Notes under the pieces: model-generated
Databases searched by the model: none
What the model was told of the DNA's origin: nothing
What the model saw: only the letters and a program-made list of their open reading frames with translations
Program-made: the position numbers and the translations under genes
Origin: Methanoculleus bourgensis MS2
Lineage (GTDB): Archaea > Halobacteriota > Methanomicrobia > Methanomicrobiales > Methanoculleaceae
Assembly: GCF_000304355.2 (NCBI RefSeq)
Contig: NC_018227.2
Coordinates: forward strand, 1,240,001-1,304,000
Reading direction: 5' to 3'
Length of the DNA: 64,000 bases
Shown: positions 1 through 64,000 of the stretch, one piece after another
Layout of the letters: each line of letters opens with the position of its first letter
Numbering within the stretch: the stretch's first letter is position 1

Positions 1-1
1 G

Positions 2-397
2 ATTGTCAGGGACCTTGCCGGCCGGGGGACGACCGTGCTCGTCTCCTCGCACATCCTCTCGGAGGTGAGCCGGGTCTGCACCTCGGTCGGCATTCTCGCA
101 CGCGGAAAACTCATCGCGTCCGGCGACCGGGATACACTGTTGCGTTCCGCGATGCAGGACGGGGTGATCATCAGCGTTGAAACCCGGACCCCGATGCCCC
201 GGTTCGCCAGCCCGGATATCCTCTCCGCGGAGTTTTCACAGGACGCCTGTTCCGCCCGGATCGTCGCGGGAAAGGATATCAGCGACCATATCGCAGAGAC
301 CCTGTATGCCAAAGGCATCATCCCCCGCCGGCTGGCGGTCGAGAAACCCGACATGGAGGAGACCCTGCTCTCGTATTACGTGGAGGAGACCGTATGA
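2..397 (+). CDS. ABC transporter ATP-binding protein, C-terminal part
   Basis: This gene enters from the left edge, so only its last ~131 codons are visible. The H-loop region (SSHILSE) that follows the D-loop side of an ABC ATPase is present; the Walker motifs lie outside the window. The C-terminal ~70 residues form the accessory region usual in ATPases that serve ABC-2 exporters. Its stop overlaps the permease start (ATGA), so the two are translationally coupled and should form one exporter energised by ATP at the cytoplasmic face. The substrate cannot be told from sequence. Confidence 0.9.
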   Translation: MVRDLAGRGTTVLVSSHILSEVSRVCTSVGILARGKLIASGDRDTLLRSAMQDGVIISVETRTPMPRFASPDILSAEFSQDACSARIVAGKDISDHIAETLYAKGIIPRRLAVEKPDMEETLLSYYVEETV

Positions 398-1446
398 CCG
401 CGAACGGACTTGCGATCATCGCAGGCAAGGAGTTCTCCGATCATCTCCGGAGCCGGCGGTTCCACCTCCTCTTCGGGATCCTGATCGTCATCGCCGCCGT
501 CGGCATGATCACCGGGGCGGTCCAGTACTCAAAAGACCTCGCCGATTACAACTCGCTCCAGGTGATTGCGCAGGATGACCCGACGCTCGCCGGCACCCTG
601 GCCGGACTGAACCCCTCTATCCTCTCGGCGTATTCCCAGATGGGCGGCCTGATGGCCATTATCGGCGTGGTGCTCGGGATCGCGATGGGGTTTGACCTGG
701 TGACCCGGGAGAAAGAGAGCAAGTCCTTAAAGAGTCTGCTTGCCTATCCGGTGTTCAGGGACGAAGTGATCAATGGGAAAGCCCTCGGAGGAGTCGGGGC
801 AATCGCGCTTGCGATGGGCGTCGTCCTGGTCGTCTCCCTCGCGGTTATGACCCTGTTCGGCATCGTCCCGGACCTCGACGAACTGGTACGCATCCTGGTC
901 TTCGGGGTAGCCTCGTTCCTCCTCGTCTTCACGTTCTTTGCCCTCGCGCTCCTGATGTCGACGGTCTCGAAAGACAGCGGGAACGCCCTGCTGTATTCCC
1001 TGATCGTGATGATCGTCCTCACGTCGTTCATCCCGATCTTCGCGTACAGCCCGGTCTACTCGGCTGTCTTCGGCGATCCTCCGGACCCCCCGGGCAGGTC
1101 CACCTACTCGTACCTGCAGGGGTCATCGGCCTATATGGTGACATCGGTCGCGGTTGGATATACATCCGGCGACCCCATAGACCCGGAAGAACTCAAGGAG
1201 TATGAGCGGGCATTGAGAGAGTATATGGCGCAGAAACAGACGATCACCGATATCGTCACGCTCATCTCTCCGACCGGCAACTACCAGGCGATCCTCGGTG
1301 CCGTCTCCCAGCCCGCAGGGGATAACGCCCCGGGATACGGGGATCTCCTAGGTGCCCTTGCGTACAACGTTATCGCCCTGCTTGCAATGCCCGCTGCCTT
1401 CTTCGGGCTCGCTTGGGCAAGGTTCATGCGGGAGGACATCCGATGA
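394..1446 (+). CDS. ABC-2 type transporter permease
   Basis: A 350-residue membrane protein. An N-terminal cytoplasmic stretch (IIAGKEFSDHLRSRRF) typical of NosY/ABC-2 permeases precedes a first membrane helix near residues 26-46. A long extracytoplasmic loop and a cluster of about five helices follow (roughly 85-105, 130-155, 165-190, 200-225 and 325-345). A second soluble loop around residues 225-310 separates the last helix. It overlaps the preceding ATPase by 4 nt and should be its membrane partner. The next gene also starts in an ATGA overlap but is cut short, so the transporter operon probably once had a third member. Confidence 0.88.
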   Translation: MTANGLAIIAGKEFSDHLRSRRFHLLFGILIVIAAVGMITGAVQYSKDLADYNSLQVIAQDDPTLAGTLAGLNPSILSAYSQMGGLMAIIGVVLGIAMGFDLVTREKESKSLKSLLAYPVFRDEVINGKALGGVGAIALAMGVVLVVSLAVMTLFGIVPDLDELVRILVFGVASFLLVFTFFALALLMSTVSKDSGNALLYSLIVMIVLTSFIPIFAYSPVYSAVFGDPPDPPGRSTYSYLQGSSAYMVTSVAVGYTSGDPIDPEELKEYERALREYMAQKQTITDIVTLISPTGNYQAILGAVSQPAGDNAPGYGDLLGALAYNVIALLAMPAAFFGLAWARFMREDIR

Positions 1447-1580
1447 CCGGGTCCGCTTCGTGGCTGGGGAAACCGAGCCTGCTGCTCATAATCCTCCTTG
1501 CCGGCCTGGTGGCAACAACGGTCTCGAATATTGGCGGGAGAGAGGTTGCCGTCTACCTCTGTGGGGCTCGCGGGGCATGA
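1443..1580 (+). pseudogene. Truncated membrane or secreted protein gene beside the TnpB element
   Basis: An ATGA overlap with the permease opens a reading frame of 45 codons. It encodes a start, a polar patch, then a hydrophobic signal-anchor-like helix (residues 12-27), and stops abruptly at TGA 1578-1580, where the GC-rich left flank of the IS605-type element begins. The position in the operon and the sudden end suggest the 5' remnant of a longer secreted or membrane protein of the exporter operon, broken by the insertion. I could not identify the matching 3' remnant beyond the element with certainty. Confidence 0.55.
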
Positions 1581-1689
1581 GCGGGAGGGCTCCCTCCGCA
1601 AGGGGGGAGGGGATTCGCGGCGCCCCTTCTTCACTTTCACGGCGCTTGGCTCACCTTAATGTCGGAGGGGGTCAACATGACTTTATCGT

Positions 1690-2865
1690 ATGCTGCGGAG
1701 GTATCAGTACCGGCTGTACCCGACGAAGGATCAGGAACCCCTGATCGCCCAGCACCTTGGGTGCTGCCGGTTTGTGTACAACTGGGCGCTTGCCCGCAAG
1801 AATCAGGCGTACCACGACGAGGGGATCAGCCTCTCCAAGTACGACCTCATGAAGCAGCTTCCGGCGCTCAAAGCGGAGTTGCCGTGGCTGAAAGAGGTCA
1901 ACGCCCAGTCGCTGCAGCAATCGATCCACCACCTTTTCCGTGCGTTCACGAACTTCTTCGAGGGTCGTGCCGAATCACCGACCTTTAAGAAGAAGCATGC
2001 CCCCGAACAGGCGTTCACGGTTCCGCAGGCATATGCTGTAGACTTCAAGCAGGGCACCGTGAAACTCCCGAAGATCGGGGTGGTCAAGGCGGTCCTCCAC
2101 CGCACCTTCGTGGGCACGACGAAGTCCGCGACGGTGATCCGAACTTCGACCGGTCGGTACTTCCTCAGCATCGTGGTCGAGGACGGCCGGACGCCGCCGA
2201 AGCCCGTCGATCCGATCCCGGAACAGACGGTCGGGATCGACCTGGGGCTCGCGCATTACGCTGTCCTCTCGACCGGCGATGCGGTGGCGAATCCCAAGTA
2301 TCTCCGGAACGCCCAGCAGCGGCTCGCCGTCTTACAGCGACGACTCGATCGCAAGCAGAAGGGGTCGAAGAACCGGAACAAGGCCCGGCTCAAGGTTGCC
2401 CGGTGTCACCAGAAAATTGCCGACCAACGGCGGGACTTCCAGCACCAGCTCTCTTCTCGACTGGTCCGCGAAAACCAAGCACTGGCTGTGGAGTCCCTGA
2501 ACGTGGACGGCATGGTGAAGAACCCCTCTCTGGCCCGGGCGATCAGCGATGCCGGGTGGGGGACGTTCCTTGCGATGCTGGCGTACAAGTGTCAGGAGGC
2601 CGGGAAACCCCTGCTGACGATCGGGGTCTTCGAGCCCTCCTCGAAGACCTGCTCGGTCTGCGGCTACCGGAAGGCCGACCTGACGCTGAAGGACCGGGCG
2701 TGGACGTGCCCGGACTGCGGGACGACCCACGACCGGGACCTGAACGCCGCGATCAATATCAAACATTTCGCACTAGCAGGCGCGGAACGCGCCGAAGAGC
2801 CTGTGGACCCGCTCCCGGTGGGGAGGGGGATGAAGCAGGAAGCCCCCTGCGTAAGCTGGGGGTAG
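1690..2865 (+). CDS. tnpB: TnpB RNA-guided nuclease, IS605/IS1341 type
   Basis: A 391-residue TnpB. An N-terminal HTH/OrfB region (QYRLYPTKDQ) leads into a RuvC-like core. The three acidic positions appear intact: Asp in GIDLG (~184), Glu in VESL (~268) and Asp in DRDLNAA (~350). A zinc ribbon (CSVCGY...CPDCG) lies between the second and third. The length is that of full TnpB. Family knowledge says such proteins are transposon-encoded RNA-guided DNA endonucleases that help retain the element. The C-terminal codons run through the element's right end, where the omega-RNA scaffold is expected, which explains the odd last ~25 residues. Confidence 0.93.
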   Translation: MLRRYQYRLYPTKDQEPLIAQHLGCCRFVYNWALARKNQAYHDEGISLSKYDLMKQLPALKAELPWLKEVNAQSLQQSIHHLFRAFTNFFEGRAESPTFKKKHAPEQAFTVPQAYAVDFKQGTVKLPKIGVVKAVLHRTFVGTTKSATVIRTSTGRYFLSIVVEDGRTPPKPVDPIPEQTVGIDLGLAHYAVLSTGDAVANPKYLRNAQQRLAVLQRRLDRKQKGSKNRNKARLKVARCHQKIADQRRDFQHQLSSRLVRENQALAVESLNVDGMVKNPSLARAISDAGWGTFLAMLAYKCQEAGKPLLTIGVFEPSSKTCSVCGYRKADLTLKDRAWTCPDCGTTHDRDLNAAINIKHFALAGAERAEEPVDPLPVGRGMKQEAPCVSWG

Positions 2866-2870
2866 TTCAC
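2750..2870 (+). ncRNA. Probable omega-RNA scaffold region at the right end of the TnpB element
   Basis: TnpB guides derive from the 3' end of tnpB and the element's right end. Here the region has two short GC hairpins (around 2779-2796 and 2841-2862) and ends in GGGGTAGTTCAC, shared with the second TnpB element of the window (reverse strand, ends at 62,374). The guide would be read from flanking DNA after 2870. The exact 5' end cannot be seen. Confidence 0.45.
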
Positions 2871-2873
2871 CTC

Positions 2874-3074
2874 ATGGCGGTACTGACAGTGGTGAGTGCA
2901 ATCGCCGTGTACTTCAATGCGACGACGACCGGTGCCGGAACACGGGCAAAAACAGAACGACTTCGCGATGTCGAGACATGGAAGCCGGCCTCGTGGGCTG
3001 TCTGGGTCTTCCTCTTCTGGCCGTTCTTCCTGCCGTACTATATCTGGAAACGGGCTGCCGTGAGGGGCGCCTGA
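2874..3074 (+). CDS. Small membrane protein of unknown function
   Basis: Sixty-six residues. An N-terminal hydrophobic helix (AVLTVVSAIAVYF) is followed by a short polar stretch and a very aromatic C-terminal helix (WAVWVFLFWPFFLPYYIW), so it probably spans the membrane twice. It starts four bases after the TnpB element's right end. It could be a stand-alone small gene or the displaced 3' part of the gene interrupted upstream; no ribosome-binding site is obvious, and the reading frame continues open into the element. Function unknown. Confidence 0.5.
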   Translation: MAVLTVVSAIAVYFNATTTGAGTRAKTERLRDVETWKPASWAVWVFLFWPFFLPYYIWKRAAVRGA

Positions 3075-3231
3075 CACCTTCCCGGGCGATACCGGGAAGA
3101 TGTCATCCCCATGCCCCGGTACCTGCAGACCGCAATCCCCTGTAAGGTCCAGGGCTGCATGCCCCCACTCGTGGGCGTGCAAAGCCGCGTGCGGTGGTCC
3201 CGGCAGAAGTCTGCGGGATCCCCTCCAGAGA

Positions 3232-3447
3232 TCAGAACGTTGGTTTCCTGAAGTACTTCAGCGCGCCCGGCTTGTGCCGCTCAAGTTCCCTGAAGAAATA
3301 CTCTGCAAGTTGCGGGTCGGAGTCGTAGATAGCCTGCTGCATGGTGCGCATCAGCCATCCCCGGATCTCCTGGCCCTGGTCGACTGTATTCATCACGACG
3401 ACGATCGCCTCATCCACGTCTTTCCTGTCATTCCAGCGATAGGGCAT
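3232..3447 (-). CDS. Small hypothetical protein (71 aa)
   Basis: The start at 3447 is chosen because GGAGGTGG sits 7 nt upstream, although the frame stays open to 3483. A TATA-like TTTATAG at about 3485-3491 is ~40 bp upstream. The product is soluble and charged, with an aromatic N-terminus (MPYRWNDRKD) and predicted helices. It carries no motif I recognise. It stands alone between the small membrane gene and a repeat cluster. Confidence 0.65.
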   Translation of the reverse strand: MPYRWNDRKDVDEAIVVVMNTVDQGQEIRGWLMRTMQQAIYDSDPQLAEYFFRELERHKPGALKYFRKPTF

Positions 3448-3576
3448 AAAAAACCACCTCCGGGGAGGAAATACCCGCCTCACCTATAAAGCGTTTGCGG
3501 GCAACCCGCCCCGGGCTGCCTCTCTGTATGCAGAAACGTTTCTGTGGCGTGCTGCAGGGCGTTGTCGGGCATATCT

Positions 3577-4012
3577 CCAGTACACCGATTCCGAATTAGC
3601 AGTTCATATCTGGCCTTCGTCCCCCCACCCCGCCCGCCCATTCGGCGCTCCTCCCCTGCCCCCCCGAGGGCGGGGGCAGTCAATGGCGATACCCGGTGGA
3701 ACGCCGCGCCAGGGGGTGGTGCTGACGCCGGTTTCCCGAAAGACCGGGAAGAATCGGCCAGCGAGAACCAGCTAGAAACTGGTTCTTCCCCGGGATCTCC
3801 CCGTGCAGTGGGCCGTGGTGGATATCGCCATGGGGGCGGGGCTGACGGTGAGGGGGCGAGCCCCCTCCCCTGTCTCTGCCTCGTGTCTTCGGCGTCCAGA
3901 CTCAATTCCTACAGATTGCCATACGCCTGTAACCCCCTCCCCGCCCGCCCATTCGGCGCTCCTCCCCCGCCCCCCGAGGGCGGGGGCGGTCAATGGCGAT
4001 ACCCGGTGGAAA
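3577..4012. repeat. GC-rich repeat cluster with a MITE fragment and a tandem direct repeat
   Basis: The stretch between genes from 3484 to 4219 is non-coding. It starts with the left end of the TACACCGATTCC miniature-element family (3581 onward; right end missing). A ~75-bp GC-rich block is present twice in direct orientation, 3628-3702 and 3933-4011, each ending in a GATACCCGGTGGAA motif. Between them, at 3804-3870, lies a copy of the dispersed GTGGTGGATATCGCC repeat with its GGGGGCGAGCCCCC hairpin. Confidence 0.75.
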
Positions 4013-4067
4013 TCCGTGCATGGGTGTGTGAGAATGTCCGTAGGATGTAACAGGCCGGAGAGTGCGA

Positions 4068-4170
4068 CCGGTTGAAGGTGCGATGGGCAGAACACCCGGA
4101 GTTTGAGAAGCCTGGAGGCTTTGAAAGCAGGAGCACGAGCATTGAAGAACGACGTTCCTCCTGGAGCAGG
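4068..4170. repeat. String of short hairpins (hairpin-string element, copy 1)
   Basis: Consecutive small palindromes with short loops, such as AAGCC-tgg-AGGCTT and GAAC-gac-GTTC, are separated by linkers resembling GGAGTTTGAG. The same linker style recurs at 27,060-27,190 and 47,448-47,512. It lies immediately upstream of the YjbQ gene and could be part of its leader. Confidence 0.5.
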
Positions 4171-4219
4171 AAGTATATACCGGCGGGACAACCACGGTGT
4201 GAATGAGGTGTCCAATACA

Positions 4220-4633
4220 ATGTTCCGTACGACGATTCAGGTAGAGACACACGGGGAGGGGGAGATCGTCAACCTCACGCCCCGGATAGAGCAGGCGATC
4301 ACCGAGAGCGGTGTGCGGGAGGGGCTTGCCAGCATCTTTGTCACAGGGTCGACCGCCGCCATCACCACCATCGAGTATGAACCCGGTGTGCTCTCAGACC
4401 TCCGTCGGGCGCTCTCGGTCATCGCCCCGGCCGATATCCCCTACGCTCATGATGCGGCATGGGGTGATGGGAACGGGCGGTCCCACGTCAGGGCGGCGGT
4501 GATTGGGCCGTCGGTCTCTGTCCCCGTGATCGAGGGCAGGCTTGCGTGCGGCACCTGGCAGCAGGTCGTCCTCCTCGAACTGGACGTGCGCTCGAGCCGC
4601 CAAAGAACGGTCTACGTCACGGTTCTTGGGTGA
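4220..4633 (+). CDS. YjbQ/UPF0047 family protein
   Basis: A 137-residue member of UPF0047 (YjbQ). The family signature block is complete: GSTAAITTIE, then a His-rich/acidic core H-D-A-A-W-G-D-G-N-G-R-S-H, and the C-terminal GTWQQVVLLELD. Members form trimers, bind a metal and have been linked to thiamine-phosphate synthase side activity. The start at 4220 follows GAGGTG by about 10 nt; the longer open frame from 4103 covers the hairpin string and is not used. It is monocistronic. Confidence 0.93.
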   Translation: MFRTTIQVETHGEGEIVNLTPRIEQAITESGVREGLASIFVTGSTAAITTIEYEPGVLSDLRRALSVIAPADIPYAHDAAWGDGNGRSHVRAAVIGPSVSVPVIEGRLACGTWQQVVLLELDVRSSRQRTVYVTVLG

Positions 4634-4766
4634 ACGGTGGGAAGGGGTTGTGTGATCCCGGCTGCCACACGGCATGGTGAGCAGAATGAAACGGCGGTTG
4701 CTATAACCCCAAATAATAGCATTCTGCTCTGATTTTCGCCGGAATCGTTCAAGAAGAATAAGTTGC

Positions 4767-5030
4767 TCAGTCGAGAGGTACCGTTTCGAGTTGCGATACC
4801 AGTTCCCATATGCGGGTCCGTGCGTGGACCGGCATGTTCGGGTCGTTGCTGATCTCATCGATCAGAGAGATTGCGGTTGCAGCACGAAGGCCGATACTCC
4901 GGGACTCATCCTGGAGAACCGTCTTAGTCTCATCTGCGACACGCCTGATGTTACGTGGAATGGTGGAATCCTCGCTGATATTTTGCAGCATCTGGATGCA
5001 GGTTCGTATTGTTTCGTCTGGACTTGTCAT
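4767..5030 (-). CDS. UPF0147 family protein
   Basis: Eighty-seven residues, all-helical and acidic, matching the archaeal UPF0147 family in length and in the block [11 protein letters not shown]...[19 protein letters not shown]. Its function is unknown. A GGGGTGAG sequence precedes the ATG at 5030. It is divergent from the zinc-protein gene at 5097, with a ~65-bp AT-rich shared promoter region. Confidence 0.9.
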
Positions 5031-5040
5031 TGACTCACCC

Positions 5041-5092
5041 CTCTATTATTTAGAGGCATCCAGACATATATAAGTTGATTAAGGGTGTTGGA
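5041..5092. promoter_or_regulatory. Divergent promoter region with archaeal TATA box
   Basis: This AT-rich intergenic stretch lies between the UPF0147 gene and the SSSCA1-like gene. It carries CATATATAAG near 5067-5076, a good TATA box for the rightward gene with little leader. AT-rich TTATTTAG near 5046-5053 may serve the leftward one. Confidence 0.55.
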
Positions 5093-5096
5093 CGAA

Positions 5097-5480
5097 ATGA
5101 CGGCTGATAAGGCTGACAAAGTTATGGCCGAGTATCTCCTCAAAGGAGGAAAGATGCTCGCGAAATCCTGTAAGGTCTGCGGGTATCCCTTGTTTGAATA
5201 TAAGGGAGAGACGCAGTGCGTTATCTGTCCGCTGGAAGCATCAGAAGAACCTATTCCCGAACCGGAGCCGCCTGCGTTGGTCCCGTCTGCCCAACCGCCC
5301 GCGCAGTCACCAGCACCGGCCGCTGCCGGGCCGCGAGGCAGGGTCGCCGCAGAACTCGAGCAGACGATCATCCATCTCTGCGAACGCATCAGGCGCGAGT
5401 CCCGGGCCGACGAGTGCCTGACCCTGATGATGGCAGTCGAGCGGGGCGCCGAAGCGCTCGCAACACTGGGTCAGCGGTAA
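5097..5480 (+). CDS. SSSCA1/ZNRD2-like zinc-ribbon protein
   Basis: A 127-residue protein with an N-terminal helical segment (KVMAEYLLKGGKMLAKSC) that leads into a four-cysteine zinc ribbon (C-x2-C ... C-x2-C in KSCKVCG...QCVICP, residues ~24-45). A proline/alanine-rich linker and a C-terminal helix follow. This arrangement matches the archaeal Sjogren syndrome/scleroderma autoantigen 1 family. ATG 5097 is chosen over GTG 5085 because AAGGGTG precedes it at the right distance. The 3' end overlaps the convergent hef gene by 10 bp. Confidence 0.8.
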   Translation: MTADKADKVMAEYLLKGGKMLAKSCKVCGYPLFEYKGETQCVICPLEASEEPIPEPEPPALVPSAQPPAQSPAPAAAGPRGRVAAELEQTIIHLCERIRRESRADECLTLMMAVERGAEALATLGQR

Positions 5481-7792
5481 GGCCTGCGGGCAAGGTCCCA
5501 TATACCCTGCGCGGTCTTTTCTCCGATCCCGTGCACGGATGCCAGCTCCTCCGGATCGGCATCGATGATCGCTTTGAGCGACCCAAAGTGCTCAAGGAGG
5601 AGCCGGGCGCTCCGGAGCCCGATGTTTGGAAACGCGGCAAGCACATACTCCTGCTCTTCGCGGATCGACCGGTAGGTCTTCTTCGGATGCACCTTGCGCT
5701 CCCCCCGCTCGCTCCCCTCCCGCTGTGCGAGAACGTAGAGCATCTCGGCGGTATCGTCCGCATCACGTGTTCGGAGCAGCGTCACGCTCATACCGACTGT
5801 GATAGCGGCAAGCGTGCCCCTGACGGCGTTTGGATGGATATTCCGGACCTCATAGAGGTCTTCTTCTCCCTCGATGATCAGGACCGGCCGCGGCACCACG
5901 TCCGCCATTGCCCTGATCTGCCCGAAGAGGTCCCGCTCCACCAGGGTATCCATGAAGTCCCGCACAGTCTTCCTCTCCACGAGGATGCGGTCGCCGATGG
6001 CGTAATCGCCAAACTCGAGACGCTGCAGCGTGATCGACGCCCCGAGTTCGTGCAGGCGCACAGCGACCCGTGACGACGTCTCGCGGTCATCGACGGTGAT
6101 CGCCGGCCCGGGGGGATCAAAATCCGGCCCCATGTTCACGTCCGGCCGTGGCGCACGCGTATTCCGGGTGGCCGGCGACATCGCGGAATCAAACTCCTGA
6201 ATATTCACCTGCCTGGTAGTGGTCGGGGTGGATGGGGCGGGTACAGGAGCGGGCGCGGCGCTCATGTTCCTGATCCCCTGCACCATCGCCCGCTCCCGGG
6301 TCTGGCTCACGTACCTGAAGGTCTCATCCGACGTCCCTTTCGTCACCAGCACAACGATCGTGCCGCTGCCGCTCCTGCCGGTCCTTCCCTTCCGCTGGAT
6401 GCTCCTGATCTCTGATGGGACAGCCTCATAAAAGATCACCATGTCGGTCGAGGGGACATCGAGCCCTTCTTCGCCCACCGAGGTCGCGATCAGGCACCTG
6501 AACTCACCCTCCCGGAACCGGCTGAGGATCTCGATCTGCTCCTTCTGCGTAAGCCCCCGCTCCGTATCCCTGGATGCCTGGCCGACGAACCGCTCACAGG
6601 CAATCCCGCACCCTGAGAGCGCGTCGACGAGCGTCTGGACGGTGTCGCGGTAGGTGGCAAAGACGATGATCCGGCTCTCCGGGTGCGCCGCAAGTTGCGC
6701 CTGCACCAGTTCACAGACGATTGAAGCCTTGGGGTGAAGTTCCCCGCCCCAGCGGCCCGCCTCCTCGACGAGGTTCTGGTAGATGGGGTCGTTCACCAGG
6801 CGCCTGCTTGCCTTGCTCCCTGTGCTTGACGCCCCTTCGGCACTGAGCCGGTCCAGGTAGAGTTTGAGCGCCTCGCTCCCCTGTGTCTCGGTAAGCGAGA
6901 TTGCGTGGCGGAGTTTCATGCACTCGGCGTGCAGGGATGCCGCGGTGAAGCCGGAGGGGTCCCGTGACCGTATACGCTGCTGGATCTGGGCGTTTAAGCG
7001 ATTGAGTGCCTTTATCGAGAGTTTGTCCGGCTTTGGGACATGGAAGTTGAGTTTTGCGAGCCGGGCGAGCCTTGATTCCACGAGCCTCCGGAGGGCAAGG
7101 AGTGCTGCCTGCAGTTCCTCGGGCAGGTAGACGTCGATGTACTGGACCTCGCGCTCGTGGATGTAGGGGCGGACATCCTCATCGGTCTCCACACGTGTCT
7201 CGACAGCCTCGATGTAGAGGTTATTGCAGACCTCCTGCACCTTCGCCTGGTCGCCCCCGGGGGAGGCGGTCATCGCGAGCAGCAGGGGATTCCTCGCTGT
7301 GGTGCAGTAGTGTTGGGCAATGAAGACATATGCGTAGTTTCCCACCGCCCGGTGGCACTCATCGACGACCAGCAGGACAACGTCGGCGAGGCTGTACCTC
7401 CCGGCCAGGCAGTCGTTCTTGACCACCTGCGGGGTGGCAAAACAGATCCGGCACGCCTCCCAGGCGGCGGCCCGCTCGTCGGGGGGGGTGTCCCCGGTGA
7501 ACATGACAAAGTCGGACTCCTGCGGTTCAGAGCCTTCCTGGAAGAGCAGGAACTGTTTAAAAAAACGGAGATGCTGCTCGACCAGGGGTTTTGTCGGCGC
7601 AAGCATGAGCACCTTCCCCTGGTGAGAGTAGAGACGGGATGCCGCGACAAGGAGCGCGACGGCAGTCTTCCCAAGGCCTGTTGGGAGGACGACCATCGTG
7701 TTCGCGTCAAGCGCCCGGAGCATTACGGAGAGCTGGTAGCGCCGTTCTTCGATACTCTCCTGCCGGATCAGCGGGTGAGTGACGTAGTTCAT
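5471..7792 (-). CDS. hef: Hef: helicase-nuclease for fork-structured DNA
   Basis: A 773-residue two-module protein. Residues ~1-480 form an SF2 helicase with Walker A PTGLGKT, motif II DECHR and the C-terminal block QRKGRTGRSG. A proline-rich linker follows. Residues ~550-690 are an XPF/ERCC4 nuclease with GDYAIGD-x-ILVERKTV (the GDx-n-ERKxxxD signature is intact). The C-terminus holds two helix-hairpin-helix motifs (IGLRSARLLLEHFG, VHGIGEKTAQGIW). In archaea Hef acts on stalled or branched forks. The start overlaps the glyS stop (ATGA), so the two genes are co-transcribed with glyS first. Confidence 0.97.
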   Translation of the reverse strand: MNYVTHPLIRQESIEERRYQLSVMLRALDANTMVVLPTGLGKTAVALLVAASRLYSHQGKVLMLAPTKPLVEQHLRFFKQFLLFQEGSEPQESDFVMFTGDTPPDERAAAWEACRICFATPQVVKNDCLAGRYSLADVVLLVVDECHRAVGNYAYVFIAQHYCTTARNPLLLAMTASPGGDQAKVQEVCNNLYIEAVETRVETDEDVRPYIHEREVQYIDVYLPEELQAALLALRRLVESRLARLAKLNFHVPKPDKLSIKALNRLNAQIQQRIRSRDPSGFTAASLHAECMKLRHAISLTETQGSEALKLYLDRLSAEGASSTGSKASRRLVNDPIYQNLVEEAGRWGGELHPKASIVCELVQAQLAAHPESRIIVFATYRDTVQTLVDALSGCGIACERFVGQASRDTERGLTQKEQIEILSRFREGEFRCLIATSVGEEGLDVPSTDMVIFYEAVPSEIRSIQRKGRTGRSGSGTIVVLVTKGTSDETFRYVSQTRERAMVQGIRNMSAAPAPVPAPSTPTTTRQVNIQEFDSAMSPATRNTRAPRPDVNMGPDFDPPGPAITVDDRETSSRVAVRLHELGASITLQRLEFGDYAIGDRILVERKTVRDFMDTLVERDLFGQIRAMADVVPRPVLIIEGEEDLYEVRNIHPNAVRGTLAAITVGMSVTLLRTRDADDTAEMLYVLAQREGSERGERKVHPKKTYRSIREEQEYVLAAFPNIGLRSARLLLEHFGSLKAIIDADPEELASVHGIGEKTAQGIWDLARRPYR

Positions 7793-9519
7793 ACCTTGAG
7801 TTCGGGGAACGTAACGGCACCGCTGATGAGTGCGGGGAGGATCTGGGGCAACCGCTCGATCGGCACCCGGATCTGTTCCGTGCTGTCACGGTCCCTGATG
7901 GTGACCGTGTTGTCCTCGAGCGTGTCGTAGTCGACGGTTATGGCATAGGGTGTCCCGATCTCGTCCTGCCTCCGGTAACGCCTGCCGATGGCGCCGGAGT
8001 CATCGTATTGGGCGAGGATACGGCACCGGGTGAGCCTCCCGGTGATCGCCTGTGCGATCTCATCAAGGCTGTCCCGGTTCATCAGCGGGAAGACGGCGAC
8101 CTGGACCGGTGCCACCGCCGCCGGGAGCCGGAGCACCTTTCTCACCTCGCCGTCGACCTCGTCCTCATCGTAGCTGTGCTCCAGCGCAACGTAGATCATC
8201 CGGTCAATGCCATATGAGGGCTCGATGACGTGGGGCATCACTTCTTCGCCGCGGACCTCTTCCTCCTCTTCACGGATCTGGTAGAGGTCGGCAGGGATGA
8301 AGATCTCCTCGCCGTCGACCGTGATCCGCGCGCCGTCCTCGCCGGGGTTTGATGCGGCCAGGGCATCCGCGATAGCCTTTGCCTTACCGCGGAACCGGGG
8401 GCCGAGTACGCCCATATCTGCTACGATCCGCCGTCTTTTGACCAGTTTCGGCTCGTCGTAGGGGATGAAGACCGTCATCGAGTTCCCGGAGTGCCCGGCA
8501 TGCGAGCGCAGGTCGTAGTCGGTGCGGTCGGCAATGCCGACGATCTCCACCCACCCGAAGCGGCCGGAGTAGACCTCGGCGTCCCAGCAGTCGGCCGCAT
8601 AGTGTGCCCGCTCGTCGGGGAGATGCTGGCGGAACCGGAGTCTTGCCGGGTCCACGCCGATGGCGGTCAGGATCTGGTGCGTGAGCGCGATGTAGTAGGC
8701 GACGTACTCGTTTACGATCACTCCCTCGTCCACCGCAGCGCGCATCGTAAACCCGGCTGGCTCCTGATCCTCAAGCTGCCGCTCGATGGTGAGGAGGGGC
8801 ACGGTGTAGTCAGCGTAGCGGTAGAAAGCAGGGTGGTCTTTCTCGTCAGGGTGGACGAAGATCTCGGCCTCTGCCTGGGAGAACTCACGCAACCGGATCA
8901 TGCCCTGGCGGGGGGAGATCTCGTTCCGGTAGGATTTCCCGATCTGGACCGCACCGAAGGGGAGTTTGTCCCGGTAGAAGCGCAGGAGCCGGGAGAAATC
9001 GGTGAAGATACCCTGGGCAGTCTCGGGGCGCAGGTATCCCTTCCGCTGCGATCCCGGCCCGATGGTGGTCTCGAACATCAGGTTGAACGCAAAGACGCCT
9101 GCTTCACCCAGGGGTTCCTCGCAGACGGGGCAGGGCAGTTCATGGAGCGCTGCCTGGAGCGCTTCTGCCGAGAGCGTGCCGGCATTCGCGATGCCGTTAT
9201 CGTCCGCGATGTGATCGGCGCGCAGGTATTCGCCGCAGTGTGGGCACTGCACCATCTTGTCAGCGAACTCTTTCACGTGACCGGATGCGACGAAGATTGC
9301 TTCGACTCCAACGGTGGGGCATTCGATCTCATAGTAGCCTTCCTGAAAGACGTAGAACGACCGCCAGAGGTTTTCGATGTTCCTCTTCATCATCGCTCCG
9401 AGCGGGCCGTAATCGATAAAACCGGCGACAGACCCGTATATCTCGGATGAAGGCCAGACAAAACCACGTCTCCTGGCCACATCCATGACTTTTTCGTAAA
9501 TATCGCTCGTCTCGGCCAT
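7789..9519 (-). CDS. glyS: Glycyl-tRNA synthetase, archaeal/eukaryotic type
   Basis: A 576-residue class II synthetase. The N-terminal FVWPSSEIYGSVAGFIDYGPLG motif, motif 2 region (GKSYRNEISPRQGMIRLREFSQAEAE) and C-terminal anticodon-binding domain are all present. Two CxxC pairs (CPHC, CPVC) in the insertion could bind zinc. The start at MAETSDIYEK (9519) is chosen because family members begin there; an upstream Met at 9573 would add an atypical tail. It is the first gene of the glyS-hef operon. Confidence 0.97.
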   Translation of the reverse strand: MAETSDIYEKVMDVARRRGFVWPSSEIYGSVAGFIDYGPLGAMMKRNIENLWRSFYVFQEGYYEIECPTVGVEAIFVASGHVKEFADKMVQCPHCGEYLRADHIADDNGIANAGTLSAEALQAALHELPCPVCEEPLGEAGVFAFNLMFETTIGPGSQRKGYLRPETAQGIFTDFSRLLRFYRDKLPFGAVQIGKSYRNEISPRQGMIRLREFSQAEAEIFVHPDEKDHPAFYRYADYTVPLLTIERQLEDQEPAGFTMRAAVDEGVIVNEYVAYYIALTHQILTAIGVDPARLRFRQHLPDERAHYAADCWDAEVYSGRFGWVEIVGIADRTDYDLRSHAGHSGNSMTVFIPYDEPKLVKRRRIVADMGVLGPRFRGKAKAIADALAASNPGEDGARITVDGEEIFIPADLYQIREEEEEVRGEEVMPHVIEPSYGIDRMIYVALEHSYDEDEVDGEVRKVLRLPAAVAPVQVAVFPLMNRDSLDEIAQAITGRLTRCRILAQYDDSGAIGRRYRRQDEIGTPYAITVDYDTLEDNTVTIRDRDSTEQIRVPIERLPQILPALISGAVTFPELKV

Positions 9520-9679
9520 AGTCCTGCAGTACACTTGAGCGCCGAGGCTAATAAAGAATGGTTCTCCTCTCACGCGAGATCATAATTCTTCGTAAAATGG
9601 GCTGTGTGAGGAGGCCTTTTTTTCACAGTCAGCGATATTTTGGAAGATACTGTTACATCTTTCAAAATGATCTTTCTAC

Positions 9680-9795
9680 TCAGATGGTTTATATGGAAAG
9701 TTTTAAATGTTATCAGTTGTAATGTAGGGAGCGTTACGCCCCGGTTGGGGATCATCTATATATATAGGAGGCTGTCATGAGTGGCCTCCTAAGCC
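9680..9795 (+). promoter_or_regulatory. Promoter with two TATA boxes and inverted repeats before the HTH gene
   Basis: TTTATATGG (about 9686-9694) and CTATATATATA (about 9756-9766) are both plausible TATA boxes. An 8-bp perfect inverted repeat, TAGGAGGC at 9765-9772 and GCCTCCTA at 9784-9791, overlaps the start region of the second promoter. CCCC-ggtt-GGGG (9739-9750) lies between them. From the upstream promoter these would form leader hairpins; for the downstream one the repeat is placed like an operator. Confidence 0.5.
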
Positions 9796-9828
9796 AGATG
9801 GTGGAATAAAAAACAGAGAGATAGGGAC

Positions 9829-10437
9829 ATGGCAGAAGATACCCGCAAGCAGCAGCTCCTTGAGCTGTTCACGACCATCACGAACAAGAAGACGATCGTT
9901 GAGCCGATGAGGAAGGTTCACGGTACGCTCCGGGACCGCGATGCTGTTGAGCGCGAGATCGCCCTGATAATGCGTGAGATCCTCGATCAGGGCTACTTCA
10001 AGACCAAGCTCGCTCCGCGGCAGCTCGCAAAGCTCGTGGTCGCGTACTATGACGAGAAAAACGATACCGAGATCGCGAGGGCGCTTGGTGATGAGAAACT
10101 GAGTAAGACCGTGGCACGTGCACGGGTCCGCCTCAAACTCTTCAGGGAACTCGATTTCAAGATGCCGTTTGATCGTGAGATGATGACGGAACTTCTTGAT
10201 TCCGGGAAGACCATGAAGGAGATCAGCGAGGAACTGAACGTGAGCCCCTCTACACTTCGTGAGTACCGTCATGTGATCGAACAGCAGGAGGACACGACCC
10301 TGGACCCGTACCTGGAACGGATCCGGGATGTGATGGAAGACCGCGATCTCTCCGAACATATGACGCGGGGCGTCATCAACGACGGCCTGAGTGAGGCCAT
10401 CGATGTCGCTGAAGCGATCGATATGGGGGAGTTCTGA
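9829..10437 (+). CDS. HTH-containing conserved euryarchaeal protein
   Basis: A 202-residue acidic, helical protein with a TMKEISEELNVSPSTLREY segment (residues ~126-145) that reads as a helix-turn-helix. A preceding region (KNDTEIARALGDEKLSKTVARARVRL, ~67-92) looks like a second HTH. It resembles proteins annotated in haloarchaea as conditioned-medium-induced protein 4, but I recall that label only weakly. AGAGAGATAGGG precedes the start. The long structured promoter suggests regulated, perhaps autoregulated, expression. Probable DNA-binding regulator; target unknown. Confidence 0.75.
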   Translation: MAEDTRKQQLLELFTTITNKKTIVEPMRKVHGTLRDRDAVEREIALIMREILDQGYFKTKLAPRQLAKLVVAYYDEKNDTEIARALGDEKLSKTVARARVRLKLFRELDFKMPFDREMMTELLDSGKTMKEISEELNVSPSTLREYRHVIEQQEDTTLDPYLERIRDVMEDRDLSEHMTRGVINDGLSEAIDVAEAIDMGEF

Positions 10438-10462
10438 ACTTCGGGCCCCCCTTTTTCTGCTG
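10438..10462 (+). terminator. T-rich terminator
   Basis: GGGCCCCCCTTTTT follows the stop codon of the HTH gene directly, as expected for an archaeal oligo-T terminator. Confidence 0.5.
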
Positions 10463-10496
10463 AACATTTTTTAATGCGCAGATCAATCTCTTCTCC

Positions 10497-11171
10497 ATGA
10501 GGTTGACCTGGCTTGGCCATGCATGTTTTAGTCTTGAGGGATCGCGGACTGTTCTCATCGACCCCTTCATCCCCGGGGGCTCGCTCCCGGTGGAGCCTGA
10601 TATCGTTGCGGTGACGCACGCCCATGCAGACCACCTGGGCATGACCGTGCAGCTGAAGAAGAAGACGGTCGCCATCAACGAGGTCGCAAAGTACCTGGCA
10701 TCGAAGGGTATCCCTGCCGAGCCCATGAACATCGGCGGCAGCATCACCGTGGATGGGGTCAGATTTACGATGACTCCCGCTCTCCATTCATCGTGGTTGG
10801 AGGAGGAAGGTATGGGCTTTTACGGCGGCACCGCCGCGGGGTTCGTTATCACGATGGACGGCACCACCGTTTATCACGCCGGCGATACGGCACTCTTCTC
10901 TGATATGCAGCTTATCCGGGACCTCTACCGGCCGGATGTGGCGCTCCTCCCTATCGGCGGGCGCTACACGATGGGCCCGGAGGAGGCGATGGTTGCGGCC
11001 CGGTACGTCGGGGCGCAGCTCGTGATCCCGATGCATTACGACACATTCCCTGCCATCGAGCAGGACGTCCGGAGGTTCAAGCAGGCCATCGAGCGGACGA
11101 CACCGATCCGGGTCCGGGTTCTCTCGCCGGGCGAGGCGATCGATATCGGTCCCGAAAGCGCCGGGGAGTGA
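10497..11171 (+). CDS. UPF0173 metal-dependent hydrolase (metallo-beta-lactamase fold)
   Basis: A 224-residue protein that begins MRLTWLGHACF. The zinc ligands are visible: T-H-A-H-A-D-H-L (residues ~38-45), a His in TPALHSSW, and Y-H-A-G-D-T plus IPMHYDTFP near the C-terminus. The family is UPF0173. The natural substrate is not established. A TATA-like TTTTTTAATG lies ~30 bp upstream of the ATG, which suggests a leaderless mRNA. The gene is followed by a run of miniature elements. Confidence 0.93.
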   Translation: MRLTWLGHACFSLEGSRTVLIDPFIPGGSLPVEPDIVAVTHAHADHLGMTVQLKKKTVAINEVAKYLASKGIPAEPMNIGGSITVDGVRFTMTPALHSSWLEEEGMGFYGGTAAGFVITMDGTTVYHAGDTALFSDMQLIRDLYRPDVALLPIGGRYTMGPEEAMVAARYVGAQLVIPMHYDTFPAIEQDVRRFKQAIERTTPIRVRVLSPGEAIDIGPESAGE

Positions 11172-11193
11172 GGGGCATAAGCGCTGACTCTAG

Positions 11194-11407
11194 TACACCG
11201 ATTCCAAATTAGCAGATCATATCTGGCCTTCGTCCCATCCCCCACGGAGCGCTCCCCTCCGTCCCCCCACCCCGCCCCTACCGGGGGCAGTGCCCAGGCG
11301 TATATCCGGTGGAACGCTGTCCTCCGGGATGCAGACCCCCGGATAGTGTGTAAAAAAAGGTTGATGCTTTCCTCCGTTGAGCGTGCCGGTAATTGGGAAT
11401 CGTTGCA
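11194..11407. mobile_element. Miniature inverted-repeat element, family M3
   Basis: The left end reads TACACCGATTCCAAATTAG. The right end, reverse-complemented, begins TGCAACGATTCCCAATTAC. The flanks are CTAG (11190-11193) and CTCG (11408-11411). No coding capacity. The second good copy is at 49,828-50,065, with fragments elsewhere. Confidence 0.75.
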
Positions 11408-11411
11408 CTCG

Positions 11412-11685
11412 TGGGCCATTTCACCTTATGTTGCGGATCCTGGTGTGGATCACGCGGAAGATCGCGAAGGGGTGTGGAGCGTTCATGGGGCAGAGCGAGC
11501 GGCTGGACGCAGGAAAAACCCCATTCCCCAGGCTCTCACCCCATGCTGTGGACCGTGGTGGACATCACCCTGGGGGGTGGGGGCAGGGGAGGGGGCTCGC
11601 CCCCTCCCCCCATAAGGAAGCCATGCCCGGGGCACGACGCCAAACCGGGGCGGTTTCCATGGGAAATGTTAGCTGAAATGCTCCA
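11412..11685. mobile_element. Miniature inverted-repeat element, family M1
   Basis: The left end is TGGGCCATTTCACCTTATG; the right end, reverse-complemented, is TGGAGCATTTCAGCTAAC. It is followed by CTAG at 11,686-11,689. A copy of the GTGGTGGA/GGGGG-hairpin repeat (11,538-11,610) sits inside it, making it longer than the other M1 copies. Confidence 0.75.
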
Positions 11686-11689
11686 CTAG

Positions 11690-11842
11690 TGCATCTTGTC
11701 ACTTTATTTTTGAAGATTTCGATGCACAAGGTGGAATGCCAATTGCCACATATGGAGACGGGGAGTCCACTACAACCTCACGCGAAGCCGCGAAGGTCGC
11801 GAAGGTGACATTGGATTTTAGGGTTTAAGATGGCAAAGGGCA
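11690..11842. mobile_element. Miniature inverted-repeat element, family M2 (short copy)
   Basis: A 153-bp non-coding unit between CTAG (11,686-11,689) and CTAG (11,843-11,846). The left end is TGCATCTTGTCACTTTA; the right end reverse-complemented is TGCCCTTTGCCATCTTA. The interior has the family's CACGCGAAGCCGCGAAGG motif. Confidence 0.8.
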
Positions 11843-11846
11843 CTAG

Positions 11847-12075
11847 TGCATCGCGTCACCTTATTTTAGAACCTTTTGTCGCATGCTGAGGCGGGCACTC
11901 TGGTCTCACGCAGAAGTGCGTGAAGGGGTGTTGCAGGGGATTATACCAAATTTCGCGTCTTAGCATCTTCGCGTGAGGCAGTGCGGTCATAGAGAGTACC
12001 AACGTCTCACGCGGAAGCACGCGGGAGACCGCGAAGAGGGACGGGAGATTTCTAAATTTAAGATGACAACGAGCG
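11847..12075. mobile_element. Miniature inverted-repeat element, family M2
   Basis: A 229-bp unit flanked by CTAG at 11,843-11,846 and 12,076-12,079. The left end is TGCATCGCGTCACCTTA; the right end reverse-complemented is CGCTCGTTGTCATCTTA. It shares its left CTAG with the previous element, so the two abut exactly. Confidence 0.82.
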
Positions 12076-12329
12076 CTAGGTGTGTGAATTCAGGAGGATG
12101 ACGCTTAATTCGAAAAAATGGGGGATTTCAGTCTCTCAATGGGTCGTAAGGCCCTGCTGGTACGTGTTGCGCGGTATCCTCCTCTGGAAACGGTATTGGT
12201 CGCTGTCAGGGCGCACCAGATAAGAGCCCGACTGGTTCGCTCCGGGAGGTTATCATGCCCCGAGCAGGGTTTTTCCTGGGGAGCACCCAGGCACTGCTCC
12301 CGCCCCTTGGGGGATCGCGGGTCGTGCCT

Positions 12330-12405
12330 CCTGCGGGGAGGGGGAGACCCCTCCCCGGTCCCCTCCCCCCGAGGCGATGCCCACCACGGTCCACTGCTAC
12401 GTCGG
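12330..12405 (-). repeat. Dispersed GTGGTGG/GGGGG-hairpin repeat, inverted copy
   Basis: On the reverse strand this reads CAGTGGACCGTGGTGGGC followed by a G-rich hairpin block. The copies at 3804-3870 and 11,538-11,610 are on the other strand; a further inverted copy lies at 47,275-47,345. The remainder of the 12,080-12,640 gap shows no gene. Confidence 0.6.
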
Positions 12406-12650
12406 TGAGACGGAGAACGGTCCTGATCCGGCACCGGGCTTCGCGATTCCGGATTTCAAGCAATTAATGCGGTTTCAACAACGGTTGAACCTCACCGGAA
12501 TCTACCCGGGAATACAGTGCATCCCGGGTCACGTTCGCGCCAATGGGGGCATCCCCTCTCTCCCGGATAGATGGTGCCCGCCCGGGAGCGGGGGCAGAAC
12601 GCCGATGCATGCGGGATTCGGCGCTACCCGCTATAAGCCCCGGCGGCAGT

Positions 12651-12700
12651 GCGGGGGAAGGGATTCGAATCGCAAGTTCCCGCGACCCCGGGCCCCAAAA
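12651..12700 (-). pseudogene. Degenerate tRNA 3'-half (old attachment-site remnant)
   Basis: The segment CGGCAGTGCGGGG-R-AAGGGATTCGAA is shared with the tRNA-Leu 3' half at 16,295-16,345, including upstream flanking bases. The position of the former anticodon loop (GGGCCCCAAA at 12,691-12,700) is kept at the same spacing of about 40 nt. The T-arm no longer pairs well, and no 5' half follows. It marks a duplication of the tRNA 3' region on the far side of the corrinoid operon. Confidence 0.6.
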
Positions 12701-12773
12701 TCACTGGATATCCCCTCCAGATGAGTTGATCCATATCGGCTTCTTTATCAGGCGAATAGGAGTATCAGTACTT

Positions 12774-13451
12774 ATGAGACCGGAAATCCCGGATCACCCG
12801 GGCCCGGACACATCTTCTCTCCTGATCTCTGATCTGGAAGAGGCGTTGCTGGCTGTCGACCGGGTGCGGGCAGGCAGGATCATCGAAGCGACCTGCGCTG
12901 CAAGTTCCCCTGTCTCCTGTATTGAGACCCTGATCGTCCCGGTTCTTGAGGAGATCGGGGAGAAGTGGGAGCAGGGACAGGTCGCCCTCTCGCAGGTCTA
13001 TATGAGTGGGCGGATCTCTGAGGAGATTGTCGCTACGATGCTCCCTCCGGGCTCCCCTGAGCGGATAACGCAACCGAAGATAGCGATAGCGGTTCTTGAA
13101 GACCATCACACCCTGGGGAAGCGGATCCTTCTTGCCGTGCTCCGGGCAGGCGGCTACGAGGTGACCGATTATGGCGCGGGGGTGACGGTCGACGGACTCG
13201 TGGAGCGCGTGATTCAGGACCGGATTGAGATCCTGCTCATATCCACGCTTATGCTCCCCGCAGCGCTCAGGGCAAAGGAGGCGGTCACCCGCATCAAAGA
13301 AGCGATGCCGGAGGCCCGGGTGATCGTCGGGGGAGCCCCGTTCAGGTTCGATGCAGACCTCTGGAAAGAGACCGGAGCCGATGCCGTCGGCCGCTCGGCA
13401 TCAGATACCCTCGCACTCGTGCGGGGGATGGCGGGGGCGGTGGTCTCATGA
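12774..13451 (+). CDS. Corrinoid (B12-binding) protein, MtaC/MtbC-like
   Basis: A 225-residue protein. An N-terminal helical cap (residues ~20-85) precedes a Rossmann-like B12-binding domain with the lower-ligand motif D-H-H-T-L-G (DxHxxG), then STLMLPA and GGAPF at the expected distances. In family terms it carries a methyl group on the cobalt between a substrate-specific methyltransferase and coenzyme M methyltransferase, or to a sensor. AGGAG lies 11 nt upstream of the ATG. It overlaps the next gene (ATGA). No MtaB/MttB-type substrate methyltransferase is adjacent. Confidence 0.9.
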   Translation: MRPEIPDHPGPDTSSLLISDLEEALLAVDRVRAGRIIEATCAASSPVSCIETLIVPVLEEIGEKWEQGQVALSQVYMSGRISEEIVATMLPPGSPERITQPKIAIAVLEDHHTLGKRILLAVLRAGGYEVTDYGAGVTVDGLVERVIQDRIEILLISTLMLPAALRAKEAVTRIKEAMPEARVIVGGAPFRFDADLWKETGADAVGRSASDTLALVRGMAGAVVS

Positions 13452-14497
13452 CCGGCGAGATGACCCCGGCCGAGAGGACGGCCGTGACCATGGGGTTTGA
13501 GGAGCCCGACCGTGTCCCGCTCTTTCTGCTCTTCACCATCTACGGGGCAAAGGAACTGGGGCTCTCCATCAGGGACTACTTCTCAAGACCTGAGTACGTC
13601 GCCGAGGGGCAGATGCGCCTCCAGAAGAAGTTCGGCGGCGACTGCCTCAACCCGTTCTGCTACGCGGCGGTCGAGGTCGAGGCATGGGGAGGGGAGGTGA
13701 TCTTCTCAGAGGTCGGGCCGCCCAATGCCGGCCGGCCGCCGATCCGGAGCCCCGAAGAGATTGAATCCCTCGAGGTGCCGCTCGTTGAGGAGAGCCCAGG
13801 CCTCCTCTTCGGGCTCAGGACGATCGAGTTGCTGAAGAAGGAGGTCGGCGATGACGTGCCCATCATGGGTTCGGTGGTATCCCCCTTCTCCCTCCCGGTG
13901 ATGCAGCTGGGTTTTGATGCATACCTCGACCTCCTGTACGGGGAGCCCGACCTCTTCTGGACGCTGATGAAGAAGAACGAGGAGTTCTGTGTTGAGTGGG
14001 CAAATGCCCAGGTTGAAGCCGGTGCCACCGCCGTCGGTTACGCCGACCCGCTTGCCTCGCCTGACATGATTCCCCGGGATCTCTACCGCAGGACCGGGTT
14101 TGTCGTAGCCCGGCGCACCATTCCCCGGATAGAGGCCGGGGTCGCAACCAGTCTCGCCTCGGCACGGGCTCTCCCCGTCATCGATGACCTGGCCGGGACC
14201 GGCAGTGTCGGTGTCGGCGTCAGCGCCTTCGATGACCTTGCCACCGTAAAGCAGCAGTGTACGGGGAGGCTTACCGTGCTTGGGAACCTGAACGCCATCG
14301 AGATGCGCCGGTGGACGCCTGCACAGGCAGAGGCTGAGGTTAAGCGCGCGATCGCCGCCGCCGGGCCGGGCGGCGGGTTTGTCCTCTCAGACAACCACGG
14401 CGAGATCCCATGGCAGATACCGGAGAGCGTCCTCATGGCGATCGCCGCCGCGGTGAGGAAGTGGGGGAACTACCCACTCGACTGGGTATCAGGATGA
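13448..14497 (+). CDS. Uroporphyrinogen decarboxylase/MtaA-like methyltransferase
   Basis: A 349-residue URO-D fold protein (TPAERTAVTMGFEEPDRVP... GPFS-type core; GGGFVLSDNHGEIPW near the C-terminus). True MtaA/MtbA enzymes hold catalytic zinc with an H-x-C pair in the LHICG segment. The equivalent stretch here reads SLASARALPVIDDLAG, so that pair seems to be missing; only the C-terminal region keeps a His. It may be a corrinoid-binding or demethylating relative rather than a standard coenzyme M methyltransferase. It is coupled by ATGA overlaps to the corrinoid protein before it and the kinase after it. Confidence 0.82.
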   Translation: MTGEMTPAERTAVTMGFEEPDRVPLFLLFTIYGAKELGLSIRDYFSRPEYVAEGQMRLQKKFGGDCLNPFCYAAVEVEAWGGEVIFSEVGPPNAGRPPIRSPEEIESLEVPLVEESPGLLFGLRTIELLKKEVGDDVPIMGSVVSPFSLPVMQLGFDAYLDLLYGEPDLFWTLMKKNEEFCVEWANAQVEAGATAVGYADPLASPDMIPRDLYRRTGFVVARRTIPRIEAGVATSLASARALPVIDDLAGTGSVGVGVSAFDDLATVKQQCTGRLTVLGNLNAIEMRRWTPAQAEAEVKRAIAAAGPGGGFVLSDNHGEIPWQIPESVLMAIAAAVRKWGNYPLDWVSG

Positions 14498-16260
14498 CAG
14501 GAAAATTCGGGGTGCTCTACTGTGAGAATCTGGCCCGGGAGATGGCCGCGGTGGTTGCCACCGGGGAGTTTCTGGAGATTCTCACAGAACCATTCCGCAT
14601 GGACTGCGGCGGGAGACGGGCTGGGTGGGACCGGTTCGTGATCGGCCACTCCCGGTTCCAGGAGAGCTGCGAGAAGGTATGTGTCCTCGGGTGCGGGTGC
14701 CTGAAGTGGATTGAGCCGCCCGGCCCTGCTGTGGTGATCCCGGACCTGATGCGGGAGGTCCTCCTCCCGGTCCCCCTCTATGATGCCTGCGTCCGGGAGG
14801 GGGCGTTCATGGTCATCCCGGGCATGCTCTCGCGGTGGAGTGAATATCTCGCGGGCCTCGGGTTTGAGGGGGAAGCAGCAGGGGAGTTCTGCAGGGAGTC
14901 GATCAGGAAGATCGTGCTCCTCGATACGGGCATTGACCCGGAGGCCTCCCGGAACCTGGCAGCCCTCGGGGACGACCTCGGGATCCCCATAGAGCGGATT
15001 CCTGTCGGCATCGAGCCGCTGCAGCGGTATCTTGCCCTCCAGTATCTCCAGTGGCGCCTGGAACAGGAGAAGAAGACATATCGGGACTCTATCGCCGCAG
15101 CAAACCAGAGGTCCGCCGATTACGCGATGACCATCGATATACTGGGCAGGATCACGGAGCTCCAGAGCGAAGAGACGGTGGCTGAAGAGATGCTTGACCT
15201 CGTTACAGTCCTGTTTGCTCCGGCAAGGATCGGGTTTGCCTCCATCGACGGGGGAGAGGCAGGCAGGATCATCAGCCGCCCTCCCGGTTACTATGACGCT
15301 CCGGGGCGGGCAGCAGAGTTCTTCGCGCCGGAAACACGGAATGCCATCCTGTCTGACAGGGACGGCCTCTCGATGGAAGTCAGGCACAAAAACCAGTGCG
15401 TCGGTGTCCTCGTGCTTGAGGGACTCGCCGTGCCGCACCGGGCTGCCGAGTATCTCAGCATCAGCCGGTCCGTGACTGAGGTCTGCGGTCTTGCTATAGC
15501 AAACGCCCGGACGTACCAGAAACTCCAGGAAGCCGTGATGGAGCGCGATAGGGAGATCGGGGAGCGGATGCGGGCAGAGAAGGCGCTCCGCGAGGCGAAC
15601 AGGAAACTTAACACCCTCTCGTCTATCACCCGGCACGATATACTGAACCAGCTGGCGGCGCTGCTTGGGTACCTTGAGATAACACAGATGGACCTGGAAT
15701 CGGGACGCCTGCCCGCGGACCCTACCCTTGTCCGGTACGTCGCAAACGAGCTGCAAGCCGCGCGAACGATCCAGCGGCAGGTCGAGTTCACCCGTTTCTA
15801 CCAGGACATCGGCGTGAAAGAAGCGGAGTGGCACGATGCGGAGACCCTGATCCGACAGGCGGCCGAAGAACTTCCGCTCTCGGAGGTCAGGGTGGATATC
15901 GGGGTTACGGGGCTCTGGGTCTATGCCGACCCCCTGATCGGGAAGGTCTTCTACAACCTCATGGAGAACTCGGTCCGGCATGGAGGGGATATCTCCCGGA
16001 TATCGTTTCTTGGATCCCGGGCTGAAGGCGGCCTCGTGATCACCTACACCGACGACGGCCGGGGCATCCCTGCTGCTGATAAGGAGCGGATCTTCCGCAA
16101 GGGTTTTGGCAAGAATACGGGGCTCGGGCTCTTTCTCACCCGGGAGATCCTCGCGATCACCGGTATCACCATCAACGAGACCGGTGTGGAAGGAGAAGGT
16201 GTCAGGTTTGAGATCTTCATCCCCGAGGGAGAGTACCGGCTTGTGGGATCTGATACCTGA
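14494..16260 (+). CDS. DUF1638-GAF-histidine kinase fusion
   Basis: A 588-residue protein without obvious membrane helices. Residues ~1-200 match DUF1638 (VLGCGCLKWIEPPG), a domain that in methanogens accompanies corrinoid methyltransfer genes. Residues ~225-370 read as a GAF-like domain. Residues ~395-588 form a histidine kinase: the phosphoacceptor helix SITRHDILNQLAALLGYLE, N-box NLMENSVRHGG and G-boxes DDGRGIP and GLGLFL. The 4-nt overlap with the MtaA-like gene argues for a shared role, plausibly sensing corrinoid or methyl status. No response regulator lies nearby. Confidence 0.85.
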   Translation: MTGKFGVLYCENLAREMAAVVATGEFLEILTEPFRMDCGGRRAGWDRFVIGHSRFQESCEKVCVLGCGCLKWIEPPGPAVVIPDLMREVLLPVPLYDACVREGAFMVIPGMLSRWSEYLAGLGFEGEAAGEFCRESIRKIVLLDTGIDPEASRNLAALGDDLGIPIERIPVGIEPLQRYLALQYLQWRLEQEKKTYRDSIAAANQRSADYAMTIDILGRITELQSEETVAEEMLDLVTVLFAPARIGFASIDGGEAGRIISRPPGYYDAPGRAAEFFAPETRNAILSDRDGLSMEVRHKNQCVGVLVLEGLAVPHRAAEYLSISRSVTEVCGLAIANARTYQKLQEAVMERDREIGERMRAEKALREANRKLNTLSSITRHDILNQLAALLGYLEITQMDLESGRLPADPTLVRYVANELQAARTIQRQVEFTRFYQDIGVKEAEWHDAETLIRQAAEELPLSEVRVDIGVTGLWVYADPLIGKVFYNLMENSVRHGGDISRISFLGSRAEGGLVITYTDDGRGIPAADKERIFRKGFGKNTGLGLFLTREILAITGITINETGVEGEGVRFEIFIPEGEYRLVGSDT

Positions 16261-16294
16261 TCCCCGGGCGCTACGGTTGATAGAAGAGCGGCAG

Positions 16295-16345
16295 TGCGGG
16301 GAAAGGGATTCGAACCCTTGAACTCCTGCGAGACTGGACCCTAAA
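16295..16345 (-). pseudogene. tRNA-Leu(UAG) 3' half at the left end of the integrated element (attL)
   Basis: Read on the reverse strand, this holds the last 42 nt of a tRNA-Leu (16,336 down to 16,295): variable arm, T-arm AAGGG-TTCGAAT-CCCTT, acceptor TCCCCGC and discriminator A. It is preceded by the 9-bp core GACCCTAAA (plus strand, 16,337-16,345) from the anticodon loop. Joined to the 5' half at 32,817-32,859 it gives a complete 85-nt tRNA with a perfect anticodon stem CTGGA/TCCAG. Confidence 0.93.
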
Positions 16346-16404
16346 CCTATCACATACACTTGGCGCTGTTTACACCTTTAACCGCGCCGGGAGAACGGTT
16401 GCCA

Positions 16405-17571
16405 ATGAATGTGATAGAGAAACTGAAGAACCTCGATCCGGTCAATAAAACGTATCTCGAAAAGTACATTCGCCACCTCAAGCTCAAGCAGCTGAAGCAG
16501 AAGACCATCGATACGAAGGTCTGGCGGATCTACACCTTCCTCTCCTGGAGCAAGTTCAGCGACGCACAAGAGGCAGGCCCGGAGCGGCTGGAAGACTACT
16601 TCATCGAACGAAGAGCGACCGTCAGCCCCTTCACCCTGCAGGGCGACATCCTCGAACTGAAGCTCTTCTTCCGCTGGCTTGTCCCCGACAGGGAGAAGGA
16701 ACTCTTCCGTAACATCCGGATGAGGCGTCCGCGCAAGCATCTCCCCGTCGACCAGTTGATCACCCGCGAGGACATCGTCCGGCTCGTCGATGTCTGCGAC
16801 AAGCCGCGTGACCGCGCGCTGATCATGCTCATGTGGGACTCTGGCGCCCGGATCGGGGAACTCCTGAGCCTCAACATCGGCCACGTCCAGTTCGACCGCT
16901 ACGGTGCGGTGGTGATCGTGAACGGCAAGACCGGGATGCGGCGCCTCCGGCTGATCAGCTCCGTGCCGGATCTGCAGACCTGGGTCAACACGCACCCGCT
17001 CCGTGCGGACGCAAACGCCCCGCTCTTTGTGACCTCCCGGAGGTATGGGCACGAGCCCCGGCGCATGAGTATCCGGACGGTTGAGAACAAGTTGAAGTAC
17101 GTTGCCCGGAAACTCGGGATGACGAAACCGATTCACCCGCACGCCATCCGCCACGCCCGGCTCACCGATCTGACCCGGAGCAACGGCAAGAAGCAGGGGC
17201 TCTCGGAGATGGAGCTCCGGCTCGTCGCCGGCTGGGAGAAGAACAGCGCGATGCCGGAGGTGTATGTTCACCTGTCCGGCGCGGATGTCGAGCGGAAGTT
17301 GCTGGAGAACGCCGGGCTCGTCGATGACGCGTCCGACCGGATGGATACCGCGCTCGAGCCCCGGCAGTGCCCGCGGTGCAAGGCCCTGAATGCTTATGAC
17401 GCCTTCTACTGTGCGACGTGCTCGATGGCGCTCGTCGAAGAGGCGGCGAGAAAGGTGGACGAGTCGACGGAGGAGGCGAAGAAGAGTGGGGAGTATCTGG
17501 AGTATATGGAGTTGGTTCGACAGTTGAAGAAGGATTTGGGTTTGTCAAAGATTCAACCCTCTCATAGTTGA
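16405..17571 (+). CDS. Tyrosine integrase with C-terminal zinc ribbon
   Basis: A 388-residue XerC/D-like recombinase. An N-terminal SAM-like core-binding domain (residues ~15-105) precedes the catalytic domain. The catalytic set is present: R149 (SGARIGELL), K175 (NGKTG), H246-x-x-R249 (HPHAIRH), W277 (GWEKN) and nucleophile Y287 (YVHLSG). A CxxC...CxxC zinc ribbon (CPRCKALNAYDAFYCATC, ~328-345) follows, as often seen in methanogen integrases. ATG 16,405 is used; the frame is open upstream to 16,360. It sits next to the attL core and should catalyse integration into the tRNA-Leu anticodon loop. The gene itself is not split by integration, unlike SSV-type integrases. Confidence 0.93.
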   Translation: MNVIEKLKNLDPVNKTYLEKYIRHLKLKQLKQKTIDTKVWRIYTFLSWSKFSDAQEAGPERLEDYFIERRATVSPFTLQGDILELKLFFRWLVPDREKELFRNIRMRRPRKHLPVDQLITREDIVRLVDVCDKPRDRALIMLMWDSGARIGELLSLNIGHVQFDRYGAVVIVNGKTGMRRLRLISSVPDLQTWVNTHPLRADANAPLFVTSRRYGHEPRRMSIRTVENKLKYVARKLGMTKPIHPHAIRHARLTDLTRSNGKKQGLSEMELRLVAGWEKNSAMPEVYVHLSGADVERKLLENAGLVDDASDRMDTALEPRQCPRCKALNAYDAFYCATCSMALVEEAARKVDESTEEAKKSGEYLEYMELVRQLKKDLGLSKIQPSHS

Positions 17572-17718
17572 TCCCGATAAATCACTTGCACTGAGCGCGG
17601 TTCTCACTTAAAACCGCTCTTCACCCATCTCTTTTTGTGTGCGGGAACGCTCCCGGGGCCACCTGACCCCGTTCTTTTCAGCACTGATCACCCCGATCCG
17701 CCCGCACAGGAGCAGTCT

Positions 17719-17862
17719 ATGAAAGAGATCACCCAGGAAGTACTCGACCACATCCCGGACCCCATTGCAAAGCTCGTCTGGGAGAAGTGGATCGCCGACG
17801 GTAAAGCCAGATTGATAACGCCACACTACGAGGGAACAAAATGCAAAGCACAGACAGGATAG
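17719..17862 (+). CDS. Small protein of the element (47 aa)
   Basis: It starts at ATG 17,719, seven bases after AGGAG. The product is soluble and helical (ITQEVLDHIPDPIAKLVWEKWIADGKARLI). It overlaps the next reading frame by 22 nt, so it is the first of three tightly packed small genes behind the integrase. No recognised family. Confidence 0.65.
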   Translation: MKEITQEVLDHIPDPIAKLVWEKWIADGKARLITPHYEGTKCKAQTG

Positions 17863-18122
17863 ACGGCAGCCCCCATGATGAAGCGTGCGCCAACATCGAT
17901 TCACACGGGACTGCCAACAGCTCTTCTCCGTCCGAAGGGATAAGACCAGCTACCGACAAGCGACGCGCGGGTATCGTCCCGCTCTACCTGGTCCAGCAGG
18001 TCGTGGCCGCCGAGATCGCTCGATACGGCCGGGCGGTGCGAGAGATCCACGTCGTCCGGACCGGCTGCCACTACTACACCATCACGACCCTGACCGCACG
18101 GGAGGCGGCCGGCCATGACTGA
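17841..18122 (+). CDS. Small hypothetical protein of the element (93 aa)
   Basis: It overlaps the genes on either side (22 nt and 8 nt). The first ~40 residues are low-complexity and polar. The second half is compact, with alternating hydrophobic residues (IVPLYLVQQVVAAEIARYGRAVREIHVVRTGCHYYTITTLTA), suggesting a small alpha/beta domain. No family recognised. The position suggests a regulator or accessory protein of the integrase/plasmid phase, but this is only inference. Confidence 0.6.
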   Translation: MQSTDRIDGSPHDEACANIDSHGTANSSSPSEGIRPATDKRRAGIVPLYLVQQVVAAEIARYGRAVREIHVVRTGCHYYTITTLTAREAAGHD

Positions 18123-18336
18123 GCCGGGGACCCTCTCCCACGGCACCGGCGGGGCGCTCCACATCTCCGTCGACGCCGAGAAGTACCGGATCGAGGCCGA
18201 GGACCTCAAGAACCTGCTCTTCTACGGCAGAGTGATCCCGATCGCGCAGGATCGCTCGCGGACGACCCCGGGCGGGATCCTGGTCAGCGAGGCCTCGCTT
18301 CGTGGCGGCTGTTTACGAAAAGAGTGCCAACACTGA
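18115..18336 (+). CDS. Small hypothetical protein of the element (73 aa)
   Basis: The third small gene. It starts inside the end of the previous one (ATGACTGA context at 18,115). The sequence begins with a beta-rich stretch (GGALHISVDAEKYRIEAEDLKNLLFYGRVIPIA) and ends in a basic, cysteine-containing tail. No family recognised. Confidence 0.55.
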   Translation: MTEPGTLSHGTGGALHISVDAEKYRIEAEDLKNLLFYGRVIPIAQDRSRTTPGGILVSEASLRGGCLRKECQH

Positions 18337-18376
18337 CCCTCCTACAAACAATCGCTCACTTTGAAAAGAAGGGATC

Positions 18377-18790
18377 TCAATACTCGCCGCCGTAGACCCC
18401 TGTCGCGATCTCATCCTCGATCGTGTCAGTCTCCTTTCTCGCGATCGTCTCCTCCCGCTGCTGCCGCAGTTCCCTGACAAGATCCCGTACGGCATAGACA
18501 TCGATGGCGTTGTATGAAGCCTCATCGTATTCCAGTGCTGCGATCTCCGCGAGCGCCTCCTCAATGCGGTCAAGGTCGCTATACTGGCCGATTGCAATCC
18601 GGAACCGGTCGAGTATCGGCTCTGCAGTGTACCGGAAGTTCCCCCTGATCGAGTGGTCAAGGAGGAGGTCGTTCACGGCATGCCCTCTCTCCGGATCGAC
18701 CACTATCTCGAGGACCGCCGGTGCGATCTCATAGGTATCGATATCGCCCGCCTCGAACCCGGCGATGATGGTTATCTGCACATCTGGCAC
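18377..18790 (-). CDS. Acidic small protein, third gene of the OGG/TPR-CSD operon
   Basis: A 137-residue, strongly acidic protein with no membrane helix. A beta-rich first half (VQITIIAGFEAGDIDTYEI...LEIVVDPERGH) is followed by long helices (LDRIEEALAEIAALEYDEAS...). It begins 18 nt after the TPR-CSD stop and so should be co-transcribed with it. I do not recognise the family. Its conserved company with a nucleic-acid-binding TPR protein and an OGG-fold protein would be the best clue to its role. Confidence 0.7.
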   Translation of the reverse strand: MPDVQITIIAGFEAGDIDTYEIAPAVLEIVVDPERGHAVNDLLLDHSIRGNFRYTAEPILDRFRIAIGQYSDLDRIEEALAEIAALEYDEASYNAIDVYAVRDLVRELRQQREETIARKETDTIEDEIATGVYGGEY

Positions 18791-18808
18791 GCTCCTGTCT
18801 CTTATGCC

Positions 18809-20119
18809 TTATCTCGCTGCAGTATCGTCCATCGGCCGGACGTTCACCGCCTTTGCAGCCCACTCATTCTTCTTCCGGTTAAACGATGGAACAACGTCGA
18901 ATACAACCTGGCTCAGGTCCTCCGGTGCCCAGGTGAGCTCGTTCTTGAACCCGATGTATCCGTCAGCGTCCGGCGGGTTGATGAAGAAGTACTCGCGCTC
19001 CGGATGCCCGAGAAAGATCCTGCCAACTACCCCCTCTGCAAGCGGCTTTTCCCGCTCATGCTGCACCGTCAGGGGACTCTGCTCGGTTTCGCAGCTGCTC
19101 CAGTGGCGGCTGCACCGATAGGTGAGTTCCTCGACAGAATCCTCGATTGAAGAGATGGCGTTCTCATCGAGGCGCTGCTGCAATTCAGGAGGGATGGACC
19201 ACGACATCCGCATCCGCAGGGCTGTGACCAGCGTATAGTGGTCCCGGGCCGCGTCCAGGCGACCGACCTGCTTGAAGATGTCACCCATCTCCATGAAGTA
19301 GCCGACCATGAACTCCGGGCGCTGCCCTGCTTTCACGGCCCGGGCCATCAGTGCCAGCGCCTCTTCCGGGCGGCCGAGCTGGTGGACAACTTTTCCATAC
19401 TCAAAGAGGTCGTAGTAGTCCGGCCGGACGTTCCGGCAGAGCTCGTCAAACGTTTCTGCCGCCTTTTCGTATTCACCGATGCCTGCATACGCTTTGGCGA
19501 GGTCGGATGCAAAGAATTTGTACTGGTTGGGGAACTTCTCGATCGCTTCACGGCAGAGGGGAAGGGCTTCTTGCGCGCGCCCGGTGCCAATGAGCCCCAA
19601 GTTCCGGTAGTGATACCAGCGGGCAAGGTAACTCCAACCTTCTTTTCCATCGGGGAGTTTCATCCCCGCCGGGCTGAGCAGCGAGGGATCGACCCGGGAC
19701 GTCCATGTTGCCAGCAGATTCCAGTCTTTGGAACCCTTTGCCGGTTTCATGATGGCGAAGGCGATATGGCTCACCGCCTGTGGGGGTGGGTTTCTGGAGA
19801 GGGCCTTCTCTCCGCAGGCGTGGAGCACCGGGACAGATGCCCCGTTATCTGCCATCTCTTCGACATAGCCGACATATGTCCATGCGACCTCCAGGTTTAC
19901 CCAGTTGTGATCGGGGTAACGCGCGGCGATATCGTCGGCGAAGGTCATCGCCTCGCTGATGGGGCGCAGTTTCCTGAGACAGTGCAGCAGGCCTGCAGCA
20001 GTATATCCATTGTGATGCTGGCTGTCCCAGAGTTCACGATAGATCTCCAGGGCATCCTCGTACCTTCCGTTCTTTCTCAGTTTGTTTGCTTCCTGTGAGC
20101 GTTCTTCAGGGGTATCCAT
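18809..20119 (-). CDS. TPR protein with C-terminal cold-shock-like domain
   Basis: A 436-residue protein. Residues ~1-320 are TPR-like helical repeats (EANKLRKNGRYEDALEIYRELW; AYAGIGEYEKAAETFDELC; VVHQLGRPEEALALMARAV; GDIFKQVGRLDAARDHYTLV). The last ~75 residues (GVVGRIFLGHPEREYFFINPP...GYIGFKNELTW...VVFDVVPSFNRKKNEWAAKAVNV) have the strand pattern of a cold-shock/OB domain with F-F and K-x-W-A-x-x-V. It probably binds single-stranded nucleic acid and protein partners. It starts 1 nt after the stop of the OGG-fold gene. Confidence 0.8.
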   Translation of the reverse strand: MDTPEERSQEANKLRKNGRYEDALEIYRELWDSQHHNGYTAAGLLHCLRKLRPISEAMTFADDIAARYPDHNWVNLEVAWTYVGYVEEMADNGASVPVLHACGEKALSRNPPPQAVSHIAFAIMKPAKGSKDWNLLATWTSRVDPSLLSPAGMKLPDGKEGWSYLARWYHYRNLGLIGTGRAQEALPLCREAIEKFPNQYKFFASDLAKAYAGIGEYEKAAETFDELCRNVRPDYYDLFEYGKVVHQLGRPEEALALMARAVKAGQRPEFMVGYFMEMGDIFKQVGRLDAARDHYTLVTALRMRMSWSIPPELQQRLDENAISSIEDSVEELTYRCSRHWSSCETEQSPLTVQHEREKPLAEGVVGRIFLGHPEREYFFINPPDADGYIGFKNELTWAPEDLSQVVFDVVPSFNRKKNEWAAKAVNVRPMDDTAAR

Positions 20120-20120
20120 G

Positions 20121-20849
20121 TCAATCCCTCCTTATGTTCTGGATTTTCTCCGAGGCATAATTAAAGAATGCCATCTCCACATCGGCGTTCAGCCAGATCC
20201 CGCGCTCGCGAAGACCCGCATTGGTGAGCGCCTCCGGATGCGGGCATGGTTGGCCTGCTGCATTGAGCTCTGCTGCTGCGTAGGTCAGGATGGCGGTCCA
20301 TGTGCCGTATTCTTCCGGCCAGCCCTGTTGGCCGGAGAGGATCGCCCAGCGCCCATCGACGGGTGTTGCGGTCAGGTCGAGGAGGTGCAGGTGGGCGGTG
20401 TCCCCCGCACCGAAGACCCGGACAATCCGGGTGTCGATCGCTCCAAAAAGTTCCGGCGCTGCGAACCGCAGGAGCTTGCTGGTATAAGTGGGGCCAAACC
20501 CCCGGATCTGGCCGCCAAGTACACGGATAGCGTTCTCCGGGCTCTCCCGCGCCCATCGGGCAACCTTTCCATCCTCAAAGAGGGCGATCCGGATCGGAGC
20601 AGGCGCCCGGATCCGCTCGATGTTCGGCAACCCGCCCCACCGCGCGATCGCTTTCAGGTGTTCCTCAGAGAGCGTCCCGGCTCTTGCAGCGTCGCCAACC
20701 TCACGCTCAAGCCGGCAGATGTCAGGGAATCCGTTCTGCCAGAGATCCCGCTTCCACGCATACGTGCGGTAGAGATCCGGGAAGTCGCAGGTCTCGATCA
20801 GGTCGCCGATACTGTCTTTCTTCGATGTGTTGAGATTCTGGTTGTTCAT
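20121..20849 (-). CDS. OGG-fold/HhH-GPD-like protein (putative DNA glycosylase)
   Basis: A 242-residue protein. The block IRGFGPTYTSKLLRFAAPELFGAIDTRIVRVFG (residues ~125-157, quoted here in parts: GFGPTYTSKLL, then AIDTRIVRVF) has the layout of the helix-hairpin-helix plus catalytic-Asp segment of HhH-GPD glycosylases (compare VDTHV in EndoIII). It is closest in style to the stand-alone OGG-fold family found in bacterial defence loci. The start at 20,849 follows GAGGAA by 8 nt. It heads a three-gene operon and is divergent from the CARF regulator. The activity is inferred, not shown. Confidence 0.6.
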   Translation of the reverse strand: MNNQNLNTSKKDSIGDLIETCDFPDLYRTYAWKRDLWQNGFPDICRLEREVGDAARAGTLSEEHLKAIARWGGLPNIERIRAPAPIRIALFEDGKVARWARESPENAIRVLGGQIRGFGPTYTSKLLRFAAPELFGAIDTRIVRVFGAGDTAHLHLLDLTATPVDGRWAILSGQQGWPEEYGTWTAILTYAAAELNAAGQPCPHPEALTNAGLRERGIWLNADVEMAFFNYASEKIQNIRRD

Positions 20850-20932
20850 TTCTGGTTCCTCGTGTGAGCAGGGCTCCCCCGTCGCCCTGTCCCATTGTTG
20901 TATACGCACAGGGAAACAATTAAAAAATTCAC
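20850..20932. promoter_or_regulatory. Divergent promoter between the OGG operon and the CARF regulator
   Basis: The 83-bp region contains GTTGTATACG (~20,894) and AATTAAAAAATT (~20,918-20,929). The rightward gene has no Shine-Dalgarno and may be leaderless. The layout suits control of the operon by the CARF-HTH protein. Confidence 0.4.
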
Positions 20933-21811
20933 GTGACTATTGTGAATATTGTGAAAACTTCTGATCCGATCCGGCCTGCCAGGGCCGATGGCCTGAACGA
21001 GCGGGTTCACCTGATCCCGCTCGGCCACGAGATCGACCGGGCCGTAAAGCCGTTTAATACATACCGGGCCGAGCGTGCGTACGTCATCGTGGTCCCGGAC
21101 AACGCCGACCTGGATGAGCAGATGCTGGAGAAGCAGCGCCACTATACGAAGAGGGTCTGTGAGGGGCTGCTGGCGGCAGGTGTCCGCCCTGAGGTCGCCT
21201 ACTGCAATATGTTTGACATCCTTGATGTGCTCCGGGTCGTCTCCTCCCTGATTGTGAGAGAGAAGCGGCAGGGGAACGATGTCCTCATCAACATGTCGGC
21301 CTGCGGCAGGATGACGTCGGTGGCCGTCACCATGGCGGCGATGGTGCATGGGGTTAGGGCGTACTATGTGCATGCGGACCGCTATGCAACGGGTGACGAT
21401 GCCGCACTCGAGGCGGACCACGGTCTGAGTATCGTGGAGACCGGGCAGGTCGAACCGCTGTATAACTTCTCCATCATGATGCCGGACGCCGAGTGCCAGC
21501 TGCTGCTGTGCGAGCTCTACCGGCGGGGGGAGGGGATGACCAGCGAGGACCTCTTCGGCTTTTTCCACAAGCAAGGATTTGAAGGATATGACGAATTGCC
21601 GCCCGAAAAGAGAAACAAGTCTGGCGAATACAGCTCGGGCTCGAAGAACCGGGAACTTCTCAACAGGACGAACCGAAAATACCTGTACAAACTGGAGGCT
21701 GCAGGCTACATCACGCGCATCTGGAGCGGCAGGCGCTTTTCTGTTCACATCACCGATGCCGGGAGGTACATTGCCTGTGTGAGCGGTCTGCTTGAGGGTG
21801 ACGCCACATAA
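20933..21811 (+). CDS. CARF-like (DUF6293/HFX_2341-type) HTH regulator
   Basis: A 292-residue protein. Residues ~24-150 form a Rossmann-like domain beginning RVHLIPLGHEIDRAV and carrying VLINMSACGRMTSVAVTMAA (residues ~117-136), the position of the CARF ligand loop. Residues ~170-285 are a winged-helix-like region (CELYRRGEGMTSEDLFGFF...NRTNRKYLYKLEAAGYITRIWSGRRFSVHIT). Family members are thought to sense nucleotide ligands and control transcription. Divergent from the OGG/TPR-CSD operon. GTG 20,933 is the first start; later GTGs are possible. Confidence 0.82.
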   Translation: MTIVNIVKTSDPIRPARADGLNERVHLIPLGHEIDRAVKPFNTYRAERAYVIVVPDNADLDEQMLEKQRHYTKRVCEGLLAAGVRPEVAYCNMFDILDVLRVVSSLIVREKRQGNDVLINMSACGRMTSVAVTMAAMVHGVRAYYVHADRYATGDDAALEADHGLSIVETGQVEPLYNFSIMMPDAECQLLLCELYRRGEGMTSEDLFGFFHKQGFEGYDELPPEKRNKSGEYSSGSKNRELLNRTNRKYLYKLEAAGYITRIWSGRRFSVHITDAGRYIACVSGLLEGDAT

Positions 21812-21894
21812 ACTGGAAGTAGATGGCTTACAACTCCCTCTATATCAGGTGTAGTGAACTGATGGGGGATTTGGAAGCGGTGATTGAGCAATAG

Positions 21895-23212
21895 CAGTAC
21901 TTCGCTAATTTTCGAACCAGCATATTCTCTGCCGAACCCGGAAACCCGCACAAAAACGAAAGATTTATATCGTTTGCAGGCGCCCCCTCATGCCTTTTGC
22001 CAAAAGCAAGAAGACGACCTGCAGAAAGAGTAACGACCTCAAGCCGAAAGAATGTTGTGCTCACGCCATTGCGGCGCTGGACCAGCACCTCACCATCCCG
22101 ATCCAGGGTCGGCTCACCCAGACCGACCTGTTTCAGGCTCTGGTCGGCATGGCCGCGATGCAACAATCGATTCACTCGATCACCGGGTTTTTGGAGCATG
22201 TACCCTGTGAGACGTCATTTCGCTATCATCTCAACAAACTGGCTATGGATGATCTGGAGCAGAAGAGCACTGCTATCCTCACCCACCTCGTGCACCACGT
22301 CCTGAAACCCGGGAACGCGTATCAGTTTGCGATTGACTACACCAACGATCCGTACTACGGGAAGACTTCCGACGAGAACGAATCATATATCCTCCGAAGC
22401 AAACGCAAGCAATCGACGAACGAATTCTACTCCTACATCACCCTCTACGTGACCACCAGAGACCGGCAGGTGACGTTGGCCGTGTATCCGGTGCGGCAGG
22501 GGATCGCAAAGGTTGGGTACATCGCCCGGTGCCTCGACCGGATTGCCGAACTCGGGCTCAAGGTCGAGGTCCTCTGCCTGGACCGGGAGTTCTATACCCG
22601 GAAGGTCTTCGGGTTTCTGACCCAGGTGCAGGTACCGTTCATCGTTCCCGTCAAGAAGCAGAGCAACCGCATGAAAGCACTGCTCCAGGGGACGCAGTCC
22701 CGGTATGCCGAGTACCGGATGAGAGGAAAACCATCACTTCCCCTGACGATTGCCATTGCCGTGAAGTATGCGAAGGGGAGACGAGGAAAATACGGCGCTG
22801 AGAATCTGGGCTACGTTGTCGGCGGTATTGCCTGGCATCCGCTCCGGGTGCACCGGATCTACCGATCACGGTTCTCGATCGAGGCATCCTACCGGATGCG
22901 CAACCAGGTGAAACCCAGGACGAGCACAAGAAACCCCGTGATTCGGTATCTCTATGCAATCATCTCGTTTCTGCTGAAAAACGTCTGGATCGCTCTCTTA
23001 TGGATACATTTCTCGCCGGTGAAGCAGGGACCGCGAACGATTGAAATGCGCGCGTTTCGATTCGATGCTTTTCGACTCATAATCTGGGAAGCGATCCGGG
23101 CATCGATGGGGATGGTGAAAGGAATTACGGTGTTACGGCAACGGGTTTAGAGAAAGGATGGTAGAACAAGGTCAAACAGAAGGAGAGGTGAGGGAGATTT
23201 AGCGAAGTACTG
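21895..23212 (+). mobile_element. Intact ISH3-type insertion sequence
   Basis: Terminal inverted repeats CAGTACTTCGCTAA (21,895-21,908) and its complement (23,199-23,212) enclose one transposase gene. A 5-bp target duplication AATAG is present on both sides (21,890-21,894 and 23,213-23,217). The copy is complete and therefore probably recent. It lies between the CARF regulator and the DUF4268 gene. Confidence 0.92.
21990..23150 (+). CDS. ISH3-family transposase (DDE)
   Basis: A 386-residue transposase. DDE residues are recognisable: Asp in FAIDYTNDPYYGK (~113), Asp in EVLCLDREFYT (~195) and Glu in RSRFSIEASYRMRNQ (~296). The C-terminal hydrophobic segment is typical of ISH3/IS4-like enzymes. 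TTTATAT at ~21,962-21,968 lies about 25 bp before the ATG, so the mRNA is probably leaderless. No frameshift is visible. Confidence 0.92.
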   Translation: MPFAKSKKTTCRKSNDLKPKECCAHAIAALDQHLTIPIQGRLTQTDLFQALVGMAAMQQSIHSITGFLEHVPCETSFRYHLNKLAMDDLEQKSTAILTHLVHHVLKPGNAYQFAIDYTNDPYYGKTSDENESYILRSKRKQSTNEFYSYITLYVTTRDRQVTLAVYPVRQGIAKVGYIARCLDRIAELGLKVEVLCLDREFYTRKVFGFLTQVQVPFIVPVKKQSNRMKALLQGTQSRYAEYRMRGKPSLPLTIAIAVKYAKGRRGKYGAENLGYVVGGIAWHPLRVHRIYRSRFSIEASYRMRNQVKPRTSTRNPVIRYLYAIISFLLKNVWIALLWIHFSPVKQGPRTIEMRAFRFDAFRLIIWEAIRASMGMVKGITVLRQRV

Positions 23213-23313
23213 AATAGGCACAGGCGGGCAATTATAAATTTTAGGAAAGGTTTAGACTTACTATTGTTGTTCCCGAGTTAATTCAAATACCCCTTCTAAA
23301 CGGAGCGAGATGA

Positions 23314-24285
23314 ATGGTTAGAAATCATTTTGGGAGACTAGAAGAGGTTGATCTCCGCGCTGGTTGGTTAGATGAGGCGCGGGATTTTACGCCCTGGCTT
23401 GCCCAGACTGAAAACCTTGAGATCTTGGGTGATGCTCTTGGGATGGAACTGGAACCCGTCAGTACTGAGCAGGGGGTGGGTCCTTACAAAGCTGACATTC
23501 TTGCAAGAGATCCGGCCACCAATACATACGTGCTCATTGAAAACCAGCTTGAGAAGACAGATCACTCGCACCTTGGCCAGATAATTACGTATAGTGCTGG
23601 ACTTGAGGCGAAGACCATCGTCTGGATCGCCAGAAGGTTTACCGATGAGCATCGTGCTGCACTCGATTGGCTCAATCAAATCTCAGAAGAGTCGCTCAAT
23701 TTTTTTGGCATTGAGGTTGAATTATGGAGAATTGGAGATTCCTCACCCGCACCTCGATTCAATGTCGTATCCAAACCCAATGAATGGACGAAGTCGATTC
23801 ATGCATCAAGACAACCTTCGGAATTGACGGATTCGCAAGGAATCCAGTTAGAGTATTGGAGTGGCTTTAACGAGTATCTCGAAAGCGTCTGCTCAAAGCT
23901 GAAACCCCGGAAACCGTATCCGCAGAATTGGATAGCATATGGGATTGGAAAAAGCGGCTTTACACTGGCCGCAAAAATTCATCAGCGTGAAAAATGGATT
24001 GATGTCGAGATTTGGGTTGGAGGTCAGCACAAAAATGAATATTTCCAGCAAATAAAGGAAAACTTTGAGCAGGTTGCGGCAGAGAAACTGAATCCCCATA
24101 TTGAGTGGATCTATCGGCCAGAGCGGATTGATCACCTCATCCGGTTGGTTCGACCGATGACGGATCCTGCAGACACTTCTGAATGGCACGAACAATTCGA
24201 GTGGATAGAAAATAATCTTAAGATGTTTCGTGAGTTCTTCTCCCCGATAATTAAAAGTCTGAACGTAAATGAAGGTGGAGACTAA
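23314..24285 (+). CDS. DUF4268 domain protein with PD-(D/E)xK-like N-terminus
   Basis: A 323-residue protein. The N-terminal half has the layout of a restriction-endonuclease-like core (ADILARDPATNTYVLIENQLEKTDHSHLGQ, residues ~63-92: D ... E-x-Q instead of the classical E-x-K). The C-terminal half matches DUF4268 (ARRFTDEHRAALDWLN; later GFTLAAKIHQREKWIDVEIWV). Such proteins occur in defence islands and near restriction genes. The base composition is clearly more AT-rich than its neighbours, pointing to separate acquisition. Function inferred only. Confidence 0.8.
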   Translation: MVRNHFGRLEEVDLRAGWLDEARDFTPWLAQTENLEILGDALGMELEPVSTEQGVGPYKADILARDPATNTYVLIENQLEKTDHSHLGQIITYSAGLEAKTIVWIARRFTDEHRAALDWLNQISEESLNFFGIEVELWRIGDSSPAPRFNVVSKPNEWTKSIHASRQPSELTDSQGIQLEYWSGFNEYLESVCSKLKPRKPYPQNWIAYGIGKSGFTLAAKIHQREKWIDVEIWVGGQHKNEYFQQIKENFEQVAAEKLNPHIEWIYRPERIDHLIRLVRPMTDPADTSEWHEQFEWIENNLKMFREFFSPIIKSLNVNEGGD

Positions 24286-24502
24286 CGACCGATTTTTGGT
24301 TCAAGGCGCCCTCCCTCGTTTAGTGTAGACTCACGGCGTTTCGACATCTCGTAGGTTCACAAGATCTCGGATAAAACCTAATATTTTCCAAAATTTGGCT
24401 GAAAATAAGGCGTTAATCCTGTGGCCAGTAACAGTGATAGAGTTGGAAGTAAGTTTGACAAAATGAACTTTTCTCTGGCAGGAAAGGGGGATTCTCCCCC
24501 TC

Positions 24503-25009
24503 TCACGCCAGGGCGGGCACGGCGTCCGCCCAGGTCTCGACGGCAGTCCGGATGGCGTCGTCCTGGTAGGACGAGATCCGGACGGTCTTCCGGGTGAAGG
24601 TGACGTAGTAGTCGTCACCGGACGGGTCGTGGCACTTGAGTTGAGCGTAGTAGGTCTCGCCGGCAAAGTTCCGCTCGGCGTCCCCGCCCATCGCGGTCGC
24701 AAGGGCCGCGTTCCCCATCACCGCCGCCGCGTTCGCATTGAAGGCGGCGATCGAGGGGGACTGGAGCGAGACGGTCCCGACACGCTTCCCCTCGCCGTTG
24801 AGGAAGTCCACCTTCGCGGTGTAGTGCTCGCGGTTTCGGACGACGGCAGCCACGGGCTGGCCGTCAGAGCCGGTATACCCGACGCACCCGAAGGGGTTGT
24901 CATCGATGATGGTTTCGATGAGGTTGTTAAACGACGTTACGTCGGCGATCGGGACGGTGAGGTCCCGGAGCGCCGTCTTGTTGACGGTCTTCTGCACGAA
25001 GTCTGCCAT
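24503..25009 (-). CDS. Virus- or plasmid-like hypothetical protein (168 aa)
   Basis: The start at 25,009 follows AGGAAG by 10 nt. The sequence is beta-rich with a segment of small residues in the middle (SIAAFNANAAAVMGNAALATAMGG) and ends in a helix (DDAIRTAVETWADAVPALA). No cysteine pairs or catalytic signature are apparent. The N-terminus (MADFVQKTVNKTALRDLTVPIADVTSF) and overall style recall small structural proteins of proviruses, but I cannot name a family. It is divergent from the coiled-coil/membrane protein at 25,191. Confidence 0.65.
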   Translation of the reverse strand: MADFVQKTVNKTALRDLTVPIADVTSFNNLIETIIDDNPFGCVGYTGSDGQPVAAVVRNREHYTAKVDFLNGEGKRVGTVSLQSPSIAAFNANAAAVMGNAALATAMGGDAERNFAGETYYAQLKCHDPSGDDYYVTFTRKTVRISSYQDDAIRTAVETWADAVPALA

Positions 25010-25190
25010 GGTTGGTACTTCCTGCCTGCATGCTCCCGGGAATATGACAGACAAGCATAGGATATGCGCCCAGGTAATATTAACCTGACTTTATCTTAGA
25101 CCACAGATTTGGCCCGGATTCCTGTGTATATCCTTTACGGTCAGGCTTTTGGGGTCCGATGGCCCATAGTCCTCCGGGAGGGTTATCAGG

Positions 25191-25433
25191 ATGACCGGGG
25201 AAAAGACCACCAGGGAGCTCGTTTACGAGACGAACCGGGATGTAAAGTGGATCTGCCGGGCGCTCCAGAGAATGGAGGCGCAGGACGAGGAGTTCGAGGC
25301 CCGGATCCGGGCGCTGGAGGGCTGGCGAGCCGAGAAAGTGGGCGAGGAGCGCCGGCTCTCGACGGTCAGCGCCGGCGCCGGCGGGGTCGTCGGCGGGGTG
25401 GTGGCGGTGCTGGTGAAGGTGCTCGGCGGATGA
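25191..25433 (+). CDS. Coiled-coil protein with C-terminal membrane helix (XhlA/holin-like)
   Basis: Eighty residues. A charged coiled-coil (residues ~10-50: ETNRDVKWICRALQRMEAQDEEFEARIRALEGW) is followed by one glycine/valine-rich membrane helix (~57-80: VSAGAGGVVGGVVAVLVKVLGG). This is the architecture of haemolysin XhlA-type phage accessory proteins. Together with the divergent 168-residue protein it suggests a viral ancestry for this part of the element. Confidence 0.6.
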   Translation: MTGEKTTRELVYETNRDVKWICRALQRMEAQDEEFEARIRALEGWRAEKVGEERRLSTVSAGAGGVVGGVVAVLVKVLGG

Positions 25434-25580
25434 TCGGCCATGTTGGATTTTCGTGCATAGTGCCTCTATCGGACAAATCAACGTCGATATGAGCGCAAGA
25501 GGTCCCCCGGCACAACTCTATTTTCACTTTCACCATGCGCGCGGCTCCGGCTTAAATAACCGCCTCCCGACGATCTCTGT

Positions 25581-26729
25581 ATGAGAACGCGACTCCTCAT
25601 GTCCGACCAGACGCTCTTCCGGAGCATCGATGTCTTCGAGATCGATTACGCTCCAGAGTTCTTCAACTACCGCGAAAGCCAGCTCAAGGACCTCGCCTAC
25701 CAGATCCGCCCCGCACTCGAAGGCGGGCGGGCTCTCTCCGCCATCTGCCGGGGTCTGCCCGGGACCGGGAAGACGACCAGCGTGCTCCGGATCTTTGCCG
25801 AGCTCGAACAGACCACAAAGAAGATCCTGCCGGTCTACGTGAACTGCCAGAACGACCGGACGAAGTACATGGTCTTCTCCCGGATCTACGCAGCGATCGT
25901 CGGCCACGCTCCGGCGCGAACCGGGATCTCGATCAGGTCGGTGATGGACGCGATCGGCGGCGCCCTGCAGCGGCAGGAGAAGAGCCTGATCGTCTGCCTG
26001 GACGACGCGAACCTGCTCCACTACAACAACACGCTCGGGGATGTTGTCAACTCCCTGCTCCGGCTGCACCAGGACTATCCCGGCGCCCGGGCGGCGGTCT
26101 TTGCGACGGTGAGCGACATGAACCTCGATCTCGCGAGCGATCTGAGCAAATGGGTCCTCTCGCCGTTCCGCCCCTCTGACATCTACTTCCCGCCCTACGA
26201 CGCCGACGAGATCCGGGGCATCCTCCAGGACCGGATCCGGATTGGGCTCTATCCCGGCGTGTTCTCAGTACAGATGCTGGACCGCATCGTCGAGCAGACG
26301 ATGGAGTCGGGCGACGTCCGGGTGGGGCTTGACCTGGTGAAGCGGGCGGTGCTGAACGCGGAGTGCGCCGCCCGCACCGAGGTCATCGAGGAGGACATCA
26401 CGAAGGCCTACGAGCAGGCAAAGCACATCCACCTCGCCTGCACGATCCGGGCGCTCTCAACGGACGAGCGGCTGCTGCTCCAGAGGATCGCGGAGTTGTC
26501 GCAGGAACAATCTGGCCCGCTGGTCTCCGGCGCGATCTACGGCCGGGTAGAGGAGACGCCGAAGGTCGGCTACACGGTCTTCTCCCGGCAACTCCGAAAG
26601 CTTGACTCGCTGCGATTGGTCGATCTGATCCGGGTGCAGGCCGGCGGGAGGACGAGCGAGGTTGCGCTGCGGTATGAGCCGGAGAAGGTGGTGCAGATCT
26701 GCGGGAAGCGGGGTATCGCTGAGGAGTGA
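25581..26729 (+). CDS. Orc1/Cdc6-type replication initiator (element variant)
   Basis: A 382-residue AAA+ protein. Walker A is GLPGTGKTT (~residues 58-66), and the Walker B strand reads SLIVCLDDANLL, with Asp-Asp in place of the usual Asp-Glu. A winged-helix domain occupies the C-terminal third (LQRIAELSQEQSGPLVSGAIYGRVEE). TTAAATAA ~27 bp upstream of the ATG suggests a leaderless transcript. It probably initiates replication of the excised element. No origin repeats could be read with confidence beside it. Confidence 0.9.
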   Translation: MRTRLLMSDQTLFRSIDVFEIDYAPEFFNYRESQLKDLAYQIRPALEGGRALSAICRGLPGTGKTTSVLRIFAELEQTTKKILPVYVNCQNDRTKYMVFSRIYAAIVGHAPARTGISIRSVMDAIGGALQRQEKSLIVCLDDANLLHYNNTLGDVVNSLLRLHQDYPGARAAVFATVSDMNLDLASDLSKWVLSPFRPSDIYFPPYDADEIRGILQDRIRIGLYPGVFSVQMLDRIVEQTMESGDVRVGLDLVKRAVLNAECAARTEVIEEDITKAYEQAKHIHLACTIRALSTDERLLLQRIAELSQEQSGPLVSGAIYGRVEETPKVGYTVFSRQLRKLDSLRLVDLIRVQAGGRTSEVALRYEPEKVVQICGKRGIAEE

Positions 26730-27651
26730 GTGGGCAGCATCTGTTCACGATGCTAAAGATCCAACTTTTTTGGGGTATGGAGACTGCCGGTGGGGGCCTT
26801 GACCGGCAGACCACACTCCCTCGCGGTCGTGGCGTCTGCCTGATCTCTTCTTCCTGTCCGGGCACTCTGACGGCCGCGACCGGCTCGGAACTCGCCGGCC
26901 GCCGCCTGCAGGGTGCGCGCTCCGCACCGTGTTATCGCACCGTGCTCCGCGCGGGAGGCGGTGGCCCTGTGGGGCCCCCCCTCTATTACGAGTTTTTCAG
27001 ATGGTTCGATCCGGTCCGGTCAGTTGGTTCTCCCCATCCACGGCCTATCGCCCTGCACTGCCCGCCCCTGAGGGGGCGAAACGACGTTCCATCAGGAACG
27101 GAGTTCGAGCACCGTCAGGTGCGAATTGCGACGGGCCATAGGGCCGGAGCATGAACACCGAAGGTGTGAGCGAGGAGGCGCGGAGCGCCGGGCGGTGGGG
27201 TCTGTTTGAGGGATGGCCTTGCGCCACCCCTCCGTGCGAGGAGCGTGGTGCGCAGCACGACGTGACGAGCACTTCCTAGCAGACGATGACCGGCGAGTTC
27301 CGAGCCGGTCATGGTCGTCAGAGGTCCCATACCGGAAGAGAAGACTAGGCAGACGCCACGAGCGGAGGGCGGCGAGGGGGCACGAAGTGCAGCGCCGGAG
27401 GCGCGACCCTCGCTGACCGGAGGGAGTGAGGTCTGCCGGTGGAGGGTCCCCGGTTTCGGGCTATTGCCATGGACTGCCCTCTCTCCTGGGAGAGGACTGG
27501 CTGGGGTGGGTAGCCTTGAGGCTGAAGTGGCCGGCAACGCCAGGACAAGAGCCTCGCCCCCCGGGGAGCAGAGCGCAGTCCAGCGACGCCACGCCCTCCT
27601 CGGGAGCAAACGGGAACAGATAATACCGGAGGGACTCCTACACCTCCCTGT
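26730..27651. repeat. Non-coding inverted repeat pair in the gap after orc1/cdc6
   Basis: This 0.9-kb gap carries two diverged copies of a ~120-bp sequence in opposite orientation (about 26,790-26,905 and 27,275-27,445). Both contain ACCGGCAGACC, GTGGCGTCTGCCT and GACCGGCTCGGAACTCGCCGG (read on the strand of each copy). The hairpin string at 27,060-27,190 lies between them. No convincing gene is seen. It is a candidate for the replication or partition region of the element. Confidence 0.6.
27060..27190. repeat. String of six short hairpins (hairpin-string element, copy 2)
   Basis: Six successive perfect or near-perfect small palindromes with 3-4-nt loops: GCCCC-tga-GGGGGC, CGTTCC-atca-GGAACG, GCACC-gtca-GGTGC, GGCCC-type, ACACC-gaa-GGTGT and GGCGC-gga-GCGCC. 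They are spaced about 22 bp apart by linkers such as GAGTTCGA and GAATTGCGA. Stems differ from one another while linkers are alike. Confidence 0.7.
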
Positions 27652-27942
27652 ATGCCGTTTACCGTGTCGTTCAACATGGTGCAGGTGATCGATATCGCGG
27701 AGGCGGAGGACCGCCTCCTGGACCTCTACAACACAATGCTGATCGACCGCGGGCAGATGCATCCGTCGACTGACGAGGTCGATGCGGTCGTCTTCGAGGT
27801 CCTCGGGGAGCTCGAGGCTTACCTCCAGGGCCTCGCCCGGGAGGGGGGCCTCCGCGGCCGAGACCTCAAGCCGATCGTCCAGGCCTGGGTTGAAGAACGC
27901 CTGGCAGAGGCAGGAGCCGGATCCCGCCCGGATGTGACATAG
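27652..27942 (+). CDS. Small acidic hypothetical protein of the element
   Basis: A 96-residue, mainly helical protein (ITEAEDRLLDLYNTMLIDRGQ-like first half; GDLKPIVQAWVEERLAEAG at the end). The start could also be ATG 27,676. It shows no known domain, and no strong ribosome-binding site is seen. High GC matches the orc1/cdc6 side of the element rather than the AT-rich genes that follow. Confidence 0.55.
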   Translation: MPFTVSFNMVQVIDIAEAEDRLLDLYNTMLIDRGQMHPSTDEVDAVVFEVLGELEAYLQGLAREGGLRGRDLKPIVQAWVEERLAEAGAGSRPDVT

Positions 27943-28271
27943 TTAGGGTGAGAGGGTTTACCGGTTTGTTATGGTCGCGGCGGAGTAGCAGATGTTCTGT
28001 GCAAACAGTGCGTTGAACGGCCGAATCCTCGACTATTGGCTCAGAGTGTTTACTTCTATGCACAAGTATAGGCTGATGTATACGGTAGGAGCAGATGAGT
28101 GGCGCTACACCTGGACAGTGATGATGTCCTCAAAGAACACAGCATGAAATTACTGAAAGCCACCCTGACGAGGCAAAAACGCGGTATAACATCTCAGACT
28201 CAGCGGTTACCTGAAATACTGTTTCGCAACTCTTTTCTATGGCAATAACGTTAACGATTTACTGTTGCCTG
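27943..28271. other. Intergenic gap, nothing convincing
   Basis: This is where composition changes from GC-rich to AT-rich. One 29-codon open frame (28,058-28,147) is too short and unsupported to call. GTATACGGTA and TTCTATGG-type AT stretches could hold the promoter of the next gene. Confidence 0.4.
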
Positions 28272-30206
28272 ATGGTCGAAACTGTCGATAGGATTCAGAA
28301 GCGTAATGAGGCGCTGATCTTTCGAGTCGGTGAACAGGCTTTTTTTGTGAAACTTCACGATATCAGAGAAATCCTCGGCGGAACGAGGCTCGATGCAAGG
28401 GTATTCGACAAGACCAATCAGGATGTTGGCATTATCCATCCGTACAATCGGTCGTTCCGACTAAAAGTAGGTAAACACGAATACGAAGCAGCCAGAAAAG
28501 ACGTCAAAGAAGTATTCGAGTCCCGGTATCGGCCAGATTCCCTGATCCTGATCTTGCTTGGCGACTCCTTCCATAAGATTGACTGTCCTGGGTCTGCCGA
28601 TTACCGGAGAGAGCATTCAATTCTCGAACAGGGTTTGGAAACCGATACCAGATATTCCCTGGTGCATTCACGACAGTACGTGTTTCACCGTTTGAAAAAC
28701 GGTGGCCTGACATGGCAGAACACCGATCTGAAAGATTCCTACTTCAATCAGGCTCTCACTCCGGGCGAGGACTTCGGCGGTGATGCCACGGGCCCTGGTT
28801 TGTCATATATGCCAGCGATGGAGCGATATGACGGGGACTTTTATGCGAGCCTTGGCGAAGAGGGGAAGCAGCAACTTCTCTCATCGGGACACCACATTCT
28901 CATACTCTCCGGCCTGTATGGTCTTGTCTGTCCTCTGGAACCGGTGCAGATGTACGACTGTATCCTTGATGAGCACAACCCGAATTTCGACACCTGGAGA
29001 CAGGATAATTGCCTGACACGAGTTCTGGCCGATTATGTCCGAAAACATGGTATTCAGCGGATATTTGAGTTCACGTCAATCCATGACTACCGTAACGTCA
29101 TCGACTGGGGATCTCTGAAACTCGCGACAAATAGTGTAGAAGTATTCCACTGCTTTTATATGCATGCAGACGGGCCGAAAGGGCTCCGGACACTGGGAAA
29201 ATTCGTCAGGAATGTCTTTCTGAATCTCCCGGAGGAGCAGTTGCTCCTGATTGAGCCTGGTTCCGAGTGTGAGCAGGTGATCTTCAGTGACCAGAGCATC
29301 AGGACTGATAAGGCAGAGAAACTCCCTATTCCAAGAAACTGGGGTGCGTTGAACTTAGAGACCATACCGGACGAGGATGTCAGGAGACAACTGGTTGATA
29401 CTGAAGAACAGTTGGTAACTCTCTACCGTTCGCCAAAACCCAGTTCAGATGCGGGTTCATCGATCTGGCTTGGTTATGCCAAAGGGCTTGAGAAAATGCT
29501 CCATAACGAGGTCGGGCGGCGGCTACGTGCGTATGTTTTTTCAAGATGTGCCAACGATGCTTGGAGGCTGGATGGATGCGCGTTTTGGGATCTACCTAAG
29601 CAACTGAGGGATCTTCTGCCTCTCAAAGAAGAAGAGATCAAGCATATCAACCTCGGTGGGTGGGCGTATTTACGCGAGAACTTGCAGGCAAGTGCGTGTA
29701 ACCCTCTCGTTTCCGACGTTCTCACCGACCTCCTTGCCTTTATCGATCGGGAATTTGGTATTGACTTCGATCGGATTCAGATGACGTGTACATACTTCTC
29801 AAACCACCGGGGGAGGGCGACGCATACAGGGACATACACCCTCAAGGATATCATCGAAGAACGGAAGACAATCCTCGCACATCTTAACGCGGTTATTGAT
29901 ATCCTCTACGAGACACACTGGAAGGATCGCAATCGCCTTCTCAAAGATGCACAACGTGCTGACAGATACGAACGTCTTGACGCCATCCTGGCCCTGGGTA
30001 AAGTACGTGATAGTGAAGTGGTGGATCAGCTCGTTTACGCACTTTCGGATCCGGATTTCCTGGTTCGTGGCTTTGCTGCTGTCTCGCTCGGTCTGGTGGG
30101 AGACAAACGGGCGTGTAGGCCTCTCATGGAGAGACACTTTGCAGAGCATAACTGGGGTGTCAAAATCCGGATTGTATATGCACGTGAGCAACTGAAGTGC
30201 GGATAA
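28272..30206 (+). CDS. Multidomain protein: YaaA/DUF6884-like domain plus HEAT repeats
   Basis: A 644-residue protein (ATG 28,239 would add 11 residues). Residues ~180-320 contain SSGHHILILSGLYGLVCPLEPVQMYDCIL, which matches the ILSALYGLxxPxxPIxxY signature of YaaA/DUF6884 proteins; this superfamily binds DNA and includes nucleotide-processing members. The last ~80 residues are HEAT-like (LDAILALGKVRDSEVVDQLVYALSDPDFLVRGFAAVSLG). The N-terminal ~170 residues are not recognised. It is AT-rich relative to the chromosome. Likely defence cargo by context; the role is inferred. Confidence 0.6.
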   Translation: MVETVDRIQKRNEALIFRVGEQAFFVKLHDIREILGGTRLDARVFDKTNQDVGIIHPYNRSFRLKVGKHEYEAARKDVKEVFESRYRPDSLILILLGDSFHKIDCPGSADYRREHSILEQGLETDTRYSLVHSRQYVFHRLKNGGLTWQNTDLKDSYFNQALTPGEDFGGDATGPGLSYMPAMERYDGDFYASLGEEGKQQLLSSGHHILILSGLYGLVCPLEPVQMYDCILDEHNPNFDTWRQDNCLTRVLADYVRKHGIQRIFEFTSIHDYRNVIDWGSLKLATNSVEVFHCFYMHADGPKGLRTLGKFVRNVFLNLPEEQLLLIEPGSECEQVIFSDQSIRTDKAEKLPIPRNWGALNLETIPDEDVRRQLVDTEEQLVTLYRSPKPSSDAGSSIWLGYAKGLEKMLHNEVGRRLRAYVFSRCANDAWRLDGCAFWDLPKQLRDLLPLKEEEIKHINLGGWAYLRENLQASACNPLVSDVLTDLLAFIDREFGIDFDRIQMTCTYFSNHRGRATHTGTYTLKDIIEERKTILAHLNAVIDILYETHWKDRNRLLKDAQRADRYERLDAILALGKVRDSEVVDQLVYALSDPDFLVRGFAAVSLGLVGDKRACRPLMERHFAEHNWGVKIRIVYAREQLKCG

Positions 30207-30237
30207 TTGCCAATGTTCTGGCGTTCGAACCGATACG

Positions 30238-32202
30238 TCAGCGGATCACAACATCATCCGACGCTAACATCTTGTCGACATACTCATTTTTCGATGAATG
30301 CGTGGCAATCAGGACATCCTCCGCCCGCGTAAGCGCAACATAGAACCGGCTGTTCTCAAGCGGTAGGTCACCCGGCCTGACCGGCACGAACGCATCCGGC
30401 CAGAGCAGGATTACCACTCGGTACTGCAACCCTTTTGCAGAGTCAACCGTCTGGATCTTGACACCCTCGTCCAGCACTCTCGCTCGTGATGAAGAATCCT
30501 CGTTGATCCAGACGACGGGGGCATACGGACGAATGCCTTCAATAAGATCGCCGAGCAGTTCTTTGTCCTCAGCCGACGCCTTCCGGTAGAGTATCCCGAT
30601 CTCTTCAGGGTGCACATCTTCAAGGGCGCTGCCGTCCGGCAGCCTGCCGGCAAGAAGGCCTTTCACGATCTCAAGTGCCTTCTGGCACTCATCGCTGTGA
30701 TTCGTGCACCGCACAAGGAACGGCTTTGGGCCGCTCCGCTGCGCCTGGTAGGGATCGACCGGGATGATCCCAAACGAGTCCTCGTTGAACTGTGTATCCT
30801 GTGAGGCAAAGTGTGATGCGAGCTTCAGGATCTCACGGGTGTTCCGATAGTTCCGATCCAGATCCAGGGCGCGATGAACGGTTCTGCCCTGTGCCCTGAC
30901 CCCTACGGACTTCCAGCTGACCATCCCAACCGGCCGGATCCCCTGGTTGCCGTCGCATACGATCAGCAGGTCGCCGTCATACGGGTCTTTCATCGCGAGA
31001 AGGATGCACGAGAACCAGGTCGGATGGAAGTCCTGAGCTTCATCGACCAGGACCGCATCATACGCCCGAAAGTCTCCGACGCGGCTCGAGAGTTGCGCGT
31101 GCAGGCGGTTGCCGAGGTGCTCGTCGTCCTCGACGTGGCCGGTGATCGGGTCGCACCTGTATCGGATAACGTCGTTCTGCTTCGCCCATCCGTCGAAGTG
31201 AGTGACGGTTATCCGTGGGTAATCGGCGAGGATATGTTTCAGATACGCTCCAAGGGAGACGTTGTAGCAGAGCAACAGGATCTTTGCCTCGGGGTCGCGG
31301 TCGTGAAGCCAGCGTGCCCGTGCGACCAGGACGACCGTCTTACCAGATCCGGCAACTCCACAGGCGATCCGGTGTCCATCGCCGATCTTCCTGGCGGTGT
31401 TCTCCTGCCGCCTGTCCAGCACCTTCAGCGATTTTATCTTCGGTTCGTGGACTCCCCGGGCATAGGAGAAGACATACTCCTTCGCCGGCTCCTGGACTAT
31501 GTCACTCTTGGCGGGGGCTGACTGCACCGGGTCCTGCGCCGGCGTTGTGTCGGAAGGGATGTAACTCAGGATGATCTCCGGATGAATGATAGCGCGGAGC
31601 ACGTCGATCTGCTTCCGGGAGAGGGGTTCGATCCGCCAGAACGGATCGAAGTACGATCTCAGTTTGTCGGCAATCTCCTGCGGCGACGCACTCTCAAGGC
31701 TCATGAGCACATCCCGCGTCAGGGTGTTTTCAGGCCGGAATACGCCCGATAGGTCGTGCCCTCTGTAGTTCCGAAGTTGGTCCTGAGAAATATTCGAGAG
31801 CACGACAAAATGGCCGAACGGGAAGACAAATCGGTTCTTGTGCGGCCCGTCTTTGTGCAGGAGGTGTGAGAAGCTTGGGTTCTTCTCACACGCTTTCACG
31901 AGCCGCCACTGGTAATTCCGTGCCTGCGTGAGCGGGTGTATCTCAGCCTTTGGGCGTCCATCGTAGAGCGTAACGACTTCGCTGTCGCTTACCTTCTGGA
32001 TGTCGTCGAGGTACCATCCTTTCACTTCGATGACGATGACACCCTGGTCCGGCGCGATCACGATGAAGTCTGGCCGCCGGTTGTCGATATTGGGTTCGTA
32101 GTAAACGAGGTAATCGTCAGGCAATTTCTTTAGAATACTGAATGTACGCTCTTCCCCTTTACTCGCCCTTGCGGGGAGACGATCGGGGATAAATTCGGCC
32201 AT
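30238..32202 (-). CDS. NERD nuclease-like domain fused to UvrD/Rep helicase
   Basis: A 654-residue protein. The N-terminal ~120 residues are a NERD domain (RRPDFIVIAPDQGVIVIEVKGW: D...E-x-K catalytic layout). Residues ~270-650 form an SF1 helicase: Walker A GVAGSGKTVVL, motif II DEAQDFHPTW, motif IV-like DRNYRNTREIL, TVDSAKGLQYRVVIL and the final YVALTRAEDVLI. The nuclease-plus-helicase pairing is common in phage-defence loci. It is convergent with the YaaA-like gene and shares its lower GC content. Confidence 0.9.
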   Translation of the reverse strand: MAEFIPDRLPARASKGEERTFSILKKLPDDYLVYYEPNIDNRRPDFIVIAPDQGVIVIEVKGWYLDDIQKVSDSEVVTLYDGRPKAEIHPLTQARNYQWRLVKACEKNPSFSHLLHKDGPHKNRFVFPFGHFVVLSNISQDQLRNYRGHDLSGVFRPENTLTRDVLMSLESASPQEIADKLRSYFDPFWRIEPLSRKQIDVLRAIIHPEIILSYIPSDTTPAQDPVQSAPAKSDIVQEPAKEYVFSYARGVHEPKIKSLKVLDRRQENTARKIGDGHRIACGVAGSGKTVVLVARARWLHDRDPEAKILLLCYNVSLGAYLKHILADYPRITVTHFDGWAKQNDVIRYRCDPITGHVEDDEHLGNRLHAQLSSRVGDFRAYDAVLVDEAQDFHPTWFSCILLAMKDPYDGDLLIVCDGNQGIRPVGMVSWKSVGVRAQGRTVHRALDLDRNYRNTREILKLASHFASQDTQFNEDSFGIIPVDPYQAQRSGPKPFLVRCTNHSDECQKALEIVKGLLAGRLPDGSALEDVHPEEIGILYRKASAEDKELLGDLIEGIRPYAPVVWINEDSSSRARVLDEGVKIQTVDSAKGLQYRVVILLWPDAFVPVRPGDLPLENSRFYVALTRAEDVLIATHSSKNEYVDKMLASDDVVIR

Positions 32203-32327
32203 GTTTTGAAGTTTTGCGTGGTGTGAGAAAAGTCTTGTGATTTTTAGGCGCTAAAATGCGTTTTTTACAAAAAATTCGGTAAAGCACTCATCCTCATTTT
32301 AATGTATGCGAGTGCTCATGACGAACT

Positions 32328-32675
32328 ATGACGCAGATCTGCCCGGACTGCAACGAGGAATGGCCTGACTCTTCGAACTACTGCGGGATGTGTCGGGCGA
32401 AGCTTCCGAATGCCGCCCCTTGGCTCACCGATTACAAAAAAGCCCGGAGATTTTTCAAGCATCTCACAGAGGAGGAGTTTTCAGAGTTCTTTCGGGCATG
32501 CTTTGCCAATCCAAAATTTAAAGATCGGCTGCTCGCACGGATTATCGAGCGCGCGGTCAATGAGAATGCACCGGGTGCCCCCGATGAGGCGTACTTCAGG
32601 GATGAGATCCTCCGCATGCTGGCAGAAGAGCTGCTAAAAGAGTACGAGAAAGGCACCGACTACCCAGGAAGATAG
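32328..32675 (+). CDS. Zinc-ribbon protein of unknown function
   Basis: A 115-residue protein. An N-terminal zinc ribbon (CPDCNEEWPDSSNYCGMC) is followed by a helical C-terminus rich in charged residues. A TTTTAATG about 30 bp upstream suggests a leaderless message. It ends 10 bp before the 3' end of the convergent tRNA-Leu gene. It is the last protein gene of the integrated element. Confidence 0.7.
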   Translation: MTQICPDCNEEWPDSSNYCGMCRAKLPNAAPWLTDYKKARRFFKHLTEEEFSEFFRACFANPKFKDRLLARIIERAVNENAPGAPDEAYFRDEILRMLAEELLKEYEKGTDYPGR

Positions 32676-32685
32676 ATGAATAGCA

Positions 32686-32770
32686 TGCGAGGGAAGGGAT
32701 TCGAACCCTTGAACTCCTTCGAGAACGGACCCTAAATCCGTCGCCTTTGACCTGGCTCGGCAACCCTCGC
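32686..32770 (-). tRNA. tRNA-Leu(UAG), complete, carried inside the element
   Basis: An 85-nt tRNA on the reverse strand. Acceptor GCGAGGG pairs with CCCTCGC, the D-arm is followed by GACGGA-type anticodon stem ACGGA/TCCGT with loop TTTAGGG (anticodon UAG), then a long variable arm, and T-arm AAGGG-TTCGAAT-CCCTT; the discriminator is A. CCA is not encoded. It differs from the disrupted host tRNA at several stem positions but keeps the same anticodon loop, including a third GACCCTAAA core (32,728-32,736). Confidence 0.97.
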
Positions 32771-32816
32771 GCGTGGGTGGGATGGAAGTCAGATATAGGA
32801 ACCTTTTTTAGTATAA

Positions 32817-32859
32817 GACCCTAAATCCAGCGCCTTTGACCTGGCTTGGCAACCCCCGC
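32817..32859 (-). pseudogene. tRNA-Leu(UAG) 5' half at the right end of the element (attR)
   Basis: Read on the reverse strand it begins GCGGGGGTTGCCAAGCC and runs for 43 nt to the middle of the anticodon loop (core GACCCTAAA on the plus strand at 32,817-32,825). The missing 3' half is at 16,295-16,336. The two halves pair correctly in the acceptor and anticodon stems. Confidence 0.93.
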
Positions 32860-33124
32860 GTGCATATATGTCGATGCCGGGGAAATTATACTTGTTCCCC
32901 GGCGGCCGGCCTCTCCCGCGTTGCCCGCCCCGCCGCGTTCATCTGCATGGACCCGGCTGGCCGGAGGATCCGGGATCGTTTGGGTGGTAGTGGACTATTG
33001 CACCCCCTCCGGCGGAAAAGACAGGCCGGGTCTATCCTGCAACCTCCTACTGCCGGGAGGTTGTTTTTCATCCGTGCAGCATGGGGCCCTGCCTCATGGG
33101 CGTTTCGTGCGAACGTTCACCTAG

Positions 33125-33386
33125 TGCTTGTTGTCATCTTAAATGTAGAGATCTCCCGTCTCTCTTCGCGTCTTCGCGTGAGACTTCGGTACTCTCTATT
33201 ACCCCTCACGCGAAGCCGCGAAGGACGCGAAGGGGCGTTGCCTACACCGATTATCAAACTTCGCGCTCTTCGCGCACTTCTGCGTGAGTTTTCAGCACAG
33301 GGGGGTGATCGAGCCGCTCGCGCTCTCGCGCGAAGGGGCGTTGCATCTCACGCATCAAAATCTTCAAAATAACGTGACACGGTGCA
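33125..33386. mobile_element. Miniature inverted-repeat element, family M2
   Basis: It begins TGCTTGTTGTCATCTTAAA after CTAG (33,121-33,124) and ends with a reverse-complement match TGCACCGTGTCACGTTA next to CTAT. The interior has several CGCGAAG-type short inverted motifs. It fills most of the gap between attR and trkH; the rest (32,860-33,120) shows no gene. Confidence 0.75.
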
Positions 33387-33610
33387 CTATTGCGACAATT
33401 TGTCGTTGACTCGGCACTACAACGGTGTCTCACGCAGAAGTGCGCGAAGTCAGTGGGGTATCGGCGATCCGTCTCCCGCACCAGACCCCTCAAAGCAAGG
33501 CCGCTCGATGCACCGCCCGGAGAGTGGAGGAGAGCAAAAACTACATAGACAATGTGCATCAGGTCTATGATGCGGCTGGAGTCCCCGTTGATCCGCATCG
33601 GGTACCGAAA

Positions 33611-35122
33611 ATGGTGCATCGCAAAAACCATTCCTCACCTGCGCCTCCACGGAGAGGGGGGTTGTCGGCGGCGGGTAACTGGTTTGCCGTCATCGCCCCC
33701 GACATAGGGCTCATATTCCTCTTCATCGCGCTGGTATCCTGCACCCCGTTCCTGGTCGGTATCTGGTACGGCGAACTCGATCTCCTCCTCCCGATGGCCT
33801 CCGCGCCGGCAGGGTTCGGCCTCATCGGGATCCTGCTCACCAATGTCCCACGAGGAGAGGGTGAGACGCACCTCTCCGTCGCCCTCTCCGCTGTCGCCCT
33901 GACCTGGCTTATCGCTGCCCTGATCGGCGCGCTGCCCTATACCCTCAGTCTCGGGATGCCGTATACCGACAGCGTATTTGAGGCGATGTCAGGCTGGACA
34001 GGCACCGGGTTCTCCCTCATACCATCGATCGATACCGCCCCGCGGATGATCCTCTTCTGGCGGTCGCTGACCCAGTGGATGGGCGGGCTTGGGATCGTCG
34101 CGTTCACCATCGCTCTCGCGGGCAGGTCAGGCCTGACCCGGTTCTGGCTCTATCGCTCGGAAGGGCGGTCCGAGACGTTCATGCCAAGCGTCGTGGCCAC
34201 TGCTGCAGAGATGTGGCGGATATACCTGGTACTCACGGCCCTCGGCATCGGGCTCGTTCTCCTCTCGGGCGTATCCCTCTGGGATGCCGTAAACATCGTC
34301 ATGACAGCGATATCGACCGGCGGGTTTACGGTGCATTCGGCCGGTATCCTCTACTACGAAAGCCCGCTCCTTGAGATGCTCGTCGTCCCGATCATGATCG
34401 CCGGAGCCCTGCCGTTCAAACTCTATTTTCTTCTCTACTACAAGAGAAAATTCGGACTCCTGCAGGACCCGCAGGCGATCCTCCTCTTCGCGCTCATCCT
34501 TGCCGGATGCGCCGTCATCACCTTCGATCTCGTGACCATCTCCTCCCTTGCCCCCGCTGAGGCCATCAGGCAGGGCATCTTCATGACGGTGAGCGGCATC
34601 ACCTGCACCGGGTTTCAGAACGCAAACCCCGTCAACTGGTACGGCGCGACCGTGATGGTGCTCACCATGCTGATGCTGATCGGCGGATCGGCGGGGAGCA
34701 CCGCCGGGGGGATCAAACTCGGCCGGGTTATCCTCGGCCTTGAAACGCTCCAATGGTGGTTCCGGAGACTGTATTCAGGCTGGCGGGTGGTTACCCCGCT
34801 CCGGCATGACGGGCGGCCAATCCTCACGCACCTCCCTGAGTATGAGGTATCGAAGAGCATGCTCGTCGTCATGCTCTTCGCCCTGGTGGTCACCGTCGCC
34901 ACGCTCCTCCTGCTCCACCTCGCACCGCCCGCCGGGTTCGACTCCGCCGACGTCATCTTCGAGGTCGTCTCCGCCATATCAAACGTCGGGATCAGCACCG
35001 GGTACATAAACCCCGGAATGAGCCCCCTGGCGAAGTGGGTCTTCATCATCGTCATGTGGACCGGGCGGCTGGAGGTCGTGCCCGTCATCGCCCTGGTGCT
35101 CAGGGTATCACGGCGGCTGTAA
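33611..35122 (+). CDS. trkH: TrkH-type potassium uptake channel
   Basis: A 503-residue polytopic membrane protein with the four selectivity-filter loops of the Trk/Ktr family: TGTGFS, STGGFT, TCTGFQ and SNVGIS. ATG 33,611 is chosen because the frame upstream is MITE-derived sequence; no strong Shine-Dalgarno is seen, so the start is uncertain. It should move K+ (or Na+) through the cytoplasmic membrane with a TrkA gating ring, but no trkA is adjacent. The 5' region was probably altered by the miniature element just upstream. Confidence 0.92.
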   Translation: MVHRKNHSSPAPPRRGGLSAAGNWFAVIAPDIGLIFLFIALVSCTPFLVGIWYGELDLLLPMASAPAGFGLIGILLTNVPRGEGETHLSVALSAVALTWLIAALIGALPYTLSLGMPYTDSVFEAMSGWTGTGFSLIPSIDTAPRMILFWRSLTQWMGGLGIVAFTIALAGRSGLTRFWLYRSEGRSETFMPSVVATAAEMWRIYLVLTALGIGLVLLSGVSLWDAVNIVMTAISTGGFTVHSAGILYYESPLLEMLVVPIMIAGALPFKLYFLLYYKRKFGLLQDPQAILLFALILAGCAVITFDLVTISSLAPAEAIRQGIFMTVSGITCTGFQNANPVNWYGATVMVLTMLMLIGGSAGSTAGGIKLGRVILGLETLQWWFRRLYSGWRVVTPLRHDGRPILTHLPEYEVSKSMLVVMLFALVVTVATLLLLHLAPPAGFDSADVIFEVVSAISNVGISTGYINPGMSPLAKWVFIIVMWTGRLEVVPVIALVLRVSRRL

Positions 35123-35324
35123 CGCGTGAGGCCGCGTCCGGGTGCGCGCCGCAGATCTATCCGGGATATCCAGGTTGCGGCGTGGGGGCGGATCGCCAAT
35201 ATCCCCATGAACTTCGGGTGAATCAGTGACGTTTAGACGGTGATACGATTTTGCGCGTTGCCACGGAAGTTCGCGAAGTGACAATGCGGGATGTGGAGTT
35301 TTTAGATACCCGGGAGTAGTAGAA

Positions 35325-35487
35325 ATATCTAATGCATATAAAAACCATTACATTATTAAGAAAATTAACCACAGTCGTCATACCTGGCGCGCGTCTAACG
35401 GGCTTTTCCGGTGGAAAGAAGCCCGAAATGTCAACAACACAACCTTTATTGAATTGATCAACCGTATTTTTCAATAGTTGGGAAAGA
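35325..35487 (+). promoter_or_regulatory. Promoter and structured leader of the eha-fwd operon
   Basis: An AT-rich block with CATATAAAAAC (~35,334) and ATTATTAAG is the likely TATA region. It is followed by a long leader of about 120 nt. Within it, CGGGCTTTTCC (35,399-35,409) pairs with GGAAAGAAGCCCG (35,413-35,425) to form a stable hairpin. No oligo-T run follows, so it is more likely a regulatory or stabilising structure than a terminator. Confidence 0.5.
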
Positions 35488-35973
35488 ATGCTGGGTGAGA
35501 TCCTACATATCCTGGCGGCGGCGGTCATTGCGTGGGTGCTCTTCGTAACCGTCGATATCTTCTTTGGGTTGCCGGAAGCGGGCGGCGTCAGCGGAGCATC
35601 AGCCATCGCGCGGGATATCGAGGCCGGTGGGGGCGCTCTTGCCGGTGGGAACATGATGGGAAACATCGTCTGCTCTCCTGATGCCTCGGCCGGGACGCTC
35701 CTTGCCGCGTGCGGCGTCTACGTCGCCGGCATCCCCGGCGGACTCGCTGCGGCCCTGATGGTCTTCATCGGCAACCGTATCTGCCACGACCCCGGCTACG
35801 CAGGGACCACCGGTGCGGTTCTTGCCACATTCATCGTCTACGGGTTCACCCTGGTCGGGTTTGCCGCTACAGACTTCATCGCAGGCATGGTGCTTGCCAT
35901 CCTCTCCATCCAGGGGCTCTCACACGCCCGCGCGAGCAGGCTCCTTGCGCGACTCTGGAGGGTCAGGCAGTGA
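35488..35973 (+). CDS. ehaB: Eha hydrogenase membrane subunit (EhaB-like)
   Basis: A 161-residue protein with an N-terminal membrane helix, a conserved small-residue segment (GGALAGGNMMGNIVCSPDAS) and two or three further helices. It opens the Eha operon. The letter B is assigned by length, by the NIVC-x-PD segment and by its position before EhaC; no separate EhaA is seen upstream. It forms part of the membrane arm that uses the ion gradient to drive ferredoxin reduction. Confidence 0.7.
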   Translation: MLGEILHILAAAVIAWVLFVTVDIFFGLPEAGGVSGASAIARDIEAGGGALAGGNMMGNIVCSPDASAGTLLAACGVYVAGIPGGLAAALMVFIGNRICHDPGYAGTTGAVLATFIVYGFTLVGFAATDFIAGMVLAILSIQGLSHARASRLLARLWRVRQ

Positions 35974-36212
35974 TCGCGCTCTACCTCGTGGCTGGAGTTG
36001 CGGTCTTTGCCGTCGCGCGAGCCCTCATCGAGAGGAACACCGGCAGGAAACTCCCCTACGTGAACGTCATGAACTTCGCCGTTGCCGGCGCGCTCGTCCT
36101 GCTGCTTGACCACCCGCTCTCCCTCGTTGCGGCGGCAGCCTACTTCGTCGGCTCCACGCTTGAGGCGAACGCAATTGCGAGCACCTATGCAGGAGGAGGA
36201 GTGAAGCGATGA
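35970..36212 (+). CDS. ehaC: Eha hydrogenase membrane subunit (EhaC-like)
   Basis: An 80-residue protein starting at GTG 35,970 in a GTGA overlap with the preceding stop. It has two hydrophobic helices flanking RALIERNTGRKLPYVNVMNF. Small membrane subunits of this size and order are typical of Eha operons. Confidence 0.7.
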   Translation: MIALYLVAGVAVFAVARALIERNTGRKLPYVNVMNFAVAGALVLLLDHPLSLVAAAAYFVGSTLEANAIASTYAGGGVKR

Positions 36213-36439
36213 TCCTTGCGCTCGAGGTCACATTCGGATTAATCGCGCTCGCGGGCGCGGTCTCGGCCGCCCTCATCAGGGACTCCTACGGGAAGTTGAT
36301 CTCGCTTGGGATCCTTGTCGGCGGCATCGTGCCGTTCATCGTGGACCGCGGCTACCTTGACGTCGCCATCGCGGTCTCCCTGATCGCCCCTATCGCCACG
36401 ATATTTGTGCTGATGGCCGTGAGGAGGGATGAGGCGTGA
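36209..36439 (+). CDS. ehaD: Eha hydrogenase membrane subunit (EhaD-like)
   Basis: A 76-residue protein starting in an ATGA overlap. It has two or three closely spaced membrane helices (residues ~1-25, 30-45 and 50-70). Its place between EhaC and EhaE and its size fit EhaD of the methanogen Eha complex. Confidence 0.7.
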   Translation: MILALEVTFGLIALAGAVSAALIRDSYGKLISLGILVGGIVPFIVDRGYLDVAIAVSLIAPIATIFVLMAVRRDEA

Positions 36440-36678
36440 TGGAGGCAACCTTCATCCTCGGGATCGTGATCCTCGTGATCGGCGTCCTTGCGGTCGCCTT
36501 CGTGCGGCCGAAGACCTACATCGCCCGGTTGATCAACCTGGAGATACCGGCCTGGGGGCTCCTGCTCGTCATGCTCGCCTATGACGAGGCCCTTGCGCTC
36601 CTGACGTTCGTCGCGGTCACCGCAATCGGCACGTTCGTCATCGTGCGACTGATGGAGTGGAGGGATGCCTCGTGCTGA
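36439..36678 (+). CDS. ehaE: Eha hydrogenase membrane subunit (EhaE-like)
   Basis: A 79-residue membrane protein. ATG 36,439 shares its A with the preceding stop (TGATG). Hydrophobic helices at ~3-23, 33-50 and 52-70 surround FVRPKTYIARLINLEIPAWG. Assigned by order and size. Confidence 0.7.
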   Translation: MEATFILGIVILVIGVLAVAFVRPKTYIARLINLEIPAWGLLLVMLAYDEALALLTFVAVTAIGTFVIVRLMEWRDASC

Positions 36679-37127
36679 TCATCTCCAGGATCTCCCGGGT
36701 TCTCTCCAACTTCCAGAACCTCGTGGCGCTCTTTGCCGGTGCGTGCATCATCGTCTCCCTCATCGGCATCTTCTCCCTGCCGCTCGCGTTCGAGGAGCAC
36801 CAGCTCTACCCAAAGACCCTCGACCCAGCGAGTTCGCTCTACCCCTACGACCGGGGCGGGGTTCCCTTCGGCACAACGGAGATCGTCACGCAGTACCCGG
36901 AGAACTCGCCCTACGCGGGATATGTCACCACCTACCTGACACCGCTCTCGCAGTACCTCGCGGACCACACGCACCACCTGGGCACAACGATCGTCGCCCA
37001 CCCGGGCGGGATCATCGATGAGATCCTCTACAACACCCGGGGGCTCGATACGGTCGTCGAGACGAGCATCCTCTTCACAGCGTTTGCGATCGCGTCGTAT
37101 CTCTACCGGAGGAGAGAAGAAGAATGA
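36672..37127 (+). CDS. ehaF: Eha hydrogenase membrane subunit (EhaF-like)
   Basis: A 151-residue protein. GTG 36,672 is preferred because GGAGGG lies 7 nt upstream; ATG 36,657 is the alternative. There is one N-terminal membrane helix, a ~75-residue polar loop (YPYDRGGVPFGTTEIVTQYPE...) probably on the outside, and a C-terminal helix ending in RRREEE. The arrangement matches EhaF, which relates to the MnhB/MrpB side of antiporter-like modules. Confidence 0.7.
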   Translation: MLIISRISRVLSNFQNLVALFAGACIIVSLIGIFSLPLAFEEHQLYPKTLDPASSLYPYDRGGVPFGTTEIVTQYPENSPYAGYVTTYLTPLSQYLADHTHHLGTTIVAHPGGIIDEILYNTRGLDTVVETSILFTAFAIASYLYRRREEE

Positions 37128-37723
37128 TCCCGGCATACCCGCTCGGTCTCCTCGTAGCGTTCGCGTCGGCAGGGATAGCCTTCTTTGCCCTGATGCGGGA
37201 GACCGACGGGCTCCACCGCCTGCTCCTCACCGATCTTGTCGAGGTCGTCACCCTCGCGTTCATCGCGCTGGTCGGCACCGACCTCGCTGAGGCCCTCATC
37301 CTCCCGGGGCTTGTGGTGGGCGTCTCAGAGCTGATCGCGCTCTCCGAGATCTTCCGGATCAAGGAAGGCTACACGCGGCCGCCAACCGACACCCTGCAGA
37401 TCGAGGTGATGAAGACCGCTCCCCCCATACTCGCCGCACTCCTGGTCGGCTACGGTATCGTGCTCTCCGGGTTCTCAGGCGGGGCCGTCGCCGGGCTCGG
37501 CGTGATCTTCTACTTCCTCAGCCGCAACCCAAGCGAGCGGTTCGAGGTTATCGAGACCGCGAGCGGCTACTCCTGGATCCTCTGGATCGTCGCGTTCTTC
37601 ACCTTCATGATCCTCCCGCAGTACTGGTTCTTCGCGGTCATGCTCGCGGGATCGGCGATCCTCGTCAAGGTCATGGCCAAGATGTCGCTCATCGGCACCA
37701 TGCGGGGTGGTCCGAATGCCTGA
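37124..37723 (+). CDS. ehaG: Eha hydrogenase membrane subunit (EhaG-like)
   Basis: A 199-residue polytopic protein starting in an ATGA overlap. It has helices at ~5-22, 35-75, 105-135 and 150-190, with a short cytoplasmic loop around IFRIKEGYTRPPTD. Order and length fit EhaG. Confidence 0.75.
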   Translation: MIPAYPLGLLVAFASAGIAFFALMRETDGLHRLLLTDLVEVVTLAFIALVGTDLAEALILPGLVVGVSELIALSEIFRIKEGYTRPPTDTLQIEVMKTAPPILAALLVGYGIVLSGFSGGAVAGLGVIFYFLSRNPSERFEVIETASGYSWILWIVAFFTFMILPQYWFFAVMLAGSAILVKVMAKMSLIGTMRGGPNA

Positions 37724-38369
37724 TATCGGCGGGGCCGACCTCTTCGTGCTGGCGTTTGGGGATATCCTCCACTACTTCACCCCCTACACCGCGACGCTCT
37801 TCCTGCTCGCACTGCTGTTCACGGGGCTTGTCATCGTTGCGAGGCCTGAGGGGCAGATCGATATAGCGTTTGGGGGGGACGCCTACTACGCGAAGCAGAC
37901 GACGGTCCCCGAGATGCGGTTCCGCCGGTTCATGGCGATAGCCTGCGGTCTTGCGTCCATGGGGGCGATGGCGAGCGGAGACCTCTTCAACTTCACGCTC
38001 TTCGTCTCGCTGGTCGGCATAACCAACGTCGGCATCGTCGCGGCGGTGAAGAGCCGTCACGTCCTCAACGCCGCGTATGAGTACGGGATCGTCGCCATGG
38101 TCGCCACCCTGCCGCTCTTCGGGGGCGCCGCGCTGGTCCTCGGGACCACCGGCACGCTCTCCGTTCCGGCCCTTGCGGCCGGCGGCTATGCGGTCCCGCT
38201 GGTGGCGAAGATCCTCCTCGGCCTCGGCGTCATCGGAGAGGGGATGGCGCCGTTCTACGCGGCAAAAGCCGAGATGTTCCGGGCGCCGGGCGCCCCCTAC
38301 GTCATCATGTGCTCCCTCTCATCGCTGTTGATCTTCCTGCGCGTCGTGGAGATTGTCATAACCATCTGA
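37716..38369 (+). CDS. ehaH: Eha hydrogenase proton-translocating-type subunit (EhaH-like)
   Basis: A 217-residue membrane protein. The segment MASGDLFNFTLFVSLVGITNVGIVA and KILLGLGVIGEGMAPFYAAKAE resemble shortened NuoL/M/N or MrpD antiporter subunits, including a Lys in a broken-helix region. It overlaps EhaG by 8 nt (ATG 37,716). It should contribute to ion translocation coupled to ferredoxin reduction. Confidence 0.78.
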   Translation: MPDIGGADLFVLAFGDILHYFTPYTATLFLLALLFTGLVIVARPEGQIDIAFGGDAYYAKQTTVPEMRFRRFMAIACGLASMGAMASGDLFNFTLFVSLVGITNVGIVAAVKSRHVLNAAYEYGIVAMVATLPLFGGAALVLGTTGTLSVPALAAGGYAVPLVAKILLGLGVIGEGMAPFYAAKAEMFRAPGAPYVIMCSLSSLLIFLRVVEIVITI

Positions 38370-38578
38370 TGACCATGAAACGAAAGACGGTTACCTACGG
38401 ACTCGCGGCATCGGCTATCGCCATCGCTGCCGCATGGGCGGCGCTGGCAGCAGCCCTTATACCGCCCTGGGCGGCGGCTACGGTCCTCGTGGTCGCGTTC
38501 CCGGTGCTGGTGCTCTTCCTGGGGCTCTGGTGGCGGGCTCCGGGGGGAGAAGAGGATATACCGTTCATAGGATACTGA
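38369..38578 (+). CDS. ehaI: Eha hydrogenase small membrane subunit (EhaI-like)
   Basis: Sixty-nine residues, starting in a TGATGA overlap with EhaH. Two alanine-rich membrane helices (residues ~8-30 and 32-52) and the tail GGEEDIPFIGY are seen. Assigned by order and size. Confidence 0.65.
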   Translation: MTMKRKTVTYGLAASAIAIAAAWAALAAALIPPWAAATVLVVAFPVLVLFLGLWWRAPGGEEDIPFIGY

Positions 38579-38579
38579 C

Positions 38580-39425
38580 ATGATCGAGTACCTGGTATTT
38601 GCAGCAGTCTTCGGACTCCTCCTGCTCGGGGTCCACCGGAAAGTCATCGCACGGATACAGGCAAGACCGGGACCTCCCGTCTGGCAGGAGATCCTCCATG
38701 CGCTGAAGTTCTCGTTCAAGAGCACCTGGGTGCCGAGGACTGCAAGCGCCACGCTCTACGTCGCAGTCGTGCTCATCGGCATCGGCATATGGAGCGCAGC
38801 GCTCTTCGTCGTCCTTGCCGGCGAGAGCATCCTGATCCTCTTTGCGATCTACATGCTCCACAAGGTCGTGGAGCACGGGTACGGGCTCTCGTCGGGTTCG
38901 CCCTACGGGAAGTTCGGCGGTGTGCGGTCGGTCATATCAGCGGCATCAGAGATCCCGCTCTTTGTCACGATCGCCGCGATCTACCTCTTCACGGGATCGC
39001 TCATCCTGCGCGACATCACCGCCTACCAGGGAGTCCACGGGCCGCTCCTCCTCGTCGCACCGCCTGTCGCCATAGCCATGTACATCGTGATCCTCTCGAA
39101 GATGCCCTACGGCCCCTTCTCGATCGTGGAGAGCAAAGAGCTCGTGAGCGGCTACAAGACAGAGCACTTCGGGGTCTGGCGGGCAGGTCTGGCCGTGACC
39201 GACGGGCTCAAGACGTTCGTGCTCCTCTACGCCTTTGTGGCGATCTTCATCGGGGCTGTTCCGTTCTGGGCGGCTCTTGTCATCATGACCGCGGTCCTCA
39301 TATCGCTCTCGTTTGTCTGCGCGATAACGCCTATGCTCTCGCCGTTTGACAGCGTCACCGTCCAGGGGATCATCACTGGGCTGATGCTTGTCTACGTTGG
39401 CTGTCTCTGGTGGGTGATGCCATGA
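38580..39425 (+). CDS. ehaJ: Eha hydrogenase membrane-anchor subunit (EhaJ, NuoH-like)
   Basis: A 281-residue protein of the NuoH/HycD/EchB type. The early cytoplasmic loop KVIARIQARPGPPVWQEILHALKF is the family's RxQxRxGP signature. About seven or eight helices follow, with the acidic loop PFSIVESKELVSGYKTEH that contacts the hydrogenase module. It anchors the EhaN/EhaO hydrogenase to the membrane arm. Confidence 0.88.
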   Translation: MIEYLVFAAVFGLLLLGVHRKVIARIQARPGPPVWQEILHALKFSFKSTWVPRTASATLYVAVVLIGIGIWSAALFVVLAGESILILFAIYMLHKVVEHGYGLSSGSPYGKFGGVRSVISAASEIPLFVTIAAIYLFTGSLILRDITAYQGVHGPLLLVAPPVAIAMYIVILSKMPYGPFSIVESKELVSGYKTEHFGVWRAGLAVTDGLKTFVLLYAFVAIFIGAVPFWAALVIMTAVLISLSFVCAITPMLSPFDSVTVQGIITGLMLVYVGCLWWVMP

Positions 39426-39664
39426 TTCGTGAACTGGTGCTCCTCAGCGGGGTAGCCTACATCATTATAGCGCTGGTGCAGTGGGTGCAGAACCAGACCG
39501 TTCAGGTCGAGGCGGTGCTCTTCGCCGGGATCCTGGTTGTTCTCTCGCTCATCCACCATGCCCCGGACGAGGAGCGGCTCAAAAAGATCGAGATGGTCGG
39601 GCTCTGGATGGCGATCGCCCTCTTTCTTGGCTATGCCCTGCTGAGGGCGGGAGGATACCTATGA
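39422..39664 (+). CDS. Eha hydrogenase small membrane subunit (EhaK/L-like)
   Basis: An 80-residue protein starting in an ATGA overlap. It has helices at ~5-22, 30-45 and 58-78 around IHHAPDEERLKKIEMVGLW. The size and position between EhaJ and EhaM fit EhaK or EhaL; only one such gene is present here. Confidence 0.6.
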   Translation: MIRELVLLSGVAYIIIALVQWVQNQTVQVEAVLFAGILVVLSLIHHAPDEERLKKIEMVGLWMAIALFLGYALLRAGGYL

Positions 39665-40050
39665 CCCGCTACCTCTACGAGAAGGACCTTCGGCCGATGA
39701 AATACACCATCCTTACGAGCACGAAGCACGACGAGACGGTCCGCGAGATCGCCCGGCATCTCGATACGACCGACGCGAAACTCCGCAGGGTGATGATCAG
39801 GCGGCTCGATATGTCGCTGCTTGAGAACCTGCAGGTCAGGTGGGAGATGGGACAGCGGCATGCAGACGGCAACGATCAGGTAGCAGGAGAACTCGGGTGT
39901 GAACTCTTCACCAGGTTCATACCCCTCGTAGACCCCGGGACGATGCAGTCAATATACAACGAGACCAAAGCAATGATGAGAGACGGTTCATCCGCCGACG
40001 AGGCGCTCGCGAGAGGGAAGGCACGGGTACGGGAGGCGATCCTCTCATGA
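39661..40050 (+). CDS. ehaM: Eha hydrogenase soluble subunit EhaM (DUF1959-like)
   Basis: A 129-residue helical, soluble protein (EIARHLDTTDAKLRRVMIRRLDMSLLENLQVRWEMGQRH). It sits directly before the hydrogenase small subunit, as EhaM does in Methanobacteriales. It has no metal-binding motif and overlaps both neighbours by 4 nt. Probably a structural subunit of the peripheral arm. Confidence 0.78.
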   Translation: MTRYLYEKDLRPMKYTILTSTKHDETVREIARHLDTTDAKLRRVMIRRLDMSLLENLQVRWEMGQRHADGNDQVAGELGCELFTRFIPLVDPGTMQSIYNETKAMMRDGSSADEALARGKARVREAILS

Positions 40051-40502
40051 GCATCCTCCAGGATATCAAGAACGCCGTGCGGTCAAGATCGATCCACGTC
40101 AGTTACGTCGATGTCGGGTCATGCAACGGCTGCGACATCGAGGTGCTCGCCTGCCTTGCACCGCGCTACGACATCGAGCAGTACGGCATCTACGTCCACA
40201 ACAACCCCCGTGAGGCCGACGTCCTCCTGGTCATCGGCTCCGTCACCCCGCAGTGGGTGGACAAGCTCCGTGACATCTGGGATAAGATCCCGGAACCGAA
40301 GGTGGCGGTCGCCATCGGGAACTGCCCGATATCAGGATGCGTCTATAACAGGAGAGGCACCCTGACCGACCCGCCGGCGGAGAAGTACATCCCCATCGCC
40401 GCACAGGTGCCGGGCTGCCCGCCCCGCCCGACAGAGATATTGAACGCCATACTCTCGGTCGCGCCGCTGGTATTCAAAGACTACGAGGAGAAGCTGAAAT
40501 GA
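40047..40502 (+). CDS. ehaN: Eha [NiFe]-hydrogenase small subunit
   Basis: A 151-residue protein of the NuoB/EchC type. The four ligands for the proximal [4Fe-4S] cluster are seen: C-x2-C in SCNGCDIEVLAC, then IGNCPISGC and VPGCPPRP. It passes electrons between the Ni-Fe site of EhaO and the ferredoxin subunit. Overlaps EhaM and EhaO by 4 nt each. Confidence 0.93.
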   Translation: MSILQDIKNAVRSRSIHVSYVDVGSCNGCDIEVLACLAPRYDIEQYGIYVHNNPREADVLLVIGSVTPQWVDKLRDIWDKIPEPKVAVAIGNCPISGCVYNRRGTLTDPPAEKYIPIAAQVPGCPPRPTEILNAILSVAPLVFKDYEEKLK

Positions 40503-41587
40503 AGAAGACCGTCGACGTATCCATACCGCTCGGCCCGGTGCATCCCTGCTGGAAGGAGCCCGTCCGCCTCAAGTGCGAGACGGCGGGCGAGCGGGTACTC
40601 AGGACCGAGGTCGAGCTCGGCTACATGAAGAAAGGGATCGAGCGGATCATGCGGGGCCGGCCCTGGCAGGAGGTGATGTTCCTTGCGGAGCGGGTCTGCG
40701 GTATCTGCTCGGTCGTCCACAACATGGTCTTCATCGAGACGATGGAGAAGATCAGCGCGATAACGGTTCCGCCGCGGGCTGCCTACCTCCGGGTGATCGC
40801 AAACGAGCTCGACCGGATAGCAAGCCACCTTATCGCGAACTTCTCCTACTGCTACACGATCGAGCACGAGACGCTCGCGATGTACATCTTAAACACCCGG
40901 GAGACGGTGCTCGATAACCTTGAGCGGCTCACGGGCTCGAGGATCAACACCGCCTACATGATCCCGGGCGGGGTCAGGTTCGACCTCCTGCCCGAGGACG
41001 CCGCGGCGATGCTTGCCGACCTCGCGAAGGTGGAAGAGGAGATGAAACGTCATGTCCGGATCTTTGAGACCGGGCCGCTGATTGCGCTCCGGAGCCGCGG
41101 GATCGGGGTCATGACCCGTGAGGAGGCAGTCCTGGCCCACACCGTCGGCCCCACGGCCCGGGCGAGCGGTGTCCCTGACTGCGACCTGCGTCTCCGCCAC
41201 CCGACCTACCAGGCGCTGGGCTTCAAGCAGGTGACCAGGACCGAGGGCGACAACTTCGCCCGGATCATGGTTCGCTTCCAGGAGGTCTTCCAGAGCATCG
41301 ACCTGATCAGGAGATGCATCGAAACCCTCCCTGAGGGCCCTATCCGGGGCGGCGGCTTCTGCAAGGCGGGCGAGACCTCGTACAGCGGCGAAGCCCCCCG
41401 GGGCGAGCTGACCTACTACGTGAAGACCGACGAATACGGCAGGGTGGTTGATATCGCGATCCGGACGCCCTCGATCATGAACATCGAGGCATGCGCTCAC
41501 TCGATGATCAAGGATGTCACATCGATCGCTGATGTGACATCGACGTTCATCAGCAGCGACCCCTGTATCGCGTGCAACGAGAGGTAA
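40499..41587 (+). CDS. ehaO: Eha [NiFe]-hydrogenase large subunit
   Basis: A 362-residue catalytic subunit with both Ni-Fe binding motifs intact: N-terminal RVCGICSVVHN (~residues 66-76) and C-terminal DPCIACNER at the very end. The mature C-terminus follows the last CxxC by only three residues, so there may be no cleaved extension, a feature also seen in some other group 4 hydrogenases. It oxidises H2 to reduce ferredoxin at the expense of the ion gradient. Confidence 0.95.
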   Translation: MKKTVDVSIPLGPVHPCWKEPVRLKCETAGERVLRTEVELGYMKKGIERIMRGRPWQEVMFLAERVCGICSVVHNMVFIETMEKISAITVPPRAAYLRVIANELDRIASHLIANFSYCYTIEHETLAMYILNTRETVLDNLERLTGSRINTAYMIPGGVRFDLLPEDAAAMLADLAKVEEEMKRHVRIFETGPLIALRSRGIGVMTREEAVLAHTVGPTARASGVPDCDLRLRHPTYQALGFKQVTRTEGDNFARIMVRFQEVFQSIDLIRRCIETLPEGPIRGGGFCKAGETSYSGEAPRGELTYYVKTDEYGRVVDIAIRTPSIMNIEACAHSMIKDVTSIADVTSTFISSDPCIACNER

Positions 41588-41597
41588 GGCAGAGGTT

Positions 41598-42203
41598 ATG
41601 CGTTCGATCATCTACTACATACGAGAGTTCCTACGGCCTGAGTGGTTGAAGAACTTCTTCTTCGCAAAGACCGCACCCCTGGTCACCCCCCCGTACTTCA
41701 AGGACTACCCGTCCCTGACGGGCGAGGAGTGCACGGGGTGCTTCTCCTGCATGATGATCTGTCCGGCACCCGGGGCCATCGAGGTTCTCCGCCGAAAAGA
41801 CCAGTGGGAGCCCGAGGTCTACCTTGGCCACTGCATCAGGTGCGGTCTCTGTGTCGAGGCGTGCCCGGAAGGTGTCCTTGCGAGCGGGCGGATTCTCGAC
41901 ATCACCCGGCACGACGGGACGGCGTTCCGGTCGTGGTACCGCCTCCAGGTCGACGATACCCTCTGCATGCGGTGCGGGAACTGCTGTGTCTCCTGTCCGA
42001 TCAACAAGCAGGAAGACCCGCAGCTCGGGGCGACCGGGACGTCATCGAGCGATGAGGTGATCATGCGGATCGAGGGGGGCCGGGTGCGGATACTCCATGA
42101 GGAGAAGTGCACCGGGTGCAAGACCTGCGAGACCCACTGCCCGAACCGTGCAATCAGGGTCGCCCGCATGGTCGAAGGGGTACACGAGGAGGTGGAGACA
42201 TGA
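41598..42203 (+). CDS. Polyferredoxin subunit with four [4Fe-4S] motifs
   Basis: A 201-residue protein with four CxxCxxCxxxCP-type motifs: CTGCFSCMMICP, CIRCGLCVEACP, CMRCGNCCVSCP and CTGCKTCETHCP. It lies between the hydrogenase and formylmethanofuran dehydrogenase genes and overlaps fwdD by 4 nt, so it can pass low-potential electrons from EhaN/O to FwdB. It may take the place of FwdF/FwdG, which are not in the window. Confidence 0.88.
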   Translation: MRSIIYYIREFLRPEWLKNFFFAKTAPLVTPPYFKDYPSLTGEECTGCFSCMMICPAPGAIEVLRRKDQWEPEVYLGHCIRCGLCVEACPEGVLASGRILDITRHDGTAFRSWYRLQVDDTLCMRCGNCCVSCPINKQEDPQLGATGTSSSDEVIMRIEGGRVRILHEEKCTGCKTCETHCPNRAIRVARMVEGVHEEVET

Positions 42204-42589
42204 CCTATCTCATGGTCACCGGGCGGACGGTGAACCAGGGCGTGACCGTCGAGAACAAGACCTCAGCCGAGTACGCGGAGGAGACCTCCACCTGCTTCAT
42301 GCACGAGTTTGACATGCTGGAACTCGGGCTTGACGATGGGGATGCCATCCAGGTCACCGGGCCCTGCGGAGAGGTCGTCATGCGGGCGGTTGCGTCGGCT
42401 GAGGTGGAGATGGGCACCGTCTTTGTCCCGTACGGGCCGTATGCAAACCACATCATCGATGCCGATACCCATTCTACTGGTATGCCGGACTTCAAGTCGC
42501 ACGAGGTGGAGATCGAACCGACGGACGAAGAACCAAAGACTGTTCACAAACTGATGGAAGACCTGGGAGGGCTTGCGTATGATCGTTAA
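42200..42589 (+). CDS. fwdD: Formylmethanofuran dehydrogenase subunit D
   Basis: A 129-residue molybdopterin-dinucleotide-binding domain protein (LELGLDDGDAIQVTGPCGEVVMRAV; VFVPYGPYANHIIDADTHSTGMPDFK). In Fwd/Fmd this is a separate chain that completes the pterin-binding site of subunit B. It starts in an ATGA overlap. Sequence alone does not decide between tungsten (Fwd) and molybdenum (Fmd). Confidence 0.9.
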   Translation: MTYLMVTGRTVNQGVTVENKTSAEYAEETSTCFMHEFDMLELGLDDGDAIQVTGPCGEVVMRAVASAEVEMGTVFVPYGPYANHIIDADTHSTGMPDFKSHEVEIEPTDEEPKTVHKLMEDLGGLAYDR

Positions 42590-43868
42590 GGATGTGGTCT
42601 GCCCATTCTGCGGGTGCCTCTGTGACGATATCGAGGTGGAGGTAGAGGGGAACCGGGTAGTCTCCGTCGGCAACGCCTGCGAGCTCGGCACAACGAAACT
42701 TGCGGGCGAGAAGAGGATGAAGAACCCGATCCTGCGCGACGGAAACGAGTGGAAGGATATCACCTACGATGAGGCGATACGGTATGCTGCCGACATGCTT
42801 CTTTCGGCCGAGCGGCCGCTCCTCTACGGGTGGAGCGGCACCCACGGGGAGGCCCAGTGCGTGGGGGTGCATATGGCCGAGCTCGTGCGCGGCGTCATCG
42901 ATAACACATCCTCGGTCTGCCACGGGCCGTCGATCCTTGCGATCCAGGAGGTCGGGCACCCCGGGTGCACGCTCGGTGTCGTGAAGAACCGGGCCGACCT
43001 TGTGATCTACTGGGGTTCCAACCCGATCGACGCCCACCCCCGTCACCTCTCCCGGTATACGCGCTACGCGGACGGGTTCTTCCTCGAGAACGCCTTCCGC
43101 GACCGGAAGGTGGTCGTCGTGGATATCAGGCGGACCGAGACTGCAAACATCGCCGATGAGTTCGTGCAGATCAAACCCGGCGGAGACTACGCGGTCCTCT
43201 CGGCGCTCCGGGCTATCGTCCGCGGGAAGACGGAGACGATACCGAGGACAGTCGCGGGCGTCACCCGGGAGCAGCTCGTCAGGGTGGTTGACCTCTGCAA
43301 AGAGGCGAAGTTCGGCGCGGTCTACTTTGGGCTTGGGCTCACGATGACCCAGGGGAAGTACAAGAACATACGAAACGCCATCGAACTCGTCTCCGAGCTG
43401 AACCGGCACACGAAGTTCACCATCTCGGCGATGCGGGGCCACTACAACGTCTACGGGTCAAACGAAGTGAATACCTGGATGACCGGCTACCCCTTCGGGA
43501 TCGACTTCTCCCGGGGTATCGCATTCTACAACCCCGGGGAGACCACGGCGGTGGATATCCTGGCCAGGAAGGAGTGCGACGCGGCGCTGATCGTCGGGAG
43601 CGACCCGGCCGCCCACTTCCCGCGCCGGTGCCTCGAGCACCTCGCCGATATCCCGGTGGTCCAGCTTGACCCCTACCCGAACGCCACCACCGCGTTCTGC
43701 AACGTCCAGATCCCGGTGGCGGTGACCGGCATCGACGCGGAGGGGACGGCCTACCGGATGGACGGGGTGCCCATCAGGACCAGAAAGGTCCTCTCCACCG
43801 ACTACCCCTCTGATGCGGAGGTTCTCTCCCGGATGTATGCACTGATGCAGGAGGGACGAGAGGGATGA
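42579..43868 (+). CDS. fwdB: Formylmethanofuran dehydrogenase subunit B (catalytic)
   Basis: A 429-residue formate-dehydrogenase-like subunit. The N-terminal cluster motif CPFCGCLCDDIEV...NACELG binds a [4Fe-4S]. The metal ligand is the cysteine in TSSVCHGPS (~residue 116), where some methanogens have selenocysteine. It reduces CO2 to formate with electrons from ferredoxin. ATG 42,579 follows GGGAGG and overlaps fwdD by 11 nt. Confidence 0.94.
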   Translation: MIVKDVVCPFCGCLCDDIEVEVEGNRVVSVGNACELGTTKLAGEKRMKNPILRDGNEWKDITYDEAIRYAADMLLSAERPLLYGWSGTHGEAQCVGVHMAELVRGVIDNTSSVCHGPSILAIQEVGHPGCTLGVVKNRADLVIYWGSNPIDAHPRHLSRYTRYADGFFLENAFRDRKVVVVDIRRTETANIADEFVQIKPGGDYAVLSALRAIVRGKTETIPRTVAGVTREQLVRVVDLCKEAKFGAVYFGLGLTMTQGKYKNIRNAIELVSELNRHTKFTISAMRGHYNVYGSNEVNTWMTGYPFGIDFSRGIAFYNPGETTAVDILARKECDAALIVGSDPAAHFPRRCLEHLADIPVVQLDPYPNATTAFCNVQIPVAVTGIDAEGTAYRMDGVPIRTRKVLSTDYPSDAEVLSRMYALMQEGREG

Positions 43869-45565
43869 GTGAACTCCTGATCAAGAACGCCTGCGTCATC
43901 GATCCCCTCAGGGGTATCAACGCCGAGACGATGGATATCGCCATCCTTGATGGGAAGATCGTCGAGGATGTGAGCGGCGCGGCCGAGGTGATCGACGCAC
44001 GCGGTGCGCTCACCCTCCCGGGCGGGATCGACTCGCACACCCATATCTGCGGGACAAAGGTGAACTTCGGCAGGTACATGAGCCCTGAGGATATGCGGGC
44101 CGGCAGGACGCCCCGACGCGGGCCGATGCACTCCACGTCCGGTTACAGCGTCCCGACCACCTACGGCAACAGCTACCGCTACAGCGCGATGGGCTACACG
44201 ACCCTGCTCGAGGGCGCGATGGCGCCGCTTGAGGCCCGCCACACCCACGAGGAGTTCACCTACACCCCGCTCCAGGATACGATGGCAAACGCCCTCTTTG
44301 ACGGGAACTGGGGGATCTTGGAGGCGATACGGGACGGCGATACGAAAAGGGTTGCGGCCATCATCGCCTGGACGCTCCGGGCGGTGAAGGGGTTTGCCGT
44401 CAAACTTACGAACCCCGGTGGCACCGAGGCCTGGCAGTGGGGCAAGAACGTCTCGTGCATCAGGGACCCGGTGCCCTACTTTGAGGTGACGCCGGCAGAG
44501 ATCATCAGGTCGGTTGTCGAGGCGAACGAGCTCCTCCATCTCCCGCACTCGGTCCACCTCCACTGCAACAACCTCGGGACGCCGGGGAACTACACCTGCA
44601 CGCTCGGGTCTCTCGGCCTCATCCCCGACCTGAACCCGAAGCGGCAGACCCTGTATGCCACGCATGTTCAGTTCCACGCCTATGGCGGGTCGGGGTGGAA
44701 GGACTTCTGCTCGAAGAGCGAGCCGATTGCGCGGCTTGTCAACATGCGCCCGCAGATCGTCATCGATATGGGGCAGGTGATGTTCGGCCGGACAACCACG
44801 ATGACCGCCGACGGACCGATGGAGTTCAACCTCTACCGGCTCCACCACGACAAGTGGAGCAACCATGACGTGGAACTTGAGACCGGTTCCGGGATCATAC
44901 CGGTCATCTACCGGCGCAAGAACCTGGTCAACTCGATCATGTGGGCGATCGGTCTTGAGCTCGCGCTCCTCACGAAGAACCCCTGGCAGTGCCTGCTCAC
45001 GACTGATAACCCGAACGGTGCGCCGTTCGTCCGGTACCCTGAGATCATCGCGCTCCTGATGAGCAAGCGGTACCGTGACGCCGAGTTCGCCACCATCCAC
45101 CCTGATACCGGGTCACGGGTGCCCCTCCCGGCGATCGAGCGTGAGCTGGACTGGTATGAGATCGCGGTGATGACCCGGGCCGGGCAGGCGAAGGCGCTCG
45201 GGATCCAGGATCTCGGGAAAGGCCATCTCGGGCCGGGGGCCGAGGCTGACGTCGCCATCTACCCGATCAGGATCGATGAGGTCGACCCGTCGACCGACTA
45301 CCAGAAGGTGATCGAGGCGTTTGGCCGGACCGAGTACACGATCAAGCGGGGCAGGGTCGTCTCGCGGAGGGGCGACTGCCTGGTTGACGGGAGCAACGCC
45401 ACGTTCTGGGTCAGGCCGAAGGTCTCCGACGACTATGATATGGGAAAAGATCCGGACTTCATCGAGAAGTTCGACCGCTATTACACGGTCAGGATGAGGA
45501 ACTACCCGGTGCAGGAGGAGTACCTGAACCGGAACCGGTGCATCGAGACGGAGGCGGAGATATGA
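43865..45565 (+). CDS. fwdA: Formylmethanofuran dehydrogenase subunit A
   Basis: A 566-residue amidohydrolase-fold subunit. Metal ligands include the SHTH of GGIDSHTHICG (~residues 52-62), a Lys in FAVKLTNPGG, and His in SVHLHCNN and ATHVQFHAYGG. It condenses the formate delivered through the internal tunnel with methanofuran. Overlaps fwdB and fwdC by 4 nt. Confidence 0.96.
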   Translation: MSELLIKNACVIDPLRGINAETMDIAILDGKIVEDVSGAAEVIDARGALTLPGGIDSHTHICGTKVNFGRYMSPEDMRAGRTPRRGPMHSTSGYSVPTTYGNSYRYSAMGYTTLLEGAMAPLEARHTHEEFTYTPLQDTMANALFDGNWGILEAIRDGDTKRVAAIIAWTLRAVKGFAVKLTNPGGTEAWQWGKNVSCIRDPVPYFEVTPAEIIRSVVEANELLHLPHSVHLHCNNLGTPGNYTCTLGSLGLIPDLNPKRQTLYATHVQFHAYGGSGWKDFCSKSEPIARLVNMRPQIVIDMGQVMFGRTTTMTADGPMEFNLYRLHHDKWSNHDVELETGSGIIPVIYRRKNLVNSIMWAIGLELALLTKNPWQCLLTTDNPNGAPFVRYPEIIALLMSKRYRDAEFATIHPDTGSRVPLPAIERELDWYEIAVMTRAGQAKALGIQDLGKGHLGPGAEADVAIYPIRIDEVDPSTDYQKVIEAFGRTEYTIKRGRVVSRRGDCLVDGSNATFWVRPKVSDDYDMGKDPDFIEKFDRYYTVRMRNYPVQEEYLNRNRCIETEAEI

Positions 45566-46332
45566 AGGTCACGCTTGCCATGAAACCTACAGATACGTCG
45601 TTCATCCCGATCGAGGCTGAGTCGATTGTCCCGAAGAATTTCCTTTCGGGCACCGACTTCTCCGTCTGGCGCGGGAACCGGGAACTCAACCTCGATGAGG
45701 TCTTCTTGGTCTCTGTGGAGGGCGAGGCCGACCGGCCGGAGGATATCGAGGTCGTCATCCTGGGCGAGGATACGTTCAGGCTCAAACGGGTGGGGGAATA
45801 CATGGACGGAGGCAAGATCACCGTTCTCGGCGATATCGGTATGCACTGCGGCAACTTCATGAGCGGCGGGACCATCGAGATCCACGGCAACGCCGACGGC
45901 TGGCTTGGCCGGGAGATGGCGGGAGGGACGATCCTCTGCCGGGGTGATGCCGCCAACTACTGCGCGTCGGGATACCGCGGCGGGAGGAAGGGTATGACCG
46001 GCGGGACGGTGGAGGTCTTCGGCCGCGCCGGGCACTTCCTGGCAGAGAACATCTCAGGCGGTGCTGTGACCGTGCACGGTGATGCCGGGGATATGGCCGG
46101 GGCGGAGATGCGCGACGGCACGCTCATCGTCCACGGGGACTGTAGTCGTCCGGCGGCGAACATGAAGGGGGGTTCCTGTTACGTCTACGGGACCGCGCAT
46201 GCGATGCTTCCCACGTTTAAGAAGATTGGGACGGTCCGGCACGAGGGGCGGACGCTTATCCACTTCACCGGGGATATCGCGAACCGGGGAAAGGGAAATC
46301 TTTTTGTGAAGGACTACAGATATCTGGATTGA
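45562..46332 (+). CDS. fwdC: Formylmethanofuran dehydrogenase subunit C
   Basis: A 256-residue subunit with the GltB-like right-handed beta-helix formed by G-x-x-x-G-G repeats (EYMDGGKITVLGDIGMHCGNFMSGGTIEI...GWLGREMAGGTIL...). It binds FwdA and scaffolds the complex. The start at 45,562 overlaps the fwdA stop (ATGA). Confidence 0.95.
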   Translation: MKVTLAMKPTDTSFIPIEAESIVPKNFLSGTDFSVWRGNRELNLDEVFLVSVEGEADRPEDIEVVILGEDTFRLKRVGEYMDGGKITVLGDIGMHCGNFMSGGTIEIHGNADGWLGREMAGGTILCRGDAANYCASGYRGGRKGMTGGTVEVFGRAGHFLAENISGGAVTVHGDAGDMAGAEMRDGTLIVHGDCSRPAANMKGGSCYVYGTAHAMLPTFKKIGTVRHEGRTLIHFTGDIANRGKGNLFVKDYRYLD

Positions 46333-46481
46333 TGGTCAGACACGAGTGTGGGTTTGAGGCCCCGATTCACTGTAAGAGGTGCGGGAGACCGCTATCGAGC
46401 AACGAACGTACGGGCCTTTACTGCCCGCACTGCGGGAGAAGGGTGAGTATCCTCTGTCCCGGCTGCGGGCGCCTCTGGTGA
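46332..46481 (+). CDS. Tiny zinc-ribbon protein at the end of the fwd operon (49 aa)
   Basis: ATG 46,332 shares its A with the fwdC stop (TGATG), so it is translationally coupled. In 49 residues it holds three CxxC pairs (CKRCG, CPHCG, CPGCG) plus one extra Cys-His near the N-terminus, enough for one or two zinc ribbons. No family recognised; the coupling argues for a role linked to Fwd or its cofactor assembly. It ends exactly where the convergent DUF1922-like gene ends. Confidence 0.7.
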   Translation: MVRHECGFEAPIHCKRCGRPLSSNERTGLYCPHCGRRVSILCPGCGRLW

Positions 46482-46748
46482 TCAGACCCGGTTTTTCACC
46501 CACCGGACGTACTGGGCCCGTAGCCCCTGGATGTCACTCTCTGTCAGGTCTTTCTTTCCGGTCCGGTGCAGGTACGATTCAAGTTGCTCCACCACGCATT
46601 CTGCATCCTGGAAGTCATCGGCGTCCAGGTAGACCGGAGCCTTCCCGATGTTGATCGCCTCGCCGCACATCGGGCAGAGCCTCCAGCGCTGGTAGCGGTC
46701 CACGTAGGTGAAGGTTTTGCAGCCCGGGCAGCGGATGACAAGGTACAT
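46482..46748 (-). CDS. DUF1922-like zinc-ribbon protein
   Basis: An 88-residue protein starting MYLVIRCPGCKTFTYVDRYQRWRLCPMCG: a rubredoxin-like zinc ribbon of the DUF1922 type, followed by a helical tail (DAECVVEQLESYLHRTGKKDLTESDIQGLRAQYVRW). It is convergent with the tiny zinc-ribbon gene at the end of the fwd operon, with abutting stops. Function unknown. Confidence 0.82.
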   Translation of the reverse strand: MYLVIRCPGCKTFTYVDRYQRWRLCPMCGEAINIGKAPVYLDADDFQDAECVVEQLESYLHRTGKKDLTESDIQGLRAQYVRWVKNRV

Positions 46749-47635
46749 TTATGGGAATGTGCGGCCGGCCGGATATATAACTATCTTTCTTGTATTCTGC
46801 TGGTTATGGCGTCCGGGGAGGGTCGGGGTCTGGACGGGCAAAGCCCGATGCGGTAGACACTGGAGGCCTGCGTATCTGGCGATGCTCGTACTCTGGTCTT
46901 CGAGTGGGGGTTATAGGTATTGCCTTGCAGGGACAGGGGCAGGGAAGGAGGCCGCAGACCGGGCGGGGTGGGGGTTTGCGAGTATCGCTACCTGGTGAGA
47001 CAGGGGAGGGGGGCAAGCCCCATGAGCGCTAACTTTAGCCATGAGAACTCGAGCGGATAATGCCCTATTCGGTGAAATGGGGCCGATTTGACGAGATATC
47101 GGCCACACAATTCCGGTGGTGTGCGGCAATGGTCCTCCTCCGCTGAAAACGATAGGGATCATGGAAATCTCATGGGAAACGGATTGCCTTGGGGCAGAGA
47201 TGAGAACTCGCCGATTGCCTGATACTTGCCGGTATCACCGAGAATGCATTCCACCCAGCTGGTAAGTTAACGCCTATGGGGGCAAGCCCCCCCTCCCCGT
47301 CGGCCCCTCCCCCAGAGGCGATATCCACCACGGTCCACTGTATGGGAACAGACAGGTCCGGGAAAGGTCTGGGCACGGGCATCCCCGCACTCCACCTGCG
47401 GCCCCCGGTATGGCTTCCCACCAGCTATCCCCATCCACTGCCACCGCACCCCCGGGGGGAACGACGCTCCGGTAGGAGCGGAGTTTGAGCACTGAAGGCG
47501 CGATTGAGGAGCGCTAAGCGCGGGCAGGGCAGGGGCTTTCGAGCAGTCCCTCCCAGCGAAGGGCCATTAGCCGCCGGGAAACCGTGCCGGGATACAACTG
47601 TCCATCCGTCGTTCCTCAAAGATCCTTTGGTTCCC
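46749..47635. repeat. Repeat-bearing gap with dispersed hairpin elements
   Basis: No gene is supported. The gap contains the inverted GTGGTGGATATCGCC repeat with its G-rich hairpin (47,275-47,345) and a hairpin string (47,448-47,512: CGCTCC-ggta-GGAGCG, a GAGTTTGAG linker, GAGCGC-taa-GCGC). An AT-rich TATA-like block near 46,770 faces the leftward zinc-ribbon gene. Confidence 0.6.
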
Positions 47636-49174
47636 TCACTCGCCGGGCGGCGGGAGCCCCCTGACTGCCGGGCCGTGGATCACCCTACCGTCGACCGAGT
47701 AGCGTGAGCCGTGGCAGGGGCAGTCCCAGGTCTCTTCGGCGCTGTTCCATGCGGCGACGCACCCCATATGGGTGCAGGTAGGGTTGACCGCGTGGACCCG
47801 TCCCTCCTGGTCCCGGTAGATTCCCGTCTTTCTGCCCTCGATCATCAGGATCCTCCCCTCTCCGGGCTGGACATCCCGCAGGTCCCCGGAAGGCCGGGAT
47901 ATGGCCCCGCCGATGTACTTCTCGGCCACCTCGATGTTGTGGGCGAGGAATCTCTGGATCGATGCTATCGGCCTGAACCGGTCGGGAGCGTAGACCTCCG
48001 CCCACGGGCTTTGCCGTCCCCGGATCATATCGGTAAGGATCATCGCTGCCGCGGTGCCGTTGGTCATCCCCCACTTCCGAAAGCCGGTTGCGATGTAGAC
48101 GTTCTCGTGACCGTCGGCGAGCGGGCCGATGTAGGGGACGCCGTCGATGGTGATGTAGTCCTGTGCGGACCAGCGGTAGTCGACGGATTTGACCGGGTAG
48201 ACCGACCGGGCATACTCCTCGAGTCTGCGATAGTGCTCCCTCGTGTCCACATTCTCGCCGGTCCGGTGCTCCATACCACCGACGAGCACCAGTTCGCCGC
48301 CGCTCGCCGGCTGCGACCGCCAGGAGTGGGCGGGCCCTTCGGCGTTGATGAAGATCCCCTCCGGGAACGGCTCATCGATCCGGATGCCGAGGACGTAGGA
48401 GCGTGACGGCTCCATCCGGGCGTAGTAGAACCCCGGCCCATCGTAGAAGGGGTAGTGGGTAGCGAGGACCACGGACCGGGCCGTGACAGTCCACCGGTCA
48501 GTCCGGACCGTGCAGCGGCTCCTCTCATCCCGCACCTCGAGCGCCCTGGTCTTCTCAAAGATCTGGCTCCCATCGCCCGGAATCATGGAGGCCAGCCGTA
48601 GCAGATAGTTCAGGGGATGAAACTGCGCCTGGTCGGCGAACCGCACCGCCCCGTAGGTCCTTCCCGGCAGCGGAACGTCGTCCACGAATGCCGCCGGGAG
48701 CCCGAGGCTCCGTGCCGCGTCCGCCTCTGCCGCGACGAGGTCGCGGGAGTCTTCTGATTCTGCGTAGGTATAGGCAGGTTTCCGGATAAAGTCACAAGGA
48801 ATGTCGTACTCCTGGACAAGCGACGCGATCGTCCCGATCGCGGCCTGGTTTGCGTCTGCGTACTGCTTTGCCCGACTGCCTCCAAACCGGTCGACGAGCT
48901 CCCGGTAGATGAGCCGGTGGAGTGAGGTGACCTTTGCCGTCGTGTGGCCGGTCACCCCCCGAGAGATCCTGTCCGCCTCGATCACGGCAACCGTGTAGCC
49001 TGCCTGTTTGAGCAGGACGGCGGTGGTGATCCCGGTGATGCCGCCGCCCACGACCGCAACATCGGCCTCCAGGTCCCCCGGCAGAGGGGGATACGACGTC
49101 TCCGGGGCTGTCTCCATCCAGAACGACTCATGCCTGCCCGGCAGGCCATGTCCCGCACCCGAACCATGCTCCAT
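47636..49174 (-). CDS. FAD-dependent oxidoreductase with C-terminal Rieske domain (copy 1)
   Basis: A 512-residue protein. A DadA-type FAD domain (VAVVGGGITGITTAVLLKQAG, residues ~40-60) is followed by a C-terminal Rieske [2Fe-2S] domain with CTHMGC and CPCHGSRYS (C-x-H ... C-x2-H). The start follows GGAGG by 8 nt. The family joins amino-acid-oxidase-like dehydrogenases to an electron-transfer cluster; the substrate is unknown. TATATATGA upstream suggests its own promoter. A close paralogue follows at 50,091. Confidence 0.92.
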   Translation of the reverse strand: MEHGSGAGHGLPGRHESFWMETAPETSYPPLPGDLEADVAVVGGGITGITTAVLLKQAGYTVAVIEADRISRGVTGHTTAKVTSLHRLIYRELVDRFGGSRAKQYADANQAAIGTIASLVQEYDIPCDFIRKPAYTYAESEDSRDLVAAEADAARSLGLPAAFVDDVPLPGRTYGAVRFADQAQFHPLNYLLRLASMIPGDGSQIFEKTRALEVRDERSRCTVRTDRWTVTARSVVLATHYPFYDGPGFYYARMEPSRSYVLGIRIDEPFPEGIFINAEGPAHSWRSQPASGGELVLVGGMEHRTGENVDTREHYRRLEEYARSVYPVKSVDYRWSAQDYITIDGVPYIGPLADGHENVYIATGFRKWGMTNGTAAAMILTDMIRGRQSPWAEVYAPDRFRPIASIQRFLAHNIEVAEKYIGGAISRPSGDLRDVQPGEGRILMIEGRKTGIYRDQEGRVHAVNPTCTHMGCVAAWNSAEETWDCPCHGSRYSVDGRVIHGPAVRGLPPPGE

Positions 49175-49486
49175 ACATCAAGCCTCCTTTCGCCTGCGCC
49201 GCTCCGGAGTTCCCGGGGAAGAGAGCGGCGGCAGCCGGTCCCCATTATGCCGATATCATATATAGGTATGGGGTGGGGTTTCTCCAGGGTGGGCTGACGG
49301 GGACCGGCTGCCGCTTGCTTCGCTTCATTCCTCGTCCTTCGTAAATATCGCACATCCGTGCACGGCTTTCCAGGGTATATCGCCACGGTCCACTGTGCCG
49401 GACTCATTCTCTCGCTTTACCGTTCCTGTTGTCATCACCGGGACCTCCTGCGCTTACGCTTCTTTCGTGCCGAGCGTTGCCGCTAG

Positions 49487-49648
49487 TGGGCCATTTCATC
49501 TTATTTTGCGGATCCTGGTGTGGATCGCCGGCCGCACGCGGAAAGCCACGCGGGAGAGCGCGAAGGGTGACGGGGGAGGAACTACACATCCTTCGCGGCT
49601 TCGCGCTCTTCGTGTGAGACAAGTGTAATCATTAGGTGCTATGGCCCA
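49487..49648. mobile_element. Miniature inverted-repeat element, family M1
   Basis: A 162-bp non-coding unit flanked on both sides by CTAG (49,483-49,486 and 49,649-49,652). The ends are TGGGCCATTTCATCTTA and, reverse-complemented, TGGGCCATAGCACCTAA. Confidence 0.85.
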
Positions 49649-49652
49649 CTAG

Positions 49653-49823
49653 TGGACCATTTCACCTTATGTTGCGGGTCCTGATGCGGGGCGAGCGATC
49701 GCCACCTCACGCGAAGACGCGAAGAACGCGAAGGGGACTCTGCCGCCCAGCAACCGAACTTCGCGGCTTCGCGCCCTTCGCGTGAGATGGTATTGCATGG
49801 ACAATATTAGATGAAATGCTCCA
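49653..49823. mobile_element. Miniature inverted-repeat element, family M1
   Basis: A 171-bp unit flanked by CTAG at 49,649-49,652 and 49,824-49,827. The ends are TGGACCATTTCACCTTATG and, reverse-complemented, TGGAGCATTTCATCTAATA. It shares a CTAG with the M1 copy before it and the M3 copy after it. Confidence 0.85.
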
Positions 49824-49827
49824 CTAG

Positions 49828-50065
49828 TACATCGACTCTCAATTACCGGCACTCTCAACGGAGGGGAGTATCGACCTTTTTTACACACTATCCGGCGTTT
49901 GCATCCCGGGAATGGCTTTTCCTGGGTATCCCCACGCACTGCCCCCGCCCCCGGGGGCGGGGGAGGAGGCCGCAGGCCGGGCGGGGTGGGGGGACGGAGG
50001 GGAGCGCTCCGTGGGAGATGATGGGATGAAGGCCAGATATGGCCTGTTCATTTGGAATCGGTGTA
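49828..50065. mobile_element. Miniature inverted-repeat element, family M3
   Basis: A 238-bp unit between CTAG (49,824-49,827) and TTAG (50,066-50,069). The ends are TACATCGACTCTCAATTAC and, reverse-complemented, TACACCGATTCCAAATGAA. A strong CCCCC-GGGGG inverted block lies in the middle. Confidence 0.82.
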
Positions 50066-50090
50066 TTAGTATCACCGCCTGATCCCGCCC

Positions 50091-51668
50091 TTACCTTCGC
50101 ACAACCTCCTTCCCTGCAAGGTCCTTCACCGTCGGGCTCCCGATCACCCGCCCGTAAGCGTCATAGCGTGAGCCGTGGCAGGGGCAGTCCCAGGACTTCT
50201 CCGCGTTGTTCCAGGCGACGGTGCAGGCCATGTGCATGCAGGTCGGGTCCAGCGTGTGGAGGGTGGCGTGCCCATCACGGTAGACCGCCACCTTCTGCCC
50301 GTCGGTCTCGATGACCTTCCCCTCCCGAGGCGGTATCGTCGCAACCTCCCGGTCAAACCAGGAGGCATTGACCTCGATCGTCCCCCCGACCGACTGGAGG
50401 CTCTTCTGCACCCAACCCGGGTATTCGGGCTGCTCTCCGAACCGCGCCGGGTCGAAGACCTCAGCCCAGGGGCTCGCGCGGCCCCGGATCAGATCGGCAA
50501 GGATCATCCCCGCCGCCGTGCCGGCCGCCATCCCCCACTTTCCAAAGCCCGTCGCGACAAAGACGCGGTTGTGCCCCTCTGCGAGCGGCCCGATGTAGGG
50601 GACGCGGTCAGCCGTGATGTAGTCCTGTGCAGACCAGTGGTAGTCGACGATCCTTTCCGGGTAGACCGACCGGGCATACTCATCGAGGCGGCGGTAGTGC
50701 GCCCGTGTATCGGTCACCTTCCCGGTGCCGTGCGCCTCCCCGGTGACGATGACCAGTTCGCTGTCGCTCGCGGCGGGTTGCGACCGCCAGGAGTGGACAG
50801 GCCCGTCGGCGTTGATGAAGATCCCCTCCGGAAACGGTTCATCGATCCGGATGCCGAGCGCGTAAGAGCGTGAAGCGCGCATCCGGGCAAAGTAGGAGCC
50901 GGGGCGATCGTAGATAGGGTAGTGCGTGGCAAGGACCGCGTAGTCGGAGGAGAGCAATCCCCGGTCGGTCCTGACCCGCACCCCATCGTCCAGTTCCTCG
51001 ATGCCCAGAGCGCGGGTCATCTCGAAGATGTAACTCCCCTCCCCCGGGAGATGCCCTGCAAGCAGGAGGAGGTAGTTCCGCGGATGGAACTGCGCCTGGT
51101 TCTCCAGGATGACCGCCCCGTAGGTCCTGCCCGGCAGGGGCACGTCATCCACAAACGCTGCCGGGAGGTGGAGGCTCCGTGCCGCGTCCACCTCTGCCGC
51201 AACAAGGTCGCGGGAGTCTTCCGACTCTGCGTAGGTGTAGGCGGGTTTCCGCTTGAAACTGCATGGGATGTTGTACTCCCGGACGAGGGACGCGATCATC
51301 TCGATCCCTGCCTGGTTTGCGTCTGCATACTGCCGCGCCTTCGTGCTCCCGAACCGGTCGATGAGATCCCGGTCGATGAGATCCCGGTCGATGAGATCCC
51401 GGTAGATGAGCCGGTGGAGCGAGGTGATCTTTGCCGTCGTGTAGCCGGTCGCGCCTTTAACGATCCTGTCGGCATCGAGGAGGGCGACGGTCAGTCCCGC
51501 CCGCTTCAGCAGAAACGCTGTGGTGATCCCTGCTATCCCGCCGCCGATCACCGTTACGTCCACCCGCCCGTCCCCGTCGAGGGGCGGAAACCCGGTCTCC
51601 GGTGAGGTGGCTACCCAGTACGACTCCGCCATTCCAGGCAGACCGTCGTTACGCTCCGGCTCTCCCAT
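50091..51668 (-). CDS. FAD-dependent oxidoreductase with C-terminal Rieske domain (copy 2)
   Basis: A 525-residue paralogue of the 47,636 gene with the same plan: FAD site VTVIGGGIAGITTAFLLKRAG and Rieske motifs CMHMAC and CPCHGSRYD. The start at 51,668 follows GGAGG by 11 nt. It contains an in-frame tandem repeat of DLIDR, three units where copy 1 has one equivalent (LVDRF). The two copies probably arose by duplication; the miniature elements lie exactly between them. Confidence 0.92.
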   Translation of the reverse strand: MGEPERNDGLPGMAESYWVATSPETGFPPLDGDGRVDVTVIGGGIAGITTAFLLKRAGLTVALLDADRIVKGATGYTTAKITSLHRLIYRDLIDRDLIDRDLIDRFGSTKARQYADANQAGIEMIASLVREYNIPCSFKRKPAYTYAESEDSRDLVAAEVDAARSLHLPAAFVDDVPLPGRTYGAVILENQAQFHPRNYLLLLAGHLPGEGSYIFEMTRALGIEELDDGVRVRTDRGLLSSDYAVLATHYPIYDRPGSYFARMRASRSYALGIRIDEPFPEGIFINADGPVHSWRSQPAASDSELVIVTGEAHGTGKVTDTRAHYRRLDEYARSVYPERIVDYHWSAQDYITADRVPYIGPLAEGHNRVFVATGFGKWGMAAGTAAGMILADLIRGRASPWAEVFDPARFGEQPEYPGWVQKSLQSVGGTIEVNASWFDREVATIPPREGKVIETDGQKVAVYRDGHATLHTLDPTCMHMACTVAWNNAEKSWDCPCHGSRYDAYGRVIGSPTVKDLAGKEVVRR

Positions 51669-51899
51669 GGTTCTTTTTCCTCCCGTATGAGGTCCGGCCC
51701 GGAGGTCCCCGTAGACCACCGGAACACCGGGCGTATCCCCGGTGCCGGGGCGCATATATGGGTTGTGCAGGATCAGCGGTGGGGTTCCCGGGAGCCATCC
51801 CGGCGGGGGCTGGTAGGCAAACCTGCCGCTACACATAAGAGAGATCAGGAGGATGCATCCCCACGGCCTGACCCGATGGTCATGACACGGTGGTAATGA

Positions 51900-53189
51900 A
51901 TGAACGCAATTCACGGCATCAGGGCATATGAACGGTATGCAGGAAAAGAAACGGTACGCCGCATCGAGGCAAAGGCACGACCGCTCCAGGATATGCACAT
52001 CCTGCACATGAACTCAACCTACTACGGCGGGGGCGTCTCCCAGCTCCTCGCGTCCCTGACGCTTCTGATGAACAGCCTCGGCATACAGACGGGATGGCGC
52101 GTCGTGCATGGCCCGCCTGACTTCTTCAGTGTGACAAAGAAGTTTCATAACGCCCTCCAGGGGGCGAAGATCAACCTGACCGGCCGGAAGAAGGAGATCT
52201 ACGAGCAGGTTGTCCACGAGAACGCCATCAGGAACCACCTCAACCACGATGTGATCTTCGTCCACGACCCGCAACCGCTCCCGTTGATCACCCATTATCG
52301 GAAGAAGAGTCCCTGGGTGTGGCGCTGTCATATCGACCTCACTGCGCCGAACCCGGAGGTCTGGAACTACCTTGCCCCGTTCATCGAGCGGTATGACGCT
52401 GTCGTCCTCTCCTGCAGGGAGTACCGCCAGAACCTCGCGACGCCGCAGGTCTTCTTCACGCCCGCCATCGACCCCTTCTCCATCGTGAACCGGGAACTCT
52501 CAGAGAGCGCCGTCGACGAGCGCCTCGCGCACTACAACATCCCGAGCGACCTTCCCCTGGTCGTGCAGGTCTCCCGGTTCGACCGCTGGAAGGACCCCGA
52601 GGGAGTCATCCGGGCATTTGAAAAGGCGAGGAAGAAGGAGGAGTGCACCCTGGTCCTTGTCGGGAACGTGGCGACCGACGACCCTGAGGGTGCCGAAGTC
52701 TACCGTTCGCTTCTCTCCCATCGGGGCGAGCGGGTCATCATCCTCAGCGTCCAGGACGGGGCGCTGGTGAACGCGCTCCAGCGCCGGGCAGCGGTTGTCC
52801 TGCAGAAATCAATCAGGGAGGGGTTTGGCATGACTGTCTCGGAGGCTATGTGGAAAGGGGCTGCGGTGATCGGCGGGAACGTCGGCGGCATCCGCTACCA
52901 GATACAAGATGGTGTGAACGGGTTCCTGGTCTCCTCCGTCGATGAGGCAGCGGAGAGGATCGTCCAGCTCCTCCGTGACCCCGACCTCGGGCAGCGGCTC
53001 GGGCGTGCGGCGCACGAGACGGTGCGGGAGCGTTTCCTCTTCACCCGCACCATCGAGCAGTACCTTGACCTGATCAGCTCGTTCGAGCCTGAGTTCAGGC
53101 TGAGGGGGGAGTCGTGGAATCTTCCTGCCGGTGAATCACCCGAAGAGCGGGGCAGGGCGCCAGCAGTAGCCGCGATATCTCCGCGGTGA
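51900..53189 (+). CDS. TreT-like GT4 glycosyltransferase
   Basis: A 429-residue GT4 glycosyltransferase. The N-terminal part (HMNSTYYGGGVSQLLASLTLLMNSLGI; VFVHDPQPLPLI; CHIDLTAPNPEVWNYL) strongly resembles trehalose glycosyltransferring synthase TreT. The C-terminal domain has the nucleotide-sugar block (VQVSRFDRWKDPEGVI ... KSIREGFGMTVSEAMWKGAAVIGGNVGGI). It may make trehalose from NDP-glucose and glucose as a compatible solute. Divergent from the FAD/Rieske copy 2. Confidence 0.87.
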   Translation: MNAIHGIRAYERYAGKETVRRIEAKARPLQDMHILHMNSTYYGGGVSQLLASLTLLMNSLGIQTGWRVVHGPPDFFSVTKKFHNALQGAKINLTGRKKEIYEQVVHENAIRNHLNHDVIFVHDPQPLPLITHYRKKSPWVWRCHIDLTAPNPEVWNYLAPFIERYDAVVLSCREYRQNLATPQVFFTPAIDPFSIVNRELSESAVDERLAHYNIPSDLPLVVQVSRFDRWKDPEGVIRAFEKARKKEECTLVLVGNVATDDPEGAEVYRSLLSHRGERVIILSVQDGALVNALQRRAAVVLQKSIREGFGMTVSEAMWKGAAVIGGNVGGIRYQIQDGVNGFLVSSVDEAAERIVQLLRDPDLGQRLGRAAHETVRERFLFTRTIEQYLDLISSFEPEFRLRGESWNLPAGESPEERGRAPAVAAISPR

Positions 53190-53552
53190 CCGACGAGCGA
53201 TAATCGGGCCGGGTAGCAGGCGAGTTCCGTGCAGGTGTCAATCGTATGTATCTAACCGGAGTCTGAGGGGTGGAACCCTTTCACCCGCTCCATCAGGCCC
53301 GAGCATCCCCATGAAACCTCAATGGGGTAGTGCCCCGGACTTTGTCGATGAAACGCTTATGGGACGCGGAGAGAGGCTACACGGATGAAATAGGCCTGTT
53401 GGATGCAGGGGTAGGCTGAACCTGGTTCTTCCCGGGGCAAACCCGGGGGACCCGGGTCCGGCACCTACCTCATCGGTGGTTGAGGGCGGCAGCCAGGGCA
53501 TGATGGTGCCCCACGCTCCCGCCGCAACCGGATCAGGGTTTCAAGAAGAGGG
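53190..53552. other. Gap with a dispersed sequence shared with the right end of the window
   Basis: No gene is supported. The stretch AGAGAGGCTACACGGATGAA (about 53,372-53,391) and its surroundings closely match AGCGAGAGGCTGCACGGATG near 63,825-63,850, so an old repeat lies here. Confidence 0.4.
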
Positions 53553-53981
53553 TCACGTATTCAGTATTCTGTTGTTGTAGTCATCGAGATACGCTGCAAG
53601 TTCAAGGAACTGCTGCCGGAGCGGGTCGTTCCCTTTTAACCCCCCGATATCCGCCGGGGTGTACTTATTAAAGAGCTCCTCGGCTGTGCAAATCCCGCAT
53701 GGTGCCCAGCAGCCGTTGCAGACGTTGAGCTTAGCCGCGATGTACTGGTGCGCCAGGATATAGTAGGCATTGCCGCCTTTTGGTGGTGTCTGCAGGACCT
53801 CCAGCCAGGTCTGACCCGAATAGAAGAAACCGGTGTCCGTGAGACATCTCCAGTTATCCGGGTGGTTCTTCCAGTATCCCTGTGTGAACTGATCGCAGCT
53901 GCAGCATGCGGCCACAGGCGCGGTGCATACAGTGAGAGCGATGATTAATCCAAGTATCAAATACTTCTGCACGTACGTCAC
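53553..53981 (-). CDS. Secreted protein with a GYWKNHP motif
   Basis: A 142-residue protein with an N-terminal signal peptide (hydrophobic residues ~6-24, small residues before CCSCDQ). The exported part has TQGYWKNHPDNW, a motif found in many secreted or surface proteins, and eight cysteines (CCSCD; CNGCWAPCGIC), so disulfides are likely. It stands alone. Function unknown. Confidence 0.78.
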   Translation of the reverse strand: MTYVQKYLILGLIIALTVCTAPVAACCSCDQFTQGYWKNHPDNWRCLTDTGFFYSGQTWLEVLQTPPKGGNAYYILAHQYIAAKLNVCNGCWAPCGICTAEELFNKYTPADIGGLKGNDPLRQQFLELAAYLDDYNNRILNT

Positions 53982-54467
53982 CTCGTGTAGGTGTGAATGA
54001 CATCACGGTCAGGCCTATGGCCGGACAGGAGCATCGGCTCTCCCGGGTCCGGGGTATTCAAGGATCAGGATGAGCCTGACGGCTCATGTAGACCGGCATC
54101 TTCGTGGAGCGTCTGCCCCTTCCCCCAAACCCGGGCACGGTCTCCTCACGGATGCCGGCCGAGTCTCGGCTGTTCCTGTATATATAACTTTTTACAGTCG
54201 ACGCTGCCGGTTAGCATTTAAAATGAGATACAATATTATCTGGATAATTGTCCGGACCCTCCCCAGCCTCCGGGGCCGGCGCACTCACCGTGATATACCT
54301 CCGTGAGGCAGTGCCCCAGGCAGAACCGGTAGCAGTGGACCGTGGCGGCTCTTCGCCGCGGGGGTTTGGGATTTGCGGGACTCCCCGGGAAAGGCAACAG
54401 CCCCGGACATCTTCAAAAAATTGCTTTCTGGGGTTGCAACTGCAGTCCTGTCTCTCCAGAGCAGATC
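53982..54467. other. Intergenic gap
   Basis: No gene is seen. An AT-rich block near 54,178-54,245 contains TATATAAC and could be a promoter without a recognisable product. A weak partial copy of the GTGGACCGTGGCGG repeat lies near 54,336-54,352. Confidence 0.4.
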
Positions 54468-55070
54468 TTAGAAACCCTCGTTCATGATCCTCTCAAGTTC
54501 TGAGCGTTTGATCCGCCAGGATCCCCCGCACTTGACCGCCGGGATCCTCTCCTCCCTGATGAACTCCCGAATCCGGCCGGGAGTGAAATTCAGGGCCGAG
54601 GCCACGTCGTCGACGGTGAGCATCGTGTCGCATGTGTTATGATGGCCGCACCCGATCGTCTCCCAGTCCTCATCCGGCATCATGATGGTGATAACCGGCT
54701 CGCCGTCGTCCCCGGGGGAGACGGTGGCCTTGAAGGTGATGGTGGGGACGAGGCCGTTCTGGTAGAGGCTTGCCTGGAACTCAAACTCCTCAGCGGTCGT
54801 CGTGTCGGCTTTATCCCTGAACGCGTGAAGGGTATCCCATAAGTTCTCAGTAACGATCTCCTGCGGCATGTTCGGGAACGGCACCATGCTCTGCGCAGCC
54901 CGTGCTGAGACCGCAAGGGGATAGACGATGCCTACGTCCCTTCCCATCCGGGTGATCTCGATTAAGTCCCCGTCATCGATAGCATCCTGGCGTGCCTTCC
55001 TCTGGCGTTCCGGGTCCACCAGCCCCCAGGTATCAGCCGGTGTCCGTAACTTAACGTTTCTGGTATCCAT
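54468..55070 (-). CDS. Protein with C-terminal excisionase/MerR-type HTH
   Basis: A 200-residue protein. The C-terminal ~50 residues (LTVDDVASALNFTPGRIREFIREERIPAVKCGGSWRIKRSELERIM) are a classical helix-turn-helix of the excisionase type. The N-terminal ~130 residues include a swapped-hairpin-like strand segment (GDLIEITRMGRDVGIVYPL) and are otherwise not recognised. GGAGGG lies 9 nt before ATG 55,070. Probable DNA-binding regulator; it is divergent from the CARF-PIN-HAD operon. Confidence 0.75.
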   Translation of the reverse strand: MDTRNVKLRTPADTWGLVDPERQRKARQDAIDDGDLIEITRMGRDVGIVYPLAVSARAAQSMVPFPNMPQEIVTENLWDTLHAFRDKADTTTAEEFEFQASLYQNGLVPTITFKATVSPGDDGEPVITIMMPDEDWETIGCGHHNTCDTMLTVDDVASALNFTPGRIREFIREERIPAVKCGGSWRIKRSELERIMNEGF

Positions 55071-55239
55071 TGATCGTATCCCTCCGGGGTAAATTTCCGC
55101 GCTCTCCTGTACCACTATGGGGGAACCCCTCATAAAAAATTTACCAAATATCTTGCGAGTTTTTCCGGTTTCTTCCGCGTTAACGGCTTATTTCTAACGG
55201 CCCGTAGATGAAATATCGCCGTAACTCGGCGAGATACCA

Positions 55240-55392
55240 GGTGCACTTTCCGGAGGGGTGAATACCTGGTAAAGGAGCCGGGAAAAACGGATAGTATGAC
55301 TCAAAATACCGGCACCAAACCCCGATCCCGAGAGAGGGGGCCCAACAAAGCCTATATAGCAGCGGGGTGAGTCTTGAACAAGGATACTTCCA
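55240..55392 (+). promoter_or_regulatory. Promoter of the CARF-PIN-HAD operon
   Basis: CCTATATAG (~55,350-55,358) is a good TATA box about 25 bp before the expected start. Upstream, CCAGGT (55,247) and ACCTGG (55,265) form an inverted repeat that could be an operator. AAGGAT precedes the GTG start. Confidence 0.5.
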
Positions 55393-55887
55393 GTGATATC
55401 TGTGCTAGGTGATGCCTACATAACACTTCTTGGACGCTCAACATGGGCGCTGGTCAACGCTTATCATGCAGTCCTGCGGGAGAAGGGGTTGCGCCCCGAA
55501 CGGGTCACTATCGTCACCGAGGAACCTTATGCTGAAGGCGCACCAACCGCATCCAAGGCGATCCTGATAGTCTCTGAGGGATATGGGTTCACTCCCGCAA
55601 TCGGGATCGAGGTTCTGCCTGAGGCAGACTTTGTGAGAGCCGGAATGGCGATCAGGTCGCTTGCAGAAGATCTTATCGGCCAGGGGTTCGGCGTGGCGAT
55701 CGATATCACGTCAGGCAGGAAGGTCACGGTCGCAGGAGCGCTCATCGCGATCTCACTTGCGGAGATTCACATCCAGCATATCTACTACCTTGCCATGCAG
55801 AGCCTCGACGACGTCGCAAAGCCGTATATGATGATCCCGCACCAGATCCAGCGGCTCCGGGACCTCATGGAGGAACTGGAGGCATGA
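55393..55887 (+). CDS. Stand-alone CARF-like domain protein
   Basis: A 164-residue Rossmann-like protein without any HTH or nuclease domain. It starts with an Ile-rich strand (MISVLGDAYITLLGRSTWALVNAYH). The segment VAIDITSGRKVTVAGALIAI (residues ~101-120) matches the ligand-binding loop and helix of CARF domains. GTG 55,393 is the only start before an in-frame stop. It overlaps the PIN gene by 4 nt (ATGA), so sensor and effector appear split over two chains. No CRISPR array is in the window. Confidence 0.72.
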   Translation: MISVLGDAYITLLGRSTWALVNAYHAVLREKGLRPERVTIVTEEPYAEGAPTASKAILIVSEGYGFTPAIGIEVLPEADFVRAGMAIRSLAEDLIGQGFGVAIDITSGRKVTVAGALIAISLAEIHIQHIYYLAMQSLDDVAKPYMMIPHQIQRLRDLMEELEA

Positions 55888-56891
55888 GCGATCTCATCAT
55901 CAGGGAGGATGAATTGCAGATCCTCCAGAACAGCCTCGACGAGGTCCGCGTCTCGTATCCTCTCTATGAGGGAGACTTCCTGGTCGCCCGCCCCGAAGGG
56001 ACGGGATTCCGGCTTGACCTGCCTGCCTCCCGGGAGACCTTCAACGAGTGGCTCTCGGAATATGAACCGATCGCCGGTGAACTACCCTCATACTCCGACT
56101 TCCAGGAGTGCATGCTCGCAAGCGGCATCGTCGGCTACACAAACCAGGCTGCCTTCGATGAGATGCTCACCTCCTATGAGCAGCTGAAGAAGGCCGTCTT
56201 CTTCGGCCTCGATACAAACCTCTTCTACCACTGTTTCGTGACGAACAACCCGGGGATCAGCCATACTTCCTACCTGGTCGTCGATACCGTCAGGGATGAG
56301 ATCACGTATGCCATCAACCGCAAGTATTCAGCAAAGAAGATCGAGGAGATGATGGCGTGTGCTCCCGGCCACCGGGATTTCATTGAGGAACTCGAGAACA
56401 AACGTATGAAACGGTCCCGGAAAGCGGCATACCTCGCACTGAAAGAGTACCGCTCCATCCGCGACCGGGCGACGGAGATAGAGGCGCCGGGCCCGCACTC
56501 GCATCTCTCGGAGGAGAACGACCGCAACATTGTCAGGGCGCTCCGGAAGTTCGAGGAGGAGCGGTATGCCCTCCCGGTCCTCCTGACCGCCGACATCTAC
56601 ATGGCAGACCTCTGCATGGCCGAGGGGCTTGAGTACTTCTACTTTGACCGCCCATATGGTATGGAGACAACATCCTGCACGCCGCCGGCGTTCCGGCGAC
56701 TGCTCTTCAATCTGGCTGCCGTCTTCGGGTTCATCCGGTGCAACGGCATCATGGTCTTCGGGGAGTACGGGGGGAAGGGCAACAACCTGGACGAACTGAA
56801 GGTGCGGTTTGAGGACGATGAGCAGTACCGTGATTTTTCAAGGGAAGTGGAGATATGCAGACAACTCTCGGCACTCGGCATCAGCAGATAG
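55884..56891 (+). CDS. PIN-domain-like protein (putative ribonuclease effector)
   Basis: A 335-residue protein. From residue ~100 on it reads as a PIN domain: the first acid in FFGLDTNLFYHCFVT (D110), helical insert, then ALPVLLTADIYMADLCMAEGLEYFYF (second acid near residue 237) as the T-A-D strand. The N-terminal 100 residues are not recognised. PIN nucleases cut RNA. Coupling to a CARF protein suggests ligand-controlled RNase activity. It overlaps the HAD gene by 37 nt. Confidence 0.68.
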   Translation: MSDLIIREDELQILQNSLDEVRVSYPLYEGDFLVARPEGTGFRLDLPASRETFNEWLSEYEPIAGELPSYSDFQECMLASGIVGYTNQAAFDEMLTSYEQLKKAVFFGLDTNLFYHCFVTNNPGISHTSYLVVDTVRDEITYAINRKYSAKKIEEMMACAPGHRDFIEELENKRMKRSRKAAYLALKEYRSIRDRATEIEAPGPHSHLSEENDRNIVRALRKFEEERYALPVLLTADIYMADLCMAEGLEYFYFDRPYGMETTSCTPPAFRRLLFNLAAVFGFIRCNGIMVFGEYGGKGNNLDELKVRFEDDEQYRDFSREVEICRQLSALGISR

Positions 56892-57550
56892 AGACGGTTG
56901 TCTGCGACATGGACAACACCCTCTTTGACCTTGTGGGAGCGAAGCTGGAGGCGTGCCGGTGCGTTGTTGACTACCTCGGGGCGGGAGACCCTGAGGCACT
57001 CTTTCTGCAGTTCCTCAACGGAGTCTACGGGTTTGAGGATCACAGAAACATACGTGACTACCTTGAGGCACTCGGGGTATACCAGCCCCGGACGTTCGAG
57101 GTCTGCTGCCGCACCTACGAGGGCGTGAAACTCGACCTCGTCGAGCCCTATCCGGGCGTGGAAGAGACACTCCGGTGCCTGCAGGACGCCGGGATCAGGC
57201 TCGCGGTTGCCACCGACGCGGAGTCGGTCCAGGCAGACCGGCGGCTCAGGAAGACCGGGCTCATCGACTTCTTTGAGGTCGTGGTGACCCCTGAGGTCTC
57301 AGGAAGGCGAAAACCTGAGCCAGACTCCCTCCTCTACGCCCTCCGGCGGCTCGATGCGGCACCGGAGGAGGCGATGATGGTGGGCGACAGCCCGAGGCGC
57401 GATATCGCACCCGGGCGGCAACTTGGCATGGTGACCGCGTTTGCTGCCTACGGCGACTGGCGCCGGAGCAGGGCGGTGGACGTTGCGGCCGACATCGTCC
57501 TTGCGGAGTTCTCCGAAATCCTGGGCCACGTGGGCATCCCGGGCCGGTAG
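56855..57550 (+). CDS. HAD-superfamily hydrolase
   Basis: A 231-residue HAD type IA hydrolase: motif I VVCDMDNTLF (Asp nucleophile ~18-20), motif II VATDAES, Lys in GRRKPEP and motif IV MMVGDSPRRDI. Such enzymes are phosphatases of small phosphometabolites. It is third in the CARF-PIN operon. Its TAG stop lies in the GTAG target duplicate of a miniature element, so the natural C-terminus may have been shortened. Confidence 0.88.
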   Translation: MQTTLGTRHQQIETVVCDMDNTLFDLVGAKLEACRCVVDYLGAGDPEALFLQFLNGVYGFEDHRNIRDYLEALGVYQPRTFEVCCRTYEGVKLDLVEPYPGVEETLRCLQDAGIRLAVATDAESVQADRRLRKTGLIDFFEVVVTPEVSGRRKPEPDSLLYALRRLDAAPEEAMMVGDSPRRDIAPGRQLGMVTAFAAYGDWRRSRAVDVAADIVLAEFSEILGHVGIPGR

Positions 57551-57947
57551 TGGACCGTTTCACCTTATTTTGGTGGTCCCGGTGCGCGGAGGATTGCCGT
57601 CGCACGCGGAAAGCCACGCGTGAGGACGCGAAGGGTTCCAATTGGGAGGAGATACACGGACTTCGCGTCTTCGCGCTCAACGCGAGAGGTGGCATTGTGT
57701 GAAGATTTAGTGCTTGTTGTCATCTTAAATTTAGAGATCTTCCGTCCCTCTTCGCGCCCTTCGCGGCTTCGCGTGAGACGTTGGTACTCTCTATTACCCC
57801 TCACGCGAAGACGCGAAGGGCGCGAAGGGGCGTTGCAGGGATTATACCGAACTTCGCACATTCCCGCGCGAGACCGGAGTGCCCGTCCCAACACGCGACA
57901 AAAGTTTCTAAAATAAGATGACACGATGCATTAGATGCAATGGTCCA
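57551..57947. mobile_element. Miniature element family M1 with a nested M2 copy
   Basis: The outer M1 element has the ends TGGACCGTTTCACCTTA and (reverse complement) TGGACCATTGCATCT, with GTAG at 57,547-57,550 and 57,948-57,951. A 220-bp M2 element (57,711-57,930) is inserted within it and flanked by TTAG (57,707-57,710 and 57,931-57,934). The order of insertions is therefore readable. Confidence 0.87.
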
Positions 57948-57951
57948 GTAG

Positions 57952-58159
57952 CGGGGCATTTCACCTTATGTTGCGGGTCCTGATGCGTGGGAGTGATCGC
58001 CGGTCTCCCGCGTGAGGCATTATCCCCTCCCAGTACTGAAGACTCACGCGAAGACGCGAAGAGCGCGAAGGAGGGCGTAACGATCCCTCGGGTGTCGAGG
58101 CTTCGCGCCCTTCGCGTGAGGCAACCATCGCATGGAAAATATTAGATGAAATGCTCCCG
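57952..58159. mobile_element. Miniature inverted-repeat element, family M1
   Basis: It begins CGGGGCATTTCACCTTATG directly after the GTAG shared with the previous element and ends, reverse-complemented, CGGGAGCATTTCATCTAAT. It contains several CGCGAAG-type inverted motifs. It ends 15 bp before the stop of the DUF2099 gene. Confidence 0.8.
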
Positions 58160-58173
58160 TAATGCCGCTGGCG

Positions 58174-59031
58174 TCAGCAGAGCGGCGCCGGTGACTGGGA
58201 CCCTTCTACCGGGAGGCGCGCACCGTGGATGATGAGAGGGCGGTCGGCCTCCTCTGCCTTTGCTAGGATGATCGCTTTTCCAGCCCGCGTCATCGCAAAG
58301 ACCGGGATTGATGTTCCTGCCTGCAGGAGCGCGGTCTTCGCCGCCTCCTCACGGATGTGGCGCGATGCGCAGGCGGTGACCAGGTCAGCCGTGCCGGCCA
58401 TCAGGGCTGCGTCCTCCTGTGATATCCCGGTCAGGTGGACGCCGACGATCACAGCCTCCGGGAACCGGTCCCTGATAGCCACCGCCTCGGCGGCATCGGC
58501 GGTGGTCACGGCGACCCGCCGGTGCCCGAGCGTTGCTGCCAGGGCGACACCGGCGACCTGGTCGATGGCTGCGGTCTTGGGATCGAGGACAACGCCCCCG
58601 TTCTCCCGAATACGCGCGATCACCTCGGGGATGGGGCTCGTGAAGACGAGCCCCGACATCCGGCCGCCGATCCCCTGGATGAGGGCAGGATCCTTTGCAA
58701 CCAGCGTCCCGGCCCCGTCGGAGACGATCACCACAGCGTCGAGCAGCCCCTGCCTGATGGCACCGCTCAGGAGTTCGGACGCCCCGAAGAGGACAAAGTC
58801 AGGTCCGGCGAGGACCTCCCGCTCCGGCGTGCACATCCCGAATGACCGTATCCGCGCCTCAATGTTTTCGCGTATCGCGTCCGGTGTCATCTCCCTGACC
58901 GGACAGGCAAAACGCCGTGCCAGGGGGCAGTCATCTAACTGTGGCGTCCCGACATCGACCACCCGGCCGTCCCTGACCACGATCCGGCATTTGCCGGCGG
59001 CCTCTATAATATGTTCGTCCCGGTCGCTCAT
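58174..59031 (-). CDS. Methanogenesis marker protein 8 (DUF2099)
   Basis: A 285-residue protein matching DUF2099/methanogenesis marker 8: RIVVRDGRVVDVGTPQLDDCPLARRF near the N-terminus, then FVLFGASELLSGAIRQGLLDAVVIVSDGAGTLV and GIGGRMSGLVFTSPIPEVI. The family is restricted to methanogens and relatives; its role is unknown. It is the last gene before the miniature-element cluster on its 3' side. Confidence 0.93.
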   Translation of the reverse strand: MSDRDEHIIEAAGKCRIVVRDGRVVDVGTPQLDDCPLARRFACPVREMTPDAIRENIEARIRSFGMCTPEREVLAGPDFVLFGASELLSGAIRQGLLDAVVIVSDGAGTLVAKDPALIQGIGGRMSGLVFTSPIPEVIARIRENGGVVLDPKTAAIDQVAGVALAATLGHRRVAVTTADAAEAVAIRDRFPEAVIVGVHLTGISQEDAALMAGTADLVTACASRHIREEAAKTALLQAGTSIPVFAMTRAGKAIILAKAEEADRPLIIHGARLPVEGSQSPAPLC

Positions 59032-59158
59032 GGTAAAACCGTATTACGGTAGGCAGGGGCGGGGCATAATGCTGCCTCTCGGGGCTCCCGGGTAAACACT
59101 TATCAGACCAGCGCCTCCATGGGAGTTAAGGCAACCATGATGTGTGTGCAGCAGAGAG

Positions 59159-59332
59159 ATGGGGGTGAGAGACCTGGGTCGGATCTGTAGCCCGTTCATC
59201 GTTCTTGAGTGCAGCCGGGAGTGCGGTTTCTCCCGGATCTACAACGAACCCACCGAGGAGCAGAGCAGGGAGATCGCCGGGATGAAGGTCTGTCCTGCCT
59301 GTGGCGCCCCGGTCCGGCGAAGATTCTTCTGA
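59159..59332 (+). CDS. Small zinc-ribbon protein (57 aa)
   Basis: Fifty-seven residues with C-x3-C (LECSRECGF) and C-x2-C (KVCPACG) pairs, probably one zinc site. The start is uncertain (ATG 59,159; GTG 59,144 or 59,165 are alternatives). It overlaps the start of the next gene by one base (TGATG), so the two are coupled. Confidence 0.6.
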   Translation: MGVRDLGRICSPFIVLECSRECGFSRIYNEPTEEQSREIAGMKVCPACGAPVRRRFF

Positions 59333-60093
59333 TGGCGGGGGAGCGATTGCCCGCGGAACGCTACTGGGAGATCGATCTCGCCCGGGGCATCGCCGTCGTG
59401 ACGATGATCGTCTTCCACTCCGCCTTCGACCTCAACTTCTTCGAGGTCCTGCCGCTGAACGTCTCCAGCGGGTTCCTCCGGATGCTTGCCTACCTGACCG
59501 CATCGACGTTCATATTCATCGTCGGGGTATCCTTCACCATCAGCTACGCCAGGGCGGAGCGGCGGCTGGCGAGACACGACCTTGCGCTTAAGTACATCAG
59601 GCGTGGTCTTGGGATATTCTCCCTGGGCCTCGTCATCACCGCCGTCACCTGGTTTTTCCTTCCTTCGGTCTACATCGTCTTTGGCATCCTGCACTTCATC
59701 GGCATCGCAATCCTGCTGGCCCCGCTCTTTGTGCGGTTCGGCACGACAAACGTCATCCTGGGCACCGCCTGCATCATCGCCGGCTACGTTACAAACACCG
59801 TCCCGGGCCCGTGGCCGCTCCTCTGGCTCGGGATCCATCCGGCATCCTTTATGAGCCTCGATTACGTGCCGCTTCTCCCCTGGTTCGGCCTTGTTCTCAT
59901 CGGTATGTCCTGCGGGTACCTCTTCTACCCGGGCGGAGAGCGGGGTTTTTCGTTCCGGGCGACGGAACCGGTGGTTGCGCGGCCGTTCTCGACTCTCGGC
60001 CGGCACTCGCTCCTCATCTACTTCCTGCATCAGCCCCTCATCATCCTCGTGATCGCGGTCCTCACGCCCGGTGTAATGCCAGGTATCTGGTGA
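59332..60093 (+). CDS. DUF1624/heparan-alpha-glucosaminide acetyltransferase-like membrane protein
   Basis: A 253-residue polytopic protein. The start RYWEIDLARGIAVVTMIVFHSAFDLNFF carries the E-x-D-x-x-R-G motif of the DUF1624/HGSNAT acyltransferase-like family. About eight helices follow, ending LIYFLHQPLIILVIAVL. It probably transfers or handles acyl groups at the membrane; the substrate is unknown. Confidence 0.82.
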   Translation: MAGERLPAERYWEIDLARGIAVVTMIVFHSAFDLNFFEVLPLNVSSGFLRMLAYLTASTFIFIVGVSFTISYARAERRLARHDLALKYIRRGLGIFSLGLVITAVTWFFLPSVYIVFGILHFIGIAILLAPLFVRFGTTNVILGTACIIAGYVTNTVPGPWPLLWLGIHPASFMSLDYVPLLPWFGLVLIGMSCGYLFYPGGERGFSFRATEPVVARPFSTLGRHSLLIYFLHQPLIILVIAVLTPGVMPGIW

Positions 60094-60250
60094 TGGGGCG
60101 CCCCCTCCCGGCAGGAGGTGTTTCACATGAGGCAGCACCACATGCTGCAGACGTGGAAACGGCCTGTTCCCGGGTTCCACCCGTGCGGTGGATCGTGGTG
60201 GCCAATCGCGTCTGGTGGAGGGAGAGGGGAGGGCGCGAATCTCTCCTCAA

Positions 60251-61906
60251 TCACAGAAAAAGCGGAACGTCCTCGAAAGCCCGGACGTCAAAGACCCCGC
60301 GCTCCGTGACCCGCACCTCGGGGATGACGGTCAGGGCGAGGAACGAGAGGTACATGAAGGGGTTCTCGACCGCGCCGAGCCGCCGGGCATGCTCTTCGAG
60401 AGCGCCTAGGCGCCCCACGACCTCCTCATGGGGAAGGGCCGACATAAGCCCCGCACATTCGAGGGGGAGGGTGGTCACGTCGTCGCCGGAGACCACCACG
60501 AGCCCCCCTCCGAGCCGGACCACTTCCCCGATGGCACGGATGATCTCGCCGTCATCGACCCCGACAGCGACGATGTTGTGGGAGTCGTGAGAGACCGACC
60601 CGGCAAGCGCCCCCTCATGCAGGCCGAAACCCTGGACGAGCCCGACCCCGGAGCCGCCCGCCCGGTAGCGGTCGGTGACGACCGCCTTGAGGATATCACG
60701 GTCGGTGTCCGGGATGGCGGTGGCGTCCACCATGTAGCGCAGGTCGCGGGTGACGATCTGTCCGGGCACGATGCCGATCACCCGGGCCTCCCCCCGGCCG
60801 GTGATCCGGATATCCCCGGGCTCCGGCACACGGACCCGCAACGGAGCCGCAGGGCAGGCCGGGGGGCGGTAGCCGGTATCAACCACCTCGACGCCACACT
60901 TGAACGTCCGGGCGACGCGGAACCGGTCGGGGTCGTCGACGACGCAGAAGTCGGCAAGCCTCCCGGGAGCGATGGCGCCCCGGTCATGGAGCCCGAACCG
61001 CCCGGCAGCGGAGAGCGTGGCCATGCGGAGCGCCTGCTCGACCTCGAGGCCGCACGCGACCGCCTTCCTGATGCAGTCATCGATGTGCCCCTCGCGAGCG
61101 AGCATATCGGCGTGCCGGTCGTCGGTGGCAAAGCAGCACCGCGCCGCCGTGCAGGCATCCACGAGCGGGAGAAGGTCGCGGAGGTTCTGCTCGGTCGAGC
61201 CCTCGCGGATCATGATGTACATCCCGCGGAGGAGTTTCTCTCTCGCCTCCGCAAACGTCGTGCACTCGTGGTCGCTCTGGACCCCGGCGTAGATGTAGGC
61301 GTTCAGATCTCTGCCGGAGAGGAGCGGCGCATGACCGTCGATGATCTCGAAGAGGTCCATCTTCGCCCGGAGGTCCGGTTCCCCGGTGAGAACGCCGGGG
61401 ACGTTCATCACCTCGGCAAGCCCGATGACTTCTTCCCGGCCCCGGAACCGGACGAGGTCTTCGGCCGTGAGCACGGCGCCGCCGGCATCAAGAGGTGTTG
61501 CCGGGACACAGGACGGGAGCATCATCAGGATATCGAGCGGCGTCCGTGCAGCCTCGGCGAGCAGGTACTCGATCCCGGGCGCCCCGCAGACGTTGGCGAT
61601 CTCGTGGGGATCGGCGATCACGGTCGTAGTACCACGCGCAAGGACGAGCCGGGCATACTCGGGCGGCGTGAGAAGAGAACTCTCGATGTGGACATGGGCG
61701 TCGATCAGCCCGGGCACCACGTAGGCGCCGGCGAGGTCGTACTCCTGCTTCCCCTGATAGTCCCCGAGGCCGACGACGTAGCCGTCTTTCACCGCGAAGT
61801 CCACGCGCTCCCAGGTGCACACAAAGGGGTTGAAGACCTCGGCCCCGGAGAAGACAGTATCCGCCGGCTCAAGCCCCCGTGCTGCCGCAAGTCCCGTCCG
61901 GTTCAG
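60251..61906 (-). CDS. ade: Adenine deaminase, apparent CTG start
   Basis: A 551-residue amidohydrolase. Metal and catalytic motifs: GLIDAHVHIESSLLTP, DPHEIANVCG, VQSDHECT and FATDDRH. The frame holds coding sequence (PADTVFSGAEVFNPF) upstream of the first GTG (61,822), as family members require, but no ATG, GTG or TTG there. CTG 61,904-61,906 lies 6 nt after GGAGGT and overlaps the lipoprotein stop as CTGA, the pattern of an ATGA overlap. It converts adenine to hypoxanthine. Confidence 0.9.
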   Translation of the reverse strand: MNRTGLAAARGLEPADTVFSGAEVFNPFVCTWERVDFAVKDGYVVGLGDYQGKQEYDLAGAYVVPGLIDAHVHIESSLLTPPEYARLVLARGTTTVIADPHEIANVCGAPGIEYLLAEAARTPLDILMMLPSCVPATPLDAGGAVLTAEDLVRFRGREEVIGLAEVMNVPGVLTGEPDLRAKMDLFEIIDGHAPLLSGRDLNAYIYAGVQSDHECTTFAEAREKLLRGMYIMIREGSTEQNLRDLLPLVDACTAARCCFATDDRHADMLAREGHIDDCIRKAVACGLEVEQALRMATLSAAGRFGLHDRGAIAPGRLADFCVVDDPDRFRVARTFKCGVEVVDTGYRPPACPAAPLRVRVPEPGDIRITGRGEARVIGIVPGQIVTRDLRYMVDATAIPDTDRDILKAVVTDRYRAGGSGVGLVQGFGLHEGALAGSVSHDSHNIVAVGVDDGEIIRAIGEVVRLGGGLVVVSGDDVTTLPLECAGLMSALPHEEVVGRLGALEEHARRLGAVENPFMYLSFLALTVIPEVRVTERGVFDVRAFEDVPLFL

Positions 61907-62262
61907 GGCGCTACCTCCAGGTCGCGGATGACGGACGCTCTCCGTTCATCACCGACGAATACGGTCAGAAAGACTTTGTACGCGCCGGGTTGCAGGTCCA
62001 CCGGGACTGTGTATTCGTTCTGCCCCTGGTCGAGGTTGACGTACCATGCTTTACAGAAGACTTCGTTCTGTTCAAACGCCTCCACCTCCATGATCGTTAC
62101 CTGGAGCACAGCGCTCTCAACAGGCTTATCAGTGTTCTCCACGTTGATCTCCAGGATGCCACCCTCGTAGGTCACTTCCTGGAACGTCGTGGAGAGGCAC
62201 CCTGCAGCCCCGGTGAGAACGGCAAGGACCAGTATCAGAAATGGCACATACTTTCTGGACAT
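61903..62262 (-). CDS. Small lipoprotein
   Basis: A 119-residue protein with a signal peptide and lipobox-like cysteine (LTGAAGC, residues ~16-22). The mature part is beta-rich (ILEINVENTDKPVESAVLQVTIMEVE...YTVPVDLQPGAYKVFLTVFV), like a small FxLYD or Ig-like domain. It is coupled to adenine deaminase by the CTGA overlap, although the functional link is unclear. Confidence 0.75.
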   Translation of the reverse strand: MSRKYVPFLILVLAVLTGAAGCLSTTFQEVTYEGGILEINVENTDKPVESAVLQVTIMEVEAFEQNEVFCKAWYVNLDQGQNEYTVPVDLQPGAYKVFLTVFVGDERRASVIRDLEVAP

Positions 62263-62373
62263 CCAACCGGTAGAGAGCCGAAAGATGGTTTACCCGGATA
62301 ATGCGAGCCATACCAAACTTCTGGCACTACCATATTCACCTCCTCTACTTATTCACAGTTTAGGCTGAAATTA

Positions 62374-62480
62374 GTGAACTACCCCGCGCTCTCGGGCGGG
62401 GCTTCCTGCTTCATGGACAATACTTGCATCACCGAGATGTGATGCAGCGGTATCCTCTCCACAGGCTCCAAGGGCTGTTC
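62374..62480 (-). ncRNA. Probable omega-RNA scaffold region of the second TnpB element
   Basis: The 3' end of tnpB carries a strong CCCCGC/GCGGGG-type hairpin and the same GGGGTAGTTCAC terminus as the first element. By analogy with characterised TnpB systems, the guide scaffold is transcribed from here into the flank. Confidence 0.42.
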
Positions 62481-63566
62481 CATCCCCACGCGGTGAATAT
62501 TCACCGCCGCATTATAGTCTCGATCCGCAACAAACCCGCAATACGGACATTCGTGGACTCTCACGGAGAGATCCTTCTTCACGATCCTTCCACAGTTTGA
62601 GCACATCTGCGTCGTATCCCGGGGATCGACTCGAATGAATTCCGTACCAGCACTTTCAGCCTTGTACGAGAGAAATGCTAAGAACCGCCCCCACGATGCA
62701 TCATGGATACTTCTGCGGAGTCCGCGAGATTTGCCGTTTTCTTTGAGATACTTGACATTCAGATCTTCGACACAGATCGTCGCATAGGCAGCAACGTATC
62801 GACGGGAGAGTTTATGCAGGAAATCGTTCTTCTGGTTGGTGATATGAGCATAGGCCTTCTCCAGTTTCTTCTTTGCGTTCTCCCGGTTCTTTGAACCCCG
62901 CTGTTTCCGGGCAACACGCTGCTGCAACTTCTTCATCCGAGCCCGTGATCGTTCAGAGAACCGGGGATTCGCGATCACCCTGCCATCGCTATCGACCGCA
63001 AACGAGTTCAGACCGACATCAATCCCAACCGACCGCCCTTCTCTCCGGGGTGCGGCGACCTCCTGGTCCGCCTGAATGATGACGTACCATTCGTCACCGG
63101 AACGGGTGATCAAGACACCCTTCACCTCTCCTGAGTATGGTCGGTGCATCGAAAACGGAATGGTCCCGATCTTTGAGAAGGTGATGAACTCACCTTCGCA
63201 GTCGATCGTGAACCCGGACTGATTATAGTTGAGCGTACGATACCGCGCTGCACTCTTGAACCGGAGTTTGCCGATCTTTCGACCATTCTTCTTTGTTTCT
63301 GAGAGAGCGCGAATGTTACTCCAGAGGGTATAGTTGACCATCTGGAGAACTTTGGAGTACACATCCTTGAGTGCAGGGTGCTCCTCTTTCAGGGTGACAA
63401 TTCGTGCTTGAGTCTTCTGCATCGTCAGGGAGGATCCGTTCTCGCGCGCAGTGTTGCATTCTTCAAGGAGCGTGTTGTAGAGCCACCTACAGGTATCAAG
63501 TGCTTCATGCAACCGTGCTTCTCCAGCTGCATCCGGATATGCACGATACTTGTAGGAAACGATCAT
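62379..63566 (-). CDS. tnpB: TnpB RNA-guided nuclease, second type
   Basis: A 395-residue TnpB that is only distantly related to the first one. RuvC residues are intact: Asp in SVGIDVGLNSF, Glu in ICVEDLNVKYL and Asp in DRDYNAAVNI. The zinc ribbon (MCSNCG...CPYCG) is complete. Its C-terminal codons again run through the right-end hairpin, where the omega-RNA should lie. Lower GC than the neighbouring genes suggests recent arrival. The start MIVSYKYRAYP at 63,566 is family-typical. Confidence 0.93.
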   Translation of the reverse strand: MIVSYKYRAYPDAAGEARLHEALDTCRWLYNTLLEECNTARENGSSLTMQKTQARIVTLKEEHPALKDVYSKVLQMVNYTLWSNIRALSETKKNGRKIGKLRFKSAARYRTLNYNQSGFTIDCEGEFITFSKIGTIPFSMHRPYSGEVKGVLITRSGDEWYVIIQADQEVAAPRREGRSVGIDVGLNSFAVDSDGRVIANPRFSERSRARMKKLQQRVARKQRGSKNRENAKKKLEKAYAHITNQKNDFLHKLSRRYVAAYATICVEDLNVKYLKENGKSRGLRRSIHDASWGRFLAFLSYKAESAGTEFIRVDPRDTTQMCSNCGRIVKKDLSVRVHECPYCGFVADRDYNAAVNIHRVGMEQPLEPVERIPLHHISVMQVLSMKQEAPPESAG

Positions 63567-63660
63567 ACCGTGTTTACATAGAATACCCCGAGAGATATGC
63601 CTATCGATACGAAGAAGGGCGGCTCTGCTCTCATCCCCGGCCTGAAGACCGGGGACTTCC

Positions 63661-64000
63661 CGCGCCGCCCCGCACGCCCCCACGATTTAAAAGATTGTTA
63701 AAAAAGCGGGCTTTGGATACGTTCTCGATTCTGATTGATGCCCGGTGGTCCGGTGGTGGGGGCCTCCCCCGGACGTGGTAGCCGCCGGGAAGCCCGGTCC
63801 AGGTGTGAAGCGACCATGAGGCGTAGCGAGAGGCTGCACGGATGAAGTCGGCCTGCTCGCCCCGGGCAGTGAACCGGGGGATGGGGAGGCCCATTGGCGC
63901 TAACCTTCCGTAGGTGAATGAATCCCCATTGGTCGCTGGAATCTCAGTGGAAATAGAGATTTTTGGGGCGATCGATGAGCCCGACCGGTCCGCTCCGGAG
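63661..64000. other. Right-hand gap with repeat remnants
   Basis: No gene is supported. It contains a T-A rich TTTAAAAGATTGTTAAAAAA block (63,686-63,705; possible promoter), a hairpin of CCGG-rich sequence and the AGAGGCTGCACGGATGAA segment shared with 53.37 kb. Confidence 0.4.

Follow-up and report, generated by a model that had tools for sequence, protein, structure and literature searches.

What does a methanogen do with a corrinoid protein, a relative of the methyltransferase MtaA and a histidine kinase that are encoded together? The window, which is the whole stretch of 64,000 nucleotides of Methanoculleus bourgensis MS2 that was analysed, carries such a set at positions 12774-16260. The original prediction was that the set is a device for sensing methyl-corrinoid, made of a corrinoid carrier, a modified URO-D protein as reader or eraser and a kinase as output. 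We examined whether the sequences, the genome and the relatives of these genes agree better with signalling or with methyl metabolism.

The three coupled genes and their products

The region consists of three open reading frames on the + strand (12774-13451, 13448-14497 and 14494-16260). Their coordinates confirmed that the genes are coupled, as had been claimed, through an ATGA overlap at each of the two junctions. The features are as follows.

12774..13451, + strand: corrinoid protein, 225 aa, with a four-helix cap (B12-binding_2) and a Rossmann B12-binding domain (domain matches)
13101..13118, + strand: DxHxxG motif, D110-H112-G115, lower axial ligand for base-off/His-on corrinoid binding (invariant in 55/55 orthologues)
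13448..13451, + strand: ATGA overlap of the corrinoid and URO-D genes (ATGA or a similar overlap in most relatives)
13448..14497, + strand: zinc-ligand-less protein of MtaA/URO-D fold, 349 aa, cassette-specific subfamily (PF01208, 2.6e-49)
14150..14158, + strand: S235-L-A237 replacing the His-x-Cys of MtaA (alignments of 71 family members and controls)
14390..14404, + strand: DNHGE (315-319) replacing the PGCG Cys loop of MtaA, a family signature (alignments and controls)
14494..14497, + strand: ATGA overlap of the URO-D and kinase genes (ORF coordinates)
14494..16260, + strand: DUF1638-GAF-histidine kinase, 588 aa (domain matches and model)
14494..15009, + strand: DUF1638-like domain, residues 1-172 (subthreshold Pfam match, model and profile match)
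15013..15153, + strand: predicted long helix, about residues 174-220, linking DUF1638 to GAF (model)
15169..15423, + strand: GAF domain, about residues 226-310 (AlphaFold model, PDB matches and family HMM)
15634..15636, + strand: phospho-acceptor His381 in the RHDILNQ H-box (invariant in 11 triads of the order)
15937..16227, + strand: HATPase_c domain with N, G1 and G2 boxes (5.7e-14)

The corrinoid protein matches B12-binding_2 at 2.4e-12 and B12-binding at 3e-21, and has the domains and motifs of methyltransferase corrinoid proteins (cap and Rossmann domains, DxHxxG, Sx(L) and GG motifs). S157/L159 and GGAPF are, like DxHxxG, invariant in 55/55 orthologues. Its score against TIGR02370 is 81.6 with a cut-off of 215.3, and other named equivalogs score lower, which places it in a separate subfamily. 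It is encoded by the only B12-binding_2 gene of the genome.

The second protein, from the only URO-D gene of the genome, is modelled with high confidence (pLDDT 95.2). Its best PDB match is MtaA (4ay7, TM 0.85), and HemE is matched with a TM of about 0.8. It shares with MtaA and MtbA the URO-D TIM-barrel fold and a corrinoid protein partner (MtaC or MtbC in those systems), but differs from them at the zinc site. Position 235 is His in 63 of the 71 family members and Ser in the window protein; position 237 is Ala in 68 of 71 and never Cys. No member has Cys at either of the two zinc-Cys positions of MtaA, while N316, H317, G318 and E319 are invariant (71/71). Most of 12 MtaA-type URO-D genes of the same phylum, used as controls, keep HxC and GCG. 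These data support the claim that the MtaA-like protein lacks the H-x-C pair, and the family as a whole has lost the His-Cys-Cys zinc site. By sequence there is neither a full zinc site nor a typical coenzyme M pocket, although a different kind of metal site may exist. The protein also falls far below curated cut-offs (NCBIfam scores of 77 against 400 and 63 against 600; TIGR01463, 93 against 235), and the cassette URO-D proteins form a sharply separated clade, distinct from MtaA/MtbA and linked to signalling genes. The zinc ligands and the scores rule out membership in the MtaA-type coenzyme M methyltransferases.

The third protein has the phospho-acceptor His of the H-box as well as the N, G1 and G2 boxes that mark a histidine kinase, and N492, D520 and GLGL are conserved in the 11 Methanomicrobiales triads. 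DUF1638 reaches 22.8 bits in the window protein (residues 101-179; Pfam cut-off 27), whereas it scored above the cut-off in 10/10 individually scanned orthologues (30-47 bits). It was matched at E<=0.001 in 49/56 orthologues, and a profile comparison with canonical DUF1638 gave 95.7% probability. Cys10, Cys38 and Cys69 of the domain are conserved in the family. S235 and the subthreshold DUF1638 match show the window copy to be divergent. Pfam makes no GAF call in the window protein; the domain was seen by the AlphaFold model, the PDB matches and the family HMM. The proposal that DUF1638 takes the place of a usual sensor domain in the kinase needs correction: GAF also lies on the sensor side and is more constant (70/73 third genes of cassette loci, compared with 66/73 for DUF1638). 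DUF1638 is therefore not the sole sensor-side domain. About a tenth of the third genes have lost DUF1638 and kept GAF, which indicates that DUF1638 is not the sole reader in all cassettes.

Genomic setting and spread of the cassette

Neither a substrate methyltransferase nor a response regulator adjoins the triad in the window, as had been noted; for response regulators this does not extend to relatives L042 and L043, where they adjoin the triad. Candidate REC proteins are encoded elsewhere in the window genome. In L041 and L044 the corrinoid gene is overlapped by a gene for a PAS-kinase. A search around the window triad for remains of the PAS gene that lies upstream in the relatives found none, so the idea of a lost PAS-kinase partner was rejected. 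Paralogues of this PAS gene are present elsewhere in the genome. The genome contains no MttB or MtaB, and the DUF1638 gene of the triad is its only one. A methylotrophic role is unlikely, since MttB, MtaB and a second URO-D or B12-binding_2 gene are all missing. A RamA-like gene is found elsewhere in the genome, and Co(II) could thus be re-reduced.

The search for conserved triads that had been suggested recovered the same gene order in bacteria and archaea of many phyla. The cassette URO-D clade occurs at 327 places in public genomes, with hosts among Pseudomonadota, Thermodesulfobacteriota, Chloroflexota, Nitrospirota, Planctomycetota, methanogens and others. Some of them are anaerobes, and others oxidise sulfide or methane under microaerobic conditions. 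Among the best 80 of the 327 places, from which the locus counts were taken, the gene immediately upstream of the URO-D gene encodes the corrinoid protein in 75/78 testable cases, and the one immediately downstream of it is DUF1638-like in 64/76. Ten complete triads with the identical order were found in other Methanomicrobiales genomes. Chance is excluded because the same order is kept in many genomes. No description of the cassette was found in the open literature searched.

The output of the third gene varies (histidine kinase, hybrid kinase, diguanylate cyclase or other). Among 56 orthologues, HATPase_c was found in 45, GGDEF in 9 and REC in 10, and the active GGEEF/GGDEF motifs are intact in the cyclase outputs. 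One cyclase version belongs to Geomesophilobacter sediminis (L077). Signalling proteins are also common among the products of same-strand flanking genes: upstream, 10/30 have response regulator domains and 12/30 HATPase_c; downstream, the counts are 14/31 and 8/31. The corrinoid activase RamA and MttB were not among the most frequent flanking-gene domains listed. With the B12 parts constant and the signalling output swapped, a methyl-transfer machine has seemingly been turned into a sensor.

In a mirror-tree comparison (31 rows, no species-tree correction), the divergence of the corrinoid protein tracks that of DUF1638 (r 0.78) more than that of the kinase domain (r 0.64), a small difference (bootstrap 5-95% 0.03-0.27). 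No corrinoid gene was found within about 1.5 kb of canonical DUF1638 genes of Methanosarcinaceae with the query P0001, a weak control because of the short flanks and the single query.

Enzymatic, redox and light-driven alternatives

The pocket of the URO-D protein is very strongly conserved (71 sequences, 69% mean identity), with N177, N186, H317 and E319 invariant and D200 nearly so. This agrees with a real ligand or a reaction, neither of which would be required of a reader with a purely structural function. The protein may be a trigger enzyme, a zinc-free methyl or alkyl donor:corrinoid methyltransferase comparable to an O-demethylase or CdmB, which methylates the carrier when an external compound is present; the kinase would then read methyl-Co(III). 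We regard this reading as a serious possibility that falls somewhat short of even chances. The invariant polar residues and the fully intact corrinoid-binding motifs favour it, and precedents exist. The chloromethane methyltransferase CdmB, also of the URO-D superfamily and partnered with a corrinoid protein, needs no zinc for chloromethane (PMC13222342), and O-methyltransferases of the superfamily have lost the Cys ligands or carry other residues in their place (PMC10418091). However, the CdmB system is metabolic, includes MTII and has no sensor gene described there (PMC13222342), and the cassette has no known methyl acceptor enzyme for resetting the carrier.

A somewhat less probable reading is that the cue is Co(I)/Co(II) oxidation of the carrier's corrinoid, or the supply of corrinoid, with the URO-D protein as a structural transducer only. 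The three conserved DUF1638 cysteines could form a redox or metal site, and the anaerobic and microaerobic hosts would suit such a sensor. Genetic evidence from the split methionine synthase of Phaeobacter places a DUF1638 protein, encoded next to a stand-alone corrinoid protein, near the B12 reactivation step (PMC5764234). That DUF1638 is itself stand-alone, serves methionine synthesis and has no kinase or URO-D partner (PMC5764234). Conservation of the URO-D pocket, moreover, exceeds what a scaffold needs.

Kinases tied to methyltransferases are known in methanogens: MsmS and RdmS of Methanosarcina, which bind heme. They lack an H-box, and RdmS has no autokinase activity (PMC11784639); the H-box of the window kinase is intact, and its sensor cofactor would be the corrinoid on a separate protein.

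A demethylase and carrier for metabolic methyl transfer, with their own regulator, are improbable, although corrinoid and URO-D proteins are the usual core of such systems. The cluster has neither a second methyltransferase nor an activase, it is surrounded by signalling genes, its constant third member is an output gene and the genome lacks MttB and MtaB. With MttB, MtaB and a second URO-D or B12-binding_2 gene all missing from the genome, metabolic methylotrophy was rejected as the main reading. The type 1 mlp clusters of Kountz and Balskus likewise combine MtaA-like proteins with a corrinoid protein and are widespread outside methylotrophic methanogens, but they hold several Mlps with His-Cys-Cys, a Ram/RACE activase and surrounding sulfur/selenium genes (PMC10418091). 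The cassette instead has one zinc-less URO-D protein and a sensor-output gene, and the RamA-like activase is encoded at another site of the genome. Both the missing zinc ligands and the composition of the cluster exclude it from this class.

Photoreception of the CarH kind is very improbable: CarH, a light-triggered repressor that uses the B12-binding_2 and B12-binding fold in signalling, shares the cap domain family with the carrier and has structures among its PDB matches, but CarH has no URO-D partner, many cassette hosts live in the dark, and the light-sensing motif of CarH, W-x9-EH, is missing from the carrier, which reads W65...S-Q-V-Y (W65, Q74 and Y76 invariant in 55/55).

Proposed signalling route

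Taken together, the cross-domain triad, the exchangeable outputs, the signalling neighbours and the lack of a matching methyl metabolism support the general design of the original prediction, a sensory device of corrinoid carrier, modified URO-D protein and kinase output, with methyl-corrinoid as one candidate signal among several. The three genes probably form one sensory cassette, shared by bacteria and archaea, whose exchangeable output takes its state from the corrinoid protein, itself handled by a zinc-less MtaA-like partner. We infer complex formation, the direction of signalling and the corrinoid state as input. The corrinoid protein would bear the sensing cofactor, and the zinc-less URO-D protein would dock on it and either load it from a methyl or alkyl donor or test its state. 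The reader would be the DUF1638-GAF part, acting either on the corrinoid protein or on the complex. Helical linkers would relay the signal to the output, which is a histidine kinase in the window and varies in other cassettes among hybrid kinases, diguanylate cyclases and other domains. Candidate inputs are the methylated corrinoid, its Co(I)/Co(II) state, or the loaded and unloaded carrier.

More tentatively, the cassette may define a cross-domain class of receptors derived from an entire corrinoid methyltransferase pair. DUF1638-GAF would read the methyl-cobalt state that a zinc-less MtaA-like enzyme sets or inspects on a dedicated corrinoid protein, and would pass it to a phosphorelay or to cyclic-di-GMP. 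The diguanylate-cyclase fusions make the idea directly testable by a simple product assay. If it is true, annotation of cassette URO-D genes as coenzyme M methyltransferase or uroporphyrinogen decarboxylase would call for caution, DUF1638 could be assigned a definite function in reading corrinoid proteins, and the occurrence of MtaA-like and corrinoid genes in non-methylotrophs would be accounted for. B12-type methyl carriers would then be signal inputs in many environmental microbes, among them methanogens, methanotrophs, sulfate reducers and large sulfur bacteria, a form of organometallic signalling in which the carbon-cobalt bond is the signal.

The cassette, its host genome and its distribution

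The cassette comprises three genes:

12774-13451, + strand, corrinoid protein (carrier) gene with B12-binding_2 and B12-binding domains
13448-14497, + strand, URO-D gene with a URO-D domain match
14494-16260, + strand, third gene (588 aa) matching DUF1638, HATPase_c and, weakly, an H-box

The original prediction that all three genes overlap by ATGA was borne out at both junctions by the ORF coordinates. Searches of the whole host genome (complete, 2.79 Mb) found no other URO-D, B12-binding_2 or DUF1638 gene and neither MttB nor MtaB; the one RamA-like activase gene is distant from the triad. Thus, a methylotrophic role is unlikely. The operon is flanked by 27-bp direct repeats that resemble a tRNA 3' end (12643-12669 and 16288-16314; 96% identical), and could itself once have been mobile. 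Directly behind it, an integrated element probably begins (16286-32736). Next to a phage-type integrase gene (16360-17571), a repeat of a tRNA 3' half (about 16303-16345) matches a stretch of the tRNA-Leu gene at 32686-32770 with 93% identity. Cdc6/Orc1-like and DUF4268 genes (25581 and 23314, respectively) lie within the putative element.

A URO-D alignment scan of 84,980 species genomes gave 327 places, of which the best 80 were kept for locus analysis. In these, the gene order recurs across many bacterial phyla and methanogens: the carrier gene lies directly upstream of URO-D in 75 of 78 testable loci, and in 64 of 76 the next gene downstream encodes a DUF1638-like domain. A full-length, high-score kinase match was present in 6/35 genomes listed for the genus. 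Complete same-order triads occur in four other genomes of the genus and six of other genera or families, with identities to the window of 62-87% (URO-D), 56-79% (carrier) and 35-73% (kinase). The nearest named relative among the matches listed is Methanoculleus sp. Afa-1 (URO-D, 82%). Genome G151 of the same genus (L034:7232-12032) lacks both the carrier gene and the N-terminal third of URO-D, and its kinase gene has an in-frame stop; either the copy is decaying or the assembly is faulty.

The URO-D family and its lost zinc ligands

In a phylum search, family members scored E<=1.8e-129 versus 4.4e-43 for the next URO-D protein. The family forms one fully supported clade against MtaA-type proteins, with Methanomicrobiales as its earliest branch; the rooting and the length of the connecting branch leave the direction of transfer uncertain. 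Loci L084 and L121 contain two family URO-D copies around one corrinoid gene. Upstream of the triad in L109, a second, distant corrinoid and URO-D pair (3354-5171; 27-29% identity) has a kinase match downstream.

The URO-D protein was modelled with very high confidence (pLDDT 95.2), and among solved structures MtaA matches it best (TM 0.85, 22% identity). The zinc cysteines of MtaA are replaced, as had been predicted for the H-x-C pair. The first is Ala in 68 of 71 family members and the second falls inside an invariant N-H-G-E; the zinc His position is His in 63/71 and Ser in the window. Control MtaA-type genes of the same phylum mostly keep HxC and GCG. The His-Cys-Cys set is linked to S- and Se-methyltransfer, and in O-methyltransferases the Cys ligands are replaced or lost (PMC10418091); the chloromethane methyltransferase CdmB is active without zinc (PMC13222342). 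The ligand loss therefore argues, at the level of sequence, against coenzyme M methylation only and would be compatible with methyl transfer in general. An alternative metal site may exist.

The carrier and the front of the third protein

DxHxxG, S157, L159 and GGAPF are invariant in 55/55 carriers, thus base-off/His-on corrinoid binding is expected. Unlike CarH, none of these 55 sequences has the EH motif.

The N-terminal 365 residues of the third protein (model pLDDT 92) consist of:

residues 1-172, alpha/beta domain
residues 174-220, long helix
residues 226-310, GAF domain
residues 314-364, coiled coil

DUF1638 had been proposed to replace the usual sensor domain. The front domain is DUF1638-like, and a GAF domain is also present; the PDB hits were GAF proteins plus a dual-sensor kinase and included no structure related to the DUF1638 part. 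Profile comparison with canonical DUF1638 proteins of Methanosarcinaceae gave a match at 95.7% probability, spanning the TPGW and DTG region; each of Cys10, Cys38 and Cys69 is retained in 49-51 of 56 third genes. Genetically, DUF1638 is required for split B12-dependent methionine synthesis, probably for reactivation (PMC5764234), a role restated later as a prediction. Carrier distances, uncorrected for species phylogeny, correlate best with DUF1638 (0.78; GAF, 0.68; kinase domain, 0.64; 31 kinase loci), also within bacteria (0.66, 0.59 and 0.37). The pattern is consistent with a DUF1638 domain that would face the carrier.

Output swapping and the sensor reading

Scanned one by one, third genes have the same front half followed by a kinase, hybrid kinase or cyclase. 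Among 56, DUF1638 was matched in 49, HATPase_c in 45, a receiver domain in 10 and GGDEF in 9, the GGEEF/GGDEF motif being intact in all nine cyclases. Family HMMs found GAF in 70/73 and DUF1638 in 66/73; genes lacking DUF1638 retain GAF, followed at the end by a kinase or a short PICxxCKKIR domain. This PICxxCKKIR...GYW end, possibly an unrecognised output domain, replaces the kinase in L087, L091, L094, L107, L112, L114 and L117.

Receiver and kinase domains are abundant in same-strand flanking genes. Upstream, a PAS-kinase gene overlaps the corrinoid gene in L041 and L044, and L042 and L043 have a response regulator gene. In L034-L038, loci from other genomes of the genus, the upstream gene encodes a multi-PAS protein that stops beyond a HisKA-like helix region and in which no HATPase domain was found. 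No multi-PAS gene was found near the window triad; paralogues lie elsewhere in the host genome.

A search confined to open-access literature turned up no description of the cassette. A front that stays constant while the back varies is what typically marks a sensor, and the cassette fits this pattern; we consider a sensor the likely function. Rival readings are alternative details of this same sensor, so our confidence in them overlaps with that in the sensor itself. In the most interesting version, which we hold tentatively and at somewhat less than even chances, the URO-D protein would methylate the carrier from an external donor and the kinase would read methyl-Co(III).

Follow-up and report, generated by a model that had tools for sequence, protein, structure and literature searches.

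The locus studied here lies in a 64,000-nt window from the genome of Methanoculleus bourgensis MS2 (G000; 2.79 Mb, a single contig) and holds three tightly spaced minus-strand genes that diverge from a regulator gene on the plus strand. Nearest to the regulator is a gene (20121-20849, minus strand) for a 242-aa OGG-like (HhH-GPD-type) protein with a candidate catalytic aspartate (D139) and a threonine (T121) at the OGG1/Nth lysine position; it is followed by a gene (18809-20119, minus strand) for a TPR protein with a C-terminal cold-shock-like (OB) domain (TPR-CSD) and by a small acidic ORF (18377-18790, minus strand). The divergent gene (20933-21811, plus strand) encodes a DUF6293 (HFX_2341-like) CARF-winged-HTH (wHTH) regulator. 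All four genes are found where the initial annotation of this DNA had placed them, on the same strands, and the 83-bp promoter region (20850-20932) which it took to be common to the OGG operon and the CARF gene matches the gap between the OGG ATG (20849) and the CARF GTG (20933); the true CARF translation start may be a later GTG (20951) instead. The regulator is a DUF6293-type CARF-wHTH protein, scoring 119.5 bits (cut-off 30) with PF19810, the N-terminal CARF-type family, 72.4 bits (cut-off 27) with PF22665, the C-terminal wHTH, and 400.8 bits with the PADLOC CARF3 model PDLC01861. Residues 1-428 of the TPR protein match PADLOC model PDLC01170 ('TPR repeats containing protein fused to cold shock-like domain (OB-fold)'; E 1e-18), and its AF2 model is confident for the TPR part and of low confidence for the CSD part.

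The set had also been assigned to a mobile element beside other defence-like genes, which our analysis bears out. A 51-bp copy of the tRNA-Leu 3' end (16295-16345) forms an att-like left end; it is a direct repeat of 32686-32736, inside the intact tRNA-Leu gene (32686-32770, minus strand; ARAGORN) at the right end, and is followed by a tyrosine recombinase gene (16360-17571, plus strand) whose XerA-like product matches PF00589 with 62.9 bits. Based on this repeat and the integrase, we delimit an integrative element of ~16.4 kb. In a related element (L045), the integrase of which is 80% identical, positions 11675-12397 align to 17572-18291 of the window and then stop, and it is at this end of homology (~18291) that an element gene (18115-18336, plus strand) is cut, leaving a product of 73 aa compared with 113 aa in L045. 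The element also holds an Orc1/Cdc6-like ATPase gene and, beside the CARF gene, an ISH3-family insertion (21895-23212, plus strand; transpos_ISH3, 269.5 bits) absent from the near-identical locus L043, which is continuous across the insertion site with ~5 bp shared. A gene for the candidate defence protein PDC-S11 (23314-24285, plus strand; PADLOC PDC-S11, 387 bits) neighbours the CARF gene in the window and again in L043, L044, L046 and L050. Defence neighbours elsewhere are BrxL (L099, L085), NERD-UvrD (L087) and Mrr (L053), and L045 carries a cassette of another form (form B, see below) next to caspase-like and ThsB-TIR genes.

An integrative element with an integrase and an Orc1/Cdc6-like ATPase that houses the cassette, and whose relatives carry two different cassette subtypes, might of course employ these genes for purposes of its own (to replicate, to maintain itself in a toxin-antitoxin-like manner or to counter defences) instead of defending the host. 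To our minds, such a scenario is quite unlikely: in L046-L050 the cassette directly adjoins tRNA-Leu and the integrase side of the window's element is missing, viral contigs scanned with alignments of the OGG, OB and TPR-CSD proteins yielded no relatives, nor did PHROGs, and the regulator clade is linked to CBASS (see below). The notion that both cassette forms occupy the same slot of the element was rejected on account of their differing positions, the L045 cassette lying between the integrase gene and a 93-aa gene and that of the window after the shortened gene.

Co-occurrence in other archaea had been suggested as a check on the gene set. OGG-like genes occur patchily, in 21 of 150 genomes of the order, with a few further ones added by 393 genomes of the phylum, and at 18 OGG loci from several lineages (35-56% identity) the CARF gene lies next to OGG in divergent orientation, a count that includes both paralogous sets of the own genome. 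As positive genomes carry one or a few CARF genes of this kind, we estimate chance adjacency at ~0.001 per locus; the DUF6293 CARF regulator family as a whole is present in 61 of the 120 genomes sampled across the phylum. The third partner is the TPR-CSD protein at nine of the 18 loci and, in its place, a ~120-aa protein at eight, which appears OB-like from its sequence and gave no match over threshold with Pfam, PHROG or PADLOC. Accordingly, form A (CARF / OGG / TPR-CSD) comprises eight Methanoculleus-type loci (in one of which, L050, the OGG frame is broken) plus L061 from another family (OGG 49%, TPR 44% and CARF 46% identical), while form B (CARF / OB-like protein / OGG) comprises eight loci including L004, the own-genome paralogue. 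Outside the order, L078 reads CARF / OGG / 89 aa / DinG-like helicase. TPR-CSD genes adjoin OGG in nine of the ten genomes that have them. Locus L055 pairs OB with OGG and has no CARF gene nearby, the own genome holds a third, orphan OGG copy (1204244) accompanied by the decayed remnant of an OB gene, and no CARF gene was found near several distant OGG genes (L053, L054, L057-L059, L079-L082).

The small acidic gene is another matter: it is confined to three closely related loci (the window, L043 and L044), with a dN/dS of 0.35 against L044, and we regard it as an accessory. Hence, the proposed four-gene set holds for its CARF, OGG and TPR-CSD core, which is kept in distant genomes, yet not for the small acidic protein, and we rejected the four genes as a unit in favour of a set made up of CARF, OGG and either TPR-CSD or the OB-like protein. 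Values of dN/dS of ~0.15-0.4 for the OGG, TPR and CARF genes indicate purifying selection, and this, together with a gene order that is kept in distant genomes, argues that the cassette is more than a chance assembly. PADLOC matches in OGG cassettes are to single genes (TPR-CSD, CARF3, PDC-S11), and no named system had its core matched together.

As for the OGG-like protein, family assignment by score is marginal. The window's protein reaches 19.5-19.8 bits with PF21790, which is under the cut-off of 27, and 15 of 19 OGG homologues match this family at E<=1 (best 2.7e-5). A profile alignment (hhalign) to the Nth-type proteins that related genomes encode likewise scored weakly (probability 4.9%, P 0.008); in this weak alignment the helix-hairpin-helix is in register, the catalytic Asp is matched by D139 and the catalytic Lys by T121. 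When the PDB was searched by sequence with profiles of the OGG, CARF and OB proteins, no credible match came up, and an AF2 model of the OGG-like protein, built from six near-identical sequences, has a pLDDT of 35. The initial annotation had counted on an active-site Asp and Lys. The former stands, D139 being the sole invariant column across 23 diverse OGG-like sequences (19-94% identity); the latter does not, since the nearby lysine (K125) is off the catalytic position and unconserved: it is replaced by N in L049 and by R in L081, and L086 and L112-L114 lack it. (The 235-aa protein of L086 aligns as a distant member of the OGG-like family.) With the Asp conserved but the catalytic position devoid of a Lys, the protein does not show the pairing of an HhH Lys with a downstream Asp that marks OGG1/Nth-type bifunctional glycosylases, and a Lys-dependent glycosylase/lyase of the OGG1 type was rejected. 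Instead, these residues suggest either an HhH enzyme of the monofunctional kind or a protein that binds bases.

MutY and AlkA, for instance, are HhH enzymes of this monofunctional kind, with a catalytic-type Asp and no Lys. The same residue pattern in the OGG-like family could therefore be read as that of a monofunctional repair glycosylase within a module, carried by the mobile element, for stress and for the repair of oxidative or alkylation damage to bases, with the CARF protein sensing nucleotides from damaged nucleic acids, and a YaaA/DUF6884 peroxide-stress-type protein is indeed encoded in the related cassette L086 and in the window (28239-30206). We nevertheless consider a repair role unlikely: these genomes already possess several ordinary HhH-GPD proteins, the cassette is patchy, mobile and multi-copy with defence neighbours, and a CARF protein of the same clade is found at CBASS. 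Less probable still is an OGG-like protein that binds nucleic acids but has no catalytic activity, in which case the cassette would act through its OB, CSD or TPR partner as a scaffold or in RNA binding. While the vacant Lys position and the variable lysine nearby would fit an inert binder, as would OB relatives in type I RM operons without OGG, the invariance of the Asp among sequences of 19-94% identity speaks for a pocket that has been conserved.

The regulator has what is probably a dedicated operator. Three tandem 9-bp units (GTGACTATT GTGAATATT GTGAAAACT; 20933-20959, plus strand) overlap the annotated CARF start, and among lags of 7 to 12, a lag of 9 gives the best self-match in 25 of 27 CARF upstream regions, the exceptions being a tie (L103) and a second place (L060). 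Shuffle tests of lag 9 gave p values of 0.002 to 0.06 at most loci and weaker support at L064 and L109, these tests not being independent as the loci are partly related. Units approximate GTGAAYATT in OGG-type loci and GTTAGCATT in others. Allowing <=3 mismatches, a search of the whole own genome for a 23-bp array pattern gave only two sites, both of them OGG-linked CARF promoters (expectation within the window, 0.02), and none for a reversed-control pattern. Such arrays accompany several PLG-type CARF relatives in other families and are mostly missing from HFX_2341-like relatives of the PVGFD type. Because the array overlaps the annotated CARF start, the CARF protein likely represses its own gene and controls the divergent promoter. 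The dedicated array makes it likely that this ligand-type regulator controls the operon, as had been proposed.

Where might the ligand come from? Cas10 is the source of cyclic oligoadenylate. Yet Cas10 (PF22335) is absent, with controls positive, from 22 of the 23 genomes that have these cassettes or CARF relatives, the own genome included, G145 being the sole positive one. We therefore rejected type III CRISPR as the origin of the CARF ligand, and the window's regulator, in a genome without Cas10, does not class with ancillary CARF proteins of type III CRISPR. A different lead comes from L100, where a CARF protein that is 39% identical to the window's and of the same clade is encoded, with a four-unit array, divergently from a CBASS operon made up of a CD-NTase (PDLC00788, 389 bits) and a Cap15-type 2TM effector (PF18153). 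This CBASS link of the clade consists of one locus. The OGG cassettes resemble it in their same-clade CARF and the same kind of array but contain neither a cyclase nor a Cap effector and so do not qualify as CBASS (CD-NTase plus Cap effector). Same-clade CARF genes are further found divergent from genes for a ~98-aa protein with a D..ExK pattern and a ~73-aa two-TM protein (L101-L105), from the two-TM protein gene alone (L106, L107) and from OB plus other proteins (L086, L087).

Given that a close CARF relative sits likewise beside known antiviral (CBASS) genes, the OGG cassette is probably an undescribed antiviral module. On balance, we see about an even chance that it is a mobile, Cas10-independent and CARF-regulated defence-like cassette, in which base recognition or excision, the ligand and defence itself are predicted functions. 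Under this reading, the CARF protein would bind the 9-bp array as a cooperative multimer, repress itself and keep the OGG operon off or poised. By analogy with the families concerned, a nucleotide signal made upon infection and not derived from Cas10 would then bind the CARF domain and change expression; the OGG-like protein might flip out and recognise an unusual base in invading DNA, perhaps excising it through its single Asp, with the OB/CSD partner holding single-stranded DNA or RNA. More tentatively, the cassette may belong to an archaeal defence family with exchangeable effectors under one CARF-wHTH clade, with a 9-bp tandem operator, a non-type-III nucleotide signal and an HhH-type base reader as a new antiviral sensor or effector, a wider view that we hold to be possible but rather doubtful. 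Effector sets in such a family would be the OGG-like protein with TPR-CSD or OB, CBASS, and the D..ExK protein with the two-TM protein; another would be OB with a ~650-aa nuclease-like/nitrilase-like fusion.

Comparison with known systems brings out parts of this picture. HFX_2341, the relative that has been characterised, regulates globally and affects CRISPR interference little (PMC11434293), a point against the defence reading; Csa3a binds cA4 (PMC8699464). Both HFX_2341 and Csa3 have a CARF domain followed by a winged HTH, as does the window's regulator; the latter, however, is probably a local regulator, its 9-bp direct repeats lying next to a single operon, in contrast to the global role ascribed to HFX_2341 and to the Csa3a motif, which was reported as an 18-bp palindrome rather than a 9-bp tandem array. 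BrxR-family regulators (PMC9122601) similarly combine a ligand domain with an HTH beside many defence cassettes but use WYL domains and inverted repeats in place of the CARF domain and tandem direct repeats of the archaeal set. The Brig1/Brig3 anti-phage DNA glycosylases (PMC13160076) share with our proposal the idea that an unusual base in the DNA of an invader is recognised or excised; the Brig3 fold is AAG-like, in contrast to the putative HhH-GPD type of the sequence here. With PF21790 and OGG1, Nth and MutY, the OGG-like protein appears to have in common the helix-hairpin-helix register and the Asp, at a PF21790 score below the cut-off, and it differs from OGG1/Nth in its lack of a Lys at the catalytic place. 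By analogy, the cassette may work like BrxR-type regulated defence cassettes, its effector step possibly like that of Brig-type glycosylases. The CARF and TPR-CSD families are each already known, singly, from PADLOC; the suggestion that the system as such is undescribed agrees with our results, as no scanned model matches the cassette as a system and the literature, covered in part, offered no description of a CARF/OGG cassette.

Taken together, a widespread and poorly understood archaeal CARF family becomes tied to concrete neighbour operons and a candidate operator, in genomes without Cas10, and two questions become directly testable: which nucleotide the CARF protein senses, and whether archaea field an OGG-like base reader against viruses.

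Relatives of the window's DUF6293 CARF-wHTH regulator also stand beside other operons. At L100 such a gene, accompanied by four of the 9-bp units, is divergent from a CBASS operon (CD-NTase plus Cap15 2TM effector; L100:9815-12437), and at L101-L105 (around 9300-11350) a same-clade CARF is divergent from an unnamed module in which a ~73-aa two-TM protein accompanies a ~98-aa protein showing a D..ExK pattern; L105 lies in the bourgensis genome itself (G000:C1:2047838-2048677).

Type I restriction operons with HsdM and an HsdS-like protein (L089:9700-12302, L090:1454-4045, L092:7369-9965, L093:7784-10371) also include the OB-like protein, and at L086 the OB-like protein is followed by a DUF6884 protein related to the YaaA-like/HEAT protein (window 28239-30206, matching PADLOC TPR model PDLC02907) encoded within the cassette's own element. 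An ISH3 insertion (window 21895-23212), with about 5 bp shared at its junction, is absent from the near-identical locus L043.

The genome's third OGG-like copy, an orphan (L042; G000:C1:1204244-1204924), carries Asn in place of the catalytic-type Asp and lies downstream of a decayed OB remnant.

OB and OGG further have as partner a ~650-aa protein (L055:7303-9318, L060:10626-12638, L097:7857-9830, L087:7433-9358) that starts with HNERCxxCK, conserves a VEFDESQHF stretch and, judged by eye, is CN-hydrolase-like in its middle part at three of these four loci. Since GTGAATATT-type units persist upstream of OB in L055 (about 10740-10850) with no CARF gene nearby, our data suggest that this locus is either controlled in trans or has lost its CARF.
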